From Gyromitra esculenta (taxonomy: Eukaryota > Ascomycota > Pezizomycetes > Pezizales > Discinaceae), in contig JBCAML010000013.1 in assembly GCA_038503075.1 (NCBI GenBank), positions 1,240,001 through 1,304,000 on the forward strand: a stretch of 64,000 bases of DNA. Reading direction: 5' to 3'. The translations under genes and the position numbers were made by a program. Within the stretch, counting starts at the first letter, position 1, and every line of letters starts with the position of its first letter. Positions 1-64,000 of the stretch are shown here, piece by piece. Under the pieces are notes generated by a model. That model was not told the origin of the DNA. It did not search any database and worked only from the letters and a program-made list of their open reading frames with translations.

Positions 1-126
1 TATCCGAAGAATTCTTAGAGTTTGTGGAATCTTCGCGTACAGTCTGGCTGTTGGTTTCTCGTCCAAGTAGTACTGCTTATCTCGGGGGATACCCGAGAGC
101 AAGACGAAAACCTCACTCCTTGCAAT
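1..126 (+). repeat. LTR-B, 3' end fragment
   Basis: This is the 3' end of a family B LTR, running in from outside the window. It carries the conserved AAGTAGTACTGCT block and the GGATA-loop hairpin with stem CTCGGG/CCCGAG, and it ends near CTCACTCCTTG. The last bases differ from the usual CCTTGAGA terminus, so the true edge is uncertain. The AT-rich bases from about 127 to 153 are not recognised. Confidence 0.7.
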
Positions 127-153
127 CAATATTATATTGTATAGCTTAGCAGT

Positions 154-469
154 TTTCATGGATAGAAACGAGTAATTCGTCTAGGGCTAGGTGTTGGTTG
201 CAACAGTTTTGGGTAGGAATATAATGTCTTTGTTGTTTTGGTTATGTTAAGTTATGGACCAAGGGAAGGAAAAGCAGGGTATATAAAGGATGAAGTTTTT
301 GTTGTTGTTGTTGTTTTTCTTTTTCTTTCCTTAAAGCAACGTTCTCGTTTACCTTCTTCTGTCTTTATTAGAAATATCATCTCGGTTCTACCTCGAGCAT
401 AGTTGTGTCATTGCATTTATCTCGCCGAGATAGGCCATAAAACTTGTAGAAGCACATGTATTATTGACG
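154..469 (+). repeat. LTR-A, 3'-truncated
   Basis: A family A LTR begins TTTCATGG. It keeps the TATA-like tatataaag, the AAGCAACGT motif and the TATCTCG/CGAGATA block, but loses its last part near position 469, where a second LTR-A begins. Confidence 0.7.
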
Positions 470-769
470 TTTCATGGATTATGATTGGGAAATGGGTTAG
501 GGTTGGACTTAATGGTTACGGTGAACGTGGGGTTTTGTTATAATGTTTTTGTGTGTTTCGGTTGTTGTTGGGTATTGATTGTGGTACAGAAAAGCGGGGT
601 ATTTGAGTGATGGATTTTGTTTGTCTCTCTTTGTTTCCTTTTTTTCATGCGACGTTCGTTTACTTTTCTTTGTATTACTTTAATACTACGCGATTCTATC
701 AGAATCACTGTCGCATTATTCCTATCTCTGTAACTTAACTCGCTTTGAGTTAGACCTCTTGTAGGACTT
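470..769 (+). repeat. LTR-A, truncated by element B1
   Basis: This family A LTR starts TTTCATGG and contains AAAGCGGGGTATTTGAG upstream of its pyrimidine tract. It breaks off at AGACCTCTTGTAGGACTT, where the 5' LTR of element B1 starts. Its missing 3' part is not found beyond the right end of B1, so the locus has been rearranged since insertion. Confidence 0.7.
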
Positions 770-1180
770 TTTCATGGATGGTTGTTTCGTTAATTGGTTG
801 AGGCACATGAGTACATGGTCATTGTGCTTTGTTATTTGTTTCTTGTGTTTCCATGGGTTTTTTGTTACAATGAGTCATGTCTTTGTCATCGAAGGAGTTG
901 GAATGTGGTATATAAGCGAAGGGTTTTCCCCTCTTGTTGTACTTTTCCTTCTTCTTTCTTTAAGCAACGTCTTCTATTGTTCACTCTTGTATTCTACAAT
1001 ACAAACCTCGGTTACACCTCGTAACCCATCGCTGTCGTTGTCTTCAAGTCATTTTAACTTGATCCACTCGTAGAGCCTGTAGAGTCTCCGCACACACTCT
1101 CGCTGTTGGTTTCCCACTCAAGTAGCACTGCTCATCTCAAGGGATACTCGAGAGCTTGACAAGAAACCCGCTCCTTGAGA
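770..1180 (+). repeat. 5' LTR of B1 (LTR-B)
   Basis: The LTR runs from TTTCATGG to CTCCTTGAGA. It contains a TATA box TATATAAG (909-916), a pyrimidine-rich stretch, the self-primer motif AAGCAACGT (962-970), a GGTTAC/GTAACC hairpin, a CAAGT/ACTTG hairpin and the GGATA-loop hairpin near its 3' end. Confidence 0.9.
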
Positions 1181-1182
1181 TT

Positions 1183-1191
1183 ACGTTGCTT
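1183..1191 (+). promoter_or_regulatory. Primer-binding site of B1
   Basis: ACGTTGCTT lies two bases after the 5' LTR and is the exact reverse complement of AAGCAACGT at 962-970 in the LTR. No tRNA-type TGG PBS is present. The match suggests self-priming by the 5' end of the element RNA, as described for Tf1/sushi retrotransposons. Confidence 0.7.
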
Positions 1192-1215
1192 CCGCATCTA
1201 CACTCTCTAATCCCG

Positions 1216-1634
1216 TCTCACGGTTCAGTATCTCGTTAAGCTCTTCAGTATCCCTGAAGATGAGCAATGCTACTTAAGCGAGATACCAACACGTTTGAAG
1301 AGTGCAGTATTTCTACAAATTCCACGGAGGATATACTTCAAGGTGAAGTATTGGCGATGTTTCACAGCGACAGCGAAGGTTCTGAGGTAGAACTGAGATA
1401 GTATTAAAGTAATACAGGTAGAAGTGAAATGAGAACGTTGCTTAAGAAAAGAAGAAGAAAGAGTACAAGAACGACTAAAATCCTTCACTTAAATACCCCG
1501 CTTTCCCGTAACACAAATAACCATCCAACGACAACCGAAGCATAACCGAACAACAAAGCCATTATACCCAAAGGAAATCCTCCGTACGTACCAACAACTT
1601 TACCCTAACCCATTACCCGGTTCTATCCGTGAAA
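1216..1634 (-). repeat. 3' LTR of A1 (LTR-A)
   Basis: A 419-bp LTR, written TCTCACGG...CCGTGAAA on the plus strand. It carries the TACTTC/GAAGTA hairpin with loop ACCTT and the TCTTCAG/CTGAAGA hairpin with loop GGATA. The polypurine tract GAGGGGGGCTAC adjoins it at 1635-1648. Confidence 0.93.
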
Positions 1635-4524
1635 GTAGCCCCCCTCTTCAAGCGTGAACTCCTGCGAACCTTAGGAGTAGCTACAGTCGTCATCGTGAGG
1701 AACGTATCAAGAGCAGACGTGTCTTGGCGATCTTCGGCGGGTTCCCACGTAGGGTGAGCGTATCCGGTCCACTCAACAAGATATTGAAGTTGTCCTCGGT
1801 GGTTGCGCCGGTCGAGGATTTTTTCAATATAATATTCCTCCTAATCATTGACAACGATTGGAGCTGGAGGAGAAACAAGTTGTCCCGGTAGGGCATCATT
1901 GGGAGCAGGCTTGAGAAGGGAAACGTGAAAAACAGGATGATACTTGACTGAGGAGGGGAGATCTATGTCATAGGCGAACGGGGAAACAATTCATTTTACC
2001 ACATAGGGACCCATCCATTTCCAGTCCAGCTTCCTAGCATTACGGGTTGTCCGAATATTCTTCATCGACACGAAGACATGGTCATTAATTTGGTAAGCAG
2101 GGGCTGGTGTTCGATGTTTATTCATGGCTGTCTCCTGAATGTCCTGGGCTGTCCTGATTTGTGTTCGAAGATAATCGCTTAAATCTTGCATTTTTTCAGC
2201 AAAGGATGCGGCATCTAGGCTTTGGGGGGTGGCGATCGTAGGGAGGATAGAGGTATCAAAACGGGGGTGATAGCCGTAATTCGCAAAGAACGGGGAGACT
2301 TTAGTGCTGGCTGACTCTTGGTTATTAGCTGAGAATTCGGCCATAGGCAGCCATCGGTTCCAGTCTCCTTGTTGATACGATACATAGCAGCGGAGATACT
2401 GTTCCATAACCGCGTTGAGCCTTTCTGTTTGCCCATCTGTTTCAGGGTGAAAAGCAGTGGACATTCGGGCCTGAATTCCGAGGCATTGGCAGAGCTCTTT
2501 CCAGAAGTGAGTGGTGAACTGAGTGCCGCGGTCGGATGTTACGTGCGAGGGTAATCCATGAAGATTCCAGATATGTTGAAGATATAAATCAGCGACATCT
2601 CTGGAGTTGACTGTCGTATTGCAAGGGATAAAGTGACGCATTTTTGATAGCCGATCGACAACCACTAGTATTGCATCATATCCATCGGATTCTGGTAGGC
2701 CAGTAACAAAGTCCATGGAAATTTCTTGCCAGGGGCGGTTTGGGATAGGGAGAGGGTGGAGGACGCCTTGAGTGCGCTGCGTAACCGGCTTTGCCTTTTG
2801 GCAGGTATGGCAGTTGCGTACATAGCGGCCGATTGACTCTCTCATCTTTGGCCAGTAAAAACTTCTACTTATAAGCTCAAAGGTTTTATCCCGTCCTGGA
2901 TGTCCTGCTGCGGGGGTGTCGTGATGTCTTTTGATAATCTCTAAGCTAAGGAGGTCGAAGTCTGGTACATAGAGACTTCCTCGATAGCATAGCTTATTGT
3001 TCTCATTGGTACACTCGCTAAGGATGATTTCCTTTGACAGTTGTTCTTTGTTCTTCAGTTCTAGAAGTATTTTTTCAGGGAACTTGTCAGCGGTATATCC
3101 TTCTAGAAAGAGTTTCTCTAGGAGGGCGTCCAGTTCAGCGGCTTCATTTGACAAAGAAGCCGACAACAAACTTAGCTGAGAATCAATATTCTCCTTCTTT
3201 AACACCACTTGGCTCTGGTGTGCCAGTCTTTCATCCCCTTCCTTGGGGAGATCTCCTGATCTTCTAGTGAGTGCATCCGGCTTTCCTTCCTGGCTTCCTG
3301 GTCGGTATGTGATTACAAAGTTGAAGTGGGATAAATACTCGGCCCATCTAGCTTGGCGTCGATTGAGTTGTTTAGTACTCATGAAGTACTCGAGGTTCTT
3401 ATGATCACTAATCACATCAATCGGGTGCTTTGATCCCTCAAGCTCGGGGCGCCATTCTTCGAAAACGCGGATGATGGCCAACAGTTCCTTATCATAAATC
3501 TCGTAGTTGCATTCCGCGGGGGAATGTTTCTTCGAGAAGAAAGCCACTGGGTGCAGGACACCGTTATCATCGTACTGGGATAGGACTCCTCCGGACACAA
3601 AATCTGAGGCGTCTGTTTCTACGATGATTTTTTTGTCAGGATCGAAGTGGATAAGGATTGGGGCAGTGGTAAAGGCATGTTTGAGGTTTTCGAAAGCTAT
3701 TTCAGCTTCGACAGACCATTCAAAGGCGATACCTTTCTTGGTGAGGGCGGTGAGAGGAGCAGCAAGTTTGGAGAATCCTAGGATGAATTGGCGATAGAAA
3801 TTGGCAAAACCTAAGAATGCCTGGACGTCTTTTACACTCTTCGGTGTTCCCCATTCTTGGACGGCTTTGAGTTTCTCTTCGTCCATTTTTATACCATCAG
3901 GGGTGAGGATAAGACCGAGGTACATAGTAGTTTGTACCTCAAACTCGCATTTCTCTGGTTTCAGCAGAATGTCATTGTCCTTGAGAGTTTGGAGGACCTT
4001 GCGAACATGGATCTGATGCTCAGTGAAAGTGTCGCTATAGATGAGGATGTCATCCAGGTAGGCGGTGCAAAAGATATCTAGGTACTCCGTGAGACAGTCG
4101 TTAACGAACTGTTGGAATGTTCCAGGGGCATTAGTTAGACCGAATGGCATAACTTGGTACTCATAAAGGCCGTAGCACGTACGAAAGGCGGTTTTCCATT
4201 CATCTCCCTCTGCAATGCGTACTTGGTGGTACCCATCACGAAGGTCTAACTTGGTGTACCACTGGGCCTTCACTAAACGATCGAGTGTTTCTCGGATGAG
4301 GGGGGAGGTATATCGATCCTTGATCGTGATTGCATTCAATCCTCGATAGTCCACGCACAGACGTAGAGAGCCATCAGCCTTTTTTACAAAAAGCACGGGA
4401 GATCCTGCTGGAGAGGAGCTGGCACAAATAAAGACTTTTTCGAGATTGTCCTCTATATACTTTTTTAGGACAATTAGTTCTTCTCGGGACATTCCGTACA
4501 GTGGTCCAAAGGGCGCATCCTTTC
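1613..4524 (-). pseudogene. pol: A1 pol, 3' part (RT to chromodomain)
   Basis: This is the C-terminal portion of the A1 polyprotein. Reading down the minus strand it holds reverse transcriptase with the YLDD catalytic motif near 4040-4070, RNase H, an integrase zinc finger ([18 protein letters not shown] onward), the integrase DDE core ([22 protein letters not shown]), a GPY/F-like segment and a chromodomain (LQYLVEWTGYAHPTWEP). The reading frame is open from the nested LTR to about 1991, then is broken by a TGA after GPYVVK and by a TAG near 1848. The frame appears to end inside the 3' LTR at TAA 1613-1615. Polyprotein processing would be by the element protease. It is a pseudogene because of the stops and the nested LTR. 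Confidence 0.85.
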
Positions 4525-5364
4525 TTTCATGGATTGATTCAAGGTAATGAAGCGTGGTTCGGTTGCTGGTTGTATCGTGGTTTGAATGGTTGTACAATCC
4601 CTTTGTTGTTCGGTTATTTTCGGTTATAAGTTTTGTCAAGGAAAAACAGGGTATTTAAGCGATGGATTTCGGTCGTTCTTGTTCTTTTCTTCTTCTTTCC
4701 TTAAGCAACGTTCTCGTTTACCTTCTCCTGTAAATTGTCAGAATATCTCACGGTTGTGCCTCGGGATAAGCCCTTCAGTATCCCTGAAGGTGAGCAGTGC
4801 TACTTAAGCGAGGTGACAACACGTTTTGAAGAGTGCGACGTGTTCTACAAGTTCTACGAGGATATCTTTATCTCAAGGCGAGATAAGTGCAGCGAGGGAG
4901 ACAGCGACAGCGAAGATTCTGAGATAGAATCGAGATAGTATTTCGACGACTTTACAGCAGAAGGTAACGAGAACGTTGCTTAAAGAAGAAAGAGAAAGAG
5001 AACACAAACGACCAAAATCCCCCGTTTAAATACCCCGCTTTCTCGTGACACAAAACAGCCATCTGGCAACAACCGAACATAACTGAAAGACAAAGCCATT
5101 ATACTCAAAGAAAACCCTTCGTAATCATCCACAACCATCCTAGCCCATTACCCGATTCTTATCCGTGAAAGAATACTACATCGGTTCTACCTCAGAACTC
5201 TCGCTGTCGCCGTTTACTCCGCTGCACTTATCTCGCCTTGAGATCGACCCCTCGTAGAACTTGTAGAGAACATTGCACTCTTTGAACGTGTTATTACCTC
5301 GCTTAAGTAGCACTGCTCACCTTCAGGGATACTGAAGGGCTTAACGAGGAAAATAACCGTGAGA
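4525..5364 (+). repeat. Solo LTR-A inside A1 pol (interrupted)
   Basis: A solo family A LTR (TTTCATGG...CCGTGAGA) inserted in the RT region of A1 pol, with target duplication CTTTC at 4520-4524 and 5365-5369. It is itself split at 4746-5170 by a second solo LTR. The host LTR sequence is 4525-4745 plus 5176-5364. Confidence 0.9.
4746..5170 (-). repeat. Solo LTR-A inside a solo LTR-A
   Basis: A 425-bp reverse-orientation LTR, TCTCACGG...CCGTGAAA, flanked by GAATA at 4741-4745 and 5171-5175. It is the innermost of four nested levels (B1, A1, solo LTR, solo LTR). Confidence 0.93.
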
Positions 5365-5369
5365 CTTTC

Positions 5370-6162
5370 CTTCCATCAGCTGAATCTTGTGGTCGTAGGA
5401 GCGGCGAGGAGGTAATCCTTGGGCTTTCTTTTTATCAAACATGTTCAGAAAATCGTGATATTGTGCAGGAATACGTGACTTCCACTCTTCCTTGGTCGTT
5501 TGGTTGTCTATGATTTTGTTTATTTCATATAGTGACATGGCATAGGCTTGGGAGGTTCGTTTTCTGGTGAGAGTTCTGAAAATGGCAGCGCCAATAAACG
5601 AAAGGTTTAACCTAGGGGGAGCTGGGATCAAGGAGGTGGATACAATCGGTGAGCCAGGGGCGCAGTGGGTGGTGCAGAGTTTAGAATTAAACTCAATGCG
5701 TTTGTCGGCAAAGTGGAGGCGAACATCATGGTGATTCATCCATGGTATGCCCAGAACGAGGGGGTAGTGGCCAAGTTGTGTTACGAAACAGGGGGCTTGT
5801 TCACAATGGTCTTGTACAGAGAGGTTGAGGTTGACGATGTGGGTGATGTCTCCTGAGCTAACAGGACGACCATTGATAACTTCAAGTTGTTAAGGGGTTC
5901 TTAACAGGGAAAGGGGTAAAAGATGGTGACTCGCAAAGTCTTTATCAATGAAAGCGAATCCTGAGGCTCCAGTATCCAATAGCGCATGGGTTTTTATGAT
6001 TTTATTATTATGGGAAATGTTACATGATATAACGAAATGTTCCCCATCTAACCCATCCTCCACGCGTATATCTGATACCGAAAAACCTGAAATGGAAAAC
6101 ACTGACAAAGGCAAAGAAATGGGAACCAAGGCAGGGTCACTGATCGGCCTTGGTTGGACTAG
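5370..6162 (-). pseudogene. pol: A1 pol, 5' part (protease, start of RT)
   Basis: The protease domain shows the aspartic-protease signature LLDTGASGFAFID near 5935-5985 on the minus strand, followed by the linker region (SLYEINKIIDNQTTKEEWKSRIP) and the start of RT (AQGLPPRRSYDHKIQLMEGK). The frame is entered by -1 frameshifting at the end of gag (heptamer 6162-6168). A TAA at 5890-5892 interrupts the protease after SLLRTP, where other copies read PRQLEVI. The coding sequence continues beyond the nested solo LTR at 4524. Confidence 0.85.
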
Positions 6163-6168
6163 TTTAAA
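6124..6168 (-). promoter_or_regulatory. -1 frameshift signal of A1
   Basis: On the minus strand, T TTA AAC (6162-6168) is read in the gag frame directly before the TAG stop (6159-6161). After a 6-nt spacer comes the stem AACCAAGGC (6147-6155) pairing with GCCTTGGTT (6124-6132) across a 14-nt loop. Relative to A2 the last pair of the stem is C-G instead of T-A, a compensatory change. Confidence 0.85.
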
Positions 6169-7490
6169 GACTCGTTGAATGAGTCTGCTGATTCGAGGGC
6201 AAAAAACTGGGGCGGAAGAGGTGGTGGAGGCAAGGAGGAGGCAGGTGGTGTACGATTAGCGGGAGGGGCGGTGAGAGCCCCTCTCATTGTAGGTTTCTTT
6301 GGGGCCGAAGGACAGTTGGCATAGGAATGATCGGGCGCAGCACAAAACATGCATTTGCCTGTAGACCGGCGCCACTGTTTCTCTTCTTCCGAGAGCTTTC
6401 TTCGTCCATTTACCATGGTGTAGCGCTGATCTTGTGGGAGGCGAGAGAGATTGCTGGTTCTCCCGAAAGAAAGATCCATTGGAGCAAGGCCGCTTGGTAC
6501 GAAGGATGATGCAGGAACGAAAGGAGTCATTGTTTGAGAGCTGAACTGTCCCATTGTTTCTCTCGTATTACCTCGTTTCTCGGCTTTTCGGGCACGGATA
6601 CGATTGTCCAGGCGGGTGAGGGTAGTGATCATTTCTTCGAGGTTGACGGGGACGGCGGTGGCAAATACCATGGCTTCTTTCAATTCCTCTGACATTCCGT
6701 GCTCTAGGGCATCCATCTTCGAGTTCTCGTCGAAGTTTAGTTGACCCATGATGCGTTGGAAATCAGCCAGGTAGGCGGAGAAGTCTCGTTTGCCTTGACG
6801 GAGCTGGTGCAATTCTCGTCGTGTGGTACCGGTGGGATTGGGGTCTCCGAAGGCAGTCTTCAAGGAGGCGATGAGGGCTGCGGCGTTAGTCCAGGTTGTG
6901 AGGCCAGAGGGGAGAACAGTGTGTCAAACTTGTTCAAGGGCTGCTCCTTCCAGGCGGTTGATTGTGTAGAGAATCATGGTATTTTCATCAGCGAATCTGT
7001 CTCTGTTGACAGCGAGTTTTGAACGGAGTTGGAGAATAAAGCCGGGGAGTTTTGCTCTAGATCCATCGAATTTCTCTGGATCTGGCATGCGTTCGGAGCG
7101 GTGGTTGGTAGCTGATGGAGGCGGGGGAGTGACGGTGAGGTTTGGTGGAGCCAGGGGTGCTGAGAGGTTTTCTCAGGCTTCATTCCGTTCCTGACGGAGT
7201 CTGGCGATGAGGTTGGCAGCTTCTGTAACCCTTTGGTCTTGTTGTACTGCGTGGTGAAGGGCGTTGTCGAGCTGGATTTGGGCGGTGTTGAGTTTTACCT
7301 CATTTTCCCATTCGCTTTCCTGAAGGACATCGATTTGATCCTCCAGGGGTTGGTAGAGATCTCGGAGTAGATTGTAATGTTCCGAGGGGTCTTCTCTGAT
7401 GGCTTGGGCGAAGGCTTCTCGTGTGGGGAAGCGTGGGTGAGTGACGGCGATTCCTTCAGTGGAAGGGCCAGCGGGAGCGGGTGAGCTCAT
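6159..7490 (-). pseudogene. gag: A1 gag with two TGA stops
   Basis: A gag gene of about 443 codons beginning MSSPAPAGPSTEG (ATG at 7490). The N-terminal part predicts a coiled coil (LRDLYQPLEDQIDVLQESE). The middle is a Ty3/Gypsy capsid-like region (DRFADENTMILYTINRLEGAALEQV). Near the end is a CCHC zinc knuckle CMFCAAPDHSYANC (C-X2-C-X4-H-X4-C). Two in-frame TGA codons, at 7173-7175 and 6924-6926, replace arginines seen in other copies, both explained by CGA to TGA. No frameshift is needed, so the copy was disabled by point mutation alone. Confidence 0.88.
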
Positions 7491-7680
7491 GATGTTGGTG
7501 TTGGGCGAGGGAAGGAGTTCTTGCGTAAGTACTCTTGATCGAGCCACTCGGGGATGACTTCGAGCAGGGGTTGGGGTTTTTGCAGCTTTAAGCAAGGGAA
7601 GATGCTGAGGATGGATTGACGAATCCGAGTGGTAATTTCCATGCAGGGAGTTGCTTTGTGGTGGAAGGTGTAGATGTTGG

Positions 7681-7689
7681 AAGCAACGT
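7681..7689 (-). promoter_or_regulatory. Primer-binding site of A1
   Basis: The minus strand reads ACGTTGCTT here, two bases from the 5' LTR. It is complementary to AAGCAACGT in the same LTR (plus-strand acgttgctt at 7911-7919), supporting a self-priming mechanism. Confidence 0.7.
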
Positions 7690-7691
7690 AA

Positions 7692-8110
7692 TCTCACAGT
7701 TCAGTGTCTCGTTAAGCTCTTCAGTATCCCTGAAGATGAGCAGTGCTACTTAAGCGAGATACCAACACGTTTGAAGAGTGCAGTATTTCTACAAATTCCA
7801 CGGAGGATATACTTCAAGGTGAAGTATTGGCGATGTTTCACAGCGACAGCGAAGGCTCTGAGGTAGAACTGAGATAGTATTAAAGTAATACAGGTAGAAG
7901 TGAAATGAGAACGTTGCTTAAGAAAAGAAGAAGAAAGAGTACAAGAACGACTAAAATCCTTCACTTAAATACCCCGCTTTCCCGTAACACAAATAACCAT
8001 CCAACGACAACCGAAGCATAATCGAACAACAAAGCCATTATACCCAAAGGAAATCCTCCGTACGTACCAACAACTTTACCCTAACCCATTACCCGGTTCT
8101 ATCCGTGAAA
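7692..8110 (-). repeat. 5' LTR of A1 (LTR-A)
   Basis: A 419-bp LTR nearly identical to 1216-1634; by eye about five substitutions separate them. The minus strand has TATTTAAG upstream of a pyrimidine tract and AAGCAACGT. Confidence 0.93.
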
Positions 8111-8137
8111 TCCCGCTCACTCCCAACCAATATCACC

Positions 8138-9514
8138 ATGAGCAACCCTGCCCCCGCCCCTTGGACCTTCCCCACCTTTGAGAATTTCCAAGCCGCTGCC
8201 AATGCCGACCTCGCTTCCGCCTAAGAAGAAATCCGCTCCCACTATCAACAGCGGATGGATAACCTTACCTACTCAGACCTGCAACTTGAGGAAGCCACTC
8301 AAGAAAGGAACAACATGATGGTAAGGTTTAACACCTGCCAGTCCCAACTGCAAGCAGCTGAAGCAGAGGTCGCTCGCCTTCGCAACGTCTCCCCCCCTCC
8401 CCCGCCGCCCGCACCATCACCACCACCGCCTCCTGCTCACACTCAAGGAGGCTGCTCGGATAAAATGCCCAACCCAGATAAATTCAATGGGTCTCGCGAC
8501 AAACTTCCTGGGTTTGTCCTACAACTCAGATCAAAACTCTCAGTCAACGCCGATCGCTTCTCCAACAACAATAACATGAGATTGTATGCCATTAGCCGCC
8601 TTGAGGGAGCAGCCCTCGAACAAATCCGTCACTCCGTCCTTCCGGACGGAACTACCACCTGGAACTTCGCCGCTGACCTGATCACCACTCTGGAAACAGC
8701 CTTCGGCGACCCCAATCCCCTCGGTACCGCCTGCCGCGAACTAAATCAACTCCGACAAGGAAAACGAGATTTCTCCGCCTATCTTGCCGATTTTCAACGC
8801 ATCATGGGACGTCTCAATTACGACGAGTCTGCCAAAAATGACGCCCCAGAATTCAGAATGTCGGATGAGTTGAAAGAAGCAGTGGTAACCGTCGCCGACT
8901 TCCCCACCACCTTCCCTTCCCTCTGCGCCTTCCTCCTTCGCTTGGATAATCGCATCCGAGCAAGAAGAGAAAAAAAAAAAAATGCTGCACATAACACCAT
9001 GGGACAATTCACCGCCCCTGCCGCCGCCCCCGCTGCCTTTACCCCCGCTTCCTCCTTCGCCCCAGAAGGACTCGCCCCCATGGACCTCTCCTTCCGCCGT
9101 ACCTCTACCTCCCGTCCTGCCCCTGAACAACGCTATGTTCAAGTCAAGGGAAGGAGAAAATTGTCCCCTGAAGAAAAAACTTGGAGACAAACCAATAACC
9201 GCTGCCTGTTCTGCGCCGGAGAAGGACACATCTTCTCCAACTGCCCCTCTGCCTCCAAGCGCCCCGCTATGAGAGGAGCCGTTACTAACACTGCCGCCGC
9301 CCCTCCCGCTTCTTCTGTTTTTCCGCCGCCCCTACCACCTCGCTTTCCTGCCTTCGATGCAGCAGACTCCGTTGAGTCTTTAAACTTGTTCAACCAGAGT
9401 CGCCTTGTGACCCTGCTCTGGTTCATTTTTCTCCTTTGTCAGCGTTCTCTATTTCTGGGTTCTCGGTGTCAGATGTGTGTGTGGAGGATAATTTGGATGG
9501 GGAACATTTTGTAA
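8138..9514 (+). pseudogene. gag: B1 gag with TAA at codon 29 and lost stop
   Basis: The original start is probably ATG 8138 (MSNPAPAPWTFPTFENF), because the same frame continues into the later ATG at 8255 and the 8138 ATG occupies the position used by family A. A TAA at 8222-8224 interrupts it at codon 29. The protein has a proline-rich segment, a capsid-like domain (LPGFVLQLRSKLSVNADRF, DFSAYLADFQRIMGRL) and a zinc knuckle CLFCAGEGHIFSNC. The TAG that ends gag in family A directly after TTTAAAC is TTG here, so the gag frame runs on to 9514 and overlaps pol. It is non-functional unless translation restarts at 8255. Confidence 0.85.
9379..9423 (+). promoter_or_regulatory. -1 frameshift signal of B1
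   Basis: TTTAAAC at 9379-9385 is in phase as T TTA AAC with gag. A 6-nt spacer is followed by the stem AACCAGAG (9392-9399) and CTCTGGTT (9416-9423). A further U-G pair would give a 14-nt loop. The stem bases differ from family A (AACCAAGG/CCTTGGTT) with pairing kept. Confidence 0.85.
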
Positions 9515-12500
9515 TTTCATGTAGCCTTTCCCACCAAAATAAAATCATAAAAACACATGCACTTCTAGACACTGGAGCCTCAGGGTTCGCTTTCATTGAT
9601 GAAAACTTTGTGCGTCACCATTCCTTACCCCTATTTCCCCTCAAAACCCCTCAACAACTAGAAGTCATTGATGGGCAAACACTTGCCTCGGGAGACATCA
9701 CCAACCTATGCCACTTGGAGCTTTCCATTCAACAACACACTGAGAAAGCCCCCTTTTTTGTAACCAAGCTAGGACACTATCCCCTGGTACTTGGCATCCC
9801 TTGGATGAACCTCCATGACATTCATCTACAATTCGCCAACAAAAGCATTGAATTTAACTCTAAATTATGCACCACCCACTGCGCCCCAAAGCAGCCTATC
9901 GTTTCTGCCGCCGCCATTCCCCCTCCAGCAAAACTAAACGCCGCCTTCATTAGCGCGGCTAGCTTTCGCATGCTTGCTAGGAAGAAAGGTATTCAGGTGT
10001 ATTCCATGTCCCTCTACAAAATCAATAGAGTTCTTGATAGCAAAACTACTAAAGAAGAGTGAAGGCAACGAATACCCGCCGAATACCATGAATACCTAGA
10101 CATGTTCGACAAAGCCAAAGCCCAAGGACTCCCCCCCCGCCGTCCCTATGACCATAAGATCACCCTCCAAGAAGGCAAGGAACCACCATTCGGCCCACTC
10201 TATGGTATGTCATGAGATGAGCTTCTAGTTCTAAAAAAGTACATCGAGGACAACTTAGAAAAAGGCTTTATTCGTGCTAGCTCATCATCCACCGGTTCTC
10301 CCGTCCTCTTTGCTGCAAAACCGGATGGTTCTCTACATCTTTGTGTAGAATACCGAGGCCTTAATGCTCTTACTATCAAAGACCGCTACACCTCCCCGCT
10401 CATCAAAGAAACCCTTGACCGTCTCGCAAAAGCACAATGGTATTCCAAACTAGACCTCAGAGACGGATTTCATCAAATCCGCATCGCAGAGGGAGAAGAA
10501 TGGAAAACCGCCTTTAGGACTCGATATGGTCTTTACGAATACATGGTAATGCCATTTGGCCTTACTAATGCCCCCGGTACCTTCCAGCGCTTTGTCAATG
10601 ATTCTCTCCAAGAATACTTGGACCTCTTTTGCACAGCTTATCTCGATGATATCCTCATCTATGGCGATACCCTCGCCGAACACAAGATTCACGTCCGACA
10701 GGTCCTCGATACCCTAAAAGCCAATAACATTCTTCTCAAACCTGAGAAGTGTGAATTCCATGTCCAATCCATAAAATACCTCGGATTGATCCTTACACCT
10801 GAAGGGATCAAAATGGATGAAAACAAACTCAAGGCCGTACGAGACTGGAACCGCCCTAAGTGCATTAAGGATGTTCAAGCCTTCCTCGGTTTTGCAAATT
10901 TCTACCGACGATTTATCCTAGGGTTCTCCCGTCTAGCTGATCCCCTTACCGCTTTTACAAGAAAGGGTATTATTTTCGAATGGACCGTTGAGGCTGAACT
11001 TGCATTCGAATCACTTAAGGATGCTTTTACGAAGGCCCCCGTACTCATCCACTTCGATCCCCGAAAGAAGATTTTTGTGGAATCCGATGCTTCTGACTTC
11101 GTCTCCGGTGGTGTTCTCTCCCAACTCGACGATAACGGCGTACTTCATCCTGTGGCCTTCTTCTCCAAGAAGCATTTACCAGCCGAATGCAACTACGAGA
11201 TTTATGATAAGGAACTTCTAGCTATTATACGCTGTTTTGAGGAATGGAGACCAGAACTTGAAGGCTCCGAGCTACCCATCTCCGTTATCACTGATCATAA
11301 GAACTTGGAATATTTCATGACCAACAAGCAACTTAATCGACGACAAGTCAGATGGGCTGATTACCTCTCACGTTTTGACTTTGTCATTACTTACAGACCA
11401 GGAGCACAAGGAGGAAAACCGGATGCACTGACTCGGAGATCAGGAGATCTTCCTGAAGAAGGGGATGAAAGACTACAACATCAATACCAAGTAGTCTTGA
11501 AGGAAAAGAATGTCGATTCTAAGCTGAGTTTGTTTTCGGGTTCTTTATTAAATGAACCTGCTGAATTGGATGCCTCCTTCGAGACTTTAATGAATCATGG
11601 ATATAATGCTGACCCGTTCCCACAAAAAATCCTTCTAGCACTTAGAAATGGTGAACGACAATCCAAAGAAATCACCTTAGGTGATTGTACCAAAGTCAAG
11701 GGCTGCCTTTTCTATCGGCAAAAGCTCTATATCCCCGATCATGACCCTCTCCGCCTTCTTTTTCTACAGCAACATCATGATGCCCCCTCTGCCGGCCACC
11801 CAGGACGTGAAAAATCCTTTGAACTTATTTCAAGACACTTCTACTGGCCAAAGATGAGGGAATATATTGGTCGTTATACCCGAAACTGCCATACCTGTCG
11901 ACGACCTAACCAAGTACCCTCGGTACTCACAGCGTCCTGAAACCACTCCCAATCCCTAATCGCCCCTGGGAAGAGTTATCAATGGACTTCGTCACTGGCC
12001 TCCCAGAATCTAATGGCTTTGATGCTATTATGATTGTTGTGGACCGACTCTCGAAGATGCAACGTCTTATCCCATGCAATACTACCATCAACGCCGAGCA
12101 GACTGCCGAACTATACCTCCAAAATGTTTGGAAACTTCACGGACTTCCTTCCTATCTTACTTCTGATAGAGGAACACAGTCTTCCGCGAAGTTTTGGAAG
12201 CATCTCTGCCAACGTTTGAATATTGCCGCCCGCATGTCTACTTCTTTTCATCCAGAGACTGATGGACAAACTGAACGCCTTAATGCCGTAATGGAACAAT
12301 ACCTTCGTTGTTATGTATCCTACCACCAGGACAATTGGTCTAAATGGCTACCCATTGCTGAATTCTCTGCTAATAATCAAGAATCTGCCAGTACCAAGGC
12401 CACGCCCTTGTTTGCGAATTATGGCTATCACCCCCGCTTCGATACCTCAATCGTCTCCAATGACCGCTCTCCCCAGACCCTCGATGCTGACGACTTCGCC

Positions 12501-13064
12501 TCCAAAATGGAAGAACTTAGGGACTTCCTCTGAATACAGATGAGAACAGCCCAGGACATCTTTGAGTCAAGTACAAATCTGCACCGTACCCCTGCTCCAT
12601 TGTTTAGGGAAAAGAACGAAGTGTTTGTATCGATGAAAAACATGAGGACAATGCGGAACTCAAAGAAATTGGATTGGAAATGGAGTGGCCCGTTTCCTGT
12701 GAAGCGTGTTATTTCAGCCTATGCCTACGAGATTGATCTCCCAAAATCAATGAAGTATCATCCTGTATTTCACGTTTCGTTGATTAAAGCAGCTCCCGTC
12801 GACCCTCTTCCAGGTCAAGTCATTGTATCACCCCCACCAGTTCAAGTTAACGATCACGAGGAATACCTTGTCGAAAGCATCCTAGATTCCAGTTTACTTC
12901 ACGGGAAACTTCAATACTTGGTCGAGTGGACTGGCTATGCACTACCCACTTGGGAAGCCGCAGAGTACCAAGAGGAGACAGAAGCAGTAGATTTTTTCCA
13001 TCGACAATATCCGGATAAACCAAAGGAAGGAGTGGTTAGTGTTCGCAGGAGCTCACGGCTATGA
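9385..13064 (+). pseudogene. pol: B1 pol (PR-RT-RH-IN-chromodomain), broken
   Basis: A polyprotein in the -1 frame relative to gag. In order it has protease DTGASGFAFID (about 9570), RT with [13 protein letters not shown] and YLDDILIY (about 10560-10665), RNase H ([11 protein letters not shown], about 11080), an integrase zinc finger ([18 protein letters not shown]), the DDE core (MDFVTGLPE 11982, [15 protein letters not shown]) and a chromodomain (LQYLVEWTGYALPTWEAAEY, about 12910-12970). Lesions are TGA at 10060-10062 (a tryptophan in other copies), TGA at 10213-10215 and TGA at 12531-12533 (arginines in other copies), and a frame change between about 11900 and 11980. The stop TGA 13062-13064 sits in the polypurine tract. 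Confidence 0.88.
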
Positions 13065-13071
13065 GGGGGGG
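13063..13071 (+). other. Polypurine tract of B1
   Basis: GAGGGGGGG lies just upstream of CTAC and the 3' LTR start TTTCATGG, the expected plus-strand priming site. The equivalent in A2 is 21321-21331. Confidence 0.7.
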
Positions 13072-13075
13072 CTAC

Positions 13076-13484
13076 TTTCATGGATGGATGTTTCGTTGAT
13101 TGGTTAGGTACATGGGTACATGGTCGTTGTGTCTTGATATTGTTCTTTGTGTTTCTATGGGTTTCCTGTTACAATGAGTCATGTCTTTGTCATCGAAGGA
13201 GTTGGAATGTGGTATATAAGCGAAGGGTTTTCCCCTCTTGTTGTACTTTTCCTTCTTCTTTCTTTAAGCAACGTCTTCTATTGTTCACTCTTGTATTCTA
13301 CAATACAAACCTCGGTTACACCTCGTAACCCATCGCTGCCGCTGTCTTCAAGTCATCTTAACTTGATCCACTCTTGGAGCCTGTAGAATATCCGTATACA
13401 CTCTCGCTGTTGGTTTCCCACTCAAGTAGCACTGCTCATCTCGAGGGATACTGGAGAGCTTGACAAGAAACCCGCTCCTTGAGA
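13076..13484 (+). repeat. 3' LTR of B1 (LTR-B)
   Basis: A 409-bp LTR from TTTCATGG to CCTTGAGA with TATATAAG, AAGCAACGT and the three conserved hairpins, matching 770-1180. Confidence 0.9.
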
Positions 13485-13566
13485 ACCGGTTAGCCTTGGC
13501 TGAACTAGTTTAAAGCCTCACTTGAGGCGTTTGCGGATTCCAGAGCGAAAAATTGAGGTGGGAGAG

Positions 13567-13978
13567 TCTCACGGTTGAGCCTCGAGTTAAGCCCTTCAGT
13601 ATCCCTGAAGGTGAGCAGTGCTACTTAAGCGAGGTCACAACACGTTCAAAGAGTGCAGTATTTCTACAAGTTCTACGAGGGATTATCTCAAGGCGAGATG
13701 AGTGCAGCGGAGTGAACAGCGACAGCGAGGGTTCTGAGGTAGAACCGAGATAGTATTTCCGATGAGTACAGGAGAAGGTAAACGAGAACGTTGCTTAAGG
13801 AAAGAAGAGAGGAAAGGTAAAACACAAGCGAAATCCATCGTTTAAATACCCCGCTTTTTCTTAACAAAACCAATAAGCGATAACAACCGAAAAACAATAA
13901 CATTATACAGCGATCCGCAATCCTTAACAACCATCGAACCGAAACCTAACCCTAATACCCAATCTTTAATCCGTGAAA
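13567..13978 (-). repeat. Solo LTR-A
   Basis: A 412-bp LTR, TCTCACGG...CCGTGAAA, flanked by GAGAG at 13562-13566 and 13979-13983, inserted in the 3' part of the A5 gag. Confidence 0.93.
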
Positions 13979-15253
13979 GAGAGGTGGCGGTGGCAGGGAG
14001 GAGGTAGGAGGTGTACGGCTAGAGGGTGGTGCGGTGAGAGCTCCTCTCATCGTGGGTTTCTTTGGAGCAGAGGGGCAGTTGGCGTAGGAGTGGTCAGGGG
14101 CGGCGCAAAGCATGCATTTACCGGTGGAGCGGCGCCATTGTTTCTCTTCTTCCGATAGTTTTCTTCTGCCGTTGACCATGGTGTATCGTTGGTCCTGGGA
14201 GGGGCGAGAAAGATTACTAGTAAGACCAAAAGAGAGATCCATAGGAGCAAGGCCTCCCGGTACAAAAGATGAGGCAGGGACAAAAGGGGTCATTGCTTTG
14301 GTTGGGGCACTGAACTGTCCTATGTTTTCACGAGTATTTCCTCGTTTCTCTACCTTGTGAACTCAGATGCGGTTGTCCATTCGGGTGAGAACTAAAACCA
14401 TGTCGTTGAGGGTAGTGGGGGTAGCAGCGGCGAAAGCCATGGCTTCTTTTATCTCTTCTGACATACCATGTTCGAGGGCATCCATCTTCGAGTTTTCAAC
14501 GAAGTTTAATTGTCCCATGATATGCTGGAAATCGGCTAAGTAAGTGGAGAAATTTCATTTGCCTTGGCAGAGCTGATGTAGTTCTCGGCAGGCAGTACCG
14601 GTGGGATCTGGGTCACCGAAAGCTGTTTCCAAAGCGGAGATGAGAGTGGCCGCATTGGTCCAGGTGGTAAGACCTTAGGGAAGAACGGTGTGACGGACTT
14701 GTTCTAAGGCTGCTCCTTCCAGACGATTGATGGTGTAGAGGATCATCGTGTTTTCGTCGGCGAATCTATCTCGGTTCACAGCGAGCTTGGAGCGGAGTTG
14801 AAGTACGAAGCCAGGGAGTTTGCTTCGGGTTCCATCGAACTTCTCCGGGTCCGGCATACGTTCTGATCGGTGAGCGACAGCAGATGGGGCAGGGGGAGGT
14901 GTACTGGTGAGATTTGGTGGGGCCGGGAGTGCTTGAGTGGCTTCGCGGGCTTGGTTCCGTTCTTGACATAGTCGATCAATGAGGGCCAAGGCATTGTTGA
15001 CCCATTGGTCTTGTTGTTGAGCATGGTGGGTGGCATTGTTGATTTGGATTTGAGCTGTGCTGAGTTTTATCTCTAGCTCCTGTGTTCCTTCTTGGAGGAC
15101 GTCGAGTTGATCTTCGAGAGCCTGATTGAGTTCCCAGAGTCGGTTGTATAACTCAATGGGGTCATCTCTATAGGCCTAAGCGAATGTTTCTTTTGTGGGG
15201 AAGTGTTGCGTGGCGACAGCAGCTCCTTCAGAGCAGGAGGCAGCAGGAGCGGG

Positions 15254-15665
15254 TTTCATGGATAGGTACTTTCCTTGGTCGGTTAGGTATTCGGGTATAT
15301 GGTTGTCAGGTACTACAGTTCTTCTTTATGTTTCCTTTGGTTTCCACTTACAATGAGCCATATGTTTGTTATCAAAGGATTGGATCATAAGTATATAAGC
15401 GAAGGGATTTCCCCTCTTGTTGTACTTTTCCTTCTTCTCTCTTTAAGCAGCGTCTTCTATAGCATACTCTTGTATTTCACAATACAAACCTCGGTTACAC
15501 TTTGTAACCTCTCATTGCCGCCGTCTTCAGGTTCACTTCACTTGAACCAATCGTATAGCCTGTGGAATCCCGTAAACACTCTTGTCGCTAAAGTTTTCCA
15601 TTCAAGTAGCACTGCTTATCTTGGTGGATACCTGAGAGCTTGACGGAAAACCTTGCCCCTTGAGA
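15254..15665 (+). repeat. Solo LTR-B
   Basis: A 412-bp LTR, TTTCATGG...CCTTGAGA, flanked by GCGGG (15249-15253) and GCGGA (15666-15670), a target duplication with one later change. It has TATATAAG and AAGCAGCGT, which is one base off the usual AAGCAACGT. Confidence 0.85.
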
Positions 15666-15849
15666 GCGGAGGAGCTAATTGTTGCTTCGTTGTAGGAGGT
15701 GTAAAATATAGTTTCACGGACGGAACAAAGTAATGGGTTAGGATAAAGTTGTTGGTAGTTATGAAGGATCTCTTTTGGTACAATGGCTTTGTTGCTCGGT
15801 TACGTTTCGGTTGTTGTCGGATTGTTGATTGTGTTACGGGAAAGCGGGG

Positions 15850-15909
15850 TATTTAAGTGAAGGATTTTGGTTGTTTTGTTGTCTTTTCTCTTCTTTCCTT
15901 AAGCAACGT
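15850..15909 (+). promoter_or_regulatory. A2 LTR promoter: TATA, CT tract, RNA start motif
   Basis: TATTTAA (15850-15856) precedes a pyrimidine-rich block ending TTCCTT and then AAGCAACGT (15901-15909), about 45 bases downstream. A CT-rich tract followed by an A-containing start is usual for fungal promoters. That the RNA begins at or beside this AAG is inferred from its complementarity to the PBS; no transcript data were available. Confidence 0.55.
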
Positions 15910-15949
15910 TCTCGTTTACCTTCTCCTGTATTTGTCGGAATACTATCTC

Positions 15950-15966
15950 GGTTCTATCTCAGAATC
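15950..15966 (+). ncRNA. Leader hairpin H1 (A2 copy)
   Basis: GGTTCT (15950-15955) pairs with AGAATC (15961-15966) around the loop ATCTC, with one G-U pair. Other LTR copies have GGTTCT/AGAACC, GATTCT/AGAATC, GGTTAC/GTAACC, GATTAC/GTAATC and GGTTAT/ATAACC around an ACCTC-like loop, so pairing is kept while sequence changes. Confidence 0.7.
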
Positions 15967-15994
15967 CTCGCTGTCGCTGTCCACTTCGCTGCAC

Positions 15995-16013
15995 TTATCT
16001 CGCCTTGAGATAA
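15995..16013 (+). ncRNA. Leader hairpin H2 (A2 copy)
   Basis: TTATCTC (15995-16001) pairs with GAGATAA (16007-16013) around the loop GCCTT. Other LTR-A copies read TAACTC/GAGTTA, TGTCTC/GAGACA and TACTTC/GAAGTA with nearly the same loop. LTR-B copies have CAAGT/ACTTG, GGAGT/ACTCC or GGTTC/GAACC at the equivalent place. Confidence 0.7.
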
Positions 16014-16069
16014 AACCCATTGTAGAACCTGTAGAAACGCTGCACTCCTTGAACGCGTTGATACCTCAT

Positions 16070-16109
16070 CAAGTAGCACTGCTCACCTTCAGGGATACTG
16101 AAGGGCTTG
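16070..16109 (+). ncRNA. Leader hairpin H3 beside the PBS (A2 copy)
   Basis: CCTTCAG (16086-16092) pairs with CTGAAGG (16098-16104) around the loop GGATA. An outer helix CAAG/CTTG (16070-16073 with 16106-16109) encloses the invariant GTAGCACTGCTCA. In other copies the outer helix is 8-11 bp with different bases. Its place just before the PBS resembles the U5-IR stem-loop needed for self-primed reverse transcription in Tf1. Confidence 0.75.
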
Positions 16110-16132
16110 ACAAGGGACTCAACCGTGAGATT

Positions 16133-16141
16133 ACGTTGCTT
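16133..16141 (+). promoter_or_regulatory. Primer-binding site of A2
   Basis: ACGTTGCTT begins two bases after the LTR and is the exact complement of AAGCAACGT (15901-15909). The same nine bases occupy this place in A1, A3, A6 and B1. Confidence 0.7.
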
Positions 16142-16333
16142 CCACCATCTACACCTTCTACCGCAGAAAACAACACGTTTCATGGGAATCATCACTCAGA
16201 TTCGCCAATCCATTCTAAGCATCTTCCCCTGCTTAACGCTGCGAAAACCACAACCTTTGGTTGAAGTCACTCCCGAGTGGCTGGATCAAGAGTACCTACG
16301 CAAGAACACTTCCCCTCAACCGACACCAACACC

Positions 16334-17656
16334 ATGAGCTCACCCGCTCCCGCTGGCCCTTCCACTGAAGGAGTTGCTGTCGCCACCCCACGCTTTCCCA
16401 CCAGAGAAGTCTTCGCACAAGCACTGCGAGAAGACACAGCTGAGCTGTACAATCACCTCAGAGACCTCTATCAGGCCTTGGAAGACCAAATCGATGTCCT
16501 CCAAGAAAACGAAAGAGAGACCGAGGTGAAACTTGGCACCGCAAAGATTCAAACTGACAATGCTCTCCGTCATGCCGCGGAACAAGATAATCGGGTCAAC
16601 GAGACCGCTAATCTAATTGCCCGGCTACGACAAGAGCGAAACGAAGCTCGATCCGCTAATCAAGCCCCCCCTGCTCCACCCAACCTCACTGCCACCCTGC
16701 CGCCACCAATACATTCCCACCGCTCGGAACGGATGCCAGACCCAGAAAAATTCGATGGATCCCGAGCCAAACTCCCAGGTTTTGTACTTCAACTGCGTTC
16801 CAAGCTCACGGTCAATAGAGACCGCTTCGCCGACGAAACCACAATGATTTTATACACGATCAATCGTCTGGAAGGAGCAGCCTTGGAACAAGTTCGCCAC
16901 ACCGTCCTCCCTTCTGGCCTCACCACCTGGACTAGTGCAGAACACCTAATCGCTGCCCTGGAAACCGCTTTCGGAGACCCCGACCCCACTGGCACGGCCC
17001 GACGAGAGCTTCACCAACTTCGACAGGGGAAACGCGACTTCTCCGCATACCTGGCCGACTTCCAAAGAATCATGGGGCAACTCAATTTTGACGAGAACTC
17101 GAAAATGGACGCTCTAGAGCACGGTATGTCAGAAGAATTGAAGGAAGCCATGGTATTCGCACCTGTCGCCCCGGCCAACCTTCAAGAAATGATCACAACC
17201 CTCACTCGATTGGACAATCGGATTCGAGCTCGCAAGGCAGAAAAACGAGGCAACGCCCGTGATAACATGGGACAATTCAGTGCCCCTGCTGCCTTTACTC
17301 CCGCCTCTTCTTTTACCCCAGGCGGACTAGCTCCCATGGACCTATCCTTCGGCCGCACCAGCAACCTCTCTCGCCCCCCTCAGGATCAAAGATATACGAT
17401 GGTTAATGGAAGAAGGAAGCTTTCGGAGGAGGAGAAACAATGGCGACGATCCACAGGGAAATGTATGTTTTGCGCGGCCCCCGACCACTCCTACGCCAAC
17501 TGTCCTTCTGCCCCCAAAAAACCTACGATGAGAGGAGCCCTCACCGCCCCACCCGCTAACCGTACGCCCCCGGCCTCTTCCCTGCCACCACCACCACTCC
17601 CTCCTCAATTTTTCGCGTTAGAATCAGCAGACTCAGCCAACGAGTCTTTAAACTAG
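16334..17656 (+). CDS. gag: A2 Gag capsid/nucleocapsid protein
   Basis: Gag forms the virus-like particle in which element RNA is copied. I chose ATG 16334 (ACACCATGAGC context, MSSPAPAGPSTEG) because all A copies align from it, although the frame is open a little further upstream. It encodes 440 residues. The N-terminal third is charged and probably coiled coil (NHLRDLYQALEDQIDVLQENE). A Ty3/Gypsy capsid-like region follows (KLPGFVLQLRSKLTVNRDRF, TRRELHQ-type QLRQGKRDFSAYLADFQRI). A proline-rich linker leads to the zinc knuckle CMFCAAPDHSYANC, which should bind genomic RNA, and a proline-rich C terminus. The TAG stop directly follows the T TTA AAC frameshift heptamer. The frame is intact. 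Confidence 0.93.
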   Translation: MSSPAPAGPSTEGVAVATPRFPTREVFAQALREDTAELYNHLRDLYQALEDQIDVLQENERETEVKLGTAKIQTDNALRHAAEQDNRVNETANLIARLRQERNEARSANQAPPAPPNLTATLPPPIHSHRSERMPDPEKFDGSRAKLPGFVLQLRSKLTVNRDRFADETTMILYTINRLEGAALEQVRHTVLPSGLTTWTSAEHLIAALETAFGDPDPTGTARRELHQLRQGKRDFSAYLADFQRIMGQLNFDENSKMDALEHGMSEELKEAMVFAPVAPANLQEMITTLTRLDNRIRARKAEKRGNARDNMGQFSAPAAFTPASSFTPGGLAPMDLSFGRTSNLSRPPQDQRYTMVNGRRKLSEEEKQWRRSTGKCMFCAAPDHSYANCPSAPKKPTMRGALTAPPANRTPPASSLPPPPLPPQFFALESADSANESLN

Positions 17657-17691
17657 TACAACCAAGGTCGATCAGTGACCCTACCTTGGTT
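17647..17691 (+). promoter_or_regulatory. -1 ribosomal frameshift signal of A2
   Basis: TTTAAAC (17647-17653) is in phase as T TTA AAC and is followed at once by TAG (17654-17656). After a 6-nt spacer the stem AACCAAGGT (17660-17668) pairs perfectly with ACCTTGGTT (17683-17691) across a 14-nt loop. U UUA AAC is one of the most efficient known eukaryotic -1 slippery sites. Pol lies exactly in the -1 frame and is open through the site. Copies in A1, A3 and B1 keep heptamer, spacer and pairing. Confidence 0.9.
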
Positions 17692-20600
17692 CAAAATTTC
17701 CTACCTTTATCTGCATTTTCAATTTCTGGGTTTTCGGTTTCTGGTATGAGCGTGGAGGATCAATTGGATGGAGAACACTTTGTAATATCGTGCAATATTT
17801 CCCATGGCAATAAAATCATAAAAACACACGTTTTACTAGACACCGGAGCTTCCGGATTTGCATTTATTGATCAGAAATTCGCGAGTCACCATTCCCTACC
17901 TCTTAGCCCCCTAAAAAACCCCCGTCAACTTGAAGTCATCGATGGTCGCCCTGTCGCCTCAGGAGACATTACCCACATCGCCAACCTCAATCTATCCATC
18001 CAAAATCACCAAGAACAAGCCCCCTGTTTCGTGACCCAACTAGGCCACTACCCCCTAGTCTTAGGCATACCATGGATGAGACACCATGATGTGCAACTCC
18101 ACTTCGCCAACAAACGCATTGAGTTTAATTCTAAACTCTGCACCACTCACTGTGCCCCTCAGTCCCCTATCGTCACCTCCCAATCGATCCCCGCTCCTCC
18201 CAGACTAAATATGTCTTTTATTGGCGCTGCCAGCTTCAGAACACTTACGAGAAAGCGCAGTCACCAAGCTTACGCCATGTCGCTCTACGAAATAAACAAA
18301 CTCATAGACAAAGAAACGACCAAGGAAGAATGGAAATCAAGGATCCCAGTTGAATACCACGAGTTCCTAGACATGTTCGATAAAGCAAAAGCACAAGGAC
18401 TACCCCCACGCCGCCCCTACGATCATAAGATACAATTGATGGAAGGAAAGGATGCACCATTCGGACCACTCTATGGAATGTCAAGGGAGGAACTTATTGT
18501 CCTAAAAAAGTATATCGAAGACAACCTTGAGAAGGGCTTTATCCGCGCCAGTTCCTCTCCCGCCGGTTCCCCTGTACTCTTTGTAAAAAAGGCGGATGGC
18601 TCCCTCCGACTATGTGTTGATTATAGAGGCCTAAACGCCATCACTGTCAAAGATCGCTATACCTCTCCTCTCATACGAGAAACCCTCGATAGACTAGCCA
18701 AAGCTCAATGGTACACAAAGCTCGACCTCCGCGAGGGTTATCATCAGATCCGAATCGCCGAAGGGGAGGAGTGGAAGACTGCCTTCCGAACCCGTTATGG
18801 ACTCTATGAATACCAGGTCATGCCATTCGGGCTAACCAATGCTCCCGGGACCTTCCAACGCTTCGTAAACGATTGCCTCACCGAATATTTAGATATCTTT
18901 TGTACAGCCTACCTGGATGACATCCTCATCTACAGTGATACCTTCGCGGAGCACCAGATTCATGTCCGAAAGGTTTTACAAACGCTAAAAAATAATGACA
19001 TCCTTCTCAAACCCGAGAAGTGTGAGTTCGAAGTGCAAACCACTAAGTACCTAGGCCTAATCCTCACCCCTAATGGCATCAAGATGGATGAAGAAAAATT
19101 AAGAGCCGTCAGAGAATGGGGAACTCCAAAGAGCGTCAAAGATGTTCAGGCATTCCTGGGATTTGCCAATTTTTACCGGCGGTTTATCCTGGGCTTTTCT
19201 AAACTCGCTTCGCCTCTCACTGCCCTCACAAAAAAAGGGATAAACTTCGAATGGACGGTCGAAGCTGACATCGCTTTTGAGAATTTGAAACACGCCTTCA
19301 CCACCGCCCCTATCCTCATCCACTTTGACCCTGATAAAAAAATCATTGTGGAAACCGACGCCTCAGACTTCGTATCAGGCGGAGTCCTGTCCCAATACGA
19401 TGACGCAGGAGTCCTACACCCGGTAGCCTTCTTTTCCAAAAAGCACTCACCAGCAGAGTGCAATTACGAAATCTATGACAAGGAGCTACTTGCCATCATC
19501 CGAGTCTTTGAAGAATGGCGCCCGGAACTTGAAGGTTCAAAGCATCCAATTGACGTCATCAGTGATCACAAAAACCTTGAGTACTTTATGAGCACCAAGC
19601 AACTCAACCGTCGACAAGCTAGATGGGCTGAATACATATCGCGCTTTGATTTTGTTATCACGTATAGACCAGGGAGCCAAGGGGGAAAACCGGATGCATT
19701 GACAAGGAGATCAGTAGATCTCCCCAAGGAAGGGGATGAAAGATTGGCGCATCAAAGCCAAGTGGTATTAAAAAAGGAGAATATTGATCCCAAGATAAGT
19801 TTGTTGTCGGCTTCTTTGTCAAATGAAGCCGCTGAATTGGACGCCCCCCTTTTTAAACTTTTTCAAGAAGGATATATCACTGATAAGTTTCCGGAAAAGA
19901 TACTTGCGGCATTGAGGAATAAAGAACAACAATCCAAGGAAATTACCTTAAGTGAATGCAGTAATAGAAACAATCTATTATGCTACCGTGATTGTCTCTA
20001 TGTTCCCAACCTTGACTCTCTCCGACTTGAACTTATCCGAAGACACCATGACACCCCAGCGGCAGGTCATCCAGGGCGTGACAAAACCTTTGAACTCCTA
20101 GCCCGGAACTTTTATTGGCCCAAGATGCGAGAATCAGTCAGCCGGTATGTACGAAACTGCCATACCTGCCAAAAAGCCAAACCAAATACCCAACGAACTC
20201 AAGGCGTCCTTCGCCCCCTACCAATCCCTAACCGTCCCTGGCAAGAGATTTCGATGGACTTTGTTACAGGCGTTCCAGAATCCAAAGGCTATGATGCTAT
20301 TATGGTTGTTGTCGACCGATTATCCAAGATGCGACATCTAATCCCATGCAATACTACGGTTAATTCTCGAGATGTAGCCGACCTCTATTTGCAACATATC
20401 TGGAAGCTACACGGATTGCCTACACATGTCACCTCCGATCGAGGCACCCAGTTCACGGCTCACTTTTGGAAGGACCTTTGTAAACGCCTTGGAATTCAAG
20501 CTCGGATGTCTACAGCCTTTCACCCGGAAACCGATGGACAAACGGAACGGCTGAACGCGGTCATGGAGCAATACTTGCGCTCTTACGTCTCTTATCAACA

Positions 20601-21357
20601 GGATGATTGGAGTAAATGGTTGCCAATGGCCGAGTTCTCCGCTAACAACCAGGAATCGGCTAGTACCAAAGTCTCCCCCTTTTTTGCCAATTACGGTTAC
20701 CACCCTCGTTTCGACACTACCTTTTTGCCTACTCGGAATACATCTCAAAGCTTAGATGCGGCTTCGTTCAGTCAAACCATGCAAGAGCTATACGACTACC
20801 TACGGACGCAAATAAGAACGGCCCAAGATATCCAAGAGGTCGCAACGAATAAGCACCGAACCCCAGCCCCAGACTATCAAGTCGGCGATCAAGTCTTCGT
20901 TTCAATGAAGAATGTTAGGACCGTGCGTAATGCCAGAAAACTAGACTGGAAGTGGATGGGGCCTTACTCAGTCAAGAAAACCGTATCCCCCTTTGCTTAT
21001 GAGATTGATCTTCCTGCGTCAGTCAAGTATCACCCTATGTTTCACGTTTCCTTGTTGAAACCCGCTGCCAACGACTCTCTACCCGGACAAATTATACTCC
21101 CTCCTGCACCCGTGATAGTTAATGAACAAGAAGAATACTTTATTGAAAAGATTCTCGAACAAAGAACCTATCGCGGACGGCTACAATACCTTGTCGAATG
21201 GACCGGATACGCCCATCCCACCTGGGAACCTGCGGACGATCTACAAGAGACCTCTGCTCTCGAGATATTCTTGAACCAAACGACGGTCATTGGTCCTAGT
21301 ATTCGCAGGAGCTCACGCTTAAGAGGGGGAGCTACTTTCACGGATGAAGTGGACTGA
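17653..21357 (+). CDS. pol: A2 Pol polyprotein (PR-RT-RNaseH-IN-chromodomain)
   Basis: Made as a Gag-Pol fusion by -1 frameshifting; 17653 is the first new-frame base. The aspartic protease has its catalytic Asp at 17839-17841 (DTGAS). RT has [13 protein letters not shown] and YLDD at 18910-18921. RNase H has its first Asp in ETDASDF at 19357-19359. Integrase shows the zinc finger His-His from 20044 and Cys-Cys at 20158-20169, then D (20257-20259), D (20437-20439) and E (20545-20547), a D-D35-E spacing. A GPY/F-type segment (KWMGPYSVKKTVSPFAYEI) and a chromodomain (about 21118-21276, LQYLVEWTGYAHPTWEP) end the protein. Chromodomains in this clade bind methylated histone H3 and steer integration to heterochromatin, which fits the nested insertions here. 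The stop lies 22 bases inside the 3' LTR. No broken motif is seen. Confidence 0.95.
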   Translation, partial: LVQPRSISDPTLVQNFLPLSAFSISGFSVSGMSVEDQLDGEHFVISCNISHGNKIIKTHVLLDTGASGFAFIDQKFASHHSLPLSPLKNPRQLEVIDGRPVASGDITHIANLNLSIQNHQEQAPCFVTQLGHYPLVLGIPWMRHHDVQLHFANKRIEFNSKLCTTHCAPQSPIVTSQSIPAPPRLNMSFIGAASFRTLTRKRSHQAYAMSLYEINKLIDKETTKEEWKSRIPVEYHEFLDMFDKAKAQGLPPRRPYDHKIQLMEGKDAPFGPLYGMSREELIVLKKYIEDNLEKGFIRASSSPAGSPVLFVKKADGSLRLCVDYRGLNAITVKDRYTSPLIRETLDRLAKAQWYTKLDLREGYHQIRIAEGEEWKTAFRTRYGLYEYQVMPFGLTNAPGTFQRFVNDCLTEYLDIFCTAYLDDILIYSDTFAEHQIHVRKVLQTLKNNDILLKPEKCEFEVQTTKYLGLILTPNGIKMDEEKLRAVREWGTPKSVKDVQAFLGFANFYRRFILGFSKLASPLTALTKKGINFEWTVEADIAFENLKHAFTTAPILIHFDPDKKIIVETDASDFVSGGVLSQYDDAGVLHPVAFFSKKHSPAECNYEIYDKELLAIIRVFEEWRPELEGSKHPIDVISDHKNLEYFMSTKQLNRRQARWAEYISRFDFVITYRPGSQGGKPDALTRRSVDLPKEGDERLAHQSQVVLKKENIDPKISLLSASLSNEAAELDAPLFKLFQEGYITDKFPEKILAALRNKEQQSKEITLSECSNRNNLLCYRDCLYVPNLDSLRLELIRRHHDTPAAGHPGRDKTFELLARNFYWPKMRESVSRYVRNCHTCQKAKPNTQRTQGVLRPLPIPNRPWQEISMDFVTGVPESKGYDAIMVVVDRLSKMRHLIPCNTTVNSRDVADLYLQHIWKLHGLPTHVTSDRGTQFTAHFWKDLCKRLGIQARMSTAFHPETDGQTERLNAVMEQYLRSYVSYQQDDWSKWLPMAEFSANNQESASTKVSPFFANYGYHPRFDTTFLPTRNTSQSLDAASFSQTMQELYDYLRTQIRTAQDIQEVATNKHRTPAPDYQVGDQVFVSMKNVRTVRNARKLDWKWMGPYSVKKTVSPFAYEIDLPASVKYHPMFHVSLLKPAANDSLPGQIILPPAPVIVNEQEEYFIEKILEQRTYRGRLQYLVEWTGYAHPTWEPADDLQETSALEIFLNQTTVIGPSIRRSSRLRGGATFTDEVD
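21321..21331 (+). other. Polypurine tract of A2
   Basis: AAGAGGGGGAG precedes CTAC and the 3' LTR start at 21336. Here it is also coding (end of pol). Confidence 0.7.
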
Positions 21358-21748
21358 AAGGTTAGGGTTCGGAACGTAACGGTTGCAACGGATGATGGTT
21401 TCTTTATAATGTCTTTGTTGTTCGGCTGTGTTTCGGTTATGAGTCATGAGAGGGATTGCGGGGTATATAAGGGATGGATTCTAAACGGTTGTTATGGTTT
21501 TCTTTCTCTTTCTTTAAGCAACGTTCTTACTTTACTTCTGTCGTATTGTTTTAATACTATCTCGATTCTACCTCAGAATCCTCGCGGTCGCTGTCGCTGT
21601 AGAACATTCCCACACTTAACTCGCCTTGAGTTAGACCCCGTAGGACCTGTAGAAAACTTCGTTATTCTTATCACAACGATTCTCGTTTAAGTAGCTCTGC
21701 TCACCTTCTGGGATACAGAAGGGCTTAGACTAGGATCGAACCGTGAGA
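21336..21748 (+). repeat. 3' LTR of A2 (LTR-A, A4-like subfamily)
   Basis: A 413-bp LTR from TTTCACGG to CCGTGAGA with TATATAAG and AAGCAACGT. H2 is TTAACTC/GAGTTAG-type and H3 is CCTTCTG/CAGAAGG around GGATA. It is clearly different from the 5' LTR of the same element and close to the LTR at 54246-54660. Confidence 0.9.
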
Positions 21749-21786
21749 TCTTCCCACTACAGAGCAGTAGGACTACCCCCGTTACA

Positions 21787-22175
21787 GAAAACTAACAGCG
21801 AGAGTATGAACGATGATTCCACAGGCTCTACAAAAAGGGGAGGATATGACTTCGGCAGCAAGACTACGTTGATGTAGTGGCGCGATAACTAAGAAAGGTA
21901 TCGCGGAGGCAATAAAGGATTTTTTGGGAGAAATCCTGGCTTGTATTATAGGATACAAGTAGAGTGACGATAGAAGACGTTGCTTAAAGAAAGAAGAAGG
22001 AAAAGTACGACAAGAGGGGACATCCCTTTGCTTATATACCGATATTCCAACCCTTTCGATGACAAAGATATGACTCATTTCGACAAGGATCCGAGAACGC
22101 ACAAAGAAAGATAATGAGACGTGACAACCATATACCCAAGTACCTATCCAACCAATGAAACGATCATCCATGAAA
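21787..22175 (-). repeat. LTR-B, truncated
   Basis: A reverse LTR-B lacking about 60 bp at its U5 end. It keeps acgttgctt (the complement of AAGCAACGT), the TATA region and the TTTCATGG terminus (plus strand ccatgaaa at 22168-22175). The 38 bases before it (21749-21786) are not recognised. Confidence 0.75.
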
Positions 22176-23030
22176 AACATCCTCATCTATAGCGATACTC
22201 TCGCCAAACATAAAGTGCATGTCAGACAAGTCCTGGACGCCCTCAAAGCCAATAACATTCTCAGGGGGCGAGGTTTCCCGTCAAGCTCTCAGGTATCCCC
22301 CGAGATAAGCAGTGCTACTTGAACAGGAAACTAAGCGACGAGAGTGTTTACGAGATTCCACAGGCTCTACGAGGTGTTCAAGTATAGAGGACTTGAGGAC
22401 AGCAACAGCGTAAGGTTATGAAGTATAACCAAGGTTTGTATTTGTAGGATACAAATGAGTGAACAATAGAAGACATTGCTTAAGGAAAGAAGAAGGAAAA
22501 GTACAACAAGAGGGGAAAACCCTTCGCTTATATACCTCGTTCCGACTCTTTCGATGACAAAGACATGACTCATAGTAACAAAAACCTAAAGAAACATAAA
22601 GAATAACAATAGAACACAACAGCCGAGTACCCATGTACCTAACCGACCAATGAAACATCCATCCATGAAAAACATCCTCCTCAAACCCGAGAAATGCGAG
22701 TTCCACGTGCAGTCGATAAAATACCTCGGCTTAATTCTCACTCCAGAAGGTATTAAAATGGAAGAAGATAAGCTCAAGGCCGTATGAGATTGGAATCGAC
22801 CCAAGTGTATAAAGGACGTCCAAGCCTTCTTAGGCTTCGCAAACTTCTACCGCAGGTTTTTTCTAGGATTCTCGCACCTCGCCACCTCTCTTATGCCTTG
22901 CCCACCTGGGAACCTGCAGAATATCATGGAGAGACAGAGGCGGTGGATGTTTTTCACCAACGTTATCCCGATAAGCCGAAAGAGGACTTAGTTAATGTTC
23001 GCAGGAGCTCATGACTATAAGGGGGGGAGT
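22176..23030 (+). pseudogene. pol: Deleted B-type pol fragment (RT joined to chromodomain end)
   Basis: Family B pol sequence on the plus strand. Positions 22176-22258 encode ILIYSDTLAKHKVHVRQVL from RT. After a solo LTR, 22676-22893 continue ([20 protein letters not shown]), with a TGA near 22787 where B1 has an arginine. At about 22893 the RT sequence joins directly to the end of the chromodomain ([20 protein letters not shown]), so RNase H and integrase are deleted. It ends in the polypurine tract before the LTR at 23033. Confidence 0.8.
22259..22670 (-). repeat. Solo LTR-B
   Basis: A 412-bp LTR, TCTCAGGG...CCATGAAA, flanked by AACAT at 22254-22258 and 22671-22675. The H3 outer helix is GTTTCC/GGAAAC and H1 is GGTTAT/ATAACC. 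Confidence 0.92.
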
Positions 23031-23032
23031 AC

Positions 23033-23298
23033 TTTCATGGATGGTTGTGGTGTTGTATGGTTGGCTGTATGGATGTTCGGTTGTTATGTTTTGTTGTTTT
23101 TTGTGTTTCTTTGGGGTTCTATGGTAATGAGTCATGTGTTTGTCATCGAAGTAGATGGAACTTTAGTATATAAGCAAAGGGTTTTCCCCTCTTGTTGTAC
23201 TTTTTCTTCTTCTTTCTTTAAGCAACGTCTTCTATAGTCACTCTTGTATCTTACAAATACAACCTTCGGTTATACCTCATAACCTTTCGCTGTTGCTG
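23033..23298 (+). repeat. LTR-B, 3'-truncated
   Basis: The 3' LTR of the deleted B fragment. It starts TTTCATGG, has TATATAAG and AAGCAACGT, and is cut at 23298 where a reverse LTR-A begins. Confidence 0.8.
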
Positions 23299-24111
23299 TC
23301 TCACGGTTGAGTTCCTCGTTAAGCCCTTCAGTATCCCTGAAAGTGAGCAGTGCTACTTAAGCGAGATACTAACACGTTTGAGGAGTTCAGTGTGTCTACA
23401 AGTTCTATGGTGGGTATACTTCAAGGCGAAGTATCGACGATGTTCACAGCAACAGCAAAGGTTCTGAGGTAGAACCGAGATAGTATTAAAGCAATACAGG
23501 TAGAAGTAAACGAGAACGGTGCTTAAGGAAAGAAGAAGAAGAGGAAGACAAAGAACAATCAGAATCCGTCGCTTATATACCCTGCTTTTCCTAGTCCCTG
23601 TCCAATAGCCGATAACACCCGAAAATACAACATTATCCCAACTCAATACCCAAAACAATCACCGAACTAAAACCTTTTCAAGGATTAAGACTAGGTATAA
23701 GATTAGGGTTGGATTTGAAGGAAACTATGGATTGTGGGTTTGTTGGATCATGTCTTTGTGTTTCGGTTGTCATCAGGTATTAGGCTTGGCATAGAAAGCG
23801 GGGTATTTAAGCACTGGTTTTTGGCTCGTTCTTTGTCTTCTTCTTTCTCTTTCTTTAAGCAATGTTCTTACTTTACTTCTACTGTATTGTTTTAGTACTA
23901 CCACGATTCTACCTCAGAATCCTCGCAGTCGCTGTCGCTGTAAAAACCCTTACACTTAACTCACCTTGAGTTAGACCCCGTAGGACCTGTAGAAAACTTC
24001 GTTACTCTTATCGATACAATTCTCGTTTAAGTAGCTCTGCTCACCTTCTGGGATACAGAAGGGCTTAAACAGGAACCGAACTGTGAGAAACCTAACCCTT
24101 AATCCGTGAAA
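23299..24111 (-). repeat. LTR-A, interrupted
   Basis: A reverse LTR-A (TCTCACGG to CCGTGAAA) made of 23299-23675 and 24094-24111, split by a solo LTR-A at 23676-24088. Confidence 0.88.
23676..24088 (+). repeat. Solo LTR-A inside LTR-A
   Basis: A 413-bp LTR, TTTCAAGG...CTGTGAGA, flanked by AACCT at 23671-23675 and 24089-24093. It belongs to the A4-like subfamily (H3 CCTTCTG/CAGAAGG). Confidence 0.92.
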
Positions 24112-24743
24112 CCGGTCGAGTGTTTCCCGAATGAGGAGGGACATATATCGGTCTTTGACGGTAATTGTGTTCAAGCTTTGGTAATCCACACAAACTCGTA
24201 GGGAACCGTCAGCTTTTTTGACAAAGAGTACAGGAGATCCGGTGGGGGAGGAACTAGCTCTAATAAATCCTTTTTCCAAATTGTCTTTAATGTACTTTTT
24301 TAGTACAATCAGTTCCTCTCGGGACATTCCATAAAGTGGACCGAAGAAGGTATCCTTTTCTTCCATCAGTTGTATTTTATGGTTGTAAGAGCGGCGTGGG
24401 GGTAGTCCTTGAGCTTTTTCCTTATCGAACATATCCAAAAACTCGTGATATTCGGCAGGAATCCTTGATTTTCATTCCTTCTTGGTGGCCTTGTTGTCTA
24501 TGATTGTGTTTATTTCATAGAGTGACATGGCATAGGCCTGGTGCATACGCTTCCTAGTGAGGATTCTGAAGCTAGCGGTACCGATAAAAGACATGTTTAA
24601 CCTTGGGGGAGTGGGAATCTATGAGGTGGATACGACAGGAGAGTGAGGGGCACAGTGAGTGGTGCAGAGCTTAGAATTAAACTCAATGCGTTTTTCTGCA
24701 AAATAAAGACATACATCATGGTGGTTCATTCATGGTATGCCGA
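24112..24743 (-). pseudogene. pol: Family A pol fragment A7 (linker and RT start)
   Basis: The minus strand encodes part of the protease-RT linker (HHDVCLYFAEKRIEFNSKLC) and the start of RT ([44 protein letters not shown]). TGA stops near 24472 and 24734 stand where intact copies have tryptophan. It is cut by LTRs on both sides. Confidence 0.82.
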
Positions 24744-25567
24744 TCTCAAGGGGCGAGATTCTCGTCAAGCTCTCAGGTATCCCCCGAGATAAGCAGTGCT
24801 ACTTGAACGAGAAACTAACGACAAGAGGGTGAACGAAGGTTCTACAGGCTCTACTAGTGGTTCAAGTTATGATGACTTGAAGACGACGACGGCGGAAGAT
24901 TACGAGGTGTAATCCGAGGTTGTATTCGTAGGATACAGTGAGTGTACAATAGAAGACGTTGCTTAGGGAAAGAAGAAGGAAAAGTACAACAAGAGGGGAA
25001 AACCCTTCGCTTATATACCACATTCCAACTCGTTCGATGACAAAGACTTGACTCATTGTAATGGAAACCCAAAGAAACACAAAGAACGACAACATAACAT
25101 AATGACCTTATACCCCTGTACCTCTCTCAAGGAGCGGGTTTCTTGTCAAGCTCTCGAGTATCCCTTGAGATGAGCAGTGCTACTTGAGTAGGAAACCAAC
25201 AGCGAGAGTGTGTACGGAGATTCTACAGGCTCTACGAGGAAGTCAAGTTATGATGACTTGAGGGCAGCGACAGCGATAGGTTACGAGGTGTAACCGAGGA
25301 TTGTATTGTGAAATACACGAGTAGACTATAGAAGACGTTGCTTAAGGAAAGAAGAAGAAAAAGCGCAACAAGAGGGGAATTCCCTTCGCTTATATACCAC
25401 ATTTCAACTCTTCCGATGACAAAGACCTGACTCATGATAACAGAAACCCAAAGAAACGAAAGGAACACTGATATGACACAACAACCACTAACCCCTGTTT
25501 CTAACCAACCAACGAAACATCCATCCATGAAAACCTCGCGAATTAACCAATGCAACCATCCATGAAA
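24744..25567 (-). repeat. LTR-B, interrupted
   Basis: A reverse LTR-B made of 24744-25124 and 25538-25567 (ending CCATGAAA), split by a solo LTR-B. The outer flanks (GCCGA and ACTGC) do not match. Confidence 0.85.
25125..25532 (-). repeat. Solo LTR-B inside LTR-B
   Basis: A 408-bp LTR, TCTCAAGG...CCATGAAA, flanked by ACCTC at 25120-25124 and 25533-25537. Confidence 0.92.
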
Positions 25568-26404
25568 ACTGCTTCTTATGAACCGCTAAAAGATAACCGT
25601 AGAGTTCAAAGTAGGGATCGAGCAAAGTTCCATGAAGAACTTCCAATAGTAAGGTTTTCATAACTAACGCTGAAGGGCCAAGGCCTTGCTAGGCGAGATA
25701 AAAGTAATTCACAAGTAAAAGTGTAAATTGCACGGAAGTGATTTTTCTAGAAACAATATAATATTGATAAGGCTCATTCTTCGTCACTAATGATCCGACT
25801 CAGAGTTTACATCCGCTGCGAGAGTATTTATAATGCCTCCTCTCTACTATGTTTGGGTATAGTGTGGTGTAGAGGCACTAACTACTATGACAACATGAAA
25901 CCACTTCGTCTTATCTCCATACCCGATACCCTATTGAGTTCCCTGGCCCCGATCTGCGATTCTCCAAGCAGTATGCATGTCGGTAACACGGGAGTTACGT
26001 ACTCGTCTTCATTGCGTTCGTCTCTTCGAGAGGATCATTTCGCCTATCCAAATCGTCGCGTAGCATTGCGTTCCCTTATCTTTGTCAGTCTGTAACTCCG
26101 CCAGTTTTGGTCCGATTTGCAATCTGTTTGAACCACAGCGAAGCCAGACACTTCCCCTACATACCCTCCGGGTCCCATTCCGCCGGACGGTTTTGCTTGA
26201 CGGCCTAGGGGTTACTTTTGCCCTCCGGGACAGGTCTTTTCTGGTGCTGTCCCCCCTTCTCCAAATACTATACCTACTGGAAAGATTGGAGGCAGGGTAA
26301 CAGGCTCCAGTCCCGATCCGGAAGGTGCTAAAGTAGGGTAACTCCGAAGATAGGGTAACTCCAGGGCCAGGAACTCCTTCAAAAGGTACAGGTATAACAC
26401 AAGG
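25568..26404. other. Unrecognised segment between LTR nests
   Basis: No gene or known repeat was recognised. On the minus strand the A6 gag frame at 26405 runs on into about 60 proline- and glycine-containing residues with no similarity I know (LAPSGSGLEPVTLPPIFPVG), ending at TAA about 26212. This may be the end of a different degraded element. Confidence 0.4.
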
Positions 26405-26636
26405 CGGGTGAGAGTAACAATCATTTCATTGATAGCAGCAGGAATGGCAATGGTGAAGACCATAGCTTCTTTATGCTCTTCTGACATGCTGTGTCCTAGA
26501 GTGTCCATCTTTGAGTTTTCATCGAAGTTAAATTGCCCCATGATCCTTTGGAAATCGGCCAAGTAGGCGGAGAAATCTCGCTTTCCTTGGCAGAGTTGGT
26601 GCAATTCTCGTCGCGCAGTACCAGTAGGGTCCGGGT

Positions 26637-27048
26637 TTTCACGGATAAAGTGAAGTGATGGGTTAGGGTTCGGGTAGTGATGGATGCAGCGGATGATGGG
26701 TTTTCATAATGTCTTTGTTGTTCGGTTACGTTTCGATTATGAGTCACGAGAGGAACTGCGGGGTATATAAGGACTGGATTTTAGACAGTTGTTGTGGTTT
26801 TCTTCACTTTTCTTTAAGCAACGTTCTTACCGTACTTCTACTGTATTGTTGTAATACTACCTCAATTCTATCTCAGAATCTTTGCGGTCACTGTTGCTGA
26901 GAAAACCTTTATACTTAACTCGCCTTGAGTTAGACCCACGTAGGACCTGTAGAAACATCGTGATTCTGATCACTTAATCTTTCGCTTAAGTAGCACTGCT
27001 CACCTTCTGGGATACTGAAGGGCTTAACGAGGAATCAAGACCGTGAGA
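26637..27048 (+). repeat. Solo LTR-A
   Basis: A 412-bp LTR, TTTCACGG...CCGTGAGA, flanked by CGGGT at 26632-26636 and 27049-27053. TATATAAG and AAGCAACGT are present. Its H3 stem has one mismatch (CCTTCTG with CTGAAGG), as expected in a decaying solo copy. Confidence 0.92.
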
Positions 27049-27297
27049 CGGGTCTCCAAATGCGGTTTCCAGAGCAACAATAAGTTGCTCTGCACTGGTC
27101 CAGCTGGTGAGGCCGAAGGGGAGAACGGTATAGCCGACTTGTTCCAGTGCAACTCCTTCAAAACGGTTGATCATGTATAGAATCATGGTAGTCTTGTCAG
27201 CAAATTGGTCATGGTTGACAGTAAGTTTGGAACAGAGTTGGAGGATGAAGTTGGGGAGTTTAACTCTGGAGCCATTGAATTTCTCTGGATCCGGCAT

Positions 27298-27713
27298 TTT
27301 CACGGATTAAGGATTGGGAATAGGATTAGGTTTCGGTTCACTGGTTGCTATGGTTTTCGGGTTGTAGTGAGGGATAATGTTATTGTATTTTGGTTCTTAT
27401 CGGTTATTGAGTTTGTTGGGAAAAGTGGGGTATTTAAATGATGGATTTCGCTTGTTTTCTGTTTTCTTCTTCTTCTTTCTTTAAGCAATATTCTCGTTTA
27501 CCTTCTTCTGTAATTGCTGGAATACTATCTCGGTTCTCCCTCAGAACCCTTGCTGTTGCCGTTCACTTTGCTGCACTTATCTTGCCTTGAGATAGACCCC
27601 CTGTAGAACTTGTAGAAATGCTGCACTCTTTGAACATGTTGTTTACCTCGTTTAAGTAGCACCGCTTACCTTCAGGGATACTGAAGGGCTTAACGAGGAA
27701 CTCAACTGTGAGA
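27298..27713 (+). repeat. Solo LTR-A
   Basis: A 416-bp LTR, TTTCACGG...CTGTGAGA, flanked by GGCAT at 27293-27297 and 27714-27718. Confidence 0.92.
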
Positions 27714-28309
27714 GGCATGTGTTAAGAGCGATGGGTGGTGGTCAATGGGGCTGTTGGCGGCGAGGGGGCAAGATTGGGTGGAGCTGGGAGTGTTTGGTTG
27801 GCATTGCGGGCATTGTTCTGCTCCTGGCGGAGTCTAGCGATGAGAGTCGAGGCTTCATTGACTCATTGGTCCTGCATGGTAGCGTGGCGGAGGGCGTTTT
27901 CCACTTGTATCTGCTCTGTGCTGAGTTTGACTTCAGCATCCTTCTCAATCTCCTGAAAGGCGTCTATTTCATCTTCTAGTGCCTGGTTGAGTTCCCAGAG
28001 CTGGTTGTATAGCTCAAAGGGATCTTCTCTCATGGCCTGGGCAAAGGCTTCCTTTGTAGGAAATATTTGAGCAGCGACCGCAGCTCCTTCAGTGGAAGGG
28101 CCAGCGGGGGCAGGTGAACTCATGATCTCGGTTTATCACACGGGATAGAATTGGTGCGTAAGTATTAATGGTCTAGCCACTCTGGAATGGCTTCGATGAT
28201 GGTCTGGGGTCTTCGCAGCGTCAGGCAAGGGAAAATTTGCAAGATGGATCGATGGATCCAAGCAATAAGTTCCATGAAAGGTGTGTTAAAGTAGAAGGTG
28301 TAGAGGAGA

Positions 28310-28318
28310 AAGCAACGT
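28310..28318 (-). promoter_or_regulatory. Primer-binding site of A6
   Basis: The minus strand reads ACGTTGCTT two bases from the LTR that starts at 28321, the same site as in A1, A2, A3 and B1. Confidence 0.65.
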
Positions 28319-28438
28319 AATCTCACGGTTCGATCCCTCGATAAGCCCTTCAGTATCCCTGAAGGTGAGCTGTGCTACTTAAGGAGGTATCAACACGTTA
28401 GAGGAGTGCAATGTGTTCTACAAGTTCTACAGTGTGGT

Positions 28439-29303
28439 TTTCATGGATGGATGTTCTGTTGGTTGGTTAGGTACATTGGTACATGGTTGCTTTACTTCGT
28501 TGTGATTCTTTATGTTTTTTTGAGTCTTCGGCTGTGATGAGTCATACATTTGTCATTGAAAGGATAGATTGTGGGTATATAAGCGAAGAGCTCTCACGGT
28601 TTGATTCTTGTTTAAGCCCTTCTGTATCCCAGAAAGTGAGCAAAGCTATACAAACAAGAATCTTTGCGATAAGAGTAACGAAGGTTTCTACAGGTCCTAC
28701 GTGCGTCTAACTCAAGGCCAGTTAAGTGTAATGGATTTCACAGCGACAGCGACCGCGAGGATACTGAGGTAGAATCAAGGTAGTATTAAAACAATACAGT
28801 AGAAGTAAAGTAAGAACGTTGCTTAAGGAAAGAAGAAGAAGAAGATACAAGCGAGCAAAACCCATTCTTTAAATACTCCGATTTTCAACCACCATGACTC
28901 ATAATCGATACCAACCGAAACACAAAAACATTATAATCCTAACCGAGATCCTATCACAACCCGTACAATATCCTTGACCCATTTACTCCATCATATCCAT
29001 GAAAAGGACCTTCCCCTCTTTGTATCTTTTCTTCTTCTTTCTTTAAGCAGTGTCTTCTATTTGCCACTCTACTTGTATCCTCCAATACAAGCTAGGATTC
29101 CTACTTAATCCTTCGTCGCCTGCGTGATATCTCTCTATCATGCCACTACATCAATGTAGTTTCACTGTTGGAGTCATCATAACTCCCTTTCATCGTAAAG
29201 CCTGTGGAATCGCCGCTTAAACTCCTGTTGCTAGTTCTTGTCCAAGTAGCACTGCTCACCTTTGGGGATACCATAGGGCTTGACGAGATCTCGCTCCTTG
29301 AGA
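28439..29303 (+). repeat. Solo LTR-B, middle level of a triple nest
   Basis: LTR-B 28439-28591 plus 29005-29303, TTTCATGG...CCTTGAGA, flanked by GTGGT at 28434-28438 and 29304-29308. H2 is GGAGT/ACTCC. Confidence 0.88.
28592..29004 (-). repeat. Solo LTR-A, inner level of a triple nest
   Basis: A 413-bp reverse LTR-A, TCTCACGG...CCATGAAA. Its flanks AGAGC and AGGAC match only in part. The H3 outer helix is an 11-bp perfect GATTCTTGTTT/AAACAAGAATC with no base in common with several other copies. Confidence 0.88.
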
Positions 29304-29750
29304 GTGGTCTATCTCAAGGCGAGATAAGTGCAGCGAGGAGGACAGCAGCAGCGAGGGTTCGAAGGTAGAACCGAGATAGTATTTGAACCAATACAGCAGA
29401 AGTAAAACGAGAACGTTGCTTAAGGAGAGAAAGAAAGAAAGCGACAAGCGACGGAAATCCATTCCTTAAATACCCCGTCTTTTCCCATGGTCTGACTCAT
29501 AGCTAAAACGCAACTGAACAACAAAGCCATTATATCCAAAGAAACAACCTGTGACTACCAATAACTCCATCCTAACCCATTACCCAATTCTATCTGTGAA
29601 AATATGACATGCCTGGAAATGGCTTTTAGCCATGTTTGAGATTTGCTTAATGGCGAGTTCTAGAAACAAACCAAAGTTGGTACCGTATCCAGTTGCTAAT
29701 TCTCGGTTTCTTTGCATCCACTTCTTCACATCTAATTAAAGTAATCAGTA

Positions 29751-31036
29751 CTATAACAATCCAAAAGTGGTACATAATATGTGTATGGATATACCTGAAA
29801 ATGATTTCTCGATCGGATAGAATTTCGGGCTATATGGTGGTAGATATTCAAGCAATACACCAGCATTTAGACACATTTGTACAAGCTCTGGATTTTGGTG
29901 GATTGATGCATTATCGACAACTATCACTGATCGAGGTCCAGGAAATGCTGTTGTCAAAGGTAACAATTTTATGGATACGAAGTTATTGAATCGCTCAGTA
30001 TTAAAAGAGCCTTGAATAATCTCGTAGGCAATATATCCATCAATCGTATATGCTGGAAGAATAGACCAATGTTCACTGCGTTTGATTGGTATGTATCCAA
30101 TTGGTGTAACCCCTAATGGTGCCCATCCGTATTTTCTATCTGCTGTTCTCCCATTCGCAGCAGACTCATCCAAAAATACCACTTGGTTCGCTTCCCATTT
30201 CGATAATTGTGCATACCAATCTCACGGTTCGACACCTTTTCTAAGCCCTTCAGTATCCCTGAAGGTGAGCAGTGCTACTTAAACGAGATATCAACACGTT
30301 TGAATAGTGCAATGTTTCTACAGGTTCTACAAGGGGTCTATCTCAAGGCGAGATAAGTGCGGCGAGGCGGACAGCAACAGCAAGGGTTCTGAGGTAGAAC
30401 CAAGATAGTATTCGAATAAATACCAAAGAAGGTAAACGAGAATGTTGCTTAAGGAAACAAGAAGAAGAGAAGTACAAAACGACCAAAACCCATTACTTAA
30501 ATACCCCGCTTTCCATACCAAATGACTCATACCCAAGATCCAACTGAACAACAAAGACATTATCTCCTTAATCCAAAACCGTTGCAACCAACACATTATC
30601 CTAGACCTCTTACTCGTTCTTATCCGTGAAAACCAATGATCCCGGAGATCTTGGCATCTCTCTTTTGCTCTCCTTTGAAGTATTTTCTTTGTAACTTCTC
30701 TTTTCGTAACCATCGCCGGATTGTTACTTCACTCAAGTGCTTGTCAAACTCGTCATAAATGAACCAAACAAGTTAATCAATAAAACTACTGGGCTTTGCA
30801 ACCAATACCTCACGCAACGCGTCAGCTATTATAGAAGTGATTTTCAATGGCCTCCCTTGAGTTATAACACGTGGTGCTTTTGCTGAGTTGTGTAGTTTGA
30901 GGTTGCGACGTACTTTGAGCACCTTGGTGTAGCTAACCGGAGGATTTACTAAAGGTCCGACTTTTTTTGCAGGTTTCCCAGACTCTAGAAGGGTACGAAT
31001 TTGAGCATCTTGAAAGGAAGTGCATGCGGAGGGCAT
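29751..31036 (-). pseudogene. Tc1/mariner-type transposase relic
   Basis: A DDE transposase of the fungal Tc1/mariner superfamily. The start MPSACTSFQDAQIRTLLESG (ATG 31036) and the following basic region are the DNA-binding part, usually helix-turn-helix. The catalytic residues are visible as D in VVFLDESAANGR (near 30180), D in VIVVDNASIH (near 29920) and E in YPIEKSF (near 29785). The frame is broken by TAA at 30773-30775, by a frameshift near 30680 (the frame then reads CQDLRDHWYAQLSKWEANQ) and by a solo LTR-A at 30220-30631. The C terminus loses similarity near 29751. I found no convincing terminal inverted repeats. It is inactive. Confidence 0.88.
30220..30631 (-). repeat. Solo LTR-A in the transposase
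   Basis: A 412-bp LTR, TCTCACGG...CCGTGAAA, flanked by ACCAA at 30215-30219 and 30632-30636. Confidence 0.93.
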
Positions 31037-31470
31037 TGTTGTGGTGTTTGAACGTGGTTGTGGTTGGAATCAGGGTTTGAAGTTTTTTGGTGTTCCTCGA
31101 TGGTTGCTAACTTGAAAACACGCAAACTTTTGATCATGAACAATATCTCATACCCGTTGGATGATCTTGAAATTGTAATTATTATCGCTCGACTATCAGA
31201 TGCCCTGTTCCTGCTCAATGCCATACCTGTTTTCACCATTGGCCTCTCTCCTGCATAAAGCCTAGAATCTAAAAGTTACCGAGAAATCTCACAAGAACCC
31301 AGGCAACTCTAAAACTCGCAATGTAAAAAGTGAGCCGATAGCAGATTAGAGATTGGTTGAACGAGGGCTATTGTGTTGGGCCTACTAGTTCTCTGGACAA
31401 CATTAATAAGGATCTCAAGACGTTAGAGGCTTCTAAGAGGATAAGCGATGGAAAGATATATACCATATCC
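31037..31470. other. Intergenic, between transposase and small gene
   Basis: This probably includes the 5' flank of the transposon. No terminal inverted repeat or other gene was recognised. Confidence 0.35.
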
Positions 31471-31785
31471 TCAAACCTTCTTTTTATGCTTAGACTCCTT
31501 AGACATTGCGGTAGCTGTCTTCTCGATCTGTTCCAGCAAAAATGCCCGCTCAATCCTTAGCCTCTGCATTCCACGTTTAGAGCGTTCTATGTGCTTGACG
31601 AGAGTTTGATTGTATGAATTGATGCTGTTGATTCTCTTTGCTAGTTCGATACACTTCCTGCGATAACCTGGTTCTGAACCCCCATTCTTGGATCCCTTCC
31701 CTTTTTTCGTAGCTGTGCTCATTTTTAGTGAATTCGACTTTCACAAAGCAAGGGAGGTCAACTTACCCTTTTTGGGGGCTGACAT
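31471..31785 (-). CDS. Small basic protein, INO80 subunit F (TFPT/NHP10 N-terminal)-like
   Basis: I model two exons on the minus strand. Exon 1 is 31767-31785 (MSAPKK plus one base), the intron is 31713-31766 (GTAAGT...CACAG, 54 nt, with CACTAAAA as branch site), and exon 2 is 31471-31712. The protein has 86 residues. After a lysine-rich start, GYRRKCIELAKRINSINSYN and KHIERSKRGMQRLRIERAFL form a charged coiled coil like the domain found in human TFPT and at the N terminus of fungal NHP10-type INO80 chromatin-remodelling subunits. No HMG box follows, so it is either a short homologue or the remaining 5' part of a longer gene. An internal ATG at 31722 would give 83 residues without the intron. 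The family assignment is by pattern memory and needs a profile search. Confidence 0.55.
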
Positions 31786-32357
31786 AGCGAGAGTGGGCAG
31801 AGCGTTGGACCTTGAAAGATGAAGTGACAAGATGCGGGATTGTAAGGATTGTATGTACGTACATGAGGAAGCGATGGAACGCTTGGCAGTGAGAAGTAAG
31901 ATACATGTAGGTAAAACTACTTCGAGAAGCATTCTATCAGGTTCGTTCCCATTCCTTTCTCCCTAGAACTACTACTCATCGTAGATAGCATGCTACGTGA
32001 GGAGGGTTGAGCACGAGGCTAGCGTTCTATACCAACCATATGTCCGCCAGCACATGACGTGATCACAAACCATTTGATACGGATTTATCCGAACCAATCC
32101 TCTCATACACGATAGCGGGTATCAGTCTTTTTGATTCATCAACAGTTTGCTAACGAAAATGGGACGATGTTTAGATAGGTACGACGAAGTACGATCTCCT
32201 AACCTCGGACACTAAGTACTTTCGCATAGTATTTTAGATGCTTCTGATATACAACACGGATTAGAGATTGGATATTTGGATTAGAGCCGCTCACGCATCT
32301 GGCATGACTCGAGATTGAAATGCTAACTGCTAACGATCACACACGACGTTGGAGTTA
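31786..32357. other. Intergenic, nothing recognised
   Basis: No convincing gene, repeat or RNA was seen. It presumably includes the promoter of the small gene ending at 31785. Confidence 0.4.
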
Positions 32358-32514
32358 CCGTAAAATCTCGAGCAATCCCCCCGGGGGGATCTCGCGCAAC
32401 CAAGAGGGTGGCGACACCTATAAGCGAGGCTGAAGGTCCTTTTCACCAATCAGAAATTTCTATCCCACTTGGTTGCGTCAGATCCCCCCGGGGGGATTGC
32501 TCGAAACTTTACGG
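32358..32514. mobile_element. MITE-like inverted-repeat element with CCCCCCGGGGGG core
   Basis: CCGTAAAATCTCGAGCAATC on the left is mirrored by GATTGCTCGAAACTTTACGG on the right, and each arm continues into the palindrome CCCCCCGGGGGGATC and then GCAACCAAG/CTTGGTTGC. The arms are about 45 bases with few mismatches; the centre is about 70 bases. No clear target duplication was found. It could also act as a strong DNA cruciform. Confidence 0.65.
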
Positions 32515-33795
32515 ATCTACTCGAGGAATTTTGGACGCTCTGTGTAACCGTCTATCCGCAGGGAACAACTCCTCGAATGGATTACCAGATAAGATGAATA
32601 AGATAAGATAAGATAAGACTGCTGATGCTCGGGTTGCCGCTAACGGGGCTGGGTATAAGAACCCACTAAAGAACGGGATATAGACCGCTGGCAAGATAAG
32701 CTTTTAAGGTGTGGGATTTTTTGCTCTTCTCGTCATCGAACACCTGGCGAATTATTGGTTCAGGCTTAGTTACTAATAGGCACTGAATCATAGACAATAT
32801 GTAGTTATAAAAGTTAACATAGCCACCTCTCCATCTGCAACCTCCTTTGTCTCTGATATTTTGAGCATTCAATACGCGTATTTCCATCAAAAAAAAAACA
32901 CGCTTCATACTATAAAACGCGTAAGGCGAAACCATTCAAGATCCGCTGTCACTGCCACTTGATTTACTCTCGGGCACGGGCGCGTAAACCGGCACCGTAC
33001 CGAGAAAATCACTGCTGAGGCTAGTAGACCAAGAAAGTCTCCCACCTGCATTCAACTGATCTATGTCAATCACACAGCTCAAGTCAACTTCAATTGCAGA
33101 AGATGCACCGTACTGTCAAGATGAATTTAATTTGAGAACTTGCGCCCAGAGAATTTAAACCACACGCCGTATCGTATTTGGCTAACATGTATATGGCATT
33201 TTCAGCGCCCAAGCCATTAATATCTCAGGTCGAGCTCACCTAGATATTATGGTATGTTATTAACTTCAAATGGTGGGTGGGGGTTCTAGATCTACCTATT
33301 GAAAGAAAACGGAATTTATAGCAAAGCAGAACTTATGACTTCCCTTCCGACATGTCCTTCTCTCTGTGAATTCTATATACTTTAACCATGATTTATAATT
33401 TTGGCTGAAAACCTTATCCTCCCCAACTAAGTAGCTTCACTGCATTGGCTATAGGTCGTAGGAAGGATTTGTGGATTTGTACTCCCCGGTCACGATCAAT
33501 ACCCGGTGACAAGCTAGGGCTTTCTGAAACGTAAGCAACTGTATTCCCAACTAGCTAGTTAACACACCTTTGACCCTTATTTGTAGGCTATGTGCTTCTG
33601 TACAGACATGATGTGTTTTATGAATATCGGTGGTTTGTGACGTTTATTCTGTTCTTGTCCAGCTGTTTCCTAGATTTCAGAATTCCACGCATATTCCAAA
33701 TGGCTTTGGAAATTTTTGGGAGGCTTGCTGTTGCAAAATTAGGGTCAACTCGTATCTTGTTTTAATAGGGACTGGAATCACGAAGAGCAGAGAAG
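32515..33795. other. Intergenic, nothing coding recognised
   Basis: It contains a short AAGAT/AAGATA run near 32592-32617 and an A8 run near 32889. No gene was supported. Confidence 0.4.
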
Positions 33796-33802
33796 TATAA
33801 AG
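33796..33802 (+). promoter_or_regulatory. TATA box upstream of small ORF 33977
   Basis: TATAAAG is followed within 60 bases by CT-rich, CA-containing sequence, a typical fungal core promoter, about 180 bases before the ATG at 33977. Confidence 0.45.
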
Positions 33803-33976
33803 AGGGACATCGCCATTCCTAAACCTCCTTTATTCCTTAAACAGCAACGCATCATCAGCTCACTTCTTTATCACCAACTTATCTACCCATTATAATTCAA
33901 GGTGTGGAATTCCAGTTCTTTTCCTTTCTGAAAATCCCTTTTCAGGCGAGTCCTCTAGTTTTGCGGGCATATTTAG

Positions 33977-34279
33977 ATGAACGAAGCTCATTATCATATT
34001 ACGAACGGGTACTTGATAGGCTCGGGTTTAACTGGCGAGGGCGAGAACGCTGTCGTATCCGTTGGGAGTGAGACGGTCTGGAGTATTAAATACCATGAAG
34101 ACGGCACGGTCACTTTGTATTACTACGAGGACGTGAATCGTTAGGACAAGAGTAGAGTCCTCGAGTTATCCCTAACTAGAGAAGATGGTCAAAATATCAT
34201 TATTGGCAGAGAGGGAGAGGGGCCCAAGCTGAGAAATCAGTTGTGGACGTTGGCTGACGCAGTTTCTGACAAGATTTAA
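33977..34279 (+). pseudogene. Small beta-rich protein ORF with one in-frame TAG
   Basis: The frame reads 55 codons from ATG 33977 (MNEAHYHITNGYLIGSGL...YYYEDVNR), then TAG at 34142-34144, then 44 more codons in the same frame to TAA 34277-34279 (DKSRVLELSLTREDG...LWTLADAVSDKI). The total length (about 100 residues), the alternating hydrophobic pattern and the W-x-I and LWTL motifs loosely recall fungal beta-trefoil protease inhibitors (mycocypin/I66 type), but I cannot confirm this. A TATA box lies upstream. The TAG could be a nonsense mutation, a sequencing error or a readthrough site. It has no signal peptide. Confidence 0.4.
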
Positions 34280-36206
34280 TTTGTGATTTCTAACTACTCC
34301 CCAACATCGCTGGGGTTTTAGTGGCTAACTCTTAGTCTCTCCCTAGGTCACCACCTTTGTAGATAGTCACTTATGTCCAAAGCGCCTATGATGAATCGCT
34401 CTTTGCAGATGTCGACGATTTGCTCGCGAAACTCGTGACGCACAACGTTAGTGCCCAAAAAAAGTTTACAGGAGATCTCGAAACTCAGAGGTGGACTTTC
34501 AGCCTGATTCGGGACTGATGATTACCTGATACGCTCTTGCTTGGCTTGTCACTTGATAAATGCCTGTCCTCTCCTTTTCTGTGCAACTGTTCTTCCTGTC
34601 TTAGGAAGATGAATAGTATGATTTTCATTAGGAGATTCATGAAAATTGCCAAGCAAATCATATCTCTAGCTTAGTATAGCTTTCCAGTGACGTGCGATGT
34701 TGGGAATAATTCGTGCGTGCTCTTCCCGTGTCCGAGGATCATGATTCAAAAGAAGTTACATTTAGCTATAGTTCATAAATAAGTGACAAGAGTAACCATG
34801 AATATATTGAACACTAGAACATAGTACATGTAGTCATATAGCTAGGTATAAGATATGGCGAATGCGCGTGGCCGCTGTCCGGAACCCGAAGCGAGTCGAG
34901 TCGTGCTAATTCATAAAACTATTCCAAGCGAACGGATTACTAGTGACCATTAGGCATACTATACCCTACAGCGTCTAGCCTCGATCCGTGAGCCACGTGG
35001 GCGTCACATTTTGCGGGAAGAGACAAAGTAGCCCAGGACGATACCTACAAACCAGCTGACACTACGTGTAAAATTCGATGCCCAAGATGTACAAAACTGC
35101 TTGACTGATTCTACATCTCCAGCACAAATATTTTCCGTCTCTAACTGCCGCTTGACCCTAAGACACGATTCTGGGATGCCTTCGACTATATCAGTACAGC
35201 AGTAAACCCTGCCCGTTGGTCACGCTTCACTACCATTGGAGCCTGTATTTTCGCTTTACCCATCCCACAGAATCGACCCTGAGACCTACCAGTTTGCATC
35301 CCCAGAGGAAGGCTCGGAAGGTTCAGGACATCCTAGGGGATATACCAAAGGCTCTAGGTAAGAAGCTTGGAGACATGGTAGCAAGAGGCGCTCCCAGTTT
35401 TCAGACCTGGCGCCCCCATTGAACCTCTCTTAAAATTTATCCTCTGGATAACTCTATCCATTCGTATGCCCCCCGAGGCTTCAATAGCCTCTCTAATGCA
35501 ACAATGATGTTCCTTCTTAGTGGTTGGCACTTAACAGAGTTCCTCCAGTCTTACGATTTGAAGTTGTTCTTCGCTTTCTACGCCTCGGCGCGTGCAGGCA
35601 TCGAAATCACCCCGCCAAGCTTCCAGGAATCTCGGTCAGTTACTTTATCAGGCTTTTAGTTCTTTTTCACTCGTCCTGAGAATATTAAGCATAGTAATTT
35701 TCTAGGCGTGAGAGTCTTCCCAACCCGTTTTTAGAAGTTCTTAACTTACAAGTAACCCGGATCCTTCATCGATCGTAATCGTTGCTACATCAACCTCAAA
35801 TGAAAACTCTAGTCTACAGCAACTTATTTGTTCTCATGTACTTTTGATCCCTGGCCCGCATCAGCCTATGGTTCATGACTGAAGTCACCACCTTTCATTC
35901 GGATCATCACATATCACTCAAATAGCTATTCCTCACTGGGTAACCACAATTTCTCGCTCGCGTCATGAATAATCACTCTGTGGCAACAATCGATCGATGT
36001 TGGAGAAGCTTCCTAATATGGGGTGCCTCCACGGGTGTGGCTTCGGAGTCGGAAATGATTGAGAGACAGGTACCCGAGCACACGGGTACTCGGGCACCCA
36101 AAGAGCTATTTAGATAGGGGCCGTATGCCCACCTCTAGCAAGCAAGCAAGCCTAAGCAATACAAGCAATCGAGTCCTCTATTCCTCCCTGCGCCCCAATA
36201 TCACAA
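34280..36206. other. Intergenic, nothing recognised
   Basis: Only short chance ORFs were seen (for example 35216-35422). A near-palindrome around 36070-36100 (GTACCCGAG / CTCGGGCAC) is the only structure noted. Confidence 0.4.
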
Positions 36207-36226
36207 CAATCGATATCTTAGGCTGT

Positions 36227-36278
36227 AGATAGATAGATAGATAATTCATTCACGCATCCAACCCTCGGGTTGTAGCGG
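36227..36278 (-). mobile_element. 5'-truncated LINE/SINE 3' end with 16-bp target duplication
   Basis: A 52-base insert lies between two copies of CGATATCTTAGGCTGT (36211-36226 and 36279-36294). On the minus strand it reads CCGCTACAACC...GGTTGGATGCGTGAATG and ends in (TATC)n. A long target duplication and a microsatellite tail are hallmarks of target-primed reverse transcription. Confidence 0.65.
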
Positions 36279-36294
36279 CGATATCTTAGGCTGT

Positions 36295-38661
36295 TGAACC
36301 GCGGAGATATTTGTTCTCTACATACGCACAGCTTTAGCCTTTGCCTCTAAAACCCTAGAAGCAGTCGAGGGCTGCCGCCGGGTTCTTTTTTAGATGGGAT
36401 AGCTACCGTATTGGCTTTGAGAACTCTGTAGCGCTACCGATATACTCTCGCATCTGTAAGAATGATATGAGTATCGTATCAATTTCACCCTCCTTACCGG
36501 TACTGTAACTCTAATTCAGGAGGGCTTTCTTGCCTTTCGAATTTTCTTGCCTATCTACATGTAGTTTGTTGTAAAAGCTCGATTGATTGATTGCTTACTG
36601 GGGGAAGGCTCCGCCTTCCCCCCTCTATATACTACATATTCGGGCCCCCAAGGTACTCATTCTTTTCCTTTCCTGAGCTCTCGCCGAGAAACGCCGAGAG
36701 CTTTCCCCCGAGACTTCTCACGGGCCTCCGGTCGAGCACCGGAGCCCTACATATTAGGAAGTCATTTCCAACATAGTTCATGTAGTTCCCACCTCACCAC
36801 AATCTCTTGATTGTATAGAACACAGTAGAGTATTTGTACATTTAATCATTTTCGCGGTTAATTATCCCTCAAGGAAGAAAATACCCTCGTCGGCTAGTTT
36901 TTCTGAGCTATATTGATTGTTCAGTAGAAAACTAGCTTTAGTTTCACCGAACGTGCCAAGTGGATGCCAGACAAACACCAGATATTTTTACTTTACCCGC
37001 CCTTCTACTAATTCCAAGCACAGCTCCCTGTGTCTCGATAAATTCCTATTATTTGTGGCGGAGATAACCACCAAGCGTATTCTTAGCTGGGACGGGGTCG
37101 TTATCTGTGGCGTGATTAGATATGTCAATTAGACTAGATTTGATTGTCGCTGCTCAACATGTGAGACATCCTTTCCGTTTTAGTCTCACTCGATTTTTGC
37201 TAACCTCATACCTCCGCATAAATGATAAACTAAAGCTTATGAGGCCATGATAGGATAAGAAAGGAGTGATGGTAGGATAGATATCCTGTGATTTTAAACA
37301 TTTCTAAGCTCTTGGTTAACGTTTTCACACTCGCTTAAGCTACTTTCTCAGGCATAAAGTATGCAATCCTACAAGTTCAATGCAAGCAGAAGCTAGCCAA
37401 TAAACCCGATAATGTGGCTAAGGGGAGCAAATCAAAAAATCTTACCAACAAAAGGCATCTTCGGGTTCTTCATACCTGCCCCGAGTACCAACAATCATGC
37501 AGCAACTGAATTCCAGCAAGTAAATCCATTGTAAGTCAGCCAATTTGGGATCCGATCTAGGGAATAATTGTGCTTTACAATAAGTACATATGCGGGCAAG
37601 ATTTTGGCTAATCAAATTGTGGAGCGCTGCTGTGGGGCGAATTAAAAGGCGTCGTCACGAAAGCGCATTTTCAGCTACGCGTGATACTGTGAATACTCAA
37701 CCACTGTGAACTAGTCTGAACCCAAATGAAAGGAAATATCTAATTTGATTGGTCAAAAGCTAAGGTTTAGGCTGAACGTACTGCATATTTACTGGTTGTA
37801 ATTGAGCCTCAGCGCAGGCAACTGCAGCAACCACGACTGATACTTGTTCTCTCATGTGATCTCAGTCCTGGCTAGTTCGTTATGACGGTGAAGCATGAGC
37901 AAATGCAGAGCTTAGCAGCAAGGCTCTCAGTCTTACAGCAGATAACAAACCCGCTTATATGAAGCGGAGGCCCTAGCAAAGGAGCCTGCTACCGGAAACT
38001 ATTTTTTAGAAACCCTAGGCGTAGATATACGTTGTTACATTTCCCCGGAATGGAGATGGTAGGAACTGAAATTTCTCCTAATCCGCGTTGCCAGATATCT
38101 GTGTACGGATTGCTTTTGTTGCCAAAACTATCTCGGTTTTCAAGCCTTATTTTTCTGACAGATTCGGTTGTGCTTTATGATCTTTTTCTTACAGGCAACC
38201 CTTAAGCTTATAGCTCGCAAGCGGCGACTGCCCAGATTGGTGGAACTATTGCATTTTCTTTCTATCATATTACCTGCGGGATCATATCCTGGTCTTCGAC
38301 GTTCTACAGTTCACATCCTTTCCATTAGATAGTCATTATTGCATCCACTGTTCACGCCCCCTCACGTCCAGCGCGCACCGTCGCCTATTAGGCACTCTGA
38401 GTCTACACTATCTTTAGGCCTAGGGTGCATCCGAAACCACCATCAATATGAAAATAATATGTCCGTATCAGTTGAGGACGGTTCAGTCTGAGTTATTCGA
38501 TCTTGAAAGCTAAACAAGTCGTTTTTCTCGAAGACTATACTACGCTCGAGGGCTGTTCGCAGTGTGATAAAATCCTGCAACGCTATTCAATTATGCCATT
38601 ACTAAAAGGATTGAGAAAGCGGGTGCTGACTCTTTACCCACGAGTCATCAATAGTACTAGG
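36295..38661. other. Intergenic with a GC-rich hairpin cluster
   Basis: Positions 36600-36622 read GGGGGAAGGC-TCC-GCCTTCCCCC, an almost perfect hairpin. It is followed by GCTCTCG...CGAGAGC and CTCCGGT-CGAGC-ACCGGAG within 150 bases. No coding gene, tRNA or rRNA was recognised in the remainder. Confidence 0.4.
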
Positions 38662-38663
38662 TA

Positions 38664-39126
38664 CAGACGAGTGAAAAAGGCGACGAAACAAGGGTCAATA
38701 TACACCAAAACAAGCCAACTTTAGCTCAATTTACCTCACACTAAGAGTTGTGGCAACAAAAAACTGAGTAGTGGAACACATCTAATAGCTCTGGAATTTA
38801 GATCCATGAATATTCTGTACTCCCTCGAATTTTCTGTATTGAAATAGGAGCCTTTGACTTCATGAGGTTTAGTTATTTACCCAATTTTGGTGAGGAAGGT
38901 ATGATGCAACGGAAATCTGTGGGTACTACAACTTTAAAAAGTTCTAGCCTATGATCCTCTAAATAGAATAGCCCAGAAATTCACTTATAGAGAGTTCATG
39001 AGTGATGAAGTCACTAGTAGGCTAGTCATGTCACTTAGCTGATTTTCATAAAGAGGGTTTTGGTTGTGAAGTTGGCCGATTTTGGTGTGTTTTGGTCGTT
39101 GTTTCCTCACTTTTTTCACTCGTCTG
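38664..39126. mobile_element. MITE-like element, TA target, CAGACGAGTG inverted repeats
   Basis: A 463-bp element flanked by TA (38662-38663 and 39127-39128). Its left arm CAGACGAGTGAAAAAGGCGA and the following 50 bases recur inverted at the right end (CAGACGAGTGAAAAAAGTGA on the minus strand), roughly 70-80 percent identical over about 65 bases. TA duplication and a CAG start are typical of Tc1/mariner-type non-autonomous elements. Confidence 0.65.
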
Positions 39127-39501
39127 TACAAGAACTCTTTCGCGCGTGGTTCGATACAGCATCGACGATAGGTCTCGGTCACAATGGCATCGGCCAATCT
39201 TGGATGAACTACTCCTCAGACACAGGGATCATCATGCCAGTGGCCCATCGAAATGCCTAGTGATGCGAGCCAAAAAATCACGCATTCCGTAAATGGAGGT
39301 GGCTGTCTGGTCTTCATATGCAACAACACGGGATTGAGAATGGATGGTACGAAGCGGGGCATCTGTTTGTTCCTGTAGAGCATGCGGATTGGGCGAGAAA
39401 TCGTGGTGTTGTTCTACCGCAGTGTATGGAACTCAATATGAGACGCATACCCTCTAGAGGCTAATACCATTTCGAAACAACTATACTTTCACAGTCATAT
39501 A
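39127..39501. other. Intergenic, nothing recognised
   Basis: No gene or repeat was identified between the two MITE-like elements. Confidence 0.4.
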
Positions 39502-39647
39502 CTCGGGTCAGGCAAGAAGTTTGGAAATACAAGGGGGATCCCAGCGGCAAATAGGAAACTTAAAGTTCTTGATTTTCTATTATTCTAGCCAATTGATATC
39601 CCTTCAGGGATCTCCCTTGTATTTCCAAACTTCTTGCCTGACCCGAG
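39502..39647. mobile_element. MITE, CTCGGGTCAGG inverted repeats, TA target
   Basis: A 146-bp element. CTCGGGTCAGGCAAGAAGTT and the next 22 bases are mirrored at the right end with one mismatch in about 42. It is flanked by TATA on both sides, consistent with TA duplication. It is nearly all inverted repeat. Confidence 0.82.
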
Positions 39648-42405
39648 TATACTACTGTCTCCGCAGATGACCTTCTTCATGCAAGCAATCAGAATATATG
39701 TCAAAGCTCCCACATAGAGATAGCACTAGGCAGCACCCGATCTATAATTATCACTAACGCAAAGCTACTGGAGAAGAATCTGATATTACGAGGTTGTAAA
39801 AGATTCTTATTGAGATAATTTTGTTGGGGATGGTAGTAGGAGCTGTGGATTTTCGTGATTGGGTAGTATAACGAGGGCTATCAAGGAGTTCGTTTATGAT
39901 GAATGTAGGATATCCTCTGCTGGAGGCGTCGGAAATTAATTCCATCTTCTCAAATATTAATAGGGATAGAATGATAGTCGATCTCGATGAGGGGCATGGT
40001 TTTAACCAATTAGGCACACTTGTTGATGGATCAAATTAAAAGCACATATGTGCGGGATAGTCTCTAGGCATCAGCTATTTCCGAATACTGATCATTGGCT
40101 TGCGTAGACTGCGCTGCATACCTCTAACTTACTAATTTTACATTACGGGGGCCCCTTGTGATTGATAGATAAGCTTAAGAGGCAATAATTGAGAACTATT
40201 GACATCAACTAATCAAGTGGCGATACTGGAAAAACAATTTGTCATGGCGTTTTATTATGAGAAGATAAAACAATTCAGAGAAGCACACACGCGAACCAAT
40301 TCACTAGTTTTAATCACATATCATTCACATTGATCCCTCAGTGCGGCGAAAATGTGCAACCTATAATAGGTTACCTAATGTGTTTGCTACGCGCTTCGTG
40401 TCCATAGTGCGGATCCCTGCCAGATATCATCTAGGAACTTAGAAGTGTCACTAAGTGTAGTTAAGTGCTTCATCGAAATATCGCGCAAAATACCCTTAGA
40501 AGTGCGGATGTGATATTGCGCGAATGACGTCGCGTGCGCAGACATACATGGTCATAAAGTGGGCTCTCGATATAAGTCTACGGTCGGGATCGAAATGTGA
40601 CATGCTTATATTTGGGCTATGCTTCGATCGAGACGCCAAGACCAAGAGTGATATTTCATGATCGCCGAGGAATACAACTCGGAGGAAGACATTTTTTCTC
40701 ATGTTCACACCCACAAGAGGCCCGAAACATTCATCCTCTAATATCCTAACTAATCCAAGCATGCTGATTCTTCCGGTAGTATTGGTGGGTGGTTTATAGA
40801 GTTATTGCTGCTTAAACTATTTACCAGTATCAGCTACATCTCTGGTGAGACTCGGACTTCAGCTTTACTGCGTCCATGCACTAGTACAGTCAAATTCCTT
40901 TGTTGAAGTACAGATCTATATGTTTCTCTTTCTTTTTTCCATTCTCCATCAATTCCCTTGCATGCACTGCTTTCTTTTCCCTTTGAACTCATTTAGTTGC
41001 CTGAACTCCATCTTCTTTCTGCATTTCATACAAGTGCAAGCGCTCCAAAGCTTTTGATGCGTCTTGATGTGAAATAATCTCAACCTCTTATACCTCTTCT
41101 TCTTCTCCTTCGAGGTCCTCGTGTGGTTTGAACTGTTGCAATATACTCTCCTATGAATTTATGTCAGTCTGAGTGTGAAACTTTCACTTCGCTAGCATTA
41201 AAAAAGTTGAGTGGAATCCGGCAGGAGGCGTTGCACCGAGCACGGTATAGAAAAGAGATTCCCGTTCCGAGAATCCTCTAACGGTTGCTGCGCCTGCATG
41301 TGTGGTTGCGCTGCATCTTATCACTACAGCCGCAACTCAGCTGAAGCGTTAGCGAGTCATAGGAGGTATGTAGTGTACGGGATTGAATTTGGGCTAATTT
41401 GGATATGTGATTTCTTATGAATGGTATTTAGTATCTTGTTCATATCCGCGAGAATATTTTTTTACATTCGGAGACTACTTAGGATCACCGTACATTAAAT
41501 AAAATATGTAAAAACTACAAACATCTCCTCCTCACCAAGGGAAGAACTTCCTGGTAAGAATATGCTTATAGAATCGGCGGTTAAGGTGCAGTTTTCGGTA
41601 GATAACGAATGTCCTAATGTTTATAGATAATATGAATAATCGAAAACAGAAGAGGTAACGCATGCATGTACAAGGATAATTTCCAAGTGGCTCACTCAAT
41701 AGCACCTCTAATAATAAGAACAAGGCCATTATCACCACTTACAGTCGGGTCCACTCACGGTCTTCACATTTTAATCTTCACCACTCCAGACCGCCCTGAG
41801 GAAGCTATTTGGCCACCGCCCTCTCAGCAACTCACCCAAGCGACAGGCTTCGCGTACACTATTAAGCCGATAATTTGAACCTCGAGTAGTGAATCGTAGG
41901 AACTCGTCCCCAGAGGATAAGAGCTAGAGCTTCATATCGCCACATACTTGATCTGAAATTTACAACATAACTCAATCCAAAATTACAAGTCGTTCGCCTC
42001 GACGTGTAGTTTAGGTTTGTTATTTTTCGTTCTTAACGTAAGACCAAAAACTATCTCGTATAGGTATGTACCATGTCTTGCTCCCAATCTGCATAAGATA
42101 TCTGTTTTTCGGTGGGGTTTCGGGGAGGAATACGAAGAATTTTCGTACCAATAGCTAAACCCCGTAGGTAACGGGGATTTTTCATGTTACTCTGTCTCAG
42201 TCATGATGGGCAGCACAAAGCCTCCGACCCACTATCATTGGCGAGATGGTGTGGTGGGACTAGGGGTGCTTTTCTCAGTATTGTCAATATGGATGACCAA
42301 CTTCAATTGTTTAGTGCTGCCATCATGTACAATCTTCCAGCTAGATTGGTGTGATGCTCCACCGAGCATTCAAAATCTTAGGTAGATTTCATGGCCATCA
42401 AAACA
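39648..42405. other. Intergenic, nothing recognised
   Basis: No convincing gene. Short ORFs here lack recognisable motifs or splice support. A TATAAATA (42406-42413) and CT-rich sequence at the right end belong to the next gene. Confidence 0.4.
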
Positions 42406-42413
42406 TATAAATA
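42406..42413 (+). promoter_or_regulatory. TATA box of the subtilase gene
   Basis: TATAAATA lies 117 bases before the ATG, followed by CT- and CA-rich sequence up to CATCTCGCAATGG. Confidence 0.5.
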
Positions 42414-42529
42414 TCGCTTGAAATGCCCACATAATGGCTTTCCTTCACCATCAGCTCCCATTCAAAGATTAGTCTTTTAAAACTTCGAACCACTTTATAA
42501 CCTCACTCTTCAACTATCTTCATCTCGCA

Positions 42530-43831
42530 ATGGAAACGCCTACATCTCCTGTCATATCGTCCTCCGAAATTATCCCCAACTCTTATATCATTGTTCTTAA
42601 AGACGAGGTTGACGATGCTGCATACGGGACCCATCTCCAGTGGCTTTCCGGTATATATGGTGCGTGTCGGACCAGCCTCAACCTCGAGCCCTCTGCCGCA
42701 CACTACGAGTTCGAATACAACTTTGGGAGTTTCAAGGGATATTCCGGTGTCTACGACCAGTCAACTATTGATGAAATCTCCAATCGTCCGGATGTAGCCT
42801 ACGTCGAGCGCAATGCTGCGGTGTACCCTCTTGGTGACGGGGAGGCATCCGTTAGCAGCGAACCCAAAGCCATATTCGTACGCTTCTACTTCCTTTATTT
42901 ATTTGGCATCTTCAAACAATAGCTAATTTAATGAACAGACCCAGACTCCTATTCCTTCGTGGGGCCTTAGTGCTATCTCTCATCGCTCAGGCAGCGGCGA
43001 GACCAATCAATACGTGTACAACTCTGAAACAGAGGACATCAAGATTTATATCCTCGACACTGGGATTAGAATCACCCACCAAGACTTCGAAGGGCGGGCC
43101 AAATGGGGGAAAACTTTTACCGGGGACGGCGATCATGATGCCAACGGGCATGGAACTCATGTAGCTGGCACCGTCGCTGGAGCCCTTCACGGTGTCGGTA
43201 AGAAGGCTATTGTAGTCGCTGTCAAGGTTTTGAATGACGAGGGGCGTGGCACTACCGCACAGGTTATTGCTGGCATACAGTGGGCTGTTGGGGACGCGCC
43301 GCGTGGGAAAGCTGGTCTGTCCCCAAGCTAGCTTTTGAAAGTTTTATCAAGCTGACTCCAGAAGTTGCAAATATGAGCTTGGGTGGGAGCCGCTCCCAGG
43401 CCTTGAATTCTGCTGTAGATAGTGCTGTTGCCGAACAGCTTACGATCGTCGTTGCTGCCGGCAACGAGAATAAAGATGCCGAAACCGTATCGCCAGCATC
43501 TGCCGTGGGTGCAATTACCGTCGGCGCTACCAGGAAAGATCTCTCTCGCGCTAGGTATAGCAATTTTGGAAAGTGTCTCGATATCTTTGCCCCTGGTAGC
43601 ATAATTACCTCTCTTTCTCACACGAATGATTTTTCCTCCGCGGTTAAGTCGGGTACTTCTATGGCATGTCCTCATACCGCTGGCGTTGCTGCTTACCTCA
43701 TTCGGTTGGAGAATCTCATTGGTCCTGCTGCTGTTCGCGCAAGGCTTTTGTCGCTTGGCACCCCTGGCATCCTTAGTAATATCCCCCCCGGGACCCGAAA
43801 TCTTTTCCTTTACAATGGAAGCGGGGAATAG
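42530..43831 (+). CDS. Subtilisin-like serine protease (S8A, proteinase K type)
   Basis: Three exons: 42530-42877, 42939-43314 and 43362-43831. Intron 1 is 61 nt (GTACGC...ACAG, branch GCTAAT) in phase 0; intron 2 is 47 nt (GTCTGT...CCAG, branch GCTGAC) in phase 1. The 397-residue product starts with an I9 propeptide (NSYIIVLKDEV, about residues 17-95, ending DVAYVERNAAVY). The peptidase follows with catalytic Asp156 (YILDTGIR), His187 (NGHGTHVAGT), oxyanion Asn276 (AAGNEN) and Ser341 (SGTSMACPH). All catalytic residues are present. Unusually, no secretion signal precedes the propeptide (METPTSPVISSSEIIPNSY); related fungal enzymes are normally secreted. TATAAATA lies 117 bases upstream. It may be an intracellular subtilase or have an unseen upstream exon. 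Confidence 0.88.
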
Positions 43832-44174
43832 TAATGTTGTTTAGAAACAACTTCATCTGTCGATCCCCTGGGATATGGAGATCTGAAGTCAGAGTTTTTT
43901 TGGAGATCTGTATGGCTTGCTTACTTGTTTCGCTATCAAATTGCTGTTGTCAAGGCTGGGAAATTTATCGCATCGAATTCAAAATACTTCCAAGTCTTAC
44001 TCGCGCTCTCTCAGTGAATATGATTTCAAGTAACTTGTTCAGCGGCCTCCTAATCGGTTAAGTCGTGTTGTAGCGGTGCTAGCCTTACCAAGCACGTAAA
44101 TGATCTTGTGAAACTCCCGTAGGAAGATTTTTGGTTGGCTGATAAAGAACATTGAAGGCTATAGAAAGGCTGTA
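43832..44174. other. 3' flank of the subtilase gene
   Basis: Nothing recognised apart from the expected 3' untranslated region. Confidence 0.4.
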
Positions 44175-44327
44175 CAGCCTCTTGTAGAATTATTGTAGAA
44201 AAACAAGGGTGAGCAAACGCCCAAGCAACCAATACCACAGCCAAAATCTCTCCGATGAACCTAGAAGACCAATAAAAGCTTTAGATCCTGAGTTGCCATA
44301 ATTCTACAATAATTCTATCAGAGGCTG
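44175..44327. mobile_element. MITE-like element, CAGCCTCT inverted repeats, TA target
   Basis: A 153-bp element flanked by TA (44173-44174 and 44328-44329). CAGCCTCTTGTAGAATTATT on the left and CAGCCTCTGATAGAATTATT on the minus strand at the right differ at two positions and continue with GTAGAA. Confidence 0.7.
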
Positions 44328-44564
44328 TACAGTTGGGGGAAACTATACACGGAGGGTGCGACATTCATGATGGGGATTAGTAATACTTAATCTTACCGCT
44401 TTTGGTAATTTCAAGGGGCCAAAAGCCGTCAAATGGGTGGGAAAAACGTGCTCAAGTTATGCCCATAACTTGAAGCACGGTTATCCCAGATCACCAACCA
44501 AATTATCAATATTGAGTGCCAAGAGAAATAGTTATGTCACTTGGCGCCTAATCCGGTAACAGTA

Positions 44565-44646
44565 CTCGGGATAAATTAAAGTGTTCAGACGCCAAGGCAG
44601 GTAAATATTGGCGTCTTGGCGTCTGAATACTTTAATTTATCCCGAG
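44565..44646. mobile_element. MITE, CTCGGGATAAATT inverted repeats, TA target
   Basis: An 82-bp element flanked by TA (44563-44564 and 44647-44648). CTCGGGATAAATTAAAGT and the following TTCAGACGCCAAG are mirrored at the right end with one mismatch. It shares CTCGGG ends and TA target with the element at 39502 but is otherwise unrelated in sequence. Confidence 0.82.
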
Positions 44647-44648
44647 TA

Positions 44649-46287
44649 GATTATGCTGATGCCCCGTCAGCTCGAGAAATATCCTAATCAGGTAATAACC
44701 TAAAGCGACATTCGTTAAGCCTCCCACCAAAAATTCAACCCCTCAAAAATAAACTACTCATCAACGACAACAGATAAAATTGATTGGGCTCTATAGAATT
44801 GTAGAGTAAGAGCAATAGAAGAATTCTATAGAATAAAAATAAATTTAGGTGTGGTGGTGGAGTAGGCATTTTTAGAAGTTGGAGTCAAAATCACTCCGGA
44901 TCCGGCTATAGGATTCCCTAGCTATAGCGAGTTCGTTTCGACTATATAGTACCAATCGCATCTGTATGCTGGGGCACGCCTTTGTTGGGAAGAGAAGAGT
45001 TTGTGATCTGAAGCCCGCCGGGTCCAGGGATGCGAGACATGCAGATCCCGGCTATCTGGATTGGGTGACAGGACCACTGAATATACTGTTGGCACTATAT
45101 ACAGTGCTCCAGATTCTAATTAGGGCTGATAAGCTAAGGTACCTCGAATAGTACGCACACATGGGTAGCAAGCAGAGATATAAGCTGTGTAACGAACGTT
45201 AAATCAAAGTGCGGCTCTGCTGCAAGGGCAACACTTGTTTAGCGCCGAACGGAAGCATAAATCCATCGCGTTCTCCTAACCCTAACCATGTGATGGCAGT
45301 AATATCGAGTGGTGTTTTATGCTTTTCAATTCTTAACTCCACAAAACTTAGTTCCGGCAATTTAAGTCGTCTTCGCTATATCGAGTGGTTTCCCTGGCAG
45401 TTTTCTGTGCTGTTTCTTGAGTCTTTATAAAGCTGTAGATGGTTGCCCCCGAAGAAACAGCCGTAATTAATGGGTGGTCTTTGCAAGAACGGCGATGAGA
45501 AAGAGTATTATTGCGGAACACTTAATTCATCAATAAGAGCCTGAGCTACTTAATAGGATATTTGTGACCTTTCTTTTTTTCATCTATCGTATTCCTTACT
45601 TGATTTAAGTTGATTATGCGGATACGGGGCTTTTAGCTCGCTAGTCCTGAGGATTAAGTACTGCCGTTTCTTTCTCACCGATTTAGTGCAAAGGTTAAGC
45701 ACATGTGAATACTCAAGATCTGGTAGACTGGTGAAGGGTGCGATACGGTGGTATAAGCCATAGTGTGGTTGATTGACGGTGACCGGTTGAATTATAGTAG
45801 GTGGATCACTACGGACGATGGATTATGAAGTAAATGCGCGCATAAATATTCACGTTAACGAAGTGTTATGACTTCTCTGTGTCAGTCAATTCTCCTCATC
45901 TCCCTCAGCCTTCAAGAAATGATATTCCCGCAGAGCTGCATTTTTAGTTTTTCTCCCAAAATGGCGGAGAGTGGTGTAGTTAATGGTGTGATGGCTGTCG
46001 GATGAACAAACTTATTGAGAGCCTTCCAGTGTCCTAACTATTTTCGTGAATGTGGGAAAATGAGGAGATGATGGGTAATATGGGACGCTCAAGCAACCAT
46101 AAAACTAGATACCCCAACGCATACCAGAGAGCCTCATATCTACTAGATACAGTACTGCAAGATCAACACCGCTTCGACTTCTACGCCAACACCCTCAGTA
46201 TCAACACCCAGTATTATCCTTCATCCAATAACACTACGACTCTGCTACCTTAAACATCCCCCCGCTCCTACAAGATCCAACCATACC
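44649..46287. other. Intergenic, nothing recognised
   Basis: No gene supported. CCTAACCCTAACC at 45275-45287 looks telomere-like but is only two units. Confidence 0.4.
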
Positions 46288-48748
46288 CTAAAACCTCAAC
46301 TCACTATAATCCACCCCCTCTCCCTCCCACCCCCCAACAGCCAAGATCGCCGTCGATTGCCATATCGCATTTGCCGCCTTTCCTACAAACTCTTTCGCAG
46401 TTGCTAAATTTCCATCCGCAACAGCCTCCGTAATCCCCGGGAACGTAGCCCCGATGTAACCCGTATCAACACCCGGTGCATAAATCACTGATCCTGATTT
46501 AGCCCTCCTTGCAACATCTAGAGAAAACAAAGGCAAGGGGAGGTAGGGAAGTAGGGACACATACTATGTTTATAAAACTCTCTCCCCGGCAGACCACCCT
46601 GGGTAATAAACCCTCTTCCGAAAGTCTTCAATCTAATATTAACAGCCTTCAACTTAGTATCATCATCGGCGAGGCCCTCCCCGAAGGCCATGAGCTTAGT
46701 TGCGATCCCTGTGAAGGCTTTGACTGCGCCATCAACTGGGACGAGGTCTAGCTCTAGATCAGAGGCGGAGACGGCAGTAAGGAGGTTCTGGTAGTAGCGT
46801 GAGAGCTCCGAAGCGTAGGTTGCGACATTAAGCGGAAGGAGTGGACGCTCGATGAGGTTCATGGCGAGGACGCCCAGGAATTGGCCGGCGGCGACGTGGA
46901 TGGCCAGGTTGGATCGCAGTAGGTGGTCATCCAGTGGTAGGAGTCGTAGTCAGAGTGGTAATGATATACTGGGTCGTTTCCGGTAGGGCCGTAACTCAGA
47001 TCGACCTGTAGGGCTGTTAGGTTCACTGGGCAAATAAGGGGGTGTCGGAAAGGATTAAGCTATCTGTAGGGGGCGGGGGACCTTCTTACAGCTGTGATAC
47101 CGGCTTGAACGAACGCGGTGAAATCGCTATGGGCGCCTAAAACCCCGATGGTAGAGGACTGCGCAGCCCAGTTATCGTAGATTGTTCGCGGACTATTATT
47201 CGGCGCCGGGATCTTTTTCATCACCTCAAAAAGGATATCGTGTAATTCCGGATTCGCCTCAAGCGCAAATAGAGGCCCGGCAGCAGCAATATCGACATTC
47301 AGATATGCGACCACATTTGGACTCGCCCAAGTAATGTACTCCTCCAACCACTCCGTTGATCCAACCATACCATATTCCTCAGCATCCCACGAAGCAAACA
47401 CACTACCTACCGCATCAGTACCATTTCACCAGAAACCACGAAAGGAAAGGGAGAGGAAACCTACATCGTTCTCCGCGGCTTCCAGCCCTGCGCTACTAGC
47501 TTTCCAAACGCCTTGACGAGCTCCACCAACACCGCTGTCGCAGAATTTGGATCGGCAGCTCCGCCAACAATCCACGCATCGCGATGGTTTCCTATAATGA
47601 TGACCTCGTCCGAGTTCGTCCCGTTGATGATGCCAATAACGTCCCAGATATCAGTAATCTGGTCCTCCATTACATTACTCATCGTGAGCACCGCGCCGGG
47701 CGCAGGTCCGGTTGAGTACGAAATATCCGGTAGACCTCCGGACCAATCGCTAATGTTCACATCCGCTGCCGACAAACCATGACCGTTCAATGCGGCCAAG
47801 AGGGGGCGTGAGTCCCGGTAGGAAAGCGGTACCGAAGGGATATGCGGGACTACGCTGGAGGTGTCCTGACGGGGGACACCAGGTTTTGAGGGATACCCGG
47901 GTGTGGTCTAACATCGTTAAAATAGTGTCTCAATTGGGGTGGGCGGTTGGGTTCAGAGACTGACTGGATCGCCAACATAGACACTGAAGTAAGAAACTGA
48001 ACCTCTTTGCACAGAGGACGGGTTACGTGTTGGGCCATCAGGATAGGGAAGATGTCCATTCTCCACACGCATGTTTCCATCATCACCTGGATCGCTGTAG
48101 AGGATCGCACCGATCATCCCAAAGTCCTGCGCATTCTTGACTTTGAGACCGCGGAGCTGAGGGCCATACTGGACAAGCGCAATCTTGCCCTCGAGCTGCA
48201 CACCAAGCTCCACCAGGCGCTGGAAATCTGTTTTGTGTCCGCGACTGCTCTAAAGTTAGTGCTGCAACCAAGGCCTCTAAACGGAATACAGCTCACCCAA
48301 CGAATACATATTCCGCTGTCGCGTTCCCGGTGAACGAGTATCCATGGAAGGTAGTGACGCGATTCGGATAACTCGTGGTTGAGTCTGCGGACAAAGCGTC
48401 TTCTTACACGGCAGCATTGAAGACCGATCCATTCGGATAGCTGAGTGAAACTGTCTGTGAGACTGGATAGTTCAAAAATACATTATACGGAATTATTGTC
48501 GACGAGATACCGCTCTCAACCCATCTATCGCGGGTCCATGCTGCCTGAGAGAAGTTTGTTCCCGCAAGGTGGAGACCGTGGGTATAGTAGTATGACCACT
48601 CTGATATTTCAACCGCATTGAGGGAGCTCATTATGAATGCCTCTTTCTCGGCCAGAGACAGATTGATGCTCGAGCCATCGCTGGCAAGAGCCCGCGTAGC
48701 GAGAGAGCTAAGTGCGAGGATGAAGGCAGGCTTAGTGATTGACTTCAT
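46288..48748 (-). pseudogene. Glutamate carboxypeptidase II-like (M28B) gene with two lesions
   Basis: Six exons on the minus strand: 48748-48297, 48244-47965, 47907-47465, 47402-47090, 47005-46565 and 46517-46288. The introns are 52, 57, 62, 84 and 47 nt with good GT/AG and CTAAC-type branch sites. The N terminus has a signal peptide (MKSITKPAFILALSSLATRA). A PA domain (ALVQYGPQLRGLKVKNAQDF) follows, then the M28 zinc site: HRD in GNHRDAWIVGG, D in AADPNSATA, EE in SWDAEEYG, D in NVDIAAAG and H in YHYHSDYDSYHWM. The C-terminal helical domain ends VDYSELRF. TAA at 48404-48406 interrupts exon 1, and one missing base near 46902-46906 (after DPTW) shifts the frame in exon 5. Everything else is open, so the loss is recent. 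The family are secreted or vacuolar dipeptidases trimming acidic peptides. Confidence 0.88.
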
Positions 48749-49800
48749 ACTGGAATATGTAGAGAAATGGAGAGCCTGACGAGAAAACAGATTTCGGCGG
48801 CAGGCGAAGGAAGAGATTATAAAGCCAGCTCAGGTTATACTGAATATAACAGCATCTAGAGATGCACTAAGAATTTCGAAACCAGTTCTCATAGTGTTAA
48901 TAGTGACATTCATCCGACCGCATATGCTGCAGGCGTTAATCAAGAAAAAGCTAAGTGTTCAAAATGGAAGGTGGGGGAGAATTAACCGCAGCGGTTGCAG
49001 AAAGGTAATCACTTGCGCAAAAAAAGCACCGGTTATTAGACCAAGTTGGACGATCTCTCGGTCAATTCGAGGTGTTATAACCCCTAACCCTGTTGCCTAT
49101 TTAGAGGTGTGCCCAAGAGTTCCCCTGCATGAGTGACATCTTTATCATCCAGCGCAAGATATTGCTGCAGGGAACTGTGACGATCCATTGAAGAGAACAA
49201 GACCGTACAGCGGCCCTATTAGTAGATCGAAACGAGCCTAGCGAGATTACTGTGTTCGGTTACTAAAGCTCGTCGTATCGGAACTCCGTCAACCACGGTA
49301 TGAGAATCCACACCGCAACGACCCTGGACAGTGTGATGCGGGACCTCTTCCGAGAGGGCGGTGAAGAAAAAAAAGTCTAAATTCTCATCACCACTAGTAA
49401 TCAAACTTGACATATACTTTATTGAGACCTCGGATCTGCATTAATGCTGGAAGAGAACTATTGGTAAGCCTAATGGGCATCACATAATATAACGGTATAT
49501 GCAATCCTTAAGCATCTGCTGATAATGCTCCCTACAGGTCCGCTAGGGAGAATCTCATGGGTATTCATGAACCAGTATTAGAAACGCCTATAAAACGGAC
49601 GACGATTTAAATCAGAGTTTGGCCTAAATGCGGGTTCAGGCACATAAGTCTGAGGGGATGAAGTTCAGATAGAGCCCGCAATTAAGCCATGGCATCGATT
49701 CGCCGAGTGAGTTGCTGTGATGGGTCTATGGATGTCTACCCCCACCAGCTTGCGGTTTGAAGTTCGCGAACGCGGGAAAAATCCGAATGTCAGCGCCGTC
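48749..49800. other. Intergenic, nothing certain
   Basis: The promoter region of the carboxypeptidase gene lies at its left end. A minus-strand stretch near 49219-49413 (VPHHTVQGRCGVDSHTVVDG) reads protein-like but I cannot name it. Confidence 0.35.
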
Positions 49801-49804
49801 GTGG

Positions 49805-50011
49805 TTAGATTGCTGCCTTGTACGTGACCTTCATCTGTATCTCGCCTAGCACTCCTTTTCCGACAGATGTTTTCACGATGCCTCGACCGGCGAGTTTTCC
49901 GGCGACTGAGCTATTGTCGCGATCACCAGCCTGCAACCTGGGGTTAAAGGCCCTCGGCATCCGAACACGAGCGTTCCGGGGCTTAGGTTGTTTGTGGCTA
50001 ATCTTTTCCAC
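49805..50011 (-). CDS. Possible partial gene, unknown protein
   Basis: A minus-strand frame of 68 residues (KISHKQPKPRNARVRMPRAF then AFNPRLQAGDRDNSSVAGKL and GRGIVKTSVGKGVLGEIQMK, ending KVTYKAAI) has the glycine/valine alternation and basic composition of a real protein end. There is no good ATG at its start (the first codon is GTG), so if it is real, an upstream exon is missing from this model. No family is recognised; a chance ORF remains possible. Confidence 0.25.
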   Translation of the reverse strand: MEKISHKQPKPRNARVRMPRAFNPRLQAGDRDNSSVAGKLAGRGIVKTSVGKGVLGEIQMKVTYKAAI

Positions 50012-52382
50012 AATCCCGGGATTGGGTAAAAATCATATGACGGTTTATGGAGGGTGCGTGTGCAATTTCGTCAGCAGCCGGAATTGCTTCGGGATGTGGC
50101 AGAATCCGGAGGTGGAGTTTGGAGCACGATGTACTTGCTTGGATTATTGCAATTATAGCCTATAATTATATCTCTCGCTAGTGTTCGCCCTTAAGAAATG
50201 GAAAGCGCTACAATACCCTCGTTTATGGGGAATACTTTGTTTGTGATAACTCCAGTAACAAAAGGCTTCGCTATTTTGTAGAGCAACTAAGAAGTTCCAT
50301 TACCTGCTGAACAGGGTAACTACAAACAACCATCAAGCTACTCGACAGGGTAACCGACTGGTGACATTACCCTACTGAACGAGGTATCCGATCTCCAGTG
50401 AGTACTAGGAGGCAGGTAGCCGCTCATCTCTCCAGAGAAATTCTGATTTGTGGATTTGTGCGAGGCCTGAAGATGCTTAGCTACAGTTTAAGCGAAACTA
50501 CATGTACTCGTGGTTGAGATCAACTCTGTGGTTGGAGGGTGAGTTGGTACACATATAAGCGACGAGTAGTATTTGTGGTGTGTAAAGGTACAACGAATAC
50601 GAATGGACAAGGGCGGACTAGGTGATGTTAATGTGGTATATGTATTTGGGTTGAAAATAGAGGAGCTTTGGGGTCGTAAGGATAACGAGCTTTCTTCGTA
50701 TTGCCTGTTGATCGAGAGACTGAGTACCGTCGATGACATACAAGTTTTCGTTTAGTCTAGATCTGGTTCGACATATTTACAGGAGGTCTGGACGTCATCG
50801 AGCAGATACCCACAAATAGCATCAGCTAGATGCTCGTTAGAGAGCTTAAGATTCGATAGTAGCACAATAGTTGCGATTGATCGTGGGGGATTATCGTCAG
50901 CCGCAAGCTAGGGCGACGAATGGGCTAGGGATGTGCGAGTCGGTTTATGAGAGATTTGGGGAGCAAGAAGGTGGGAAGATGGAAAGCATTGAGCATAGAG
51001 ATATTGGAGAGTGAAATGAGGCATCACATGGTCTTATGAGTTGACGCACTATAAATGGTAAGTCAGGGCACTATGGGAGAGGGGCTAACGAAGTACGATA
51101 CCAGTGATATAGATATATGCAGAGATCATGGCAACTCCGGTGTGCAGCTCATGTCATAGAGCAGTTGACTATAATTCGAAACACTGTTCTAATCACACAA
51201 AACTCCATAATCATACGAACCAAGGCGTCAAGATAGCAATCTACCTAGACAAGTTCGATGACAGTCCGGAACGTTGACTGGAGCTCATCGTCCCGTGCCT
51301 ATTCATAATACCCACGAAATCAAGCGCGGCTTGCCACAGCAGAAAAAGTGGGATGAAAACTCAGAACAAGGATGGGGATGTAGTTGCCACAGCATATGCG
51401 CAGTATTCTTACAAGATACATGGGTAATACTCGATTGCTATGGTAAATATAGTGGCTCTCCAGAATTAAGCATGCATTTCTTAGCAACACAGTAGCAGAT
51501 CCGCCTCGTTGTTTCGTACTGTGGTAGTTCTACATCTTCGTATGAAATATCTTAGCGACGAGATAGCTATCCATCAATTTCCTCTTTTAGCTCAGTCTAT
51601 CGGGTTGCAGCAAACCCCTAATAGAACATAACTGCTGCTCTCGAACGAAATGCAAGCCTGTGAGATAGCATGCTAGCTTATTATGCTCTTAAAGCTTTGT
51701 GCTCGTTGCGCTGGGAAAGAAAGGAGAAACCTCACTCTCTAGATAGCGAGTAAATCAACCGGAGAGGACTATGCCCAATGGATTAGTTCAAGAAAACGTT
51801 TCCTGTAGAGACTTGAATTTACCCGCAATAACACTCGTCGGTCGGGATTCAACCCAATTTAGTAGAACTTGATCATAAACTTGGATTTTATAGCCCAGGG
51901 CTTAGAGTATTTCTACTAGTCAGACAGCGGTACATATGGTAACAGATTGCGCCTAGGCCTCGCTATCTCTGTTGAGCCAGAACACTACCAACCCGATGCA
52001 TCACCTTGAACATTTCAAGAGACGGGAGCTAGTATCAAAAACTCATTAAAGAGCAAATAAAAAATACCAAGGCTATTAATCAAGTTATGTTGCAGTTCAG
52101 TAAGCTAGAGAATCTCTCCGCAGGGAATTGGGTCCGATCACGTGCAACCAGGTAGTGACAAGCGAGTATAATATGAAGTATACTACCCTAGCGCTTTTTG
52201 TAACTCGACAAAATGTGCGCATTAAACCATTTTTGGCCATGCCCTCGCCTCAGTCAGCCACATCACGTAGTAGAGACTGCTAGGAGGGTGATTTTAACGC
52301 AGAATGGAAAGTAAAAACAGTGGCGATGACAAAACATCAAGCTAGGAAACATCTATATATAGTTTGTATAAACATAGAGGTC
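50012..52382. other. Intergenic, nothing recognised
   Basis: AT-rich sequence with only short ORFs lacking motifs. A few repeats of GGTAACTAC/CAGGGTAAC type occur near 50310-50370 but no structure was resolved. Confidence 0.4.
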
Positions 52383-52396
52383 ACAAGGGATCATCA

Positions 52397-52595
52397 GATA
52401 GATAGATAGATAGATAGATAGATTAATCATACACGCATCCAACCTCATAGGTTATAGCGGTTAGCAAAAGGAAAAAAACAAAACAAAACAAAACAAAATA
52501 ATAAACCAAAACAAATTAACAAAAACGCAAAATAAACTAAAACAAACAATTCTCGCTTAAACATAAAATTCCAAACAACCAAATCTTAGCTCTCT
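52397..52595 (-). mobile_element. LINE/SINE 3' end with 14-bp target duplication
   Basis: A 199-bp insert lies between two copies of ACAAGGGATCATCA (52383-52396 and 52596-52609). On the minus strand it runs through a T-rich part ((TTTTG)n), then CCGCTATAACC...GGTTGGATGCGTGTATG, and ends in (TATC)n. The last part matches the small insert at 36227-36278, so both are copies of the same retroposon 3' end. Confidence 0.72.
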
Positions 52596-52860
52596 ACAAG
52601 GGATCATCACCCTTCTCACAACCTCATCCTGTTGTTTTGAGCTCTGATTGAGAGGAACGTGAATAGCCTCACAACGCTCTTGTACGTCAGTCCACAGTAC
52701 GGCAACTTATAATAACCATCCCGCCATAATTCAAAACACGAAACCCGACTTCACCCCAAAAAACAGTTCCCACCAATTCATCAGTAGAGTGAAAACAACA
52801 TGTGCTAGTATTATGGGAATGGCCCGGAGATTCACGCCTCCCACAGGAAGGGTCTAAAAC

Positions 52861-53376
52861 TGTTGGATATATGGTATATATCCATAGTCTTCCTAATGTT
52901 TCATTGGTACGTCATTATTCGGGATACCGATATCGGTTCGGTCAATAATCTTACCTACTAATGGGGGTTGCTCGGGCCGATCTATTCGGCGCCCAAAGAG
53001 TCCCCATAAACCTGTTTATATATGTTCCGACCGGTTTGTAAGTGGGGCCGGTTGACAAATCGGTCAGCCAGTTGATGAGGAGATCAACTTTTGAAACCGG
53101 TCAACCGGTTTCTAAGTGTTGTTTGCAGTTGGCCGGTTTCTCAAGTGCAGCAACCATCCCGTTAGCCTCTCTCTACACCATGAATTTTACGCCAAAATCT
53201 TACAACAACCACGGGTATTACAGCCACTGTGATGAACGGCTTGAGAAACCGGTCAGAACATATATGACTCCATAAGGAGTATATATATGGAGCTCTATTC
53301 CCGCTCGTCTATTCTGTTTCCTCTTTACTACTTTACTGGATACTAAATATCACATATCTATTCATTATATTCAACA
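52861..53376 (+). repeat. Solo LTR, Copia-type (TGTTG...CAACA)
   Basis: A 516-bp LTR starting TGTTGGATAT and ending ATATTCAACA, flanked by AAAAC at 52856-52860 and 53377-53381. A TATATATATGG box near 53281 precedes a CT-rich stretch. CCGGTT-type motifs recur in direct and inverted orientation between 53030 and 53260. The termini and 5-bp duplication suggest Ty1/Copia, but no internal coding sequence remains to prove it. Confidence 0.82.
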
Positions 53377-53381
53377 AAAAC

Positions 53382-54245
53382 AGGATGAAGAGTGCCGAGT
53401 GATATCTCATGGATCTCAGTTTTGTTATTTTTTAATTTATGAACATTATCGAAATGAATCGAAATAGATCAGAGAGTATAACTTCATGCATAAAGAGCAA
53501 TGTCACAATCTTGTTCACTGGATAAGAGGCTTTGACAAAAACGCAATACCGTTTTTAATTGAAGATTTTAAGCTACTATAAGAAAAACGCATATATCAGG
53601 CCTGCACACCTGGTTACACTTATTTTCCACCAACTAGCTCTCCTTCTGGACATATTACTCACTCTTAATACCGCTATGACCTCCAACTTTGCCTTATCCT
53701 TTCCTTTCTAATTTTGTCACCCCAGAGTACACTGCATCCTGCAGCAAATCCGAGCCTAGCACAATTGGCTCAATACATTAGCAAAAAAAATTGCGCCCGG
53801 ACACAAGAAATTACCTTAGAGGGCTATATTCTGCCCAATGAGTTTGGTGTCGCCCTATGGTACCTGAGCGACCCCCCATCCCTCCGTGGCCGCCCGCAGG
53901 TTTTGATTTTTACTCCGCTTGTCCTCAGGCTTGGCTTTCATAGTCCTTCTAGTTGCATAATGCAACACTAGCTCTACCACGAGAATATGCCAAGTTAGAA
54001 CCCTGACCTTAAAGGCTTGGAGAATTTTCGCAAAAGCAATGAAGGCTAAACCCTAACTCACGGTCACCCTACCTCCCTAGGCAGCGTTGCCTTGGAGACA
54101 TCACAATCTCCCCTTTCCGCCCTTCTATATCTACGCCACCTAGGGATCGGTAAAATACGTACTTTATAATAAAATACCGTATTTTACAAGTATTGTATTG
54201 TATCAATAATACCATACATACACGCACAGACATATGCCAAGTAGA
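53382..54245. other. Intergenic, nothing recognised
   Basis: No gene supported. The 54165-54230 region is AT-rich with short inverted repeats (AAAATAC/GTATTTT) whose nature is unclear. Confidence 0.4.
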
Positions 54246-54660
54246 TCTCACGGTTTGATCTCTCGTTAAGCCCTTCAGTATCCCTGAAGGTGAGCAGTGC
54301 TACTTAAGCGAGAGGTCAAGCGACAAGAGTCACGATGTTTCTACAGGTCCTACGTGGGTCTAACTCAAGGTGAGTTAAGTGTAAAGGTCTTTCCAGCGAC
54401 AGCGACAGCGAGGATTCTGAGGTAGAATCGAAGTAGTATTTAAAGTAATACAGTAGAAGTAAGGTAAGAACGTTGCTTAAGAAAAGAGAGAAAGAAACCA
54501 TAACAACCGTCTAAGATCCATCCCTTATATACCCCGCAATCCCTCACATGACTCGTAACCGAAACGCAACCGAACAACAAAGACATTATAAGAAAAACCT
54601 TCATCCGTTGCAACCGTTACTTTCCGAATCCTAACCCATCACTCCGCTTCATCCGTGAAA
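54246..54660 (-). repeat. 3' LTR of A4 (LTR-A)
   Basis: A 415-bp LTR, TCTCACGG...CCGTGAAA on the plus strand. H1 is GATTCT/AGAATC and H3 CCTTCAG/CTGAAGG. It is close in sequence to the 3' LTR of A2. Confidence 0.92.
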
Positions 54661-55876
54661 GTAGCTCCCCCTCTTAAGCGTGAGCTCCTGCGAATACTAG
54701 GAGCGGTGACCGTCGTTTGGTTCAAGAACATCTCGAGAGCAGAGGTCTCTTGTAGATCTTCCGCAGGCTCCCAGGTGGGATGGGCGTATCCCGTCCACTC
54801 GACAAGGTATTGTAGCCGTCCGTGATAGGTTCTTTGTTCGAGAATCTTTTCAATAAAGTACTCTTCTTGTTCATTAACTATCACGGGTGAAGGAGGGAGT
54901 ATAACTTGTCCGGGTAGAGAGTCGTTGGCAGCGGGTTTCAACAAGGAAACGTGAAACACGGGGTGATACTTGACCGATACAGGAAGATCAATCTCATAAG
55001 CAAAAGGGGACACGGTTTTCTTGACCGAGTAAGGCCCCATCCATTTCCAATCTAGTTTTCTGGCATTACGCACGGTCCTCACATTCTTCATGGAAACGAA
55101 GACCTGATCGCCGACTTGATAGTTTGGGGCTGGGGTTCGATGCTTGTTCGTTGCGACCTCTTGGATATCTTGGGCTGTTCTTATTTGCGTCCGTAAATAG
55201 TCATATAACTCTTGCATGGTTTGACTGAACGAAGCCGCGTCTAAGCTTTGAGATGTATTCCGAGTAGGTAGAAGAGTAGTATCGAAACGAGGGTGGTAAC
55301 CGTAGTTGGCAAAAAAGGGAGAGACTTTAGTACTGGCCGATTCCTGGTTGTTGGCAGAAAACTCGGCCATTGGCAACCATTTACTCCAATCATCCTGTTG
55401 ATAGGAGACGTAGGAGCGCAAGTATTGCTCCATGACCGCGTTCAGCCGTTCCGTTTGTCCATCGGTTTCCGGGTGAAAGGCTGTAGACATCCGAGCTTGA
55501 ATTCCAAGACGTTTACAAAGGTCCTTCCAAAAGTGAGCCGTGAACTGGGTGCCTCGATCGGAGGTGACATGTGTAGGCAATCCGTGTAGCTTCCAGATAT
55601 GTTGCAAATAGAGGTCGGCTACATCCCGAGAATTGACCGTGGTATTGCATGGGATTAGATGTCGCATCTTGGATAATCGGTCGACAACCACCATAATTGC
55701 ATCATAGCCGTTAGATTCTGGGAGGCCTGTAACAAAGTCCATCGAAACCTCTTGCCAGGGGCGGTTAGGGATTGGTAGGGGGCGAAGGACGCCTTGAGTT
55801 CGTTGGGTATTTGGTTTGGCTCTTTGGCAGGTATGGCAGTTCCGTACATATCGACTGACTGATTCTCGCATCTTGG
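54639..55876 (-). pseudogene. pol: A4 pol, 3' part (integrase and chromodomain)
   Basis: The minus-strand frame starts at the A3 insertion point ([20 protein letters not shown], the Cys pair of the integrase zinc finger). It continues through the DDE core ([41 protein letters not shown]), a GPY/F segment (KWMGPYSVKKTVSPFAYEI) and the chromodomain (RLQYLVEWTGYAHPTWEP). It ends DEAE at a stop 22 bases inside the LTR (54639). It is very similar to A2 pol. It is broken only by the A3 insertion. Confidence 0.9.
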
Positions 55877-56299
55877 TCTCACGGTTCAGTTCCTCGTTAA
55901 GCCCTTCAGTATCCCTGAAGGTGAGCAGTGCTACTTAAGTGAGGAACTAACACGTTCGAGGAGTGCAGTGTTTCTACAAGTTCTACGAGGGGTCTGTCTC
56001 AAGGCGAGACAAGTGCGGCGAGGTAAACAGTGACAGCGAGGGTTCTGAGGTAGAACCGAGATAGTATTCAAATGATTACAGCAGAAGGTAAACGAGAACG
56101 TTGCTTAAGGAAAGAAAAGAAGAAGAACGAAAACAACCAAGATCCTTCCTTAAATACCCCGCTTTTCAATAGCACTAACAACAACCCGGCAACAACCGAA
56201 ACACAAAGACATTATCCTAATGACCCGAAATCTAACCGAACAACAAAGAAATTATACAACCATCCGAAACACGAGTCATCCCTGAATCAATCCATGAAA
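55877..56299 (-). repeat. 3' LTR of A3 (LTR-A)
   Basis: A 423-bp LTR, TCTCACGG...CCATGAAA on the plus strand. H2 is TGTCTC/GAGACA around GCCTT. Confidence 0.93.
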
Positions 56300-59200
56300 G
56301 TAGCTCCCCCCTTCAAGCGTGAGCTCCTGCGAACATTAGGCGTAGTTAAGGTCGGGGTGATTAAGAACTTTTCCAGTGCCGAAGTATCTGCTAAGTCTTC
56401 AGCCGGTTCCCAGGTAGGGTGAGCATATCCGGTCCATTCAACGAGGTACTGTTGTTTCTTGCGATATATCCGTTGGTCCAAGATTTTCTCGATATAATAT
56501 TCCTCGTAACGACAACAGGCGCTGGGGAGGAATGATTTGTCCGGGAAAGATCATGGGCCGCAGGTTTCAATAAAGAAACATGAAAGACAGGGTGGTACTT
56601 AACCGAGGATGGAAGATCAACTTCGTAGGCAAAAGGAGAGATCATCTTTTTAATCGGATAGGGTCCCATCCATTTCCAATCCAACTTTCTAGCATTACGG
56701 GTAGTCCTAATGTTCTTCATTGACACGAAGACATGGTCATCGACTCGGTAGGCTGGAGCAGGTATACGGTGTCTATTCGTAGCCGTTTCTTGGATATCTT
56801 GGGCCGTCCTTATTTGCGTTCGTAGATGGTCATAGAGTCCTTGCATTGTTTGACTAAACAAGGCAGCATCTAGGCTCTGAGGGGTCGCTTGGGTTGAGAG
56901 GAGAGTAGTATCAAAACGAGGATGGTACCCATAGTTAGCGAAGAAAGGAGAAACTTTGGTACTCGCGGATTCCTGGTTATTTGCTGAGAACTCGGCCATA
57001 GGTAACCAGTTGCTCCAGTCCTCTTGTTGATAAGATACATAAGATCGTAGGTACTGTTCCATAACCGCATTCAGTCTCTCCGTCTGTCCGTCTGTCTCAG
57101 GGTGGAAAGCAGTAGACATCCTGGCCTGAATCCCAAGGCACAATTCTTTCCAGAAATGGGCTGTAAATTGGGTTCCTCGGTCTGATGTAATATGCGTAGG
57201 TAACCCATGTAATTTCCAGACATGTTGTAGATATAACTCAGCTACATCTCTGGAGTTGACGGTCGTGTTACAAGGGATAAGATGTCGCATTTTAGACAGT
57301 CGATCGACTACTACCATGATAGCATCATAGCCATTCGATTCGGGGAGGCCAGTAACGAAATCCATAGAGATTTCTTGCCATGGGCGATTAGGAATGGGTA
57401 GGGGACGGAGAACTCCTTGGGTACGTTGGGTAACTGGTTTCGCCTTCTGACAGATATGACAGTTACGGACATATTGTCCGATCGACTCCCTCATCTTGGG
57501 CCAATAGAATCTTCTAGCAAGGAGTTCGAAGGTTTTATCACGTCCTGGATGGCCTGCGGCAGGGGCATCATGGTGTCTCTTGATCAATTCAAGGCGGAGG
57601 GGGGCAGAATCTGGAACGTAGATGCAATCTCGGTAATAGAGGTTTCCATTCTCCTCCTTGCACTCGCTTAAGGTGATCTCCTTTGATTGTTGGTCCTTAT
57701 TCCTTAACGCTAGGAGGATCTTTTCAGGGAACTTATCAGCGATATATCCTTCTGCAAATAGCTTTTTTAGGGGGCGTCAGTTCAGCGGCTTCATTTGATA
57801 AAGAAGCCGATAACAAACTTAGCTTAGGGTCAAGATTTTCCTTCTTTAGCACCACTTGACTCTGATGTGCTAATCGTTCATCCCCTTCCTTGGGGAGATC
57901 TCCTGATCTCCTGGTCAACGCATCCGGTTTTCCCCCTTGGCTTCCTGGTCTATACGTGATCACAAAATCAAAACGCGATAGGTATTCAGCCCATCTAGCT
58001 TGACGGCGGTTGAGTTGCTTGGTACTCATAAAGTACTCAAGGTTTTTATGGTCACTAATCACGTCGATGGGGTGTTTAGATCCTTCTAATTCTGGGCGCC
58101 ATTCCTCAAAGACTCGGATGATTGCCAGCAGTTCCTTATCATAAATCTCGTAGTTACATTCCGCGGGGGAATGTTTCTTCGAGAAGAAGGCTACTGGATG
58201 TAAGACGCCATTATCGTCGTATTGGGATAGGATTCCTCCCGATACAAAATCGGAGGCGTCCGTTTCTACGATGATCTTTTTGTCAGGGTCGAAATGAATA
58301 AGGATAGGGGCGGTGGTAAAGGCATATTTGAGGTTCTCAAAAGCAACATCTGCTTCAATCGTCCATTCGAAAGCTATCCCTTTTTTTGTGAGTGCTGTGA
58401 GGGGTGAGGCAAGCTTGGAGAATCCTAGGATAAACCGGCGGTAAAAGTTGGCGAAACCTAGGAAGGCTTGGACATCTTTAACACTTCTTGGTGTTCCCCA
58501 TTCTCGAACTGCTTTTAGTTTTTCCTCGTCCATCTTGATGCCATCAGGGGTAAGGATGAGACCCAAATACTTCGTAGTTTGCACTTCAAATTCACACTTC
58601 TCTGGTTTCAACAGGATGTCATTGTCTTTGAGTGTTTGGAGAACTTTTCGTACGTGGGTCTGATGTTCGGCGAAGGTATCACTATAGATAAGAATATCGT
58701 CCAGGTAGGCCGTACAGAAGATGTCCAAATACTCGGTGAGGCAATCGTTCACAAAGCGTTGAAATGTGCCGGGGGCGTTTGTCAGACCGAATGGCATGAC
58801 TTGATACTCATATAGACCGTATCGGGTGCGGAAGGCTGTCTTCCATTCATCTCCCTCGGCAATGCGTACTTGGTGGTAACCGTCACGAAGGTCTAGTTTA
58901 GTATACCATTGCGCTTTTGCTAGCCGATCGAGCGTTTCTCTGATAAGGGGAGAGGTATATCGGTCCTTGACTGTGATAGCGTTTAGGCCCCGATAGTCAA
59001 CACATAGTCGTAGAGAGCCATCAGCCTTTTTTACAAAGAGGACTGGGGATCCCGCAGGGGAAGAACTAGCGCGGATAAATCCTTTCTCTAGATTGTCCTC
59101 AATATATTTTTTTAGGACAATGAGTTCTTCCCGGGACATTCCGTACAGTGGTCCAAATGGGGCGTCTTTCCCTTCTTGGAGTTGTATCCAGTGGTCGTAA

Positions 59201-59964
59201 GGTCGGCGAGGTGGTAGGCCTTGGGCTTTGGTTTTATCGAACATATCGAGGAAATCGTGATATTCAGTAGGAATACGTGATTTCCATTCTTCCTTGCTGG
59301 TTTTGTCGTCTATGATTTTATTGATCTCATAGAGGGACATGGCATAAGCTTGGGAGGAACGTTTTCGGGTAAGAGTCCTGAAACTGGCAGCACCAATAAA
59401 TGATAAGTTTAGTCTAGGAGGATTAGGGATTGAGGATGTAGATATAACGGGTAAGCGGGGAGCGCAACGGGTGGTGCAGAGTTTAGAGTTAAACTCAATG
59501 CGTTTATCGGCGAAGTGTAGATGGACATCATGATGGTTCATCCAGGGTATTCCCAGCACGAGGGGGTAGTGTCCGAGTTGGGTTACGAAACAGGGGGCTT
59601 GTTCTTGGTGTTGGTCGATGGATAGGTTGATATTGGCGATATGGGTAATATCTCCTGAGGCGACAGTACGACCGTCGATGACCTCAAGTTGTCGGGGTGT
59701 CTTAAGAGGAGAGAGTGGCAGGGAGTGGTGACTCGCAAAATTCTTGTCAATGAATGCAAATCCAGAGGCTCCGGTGTCCAGTAAAGCGTGTGTTTTGATG
59801 ATTTTATTGCTATGGGAAATATTGCACGAAACTACAAAATGTTCCCCATCCAACTGATCCTCCACGCTTACATCGGAAACTGAAAACCCAGAAATTGAAA
59901 ATGCAGACAAAGGAAAAGAAATTGGAACCAAGGCAGGGTCACTGGTCAGCCTTGGTTGGACTAG
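56287..59964 (-). pseudogene. pol: A3 pol, two frameshifts
   Basis: Entered by -1 frameshifting (first new base 59964). The frame is open from the protease (DTGASGFAFIDK, near 59770-59800) through RT ([10 protein letters not shown], near 58680-58720) and RNase H ([11 protein letters not shown]). At about 57772-57779 one base is missing after NEAAEL, giving a stop at 57736. Pol resumes in another frame with the integrase ([40 protein letters not shown]), where two codons are missing (KELCLGIQ against KDLCKRLGIQ in A2). Near 56507-56510 a second base is missing before the chromodomain. It ends at a stop inside the 3' LTR (56287). Confidence 0.88.
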
Positions 59965-59970
59965 TTTAAA
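59932..59970 (-). promoter_or_regulatory. -1 frameshift signal of A3
   Basis: On the minus strand T TTA AAC (59964-59970) precedes TAG (59961-59963). After a 6-nt spacer AACCAAGGC pairs with GCCTTGGTT. The 14-nt loop differs from A2 at two positions while the stem is kept. Confidence 0.85.
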
Positions 59971-61250
59971 GCCTCATTTGAGGCGTTCGCAGCTTCTAAG
60001 GCAAAAAACTGAGGTGGAAGAGGTGGTGGTGGTAGCGAGGAGGCCGGAGGTGTACGGTTAGCGGGTGGTGCGGTGAGAGCCCCCCTCATCGTCGGTTTCT
60101 TTGGGGCGGAAGGGCAGTTGGCATAGGAGTGGTCGGGAGCAGCACAGAACATACATTTTCCAGTGGAACGGCGCCACTGTTTCTCTTCTTCAGAGAGCTT
60201 TCTTCGTCCATTGACCATGGTATATCGTTGGTCTTGAGGTGGACGGGAGAGGTTGCTGGTGCGACCGAAAGATAGGTCCATGGGGGCTAGCCCTCCTGGA
60301 GTAAAGGAGGAAGCAGGAGTGAATGCGGCGGGGGCACTAAATTGTCCCATATTGTCTCGAGCGGTTCCCCGTTTTTCTGCCTTGCGGGCTCGAATGCGGT
60401 TATCCAGTCGGGTGAGGGTAAGGATCATTTCGGGGAGGTTGCCGGGGGCGATTGGGGCAAATACCATAGCTTCCTTCAGCTCTTCCGACATTCCATGTTC
60501 GAGGGCGTCCATCTTCGAGTTTTCGTCGAAGTTGAGCTGTCCCATGATTCTTTGGAAGTCAGCGAGGTAGGCAGAGAAATCACGTTTTCCTTGACGAAGT
60601 TGGTGAAGTTCTCGTGCGGTACCGGTTGGGTCTGGGTCTCCGAAGGCGGTTTCCAGGGCTGCAATGAGTTGTTCCGCGCTAGTCCAGGTAGTCAGGCCAG
60701 ATGGGAGAACCGTATGACGGACCTGTTCTAAGGCGGCTCCTTCTAACCGATTAATGGTGTAAAGGATCATGGTGGTCTCATTGGCGAAGCGATCTCGGTT
60801 GACCGTCAGCTTGGATCGCAGTTGGAGTATAAATCCGGGGAGTTTTGCTCGGGATCCATCAAACTTTTCTGGATCCGGCATGCGTTCTGAGCGGTGGTTG
60901 TTTGATGGCGGGGGTGGGGTGGCTGTGAGGTTGGGTGGAGCTGGGGGTGCTTGGGTGGCGGATCGGGCTTCGTTCCGCTCTTGTCGTAGTCGGGCAATAA
61001 GGCTAGCAGCCTCCGTTACCCGTTGATCTTGTTCCGTAGCATGACGGAGAGCATTGTCGGTCTGAATCTGGGCGGTGTTGAGTTTTACCTCGTTCTCCCG
61101 TTCGCTTTCCTGGAGGACATCGATTTGGTCTTCCAGGGCTTGGTTTAGCTCCCTGAGTTCATTGTAGAGTTCTGCAGGGTCATCTCGATAGGCCTGAGCG
61201 AAAGCTTCTCTAGTGGGAAAGCGTTTCGTGGCCACGGCGGCTCCTTCCAT
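59961..61250 (-). CDS. gag: A3 Gag, altered N terminus
   Basis: An open 429-residue gag starting at ATG 61250 (MEGAAVATKRFPTREAFAQA). The first eleven codons present in A1 and A2 (MSSPAPAGPST) are missing and the leader is only about 45 bases. The deletion joined the leader to codon 12 and the ATG lies exactly there (ACCATGGAAGG). Coiled-coil, capsid-like (KLPGFILQLRSKLTVNRDRF) and zinc-knuckle (CMFCAAPDHSYANC) regions are intact. One arginine is missing in the TGTARELHQ segment. The protein may still assemble. Confidence 0.9.
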   Translation of the reverse strand: MEGAAVATKRFPTREAFAQAYRDDPAELYNELRELNQALEDQIDVLQESERENEVKLNTAQIQTDNALRHATEQDQRVTEAASLIARLRQERNEARSATQAPPAPPNLTATPPPPSNNHRSERMPDPEKFDGSRAKLPGFILQLRSKLTVNRDRFANETTMILYTINRLEGAALEQVRHTVLPSGLTTWTSAEQLIAALETAFGDPDPTGTARELHQLRQGKRDFSAYLADFQRIMGQLNFDENSKMDALEHGMSEELKEAMVFAPIAPGNLPEMILTLTRLDNRIRARKAEKRGTARDNMGQFSAPAAFTPASSFTPGGLAPMDLSFGRTSNLSRPPQDQRYTMVNGRRKLSEEEKQWRRSTGKCMFCAAPDHSYANCPSAPKKPTMRGALTAPPANRTPPASSLPPPPLPPQFFALEAANASNEALN

Positions 61251-61294
61251 GGTGAGGTTGGTGGAGGTTGAGGGGTAGAAGGTGTAGATATTGG

Positions 61295-61303
61295 AAGCAA
61301 CGT
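61295..61303 (-). promoter_or_regulatory. Primer-binding site of A3
   Basis: The minus strand reads ACGTTGCTT, complementary to AAGCAACGT in the LTR (plus-strand acgttgctt at 61524-61532). Confidence 0.7.
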
Positions 61304-61305
61304 AA

Positions 61306-61725
61306 TCTCACGGTTCAGTTCCTCGTTAAGCCCTTCAGTATCCCTGAAGGTGAGCAGTGCTACTTAAGTGAGGAACTAACACGTTCGAGGAGTGCAGTGT
61401 TTCTACAAGTTCTACGAGGGTGCATGTCGGCGAGACAAGTGCGGCGAGGTAAACAGTGACAGCGAGGGTTCTGAGGTAGAACCGAGATAGTATTCAAATG
61501 ATTACAGCAGAAGGTAAACGAGAACGTTGCTTAAGGAAAGAAAAGAAGAAGAACGAAAACAACCAAGATCCTTCCTTAAATACCCCGCTTTTCAATAGCA
61601 CTAACAACAACCCGGCAACAACCGAAACACAAAGACATTATCCTAATAACCCGAAACCTAACCGAACAACAAAGAAATTATACAACCATCTGAACCACGA
61701 GTCATCCCTGAATCAATCCATGAAA
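61306..61725 (-). repeat. 5' LTR of A3 (LTR-A)
   Basis: A 420-bp LTR. H3 is ccttcag/ctgaagg (61332-61350) with the outer helix agttcctcgttaag (61317-61330) pairing with cttaagtgaggaact (61363-61377). H2 is damaged here (GCATGTCGGCGAGACA) although the 3' LTR keeps it. Confidence 0.93.
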
Positions 61726-61730
61726 CTTGG

Positions 61731-64000
61731 GCCAATAAAAGTTTCGGGTTAGGAGTTCAAAGGTTTTGTCGCGCCCTGGATGGCCTGCCGCTGGGGTGTC
61801 ATGGTGTCTTCGGATAAGTTCTAGTCGGAGGGAGTCAAGGTTGGGAACATAGAGACAATCACGGTACCATAATAGATTATTTCTATTACTGCATTCGCTT
61901 AAGGTGATTTCCTTGGATTGTTGTTCTTTATTCTTTAATGCTTCGAGTATCTTTTCCGGGAACTTATCAGTTATGTATCCTTCTTGAAAAAGTTTAAAAA
62001 GGGGGGCGTCCAGTTCAGCGGCTTCATTTGACAAAGAAGCCGACAACAAACTTATCTTGGGATCAATATTCTCCTTTTTTAATACCACTTGGCTTTGATG
62101 CGCCAATCTTTCATCCCCTTCCTTAGGGAGATCTCCCGATCTCCTTGTCAATGCGTCGGGCTTTCCTCCTTGACTACCTGGTCGATACGTAATTACGAAA
62201 TCGAAGCGAGAGAGGTATTCCGCCCATCGTGCTTGGCGGCGATTTAACTGTTTTGTACTCATAAAGTACTCCAGGTTTTTATGGTCGCTGATCACGTCGA
62301 TGGGGTGCTTGGATCCTTCTAATTCAGGGCGCCATTCCTCGAACACTCGGATGATTGCTAGCAGTTCCTTATCATAAATCTCGTAATTACATTCTGCAGG
62401 AGAATGTTTTTTTGAGAAGAAAGCTACTGGATGTAAGACGCCCTTATCATCATATTGAGATAGGATTCCTCCCGATACGAAGTCGGAGGCGTCTGTTTCT
62501 ACAATGATCTTTTTATCGGGGTCGAAATGGATGAGGATGGGGGCGGTGGTGAAGGCATATTTGAGGTTCTCAAAGGCTATATCTGCCTCGACCGTCCATT
62601 CGAAAGTTATCCCTTTTTTTGTGAGTGCTGTAAGGGGTGAGGCAAGCTTGGAGAATCCTAGGATAAACCGGCGGTAAAAATTGGCAAAACCTAGGAAGGC
62701 TTGGACGTCTTTAACGCTTCTTGGTGTTCCCCATTCTCGGACGGCTTTAAGTTTTTCCTCGTCCATCTTGATGCCATCGGGGGTGAGGATGAGGCCCAAA
62801 TACTTCGTAGTTTGTACCTCAAATTCACATTTTTCCGGTTTTAACAGGATGTCATTGTCCTTGAGTGTTTGGAGAACTTTCCGTACGTGGGTCTGATGTT
62901 CGGCGAAGGTATCACTATAAATAAGGATATCGTCCAGATAGGCCGTGCAGAAGATGTCCAGGTATTCGGTAAGGCAGTCGTTCACGAAGCGTTGAAATGT
63001 GCCGGGGGCGTTGGTCAAGCCGAATGGCATGACTTGGTACTCGTATAGACCGTATCGGGTGCGGAAGGCTGTCTTCCATTCATCTCCTTCGGCAACGCGT
63101 ACTTGATGATAACCGTCACGAAGGTCTAGCTTAGTATACCATTGCGCTTTTGCTAGCCGGTCGAGCGTTTCTCGGATGAGGGGAGAGGTATATCTGTCCT
63201 TAACTGTAATAGCGTTTAGGCCCCGATAGTCAACACATAATCGTAAAGAGCCATCGGCCTTTTTAACAAAGAGGACCGGGGATCCTGCCGGGGAAGAACT
63301 AGCGCGGATGAACCCTTTCTCTAGATTGTCTTCAATATATTTTTTGAGGACAATGAGTTCTTCTCGGGACATTCCGTACAGTGGTCCAAACGGGGCGTCT
63401 TTTCCTTCTTGCAGTTGTATCCGGTGGTCGTAAGGTCGGCGAGGTGGTAGGCCTTGGGCTTTAGTTTTGTCAAACATATCAAGGAAATCGTGGTATTTCG
63501 TAGGGATACGTGATTTCCATTCCTCCTTGCTGGTCTTGTCGTCTATGATTTTATTGATCTCATAGAGGGACATGGCATATGCTTGGGAGGTTCGTTTTCT
63601 GGTGAGCGTTCTAAAACTAGCGGCACCAATAAATGACATGTTTATCTTAGAGGGGGCAGGTATCGAGGGCGTGGAAACAATAGGGGAGTGCGGGGCGCAA
63701 TGGGTTGTGCAGAGTTTAGAGTTAAACTCGATGCGTTTATCAGCGAAATGGAGTTGTACGTCATGGTGATTCATCCATGGGATTCCAAGAACTAGGGGGT
63801 AGTGTCCTAGTTGGGTGACAAAGCAGGGAAGTCTTTCTCGGTGCTGTTGAATGGATAGGTTGATATTAGCAATGTGAGTGATATCCCCCGAGGCTACTGG
63901 GCGGCCGTCGATAACCTCAAGTTGTCTTGGTATTTTTAGGGGAGAAAGAGGTAACAAATGGTGACTCGCAAATTCTTTGTCAATGAAAGCGTATCCTGAG
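61731..64000 (-). pseudogene. pol: A4 pol, 5' part (protease to integrase zinc finger), runs off edge
   Basis: The minus-strand frame is open from the window edge (SGYAFIDKEFASHHLL, protease just after its catalytic motif) through RT ([23 protein letters not shown] near 62920-62935), RNase H ([14 protein letters not shown]) and the first half of the integrase zinc finger ([18 protein letters not shown]) to FYWPK, where A3 is inserted. The coding sequence resumes at 55876. No stop is seen; it is disabled only by the insertion. Confidence 0.9.

Follow-up and report, generated by a model that had tools for sequence, protein, structure and literature searches.

A candidate self-priming, pseudoknotted leader with selected hairpins in a chromodomain Ty3/gypsy element of Gyromitra esculenta

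What purpose is served by the three hairpins that lie between the presumed RNA start and the PBS in the leader of this LTR retrotransposon? The question arises at positions 15901-16141 of a 64,000-nucleotide stretch of Gyromitra esculenta DNA (the window), for which a preliminary description, made from the sequence, had proposed three hairpins (H1, H2, and H3) whose stem bases change in pairs while their loops stay constant, as the mark of selected RNA structure.

The element and its LTRs

The leader belongs to an element with the following parts.

15712..16130, + strand: 5' LTR, TTTCACGG...CCGTGAGA (target duplications, alignment of window LTRs)
15850..15856, + strand: TATA-like box TATTTAA, about 50 bases 5' of the presumed RNA start (sequence, inference)
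16277..17656, + strand: gag frame (Retrotrans_gag, DUF4939)
17686..21357, + strand: pol frame with protease, RT, RNase H, integrase, and chromodomain (open reading frame, domain matches)

Gag and pol are open in separate frames across 16277-21357, and the domains matched in pol are RVP_2, RVT_1, RNase H, rve, SH3_Tf2-1, and Chromo. The LTRs at 15712-16130, 7692-8110, and 61306-61725, as well as the genome copies, run from TTTC to GAGA and lack TG...CA ends; all elements drawn in the available portion of PMC10085805, in contrast, have CA as their last two bases. The bounds TTTCA[CT]GG...GAGA were assessed in 90 LTRs with a recognizable 5' end, 28 of them followed by a PBS and 62 not. Perfect 5-base target duplications flank 27 of these 62, with one mismatch in another 3 and two or more in the remaining 32; controls shifted by one base gave 0 and 3 duplications, counting those with zero or one mismatch. 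The integration ends of the reference LTR are CCGTGAGA and CCGTGAAA. For the RT stretch, the highest identities among the 120 matches listed were 78%, and the named ones came from Morchella sextelata. No description of the present element was found among the literature matches listed, and a search of 15801-16300 with Rfam covariance models gave no match up to E 5.

Hairpins and their covariation

15928..15943, + strand: hairpin H0, GTATT/AATAC (motif count in 159 copies)
15950..15966, + strand: hairpin H1 (pairing, covariation, event counts)
15995..16013, + strand: hairpin H2 (pairing, covariation, event counts)
16061..16118, + strand: H3 domain (pairing, event counts, folding, arm swaps, genome pattern count)
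16061-16068/16111-16118, + strand: H3 outer helix
16069-16073/16106-16110, + strand: H3 middle helix
16075-16083, + strand: H3 mini-hairpin
16086-16092/16098-16104, + strand: H3 inner stem, with the invariant loop GGATA at 16093-16097

Hairpins H1 to H3 are confirmed as real. Their stems, with the variants quoted in the preliminary description, were found in the 21 aligned LTRs of the window, as were the outer H3 stems of the copies at 1216, 61306, and 28592 and the mismatch at 26637, which had been set aside as a decayed exception. That list of exceptions was right about 26637 and left out 61306, in which the 3' arm of H2 is altered; in the same alignment its partner LTR, 55877, retains the intact arm. 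The genome (47.1 Mb, 23 contigs) yielded 194 places, and removal of 28 partial and 7 identical ones left 159 distinct leaders, which were assigned by nearest window LTR to three groups that we label A, B, and C. A further hairpin that had gone unnamed, H0, lies 5' of H1 and was counted by motif in 116 of the 159 copies; it is poor in the 159-leader alignment because group B is misaligned there.

Most core stem pairs are intact in 150-159 copies out of 158-159, and several occur as three pair types among the 159 leaders, including 16091-16099 (A-T/G-C/T-A) and 15998-16010 (T-A/C-G/A-T). Weaker pairs are 16069-16110 (147/158 copies) and, in H2, 15995-16013 (131/158) and 16001-16007 (103/158, with group B unpaired); another H2 pair, 15996-16012, is a gap in all copies except 12. 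These three H2 pairs were omitted from the event counts. Applied to an earlier set of 95 aligned leaders, RNAalifold returned H1 and the inner stem of H3 together with part of H2.

When all 24,976 column pairs of the 159 leaders were ranked by G-test, the top four were stem pairs of H2, H3, H1, and H2, and the same four led when window copies were excluded (138 copies). In those 138 copies a null model of substitution along the tree was exceeded by an H2 pair and an H3 pair, with E<0.05 when all pairs were searched. The pairs ranked third and fourth, one in H1 and one in H2, had E values of 0.4 and 0.65 in this all-pairs search, which is small relative to the roughly 27 pairs that had been named beforehand; the other stem pairs ranked 32 or lower. 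The G-test with a tree null is low in power because the three groups differ by fixed changes, and event counts on the tree were used alongside it. Double changes preserve pairing in 30 of 34 cases within the 33 helix pairs, versus 1,006 of 8,456 elsewhere. The 25 core pairs underwent 25 pair-to-pair double changes with none broken in the 159 leaders, compared with 0-2 compensatory doubles in eight controls with partners slid by 1-4 columns in both directions, although single changes that start from a paired state are also rarer in these controls (22-77, versus 118 in the core pairs).

Raw covariation is to a large extent shared by whole groups, and the tree null was passed by two pairs only, as would be seen if the covariation were merely apparent and reflected the common ancestry of the three LTR groups. 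We find this hardly credible, since double changes recur at the same pairs (six events at 15951-15965 and four at 16091-16099, by tree counts), slid partners yield next to none, and swap tests within groups favor each copy's own arms. The timing of the changes is also informative. Changes from a Watson-Crick state retain pairing in 25 of 31 cases on internal branches and in 48 of 112 on terminal ones, which hold mostly postinsertion changes (Fisher p 0.0002); higher retention on internal branches is expected if selection acts in active elements and ceases after insertion. Covariation above background is borne out in the genome-wide set by the event counts and, for two pairs, by the tree null, and a real, selected RNA structure is supported, the changes on internal branches being compensatory and the terminal ones less so. 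The claim of constant loops, in contrast, holds for H3 alone: GGATA shows 0 internal and 6 terminal changes over its 5 sites, whereas the loops of H1 and H2 vary, with 3.6 internal changes per site versus 1.38 in the stems (tree counts).

The outer helix of H3 gave a mixed picture. In 103 of the 128 copies with anchors, a copy's own outer arms outpair arms exchanged within its group; 31 of the 159 lacked anchors, and the group B 3' arm was set a few bases early, which makes the test loose there. The proposed outer pairing stood in this respect; its alignment, clouded by indels, is not clean, 5 doubles being compensatory and 4 not, and changes that preserve pairing are not in excess on internal branches (159 leaders). 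The H3 pattern of junction, loop, and both arms occurs at 1,955 places genome-wide, and a scan of viral contigs with it gave 0 matches. This abundance, the unchanging loop, and a junction strand that is likewise slow to change by tree counts would suit a packaging or dimerization signal, or a dock for Gag or RT, formed by H1 to H3 and sharing the leader with a self-primer; the GGATA loop and the three-way junction TAGCACTGCT would then make protein or kissing contacts. We regard such a role as a serious possibility, at somewhat below even odds. It leaves two long-range duplexes of the leader, D1 and D3, unexplained, and it is compatible with them and not exclusive.

The presumed self-primer, the PBS, and the long-range duplexes

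Three duplexes, D1 to D3, join distant parts of the leader; other 5' LTRs of the window that carry the same parts are included below.

15901..15909, + strand: self-primer AAGCAACGT, 5' arm of D1, with which the RNA presumably begins (reverse complement of 16133-16141 without mismatch)
15910..15913, + strand: TCTC, 5' arm of D2 (pairs with the LTR end GAGA)
16022..16035, + strand: GTAGAACCTGTAGA, 5' arm of D3 (covariation with sequence past the PBS)
16127..16130, + strand: GAGA, LTR end and 3' arm of D2 (pairing)
16133..16141, + strand: PBS ACGTTGCTT, 3' arm of D1 (sequence, genome pattern, complementarity)
16148..16161, + strand: TCTACACCTTCTAC, 3' arm of D3, outside the LTR (covariation, complementarity)
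770..1191, + strand: group B 5' LTR with identical self-primer and PBS; D3 GTAGAG/CTCTA
7681..8110, - strand: second 5' LTR, with self-primer at 7911-7919 and PBS at 7681-7689; D3 GTGGAA/TTCCAC
61295..61725, - strand: third 5' LTR, with self-primer and PBS; H2 3' arm altered

The first nine bases of the 15901-16141 stretch are complementary to its last nine at 9/9 positions (D1), and the PBS, ACGTTGCTT, starts two bases (TT) past the LTR end. A genome search whose pattern left the PBS free and required the group A and C form of the D3 3' arm found 316 places, and ACGTTGCTT stands in 95 of the 100 places among the matches listed. D1 shows little covariation because the PBS and the primer hardly vary; the primer has 0.33 internal changes per site, versus 4.52 in the rest (tree counts), a rate biased low by the selection of the first round of copies with the primer motif. 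D2 pairs well in two of the groups, A and C, but weakly in B, and shows no covariation.

A PBS that is primed by tRNA starts with TGG, the complement of the tRNA CCA end. This start is absent here, judged on the PBS sequence, which reads ACGTTGCTT after TT. A tRNA or tRNA fragment as primer, with the nine-base match merely incidental, therefore appears highly improbable, also given that the match is 9/9 at the very point where the RNA is expected to start. The available portions of PMC10085805 and PMC6317226, moreover, report self-priming for the chromodomain Tf1/sushi group.

D3 provides covariation across the PBS. Its arms, 16022-16035 and 16148-16161, are complementary at 12/14 positions and change in step (GTAGAA/TTCTAC, GTAGGA/TCCTAC, GTAGAG/CTCTAC, GTGGAA/TTCCAC, and further TGTAGA/TCTACA and TGTGGA/TCCACA). 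Among 5' LTRs carrying the usual PBS, 59 in all, 51 could be used, 7 having no recognized 5' arm and 1 no 3' arm. In these, with arms located by motif, 601 of 612 cells are Watson-Crick, versus 558 +/- 4.3 (maximum 574) in 5,000 shuffles that ignore relatedness; the two central positions are paired in 1/51 and 0/51 copies. Complementarity of 12/12 at the D3 site arose by chance in 2 of 200,000 shuffles. On a tree of 41 of the 45 copies with the exact PBS, D3 shows 5 compensatory doubles at 3 positions plus a switch at the root and no broken doubles, and every one of 10 single breaks or G.U changes is terminal. D3 crosses D1, which makes the fold a pseudoknot.

At 33 places (L011, L089-L103, and L108-L124) the PBS lacks one G (GAGATTACGTTCTT). 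The primer carries a matching change in 2 of 32 of them and is ordinary in the 33rd, in L011; none of four PBS point variants has a matching primer change. D3 could be scored in 16 of the 33 short-PBS 5' LTRs and is broken more often there than in usual-PBS copies. The short-PBS and point-variant places look like decayed copies. L089-L124 hold many more small deletions than 60 other short loci, several of them at recurring sites: one-base deletions number 172 in 8,520 aligned bases, versus 76 in 14,028, where 34 of the 36 loci were aligned, four of the 36 are PBS point variants, and about 29 of the 172 deletions are the selection criterion itself. The excess may reflect a real process or assembly error.

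Folding and the proposed priming structure

In 39 leaders folded with their own PBS the mean z was -3.27, with 34/39 below -2. Pairing probability exceeded 0.5 for the H3 inner stem in 38/39, for H2 in 32/39, and for H1 in 27/39; D1 did so in 39/39, these leaders having been chosen for an intact primer and PBS. The 5' arms of H1 and D3 pair with each other instead in the reference copy's nested minimum-energy fold; by eye, an alternative partner for the H1 5' arm at approximately 16018-16028 looked unconserved in the 21-LTR alignment.

The hairpins might alternatively be palindromes in the DNA, such as binding sites for host or element proteins. Each strand indeed folds better than shuffles (z -3.21 for the + strand and -2.47 for the reverse), and G.U and A.C intermediates show no clear strand difference (9 versus 4 on internal branches and 39 versus 34 on terminal ones). 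Palindromes would not, however, account for covariation between the D3 blocks, which lie on either side of the PBS and over 100 bases from each other, or for the exact match of primer and PBS that frames the fold, and we consider them very unlikely. We infer that it is the + strand RNA that folds.

The preliminary description assigned the structure no function and had missed the long-range duplexes, which explain it; the D1-D3 frame together with the chromodomain Ty3/gypsy proteins matches the pretzel of the Tf1/sushi group. Our favored reading, to which we give a probability of about 0.88, is that this region serves as the 5' untranslated leader of a chromovirus of the Tf1/sushi type, folded into a pseudoknotted pretzel that would offer the RNA's own 5' end as primer. 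The RNA would start at or adjoining 15901, and its first nine bases would fold back onto the PBS (D1), with the next four pairing with the LTR end (D2). A block in the middle of the leader would pair just past the PBS (D3), crossing D1 to give the pretzel-type pseudoknot. H0, H1, and H2 would lie in the loop between the 5' arms of D1 and D3, and H3 would fill the other loop, bounded by the 5' arm of D3 and the 3' arms of D2 and D1; the hairpins may thereby shorten the loops and keep the arms together. By analogy with Tf1, cleavage after base 9 by the element's RNase H would free a 3' end, from which synthesis would proceed across the two spacer bases into the LTR end.

Retroviruses have a related arrangement, the U5-IR stem-loop, a duplex adjoining the PBS and built from U5 and leader. 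Its likeness to the Tf1 structure is reportedly the subject of one paper, to judge by the title; the present element would differ in having no tRNA primer. In Tf1, as described in the available portion of PMC10085805, a central primer:PBS duplex and two PBS-adjacent/LTR duplexes downstream of the primer form the pretzel, and self-priming requires this three-duplex structure. Tf1 of Schizosaccharomyces pombe, Tf2, Tj1, Tosmo1-3, and Tcry1 are likewise chromodomain Ty3/gypsy elements with a 5' end complementary to the PBS and a pretzel, according to the portions available of PMC10085805 and PMC4600332. The element studied here has a pol with chromodomain integrase, a PBS complementary to its own presumed 5' end, an exact D1, a covarying D3, and a D2 that is good in two groups of three; H0 to H3 appear to be additions to the Tf1 pretzel as described. 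Tcn1-like chromoviruses of fungi and lower plants also carry a chromodomain and are related to Tf1/sushi, and most plant members of the Tcn1 clade lack a tRNA-type PBS and are predicted self-primers (PMC6317226, in the portion available). SM-Tcn1 differs in its TG...CA ends and in having no recognized PBS in the available part of PMC2864245.

We read the element as a new, heavily copied Tf1/sushi type whose pretzel carries extra selected hairpins. With about 2,000 copies of the H3 module in one genome, natural compensatory changes support the pseudoknotted primer and map the selected parts, while self-priming structures elsewhere rest, in the published portions available, on inspected predicted folds of few elements; which parts of the leader Tf1-type priming needs thereby becomes a testable list. 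More speculatively, and in our view rather unlikely, the H3 module with its three-way junction and invariant GGATA loop might dock RT or Gag and so tie primer cleavage to packaging, and D2, by using the LTR end, might have fixed the non-CA end GAGA.

The element at 15712-21748 has 5' and 3' LTRs from different groups (73% identity over 307 aligned bases) and no matching target duplication, and 20120-21751 matches 54243-55876 at 92%; from its sequence, it looks as if it were recombinant. At 770-13484, the leader of a group B element is interrupted directly past its D3 3' arm by a group A element (1216-8110) that has the duplication TCCCG/CGGGA on its two sides.
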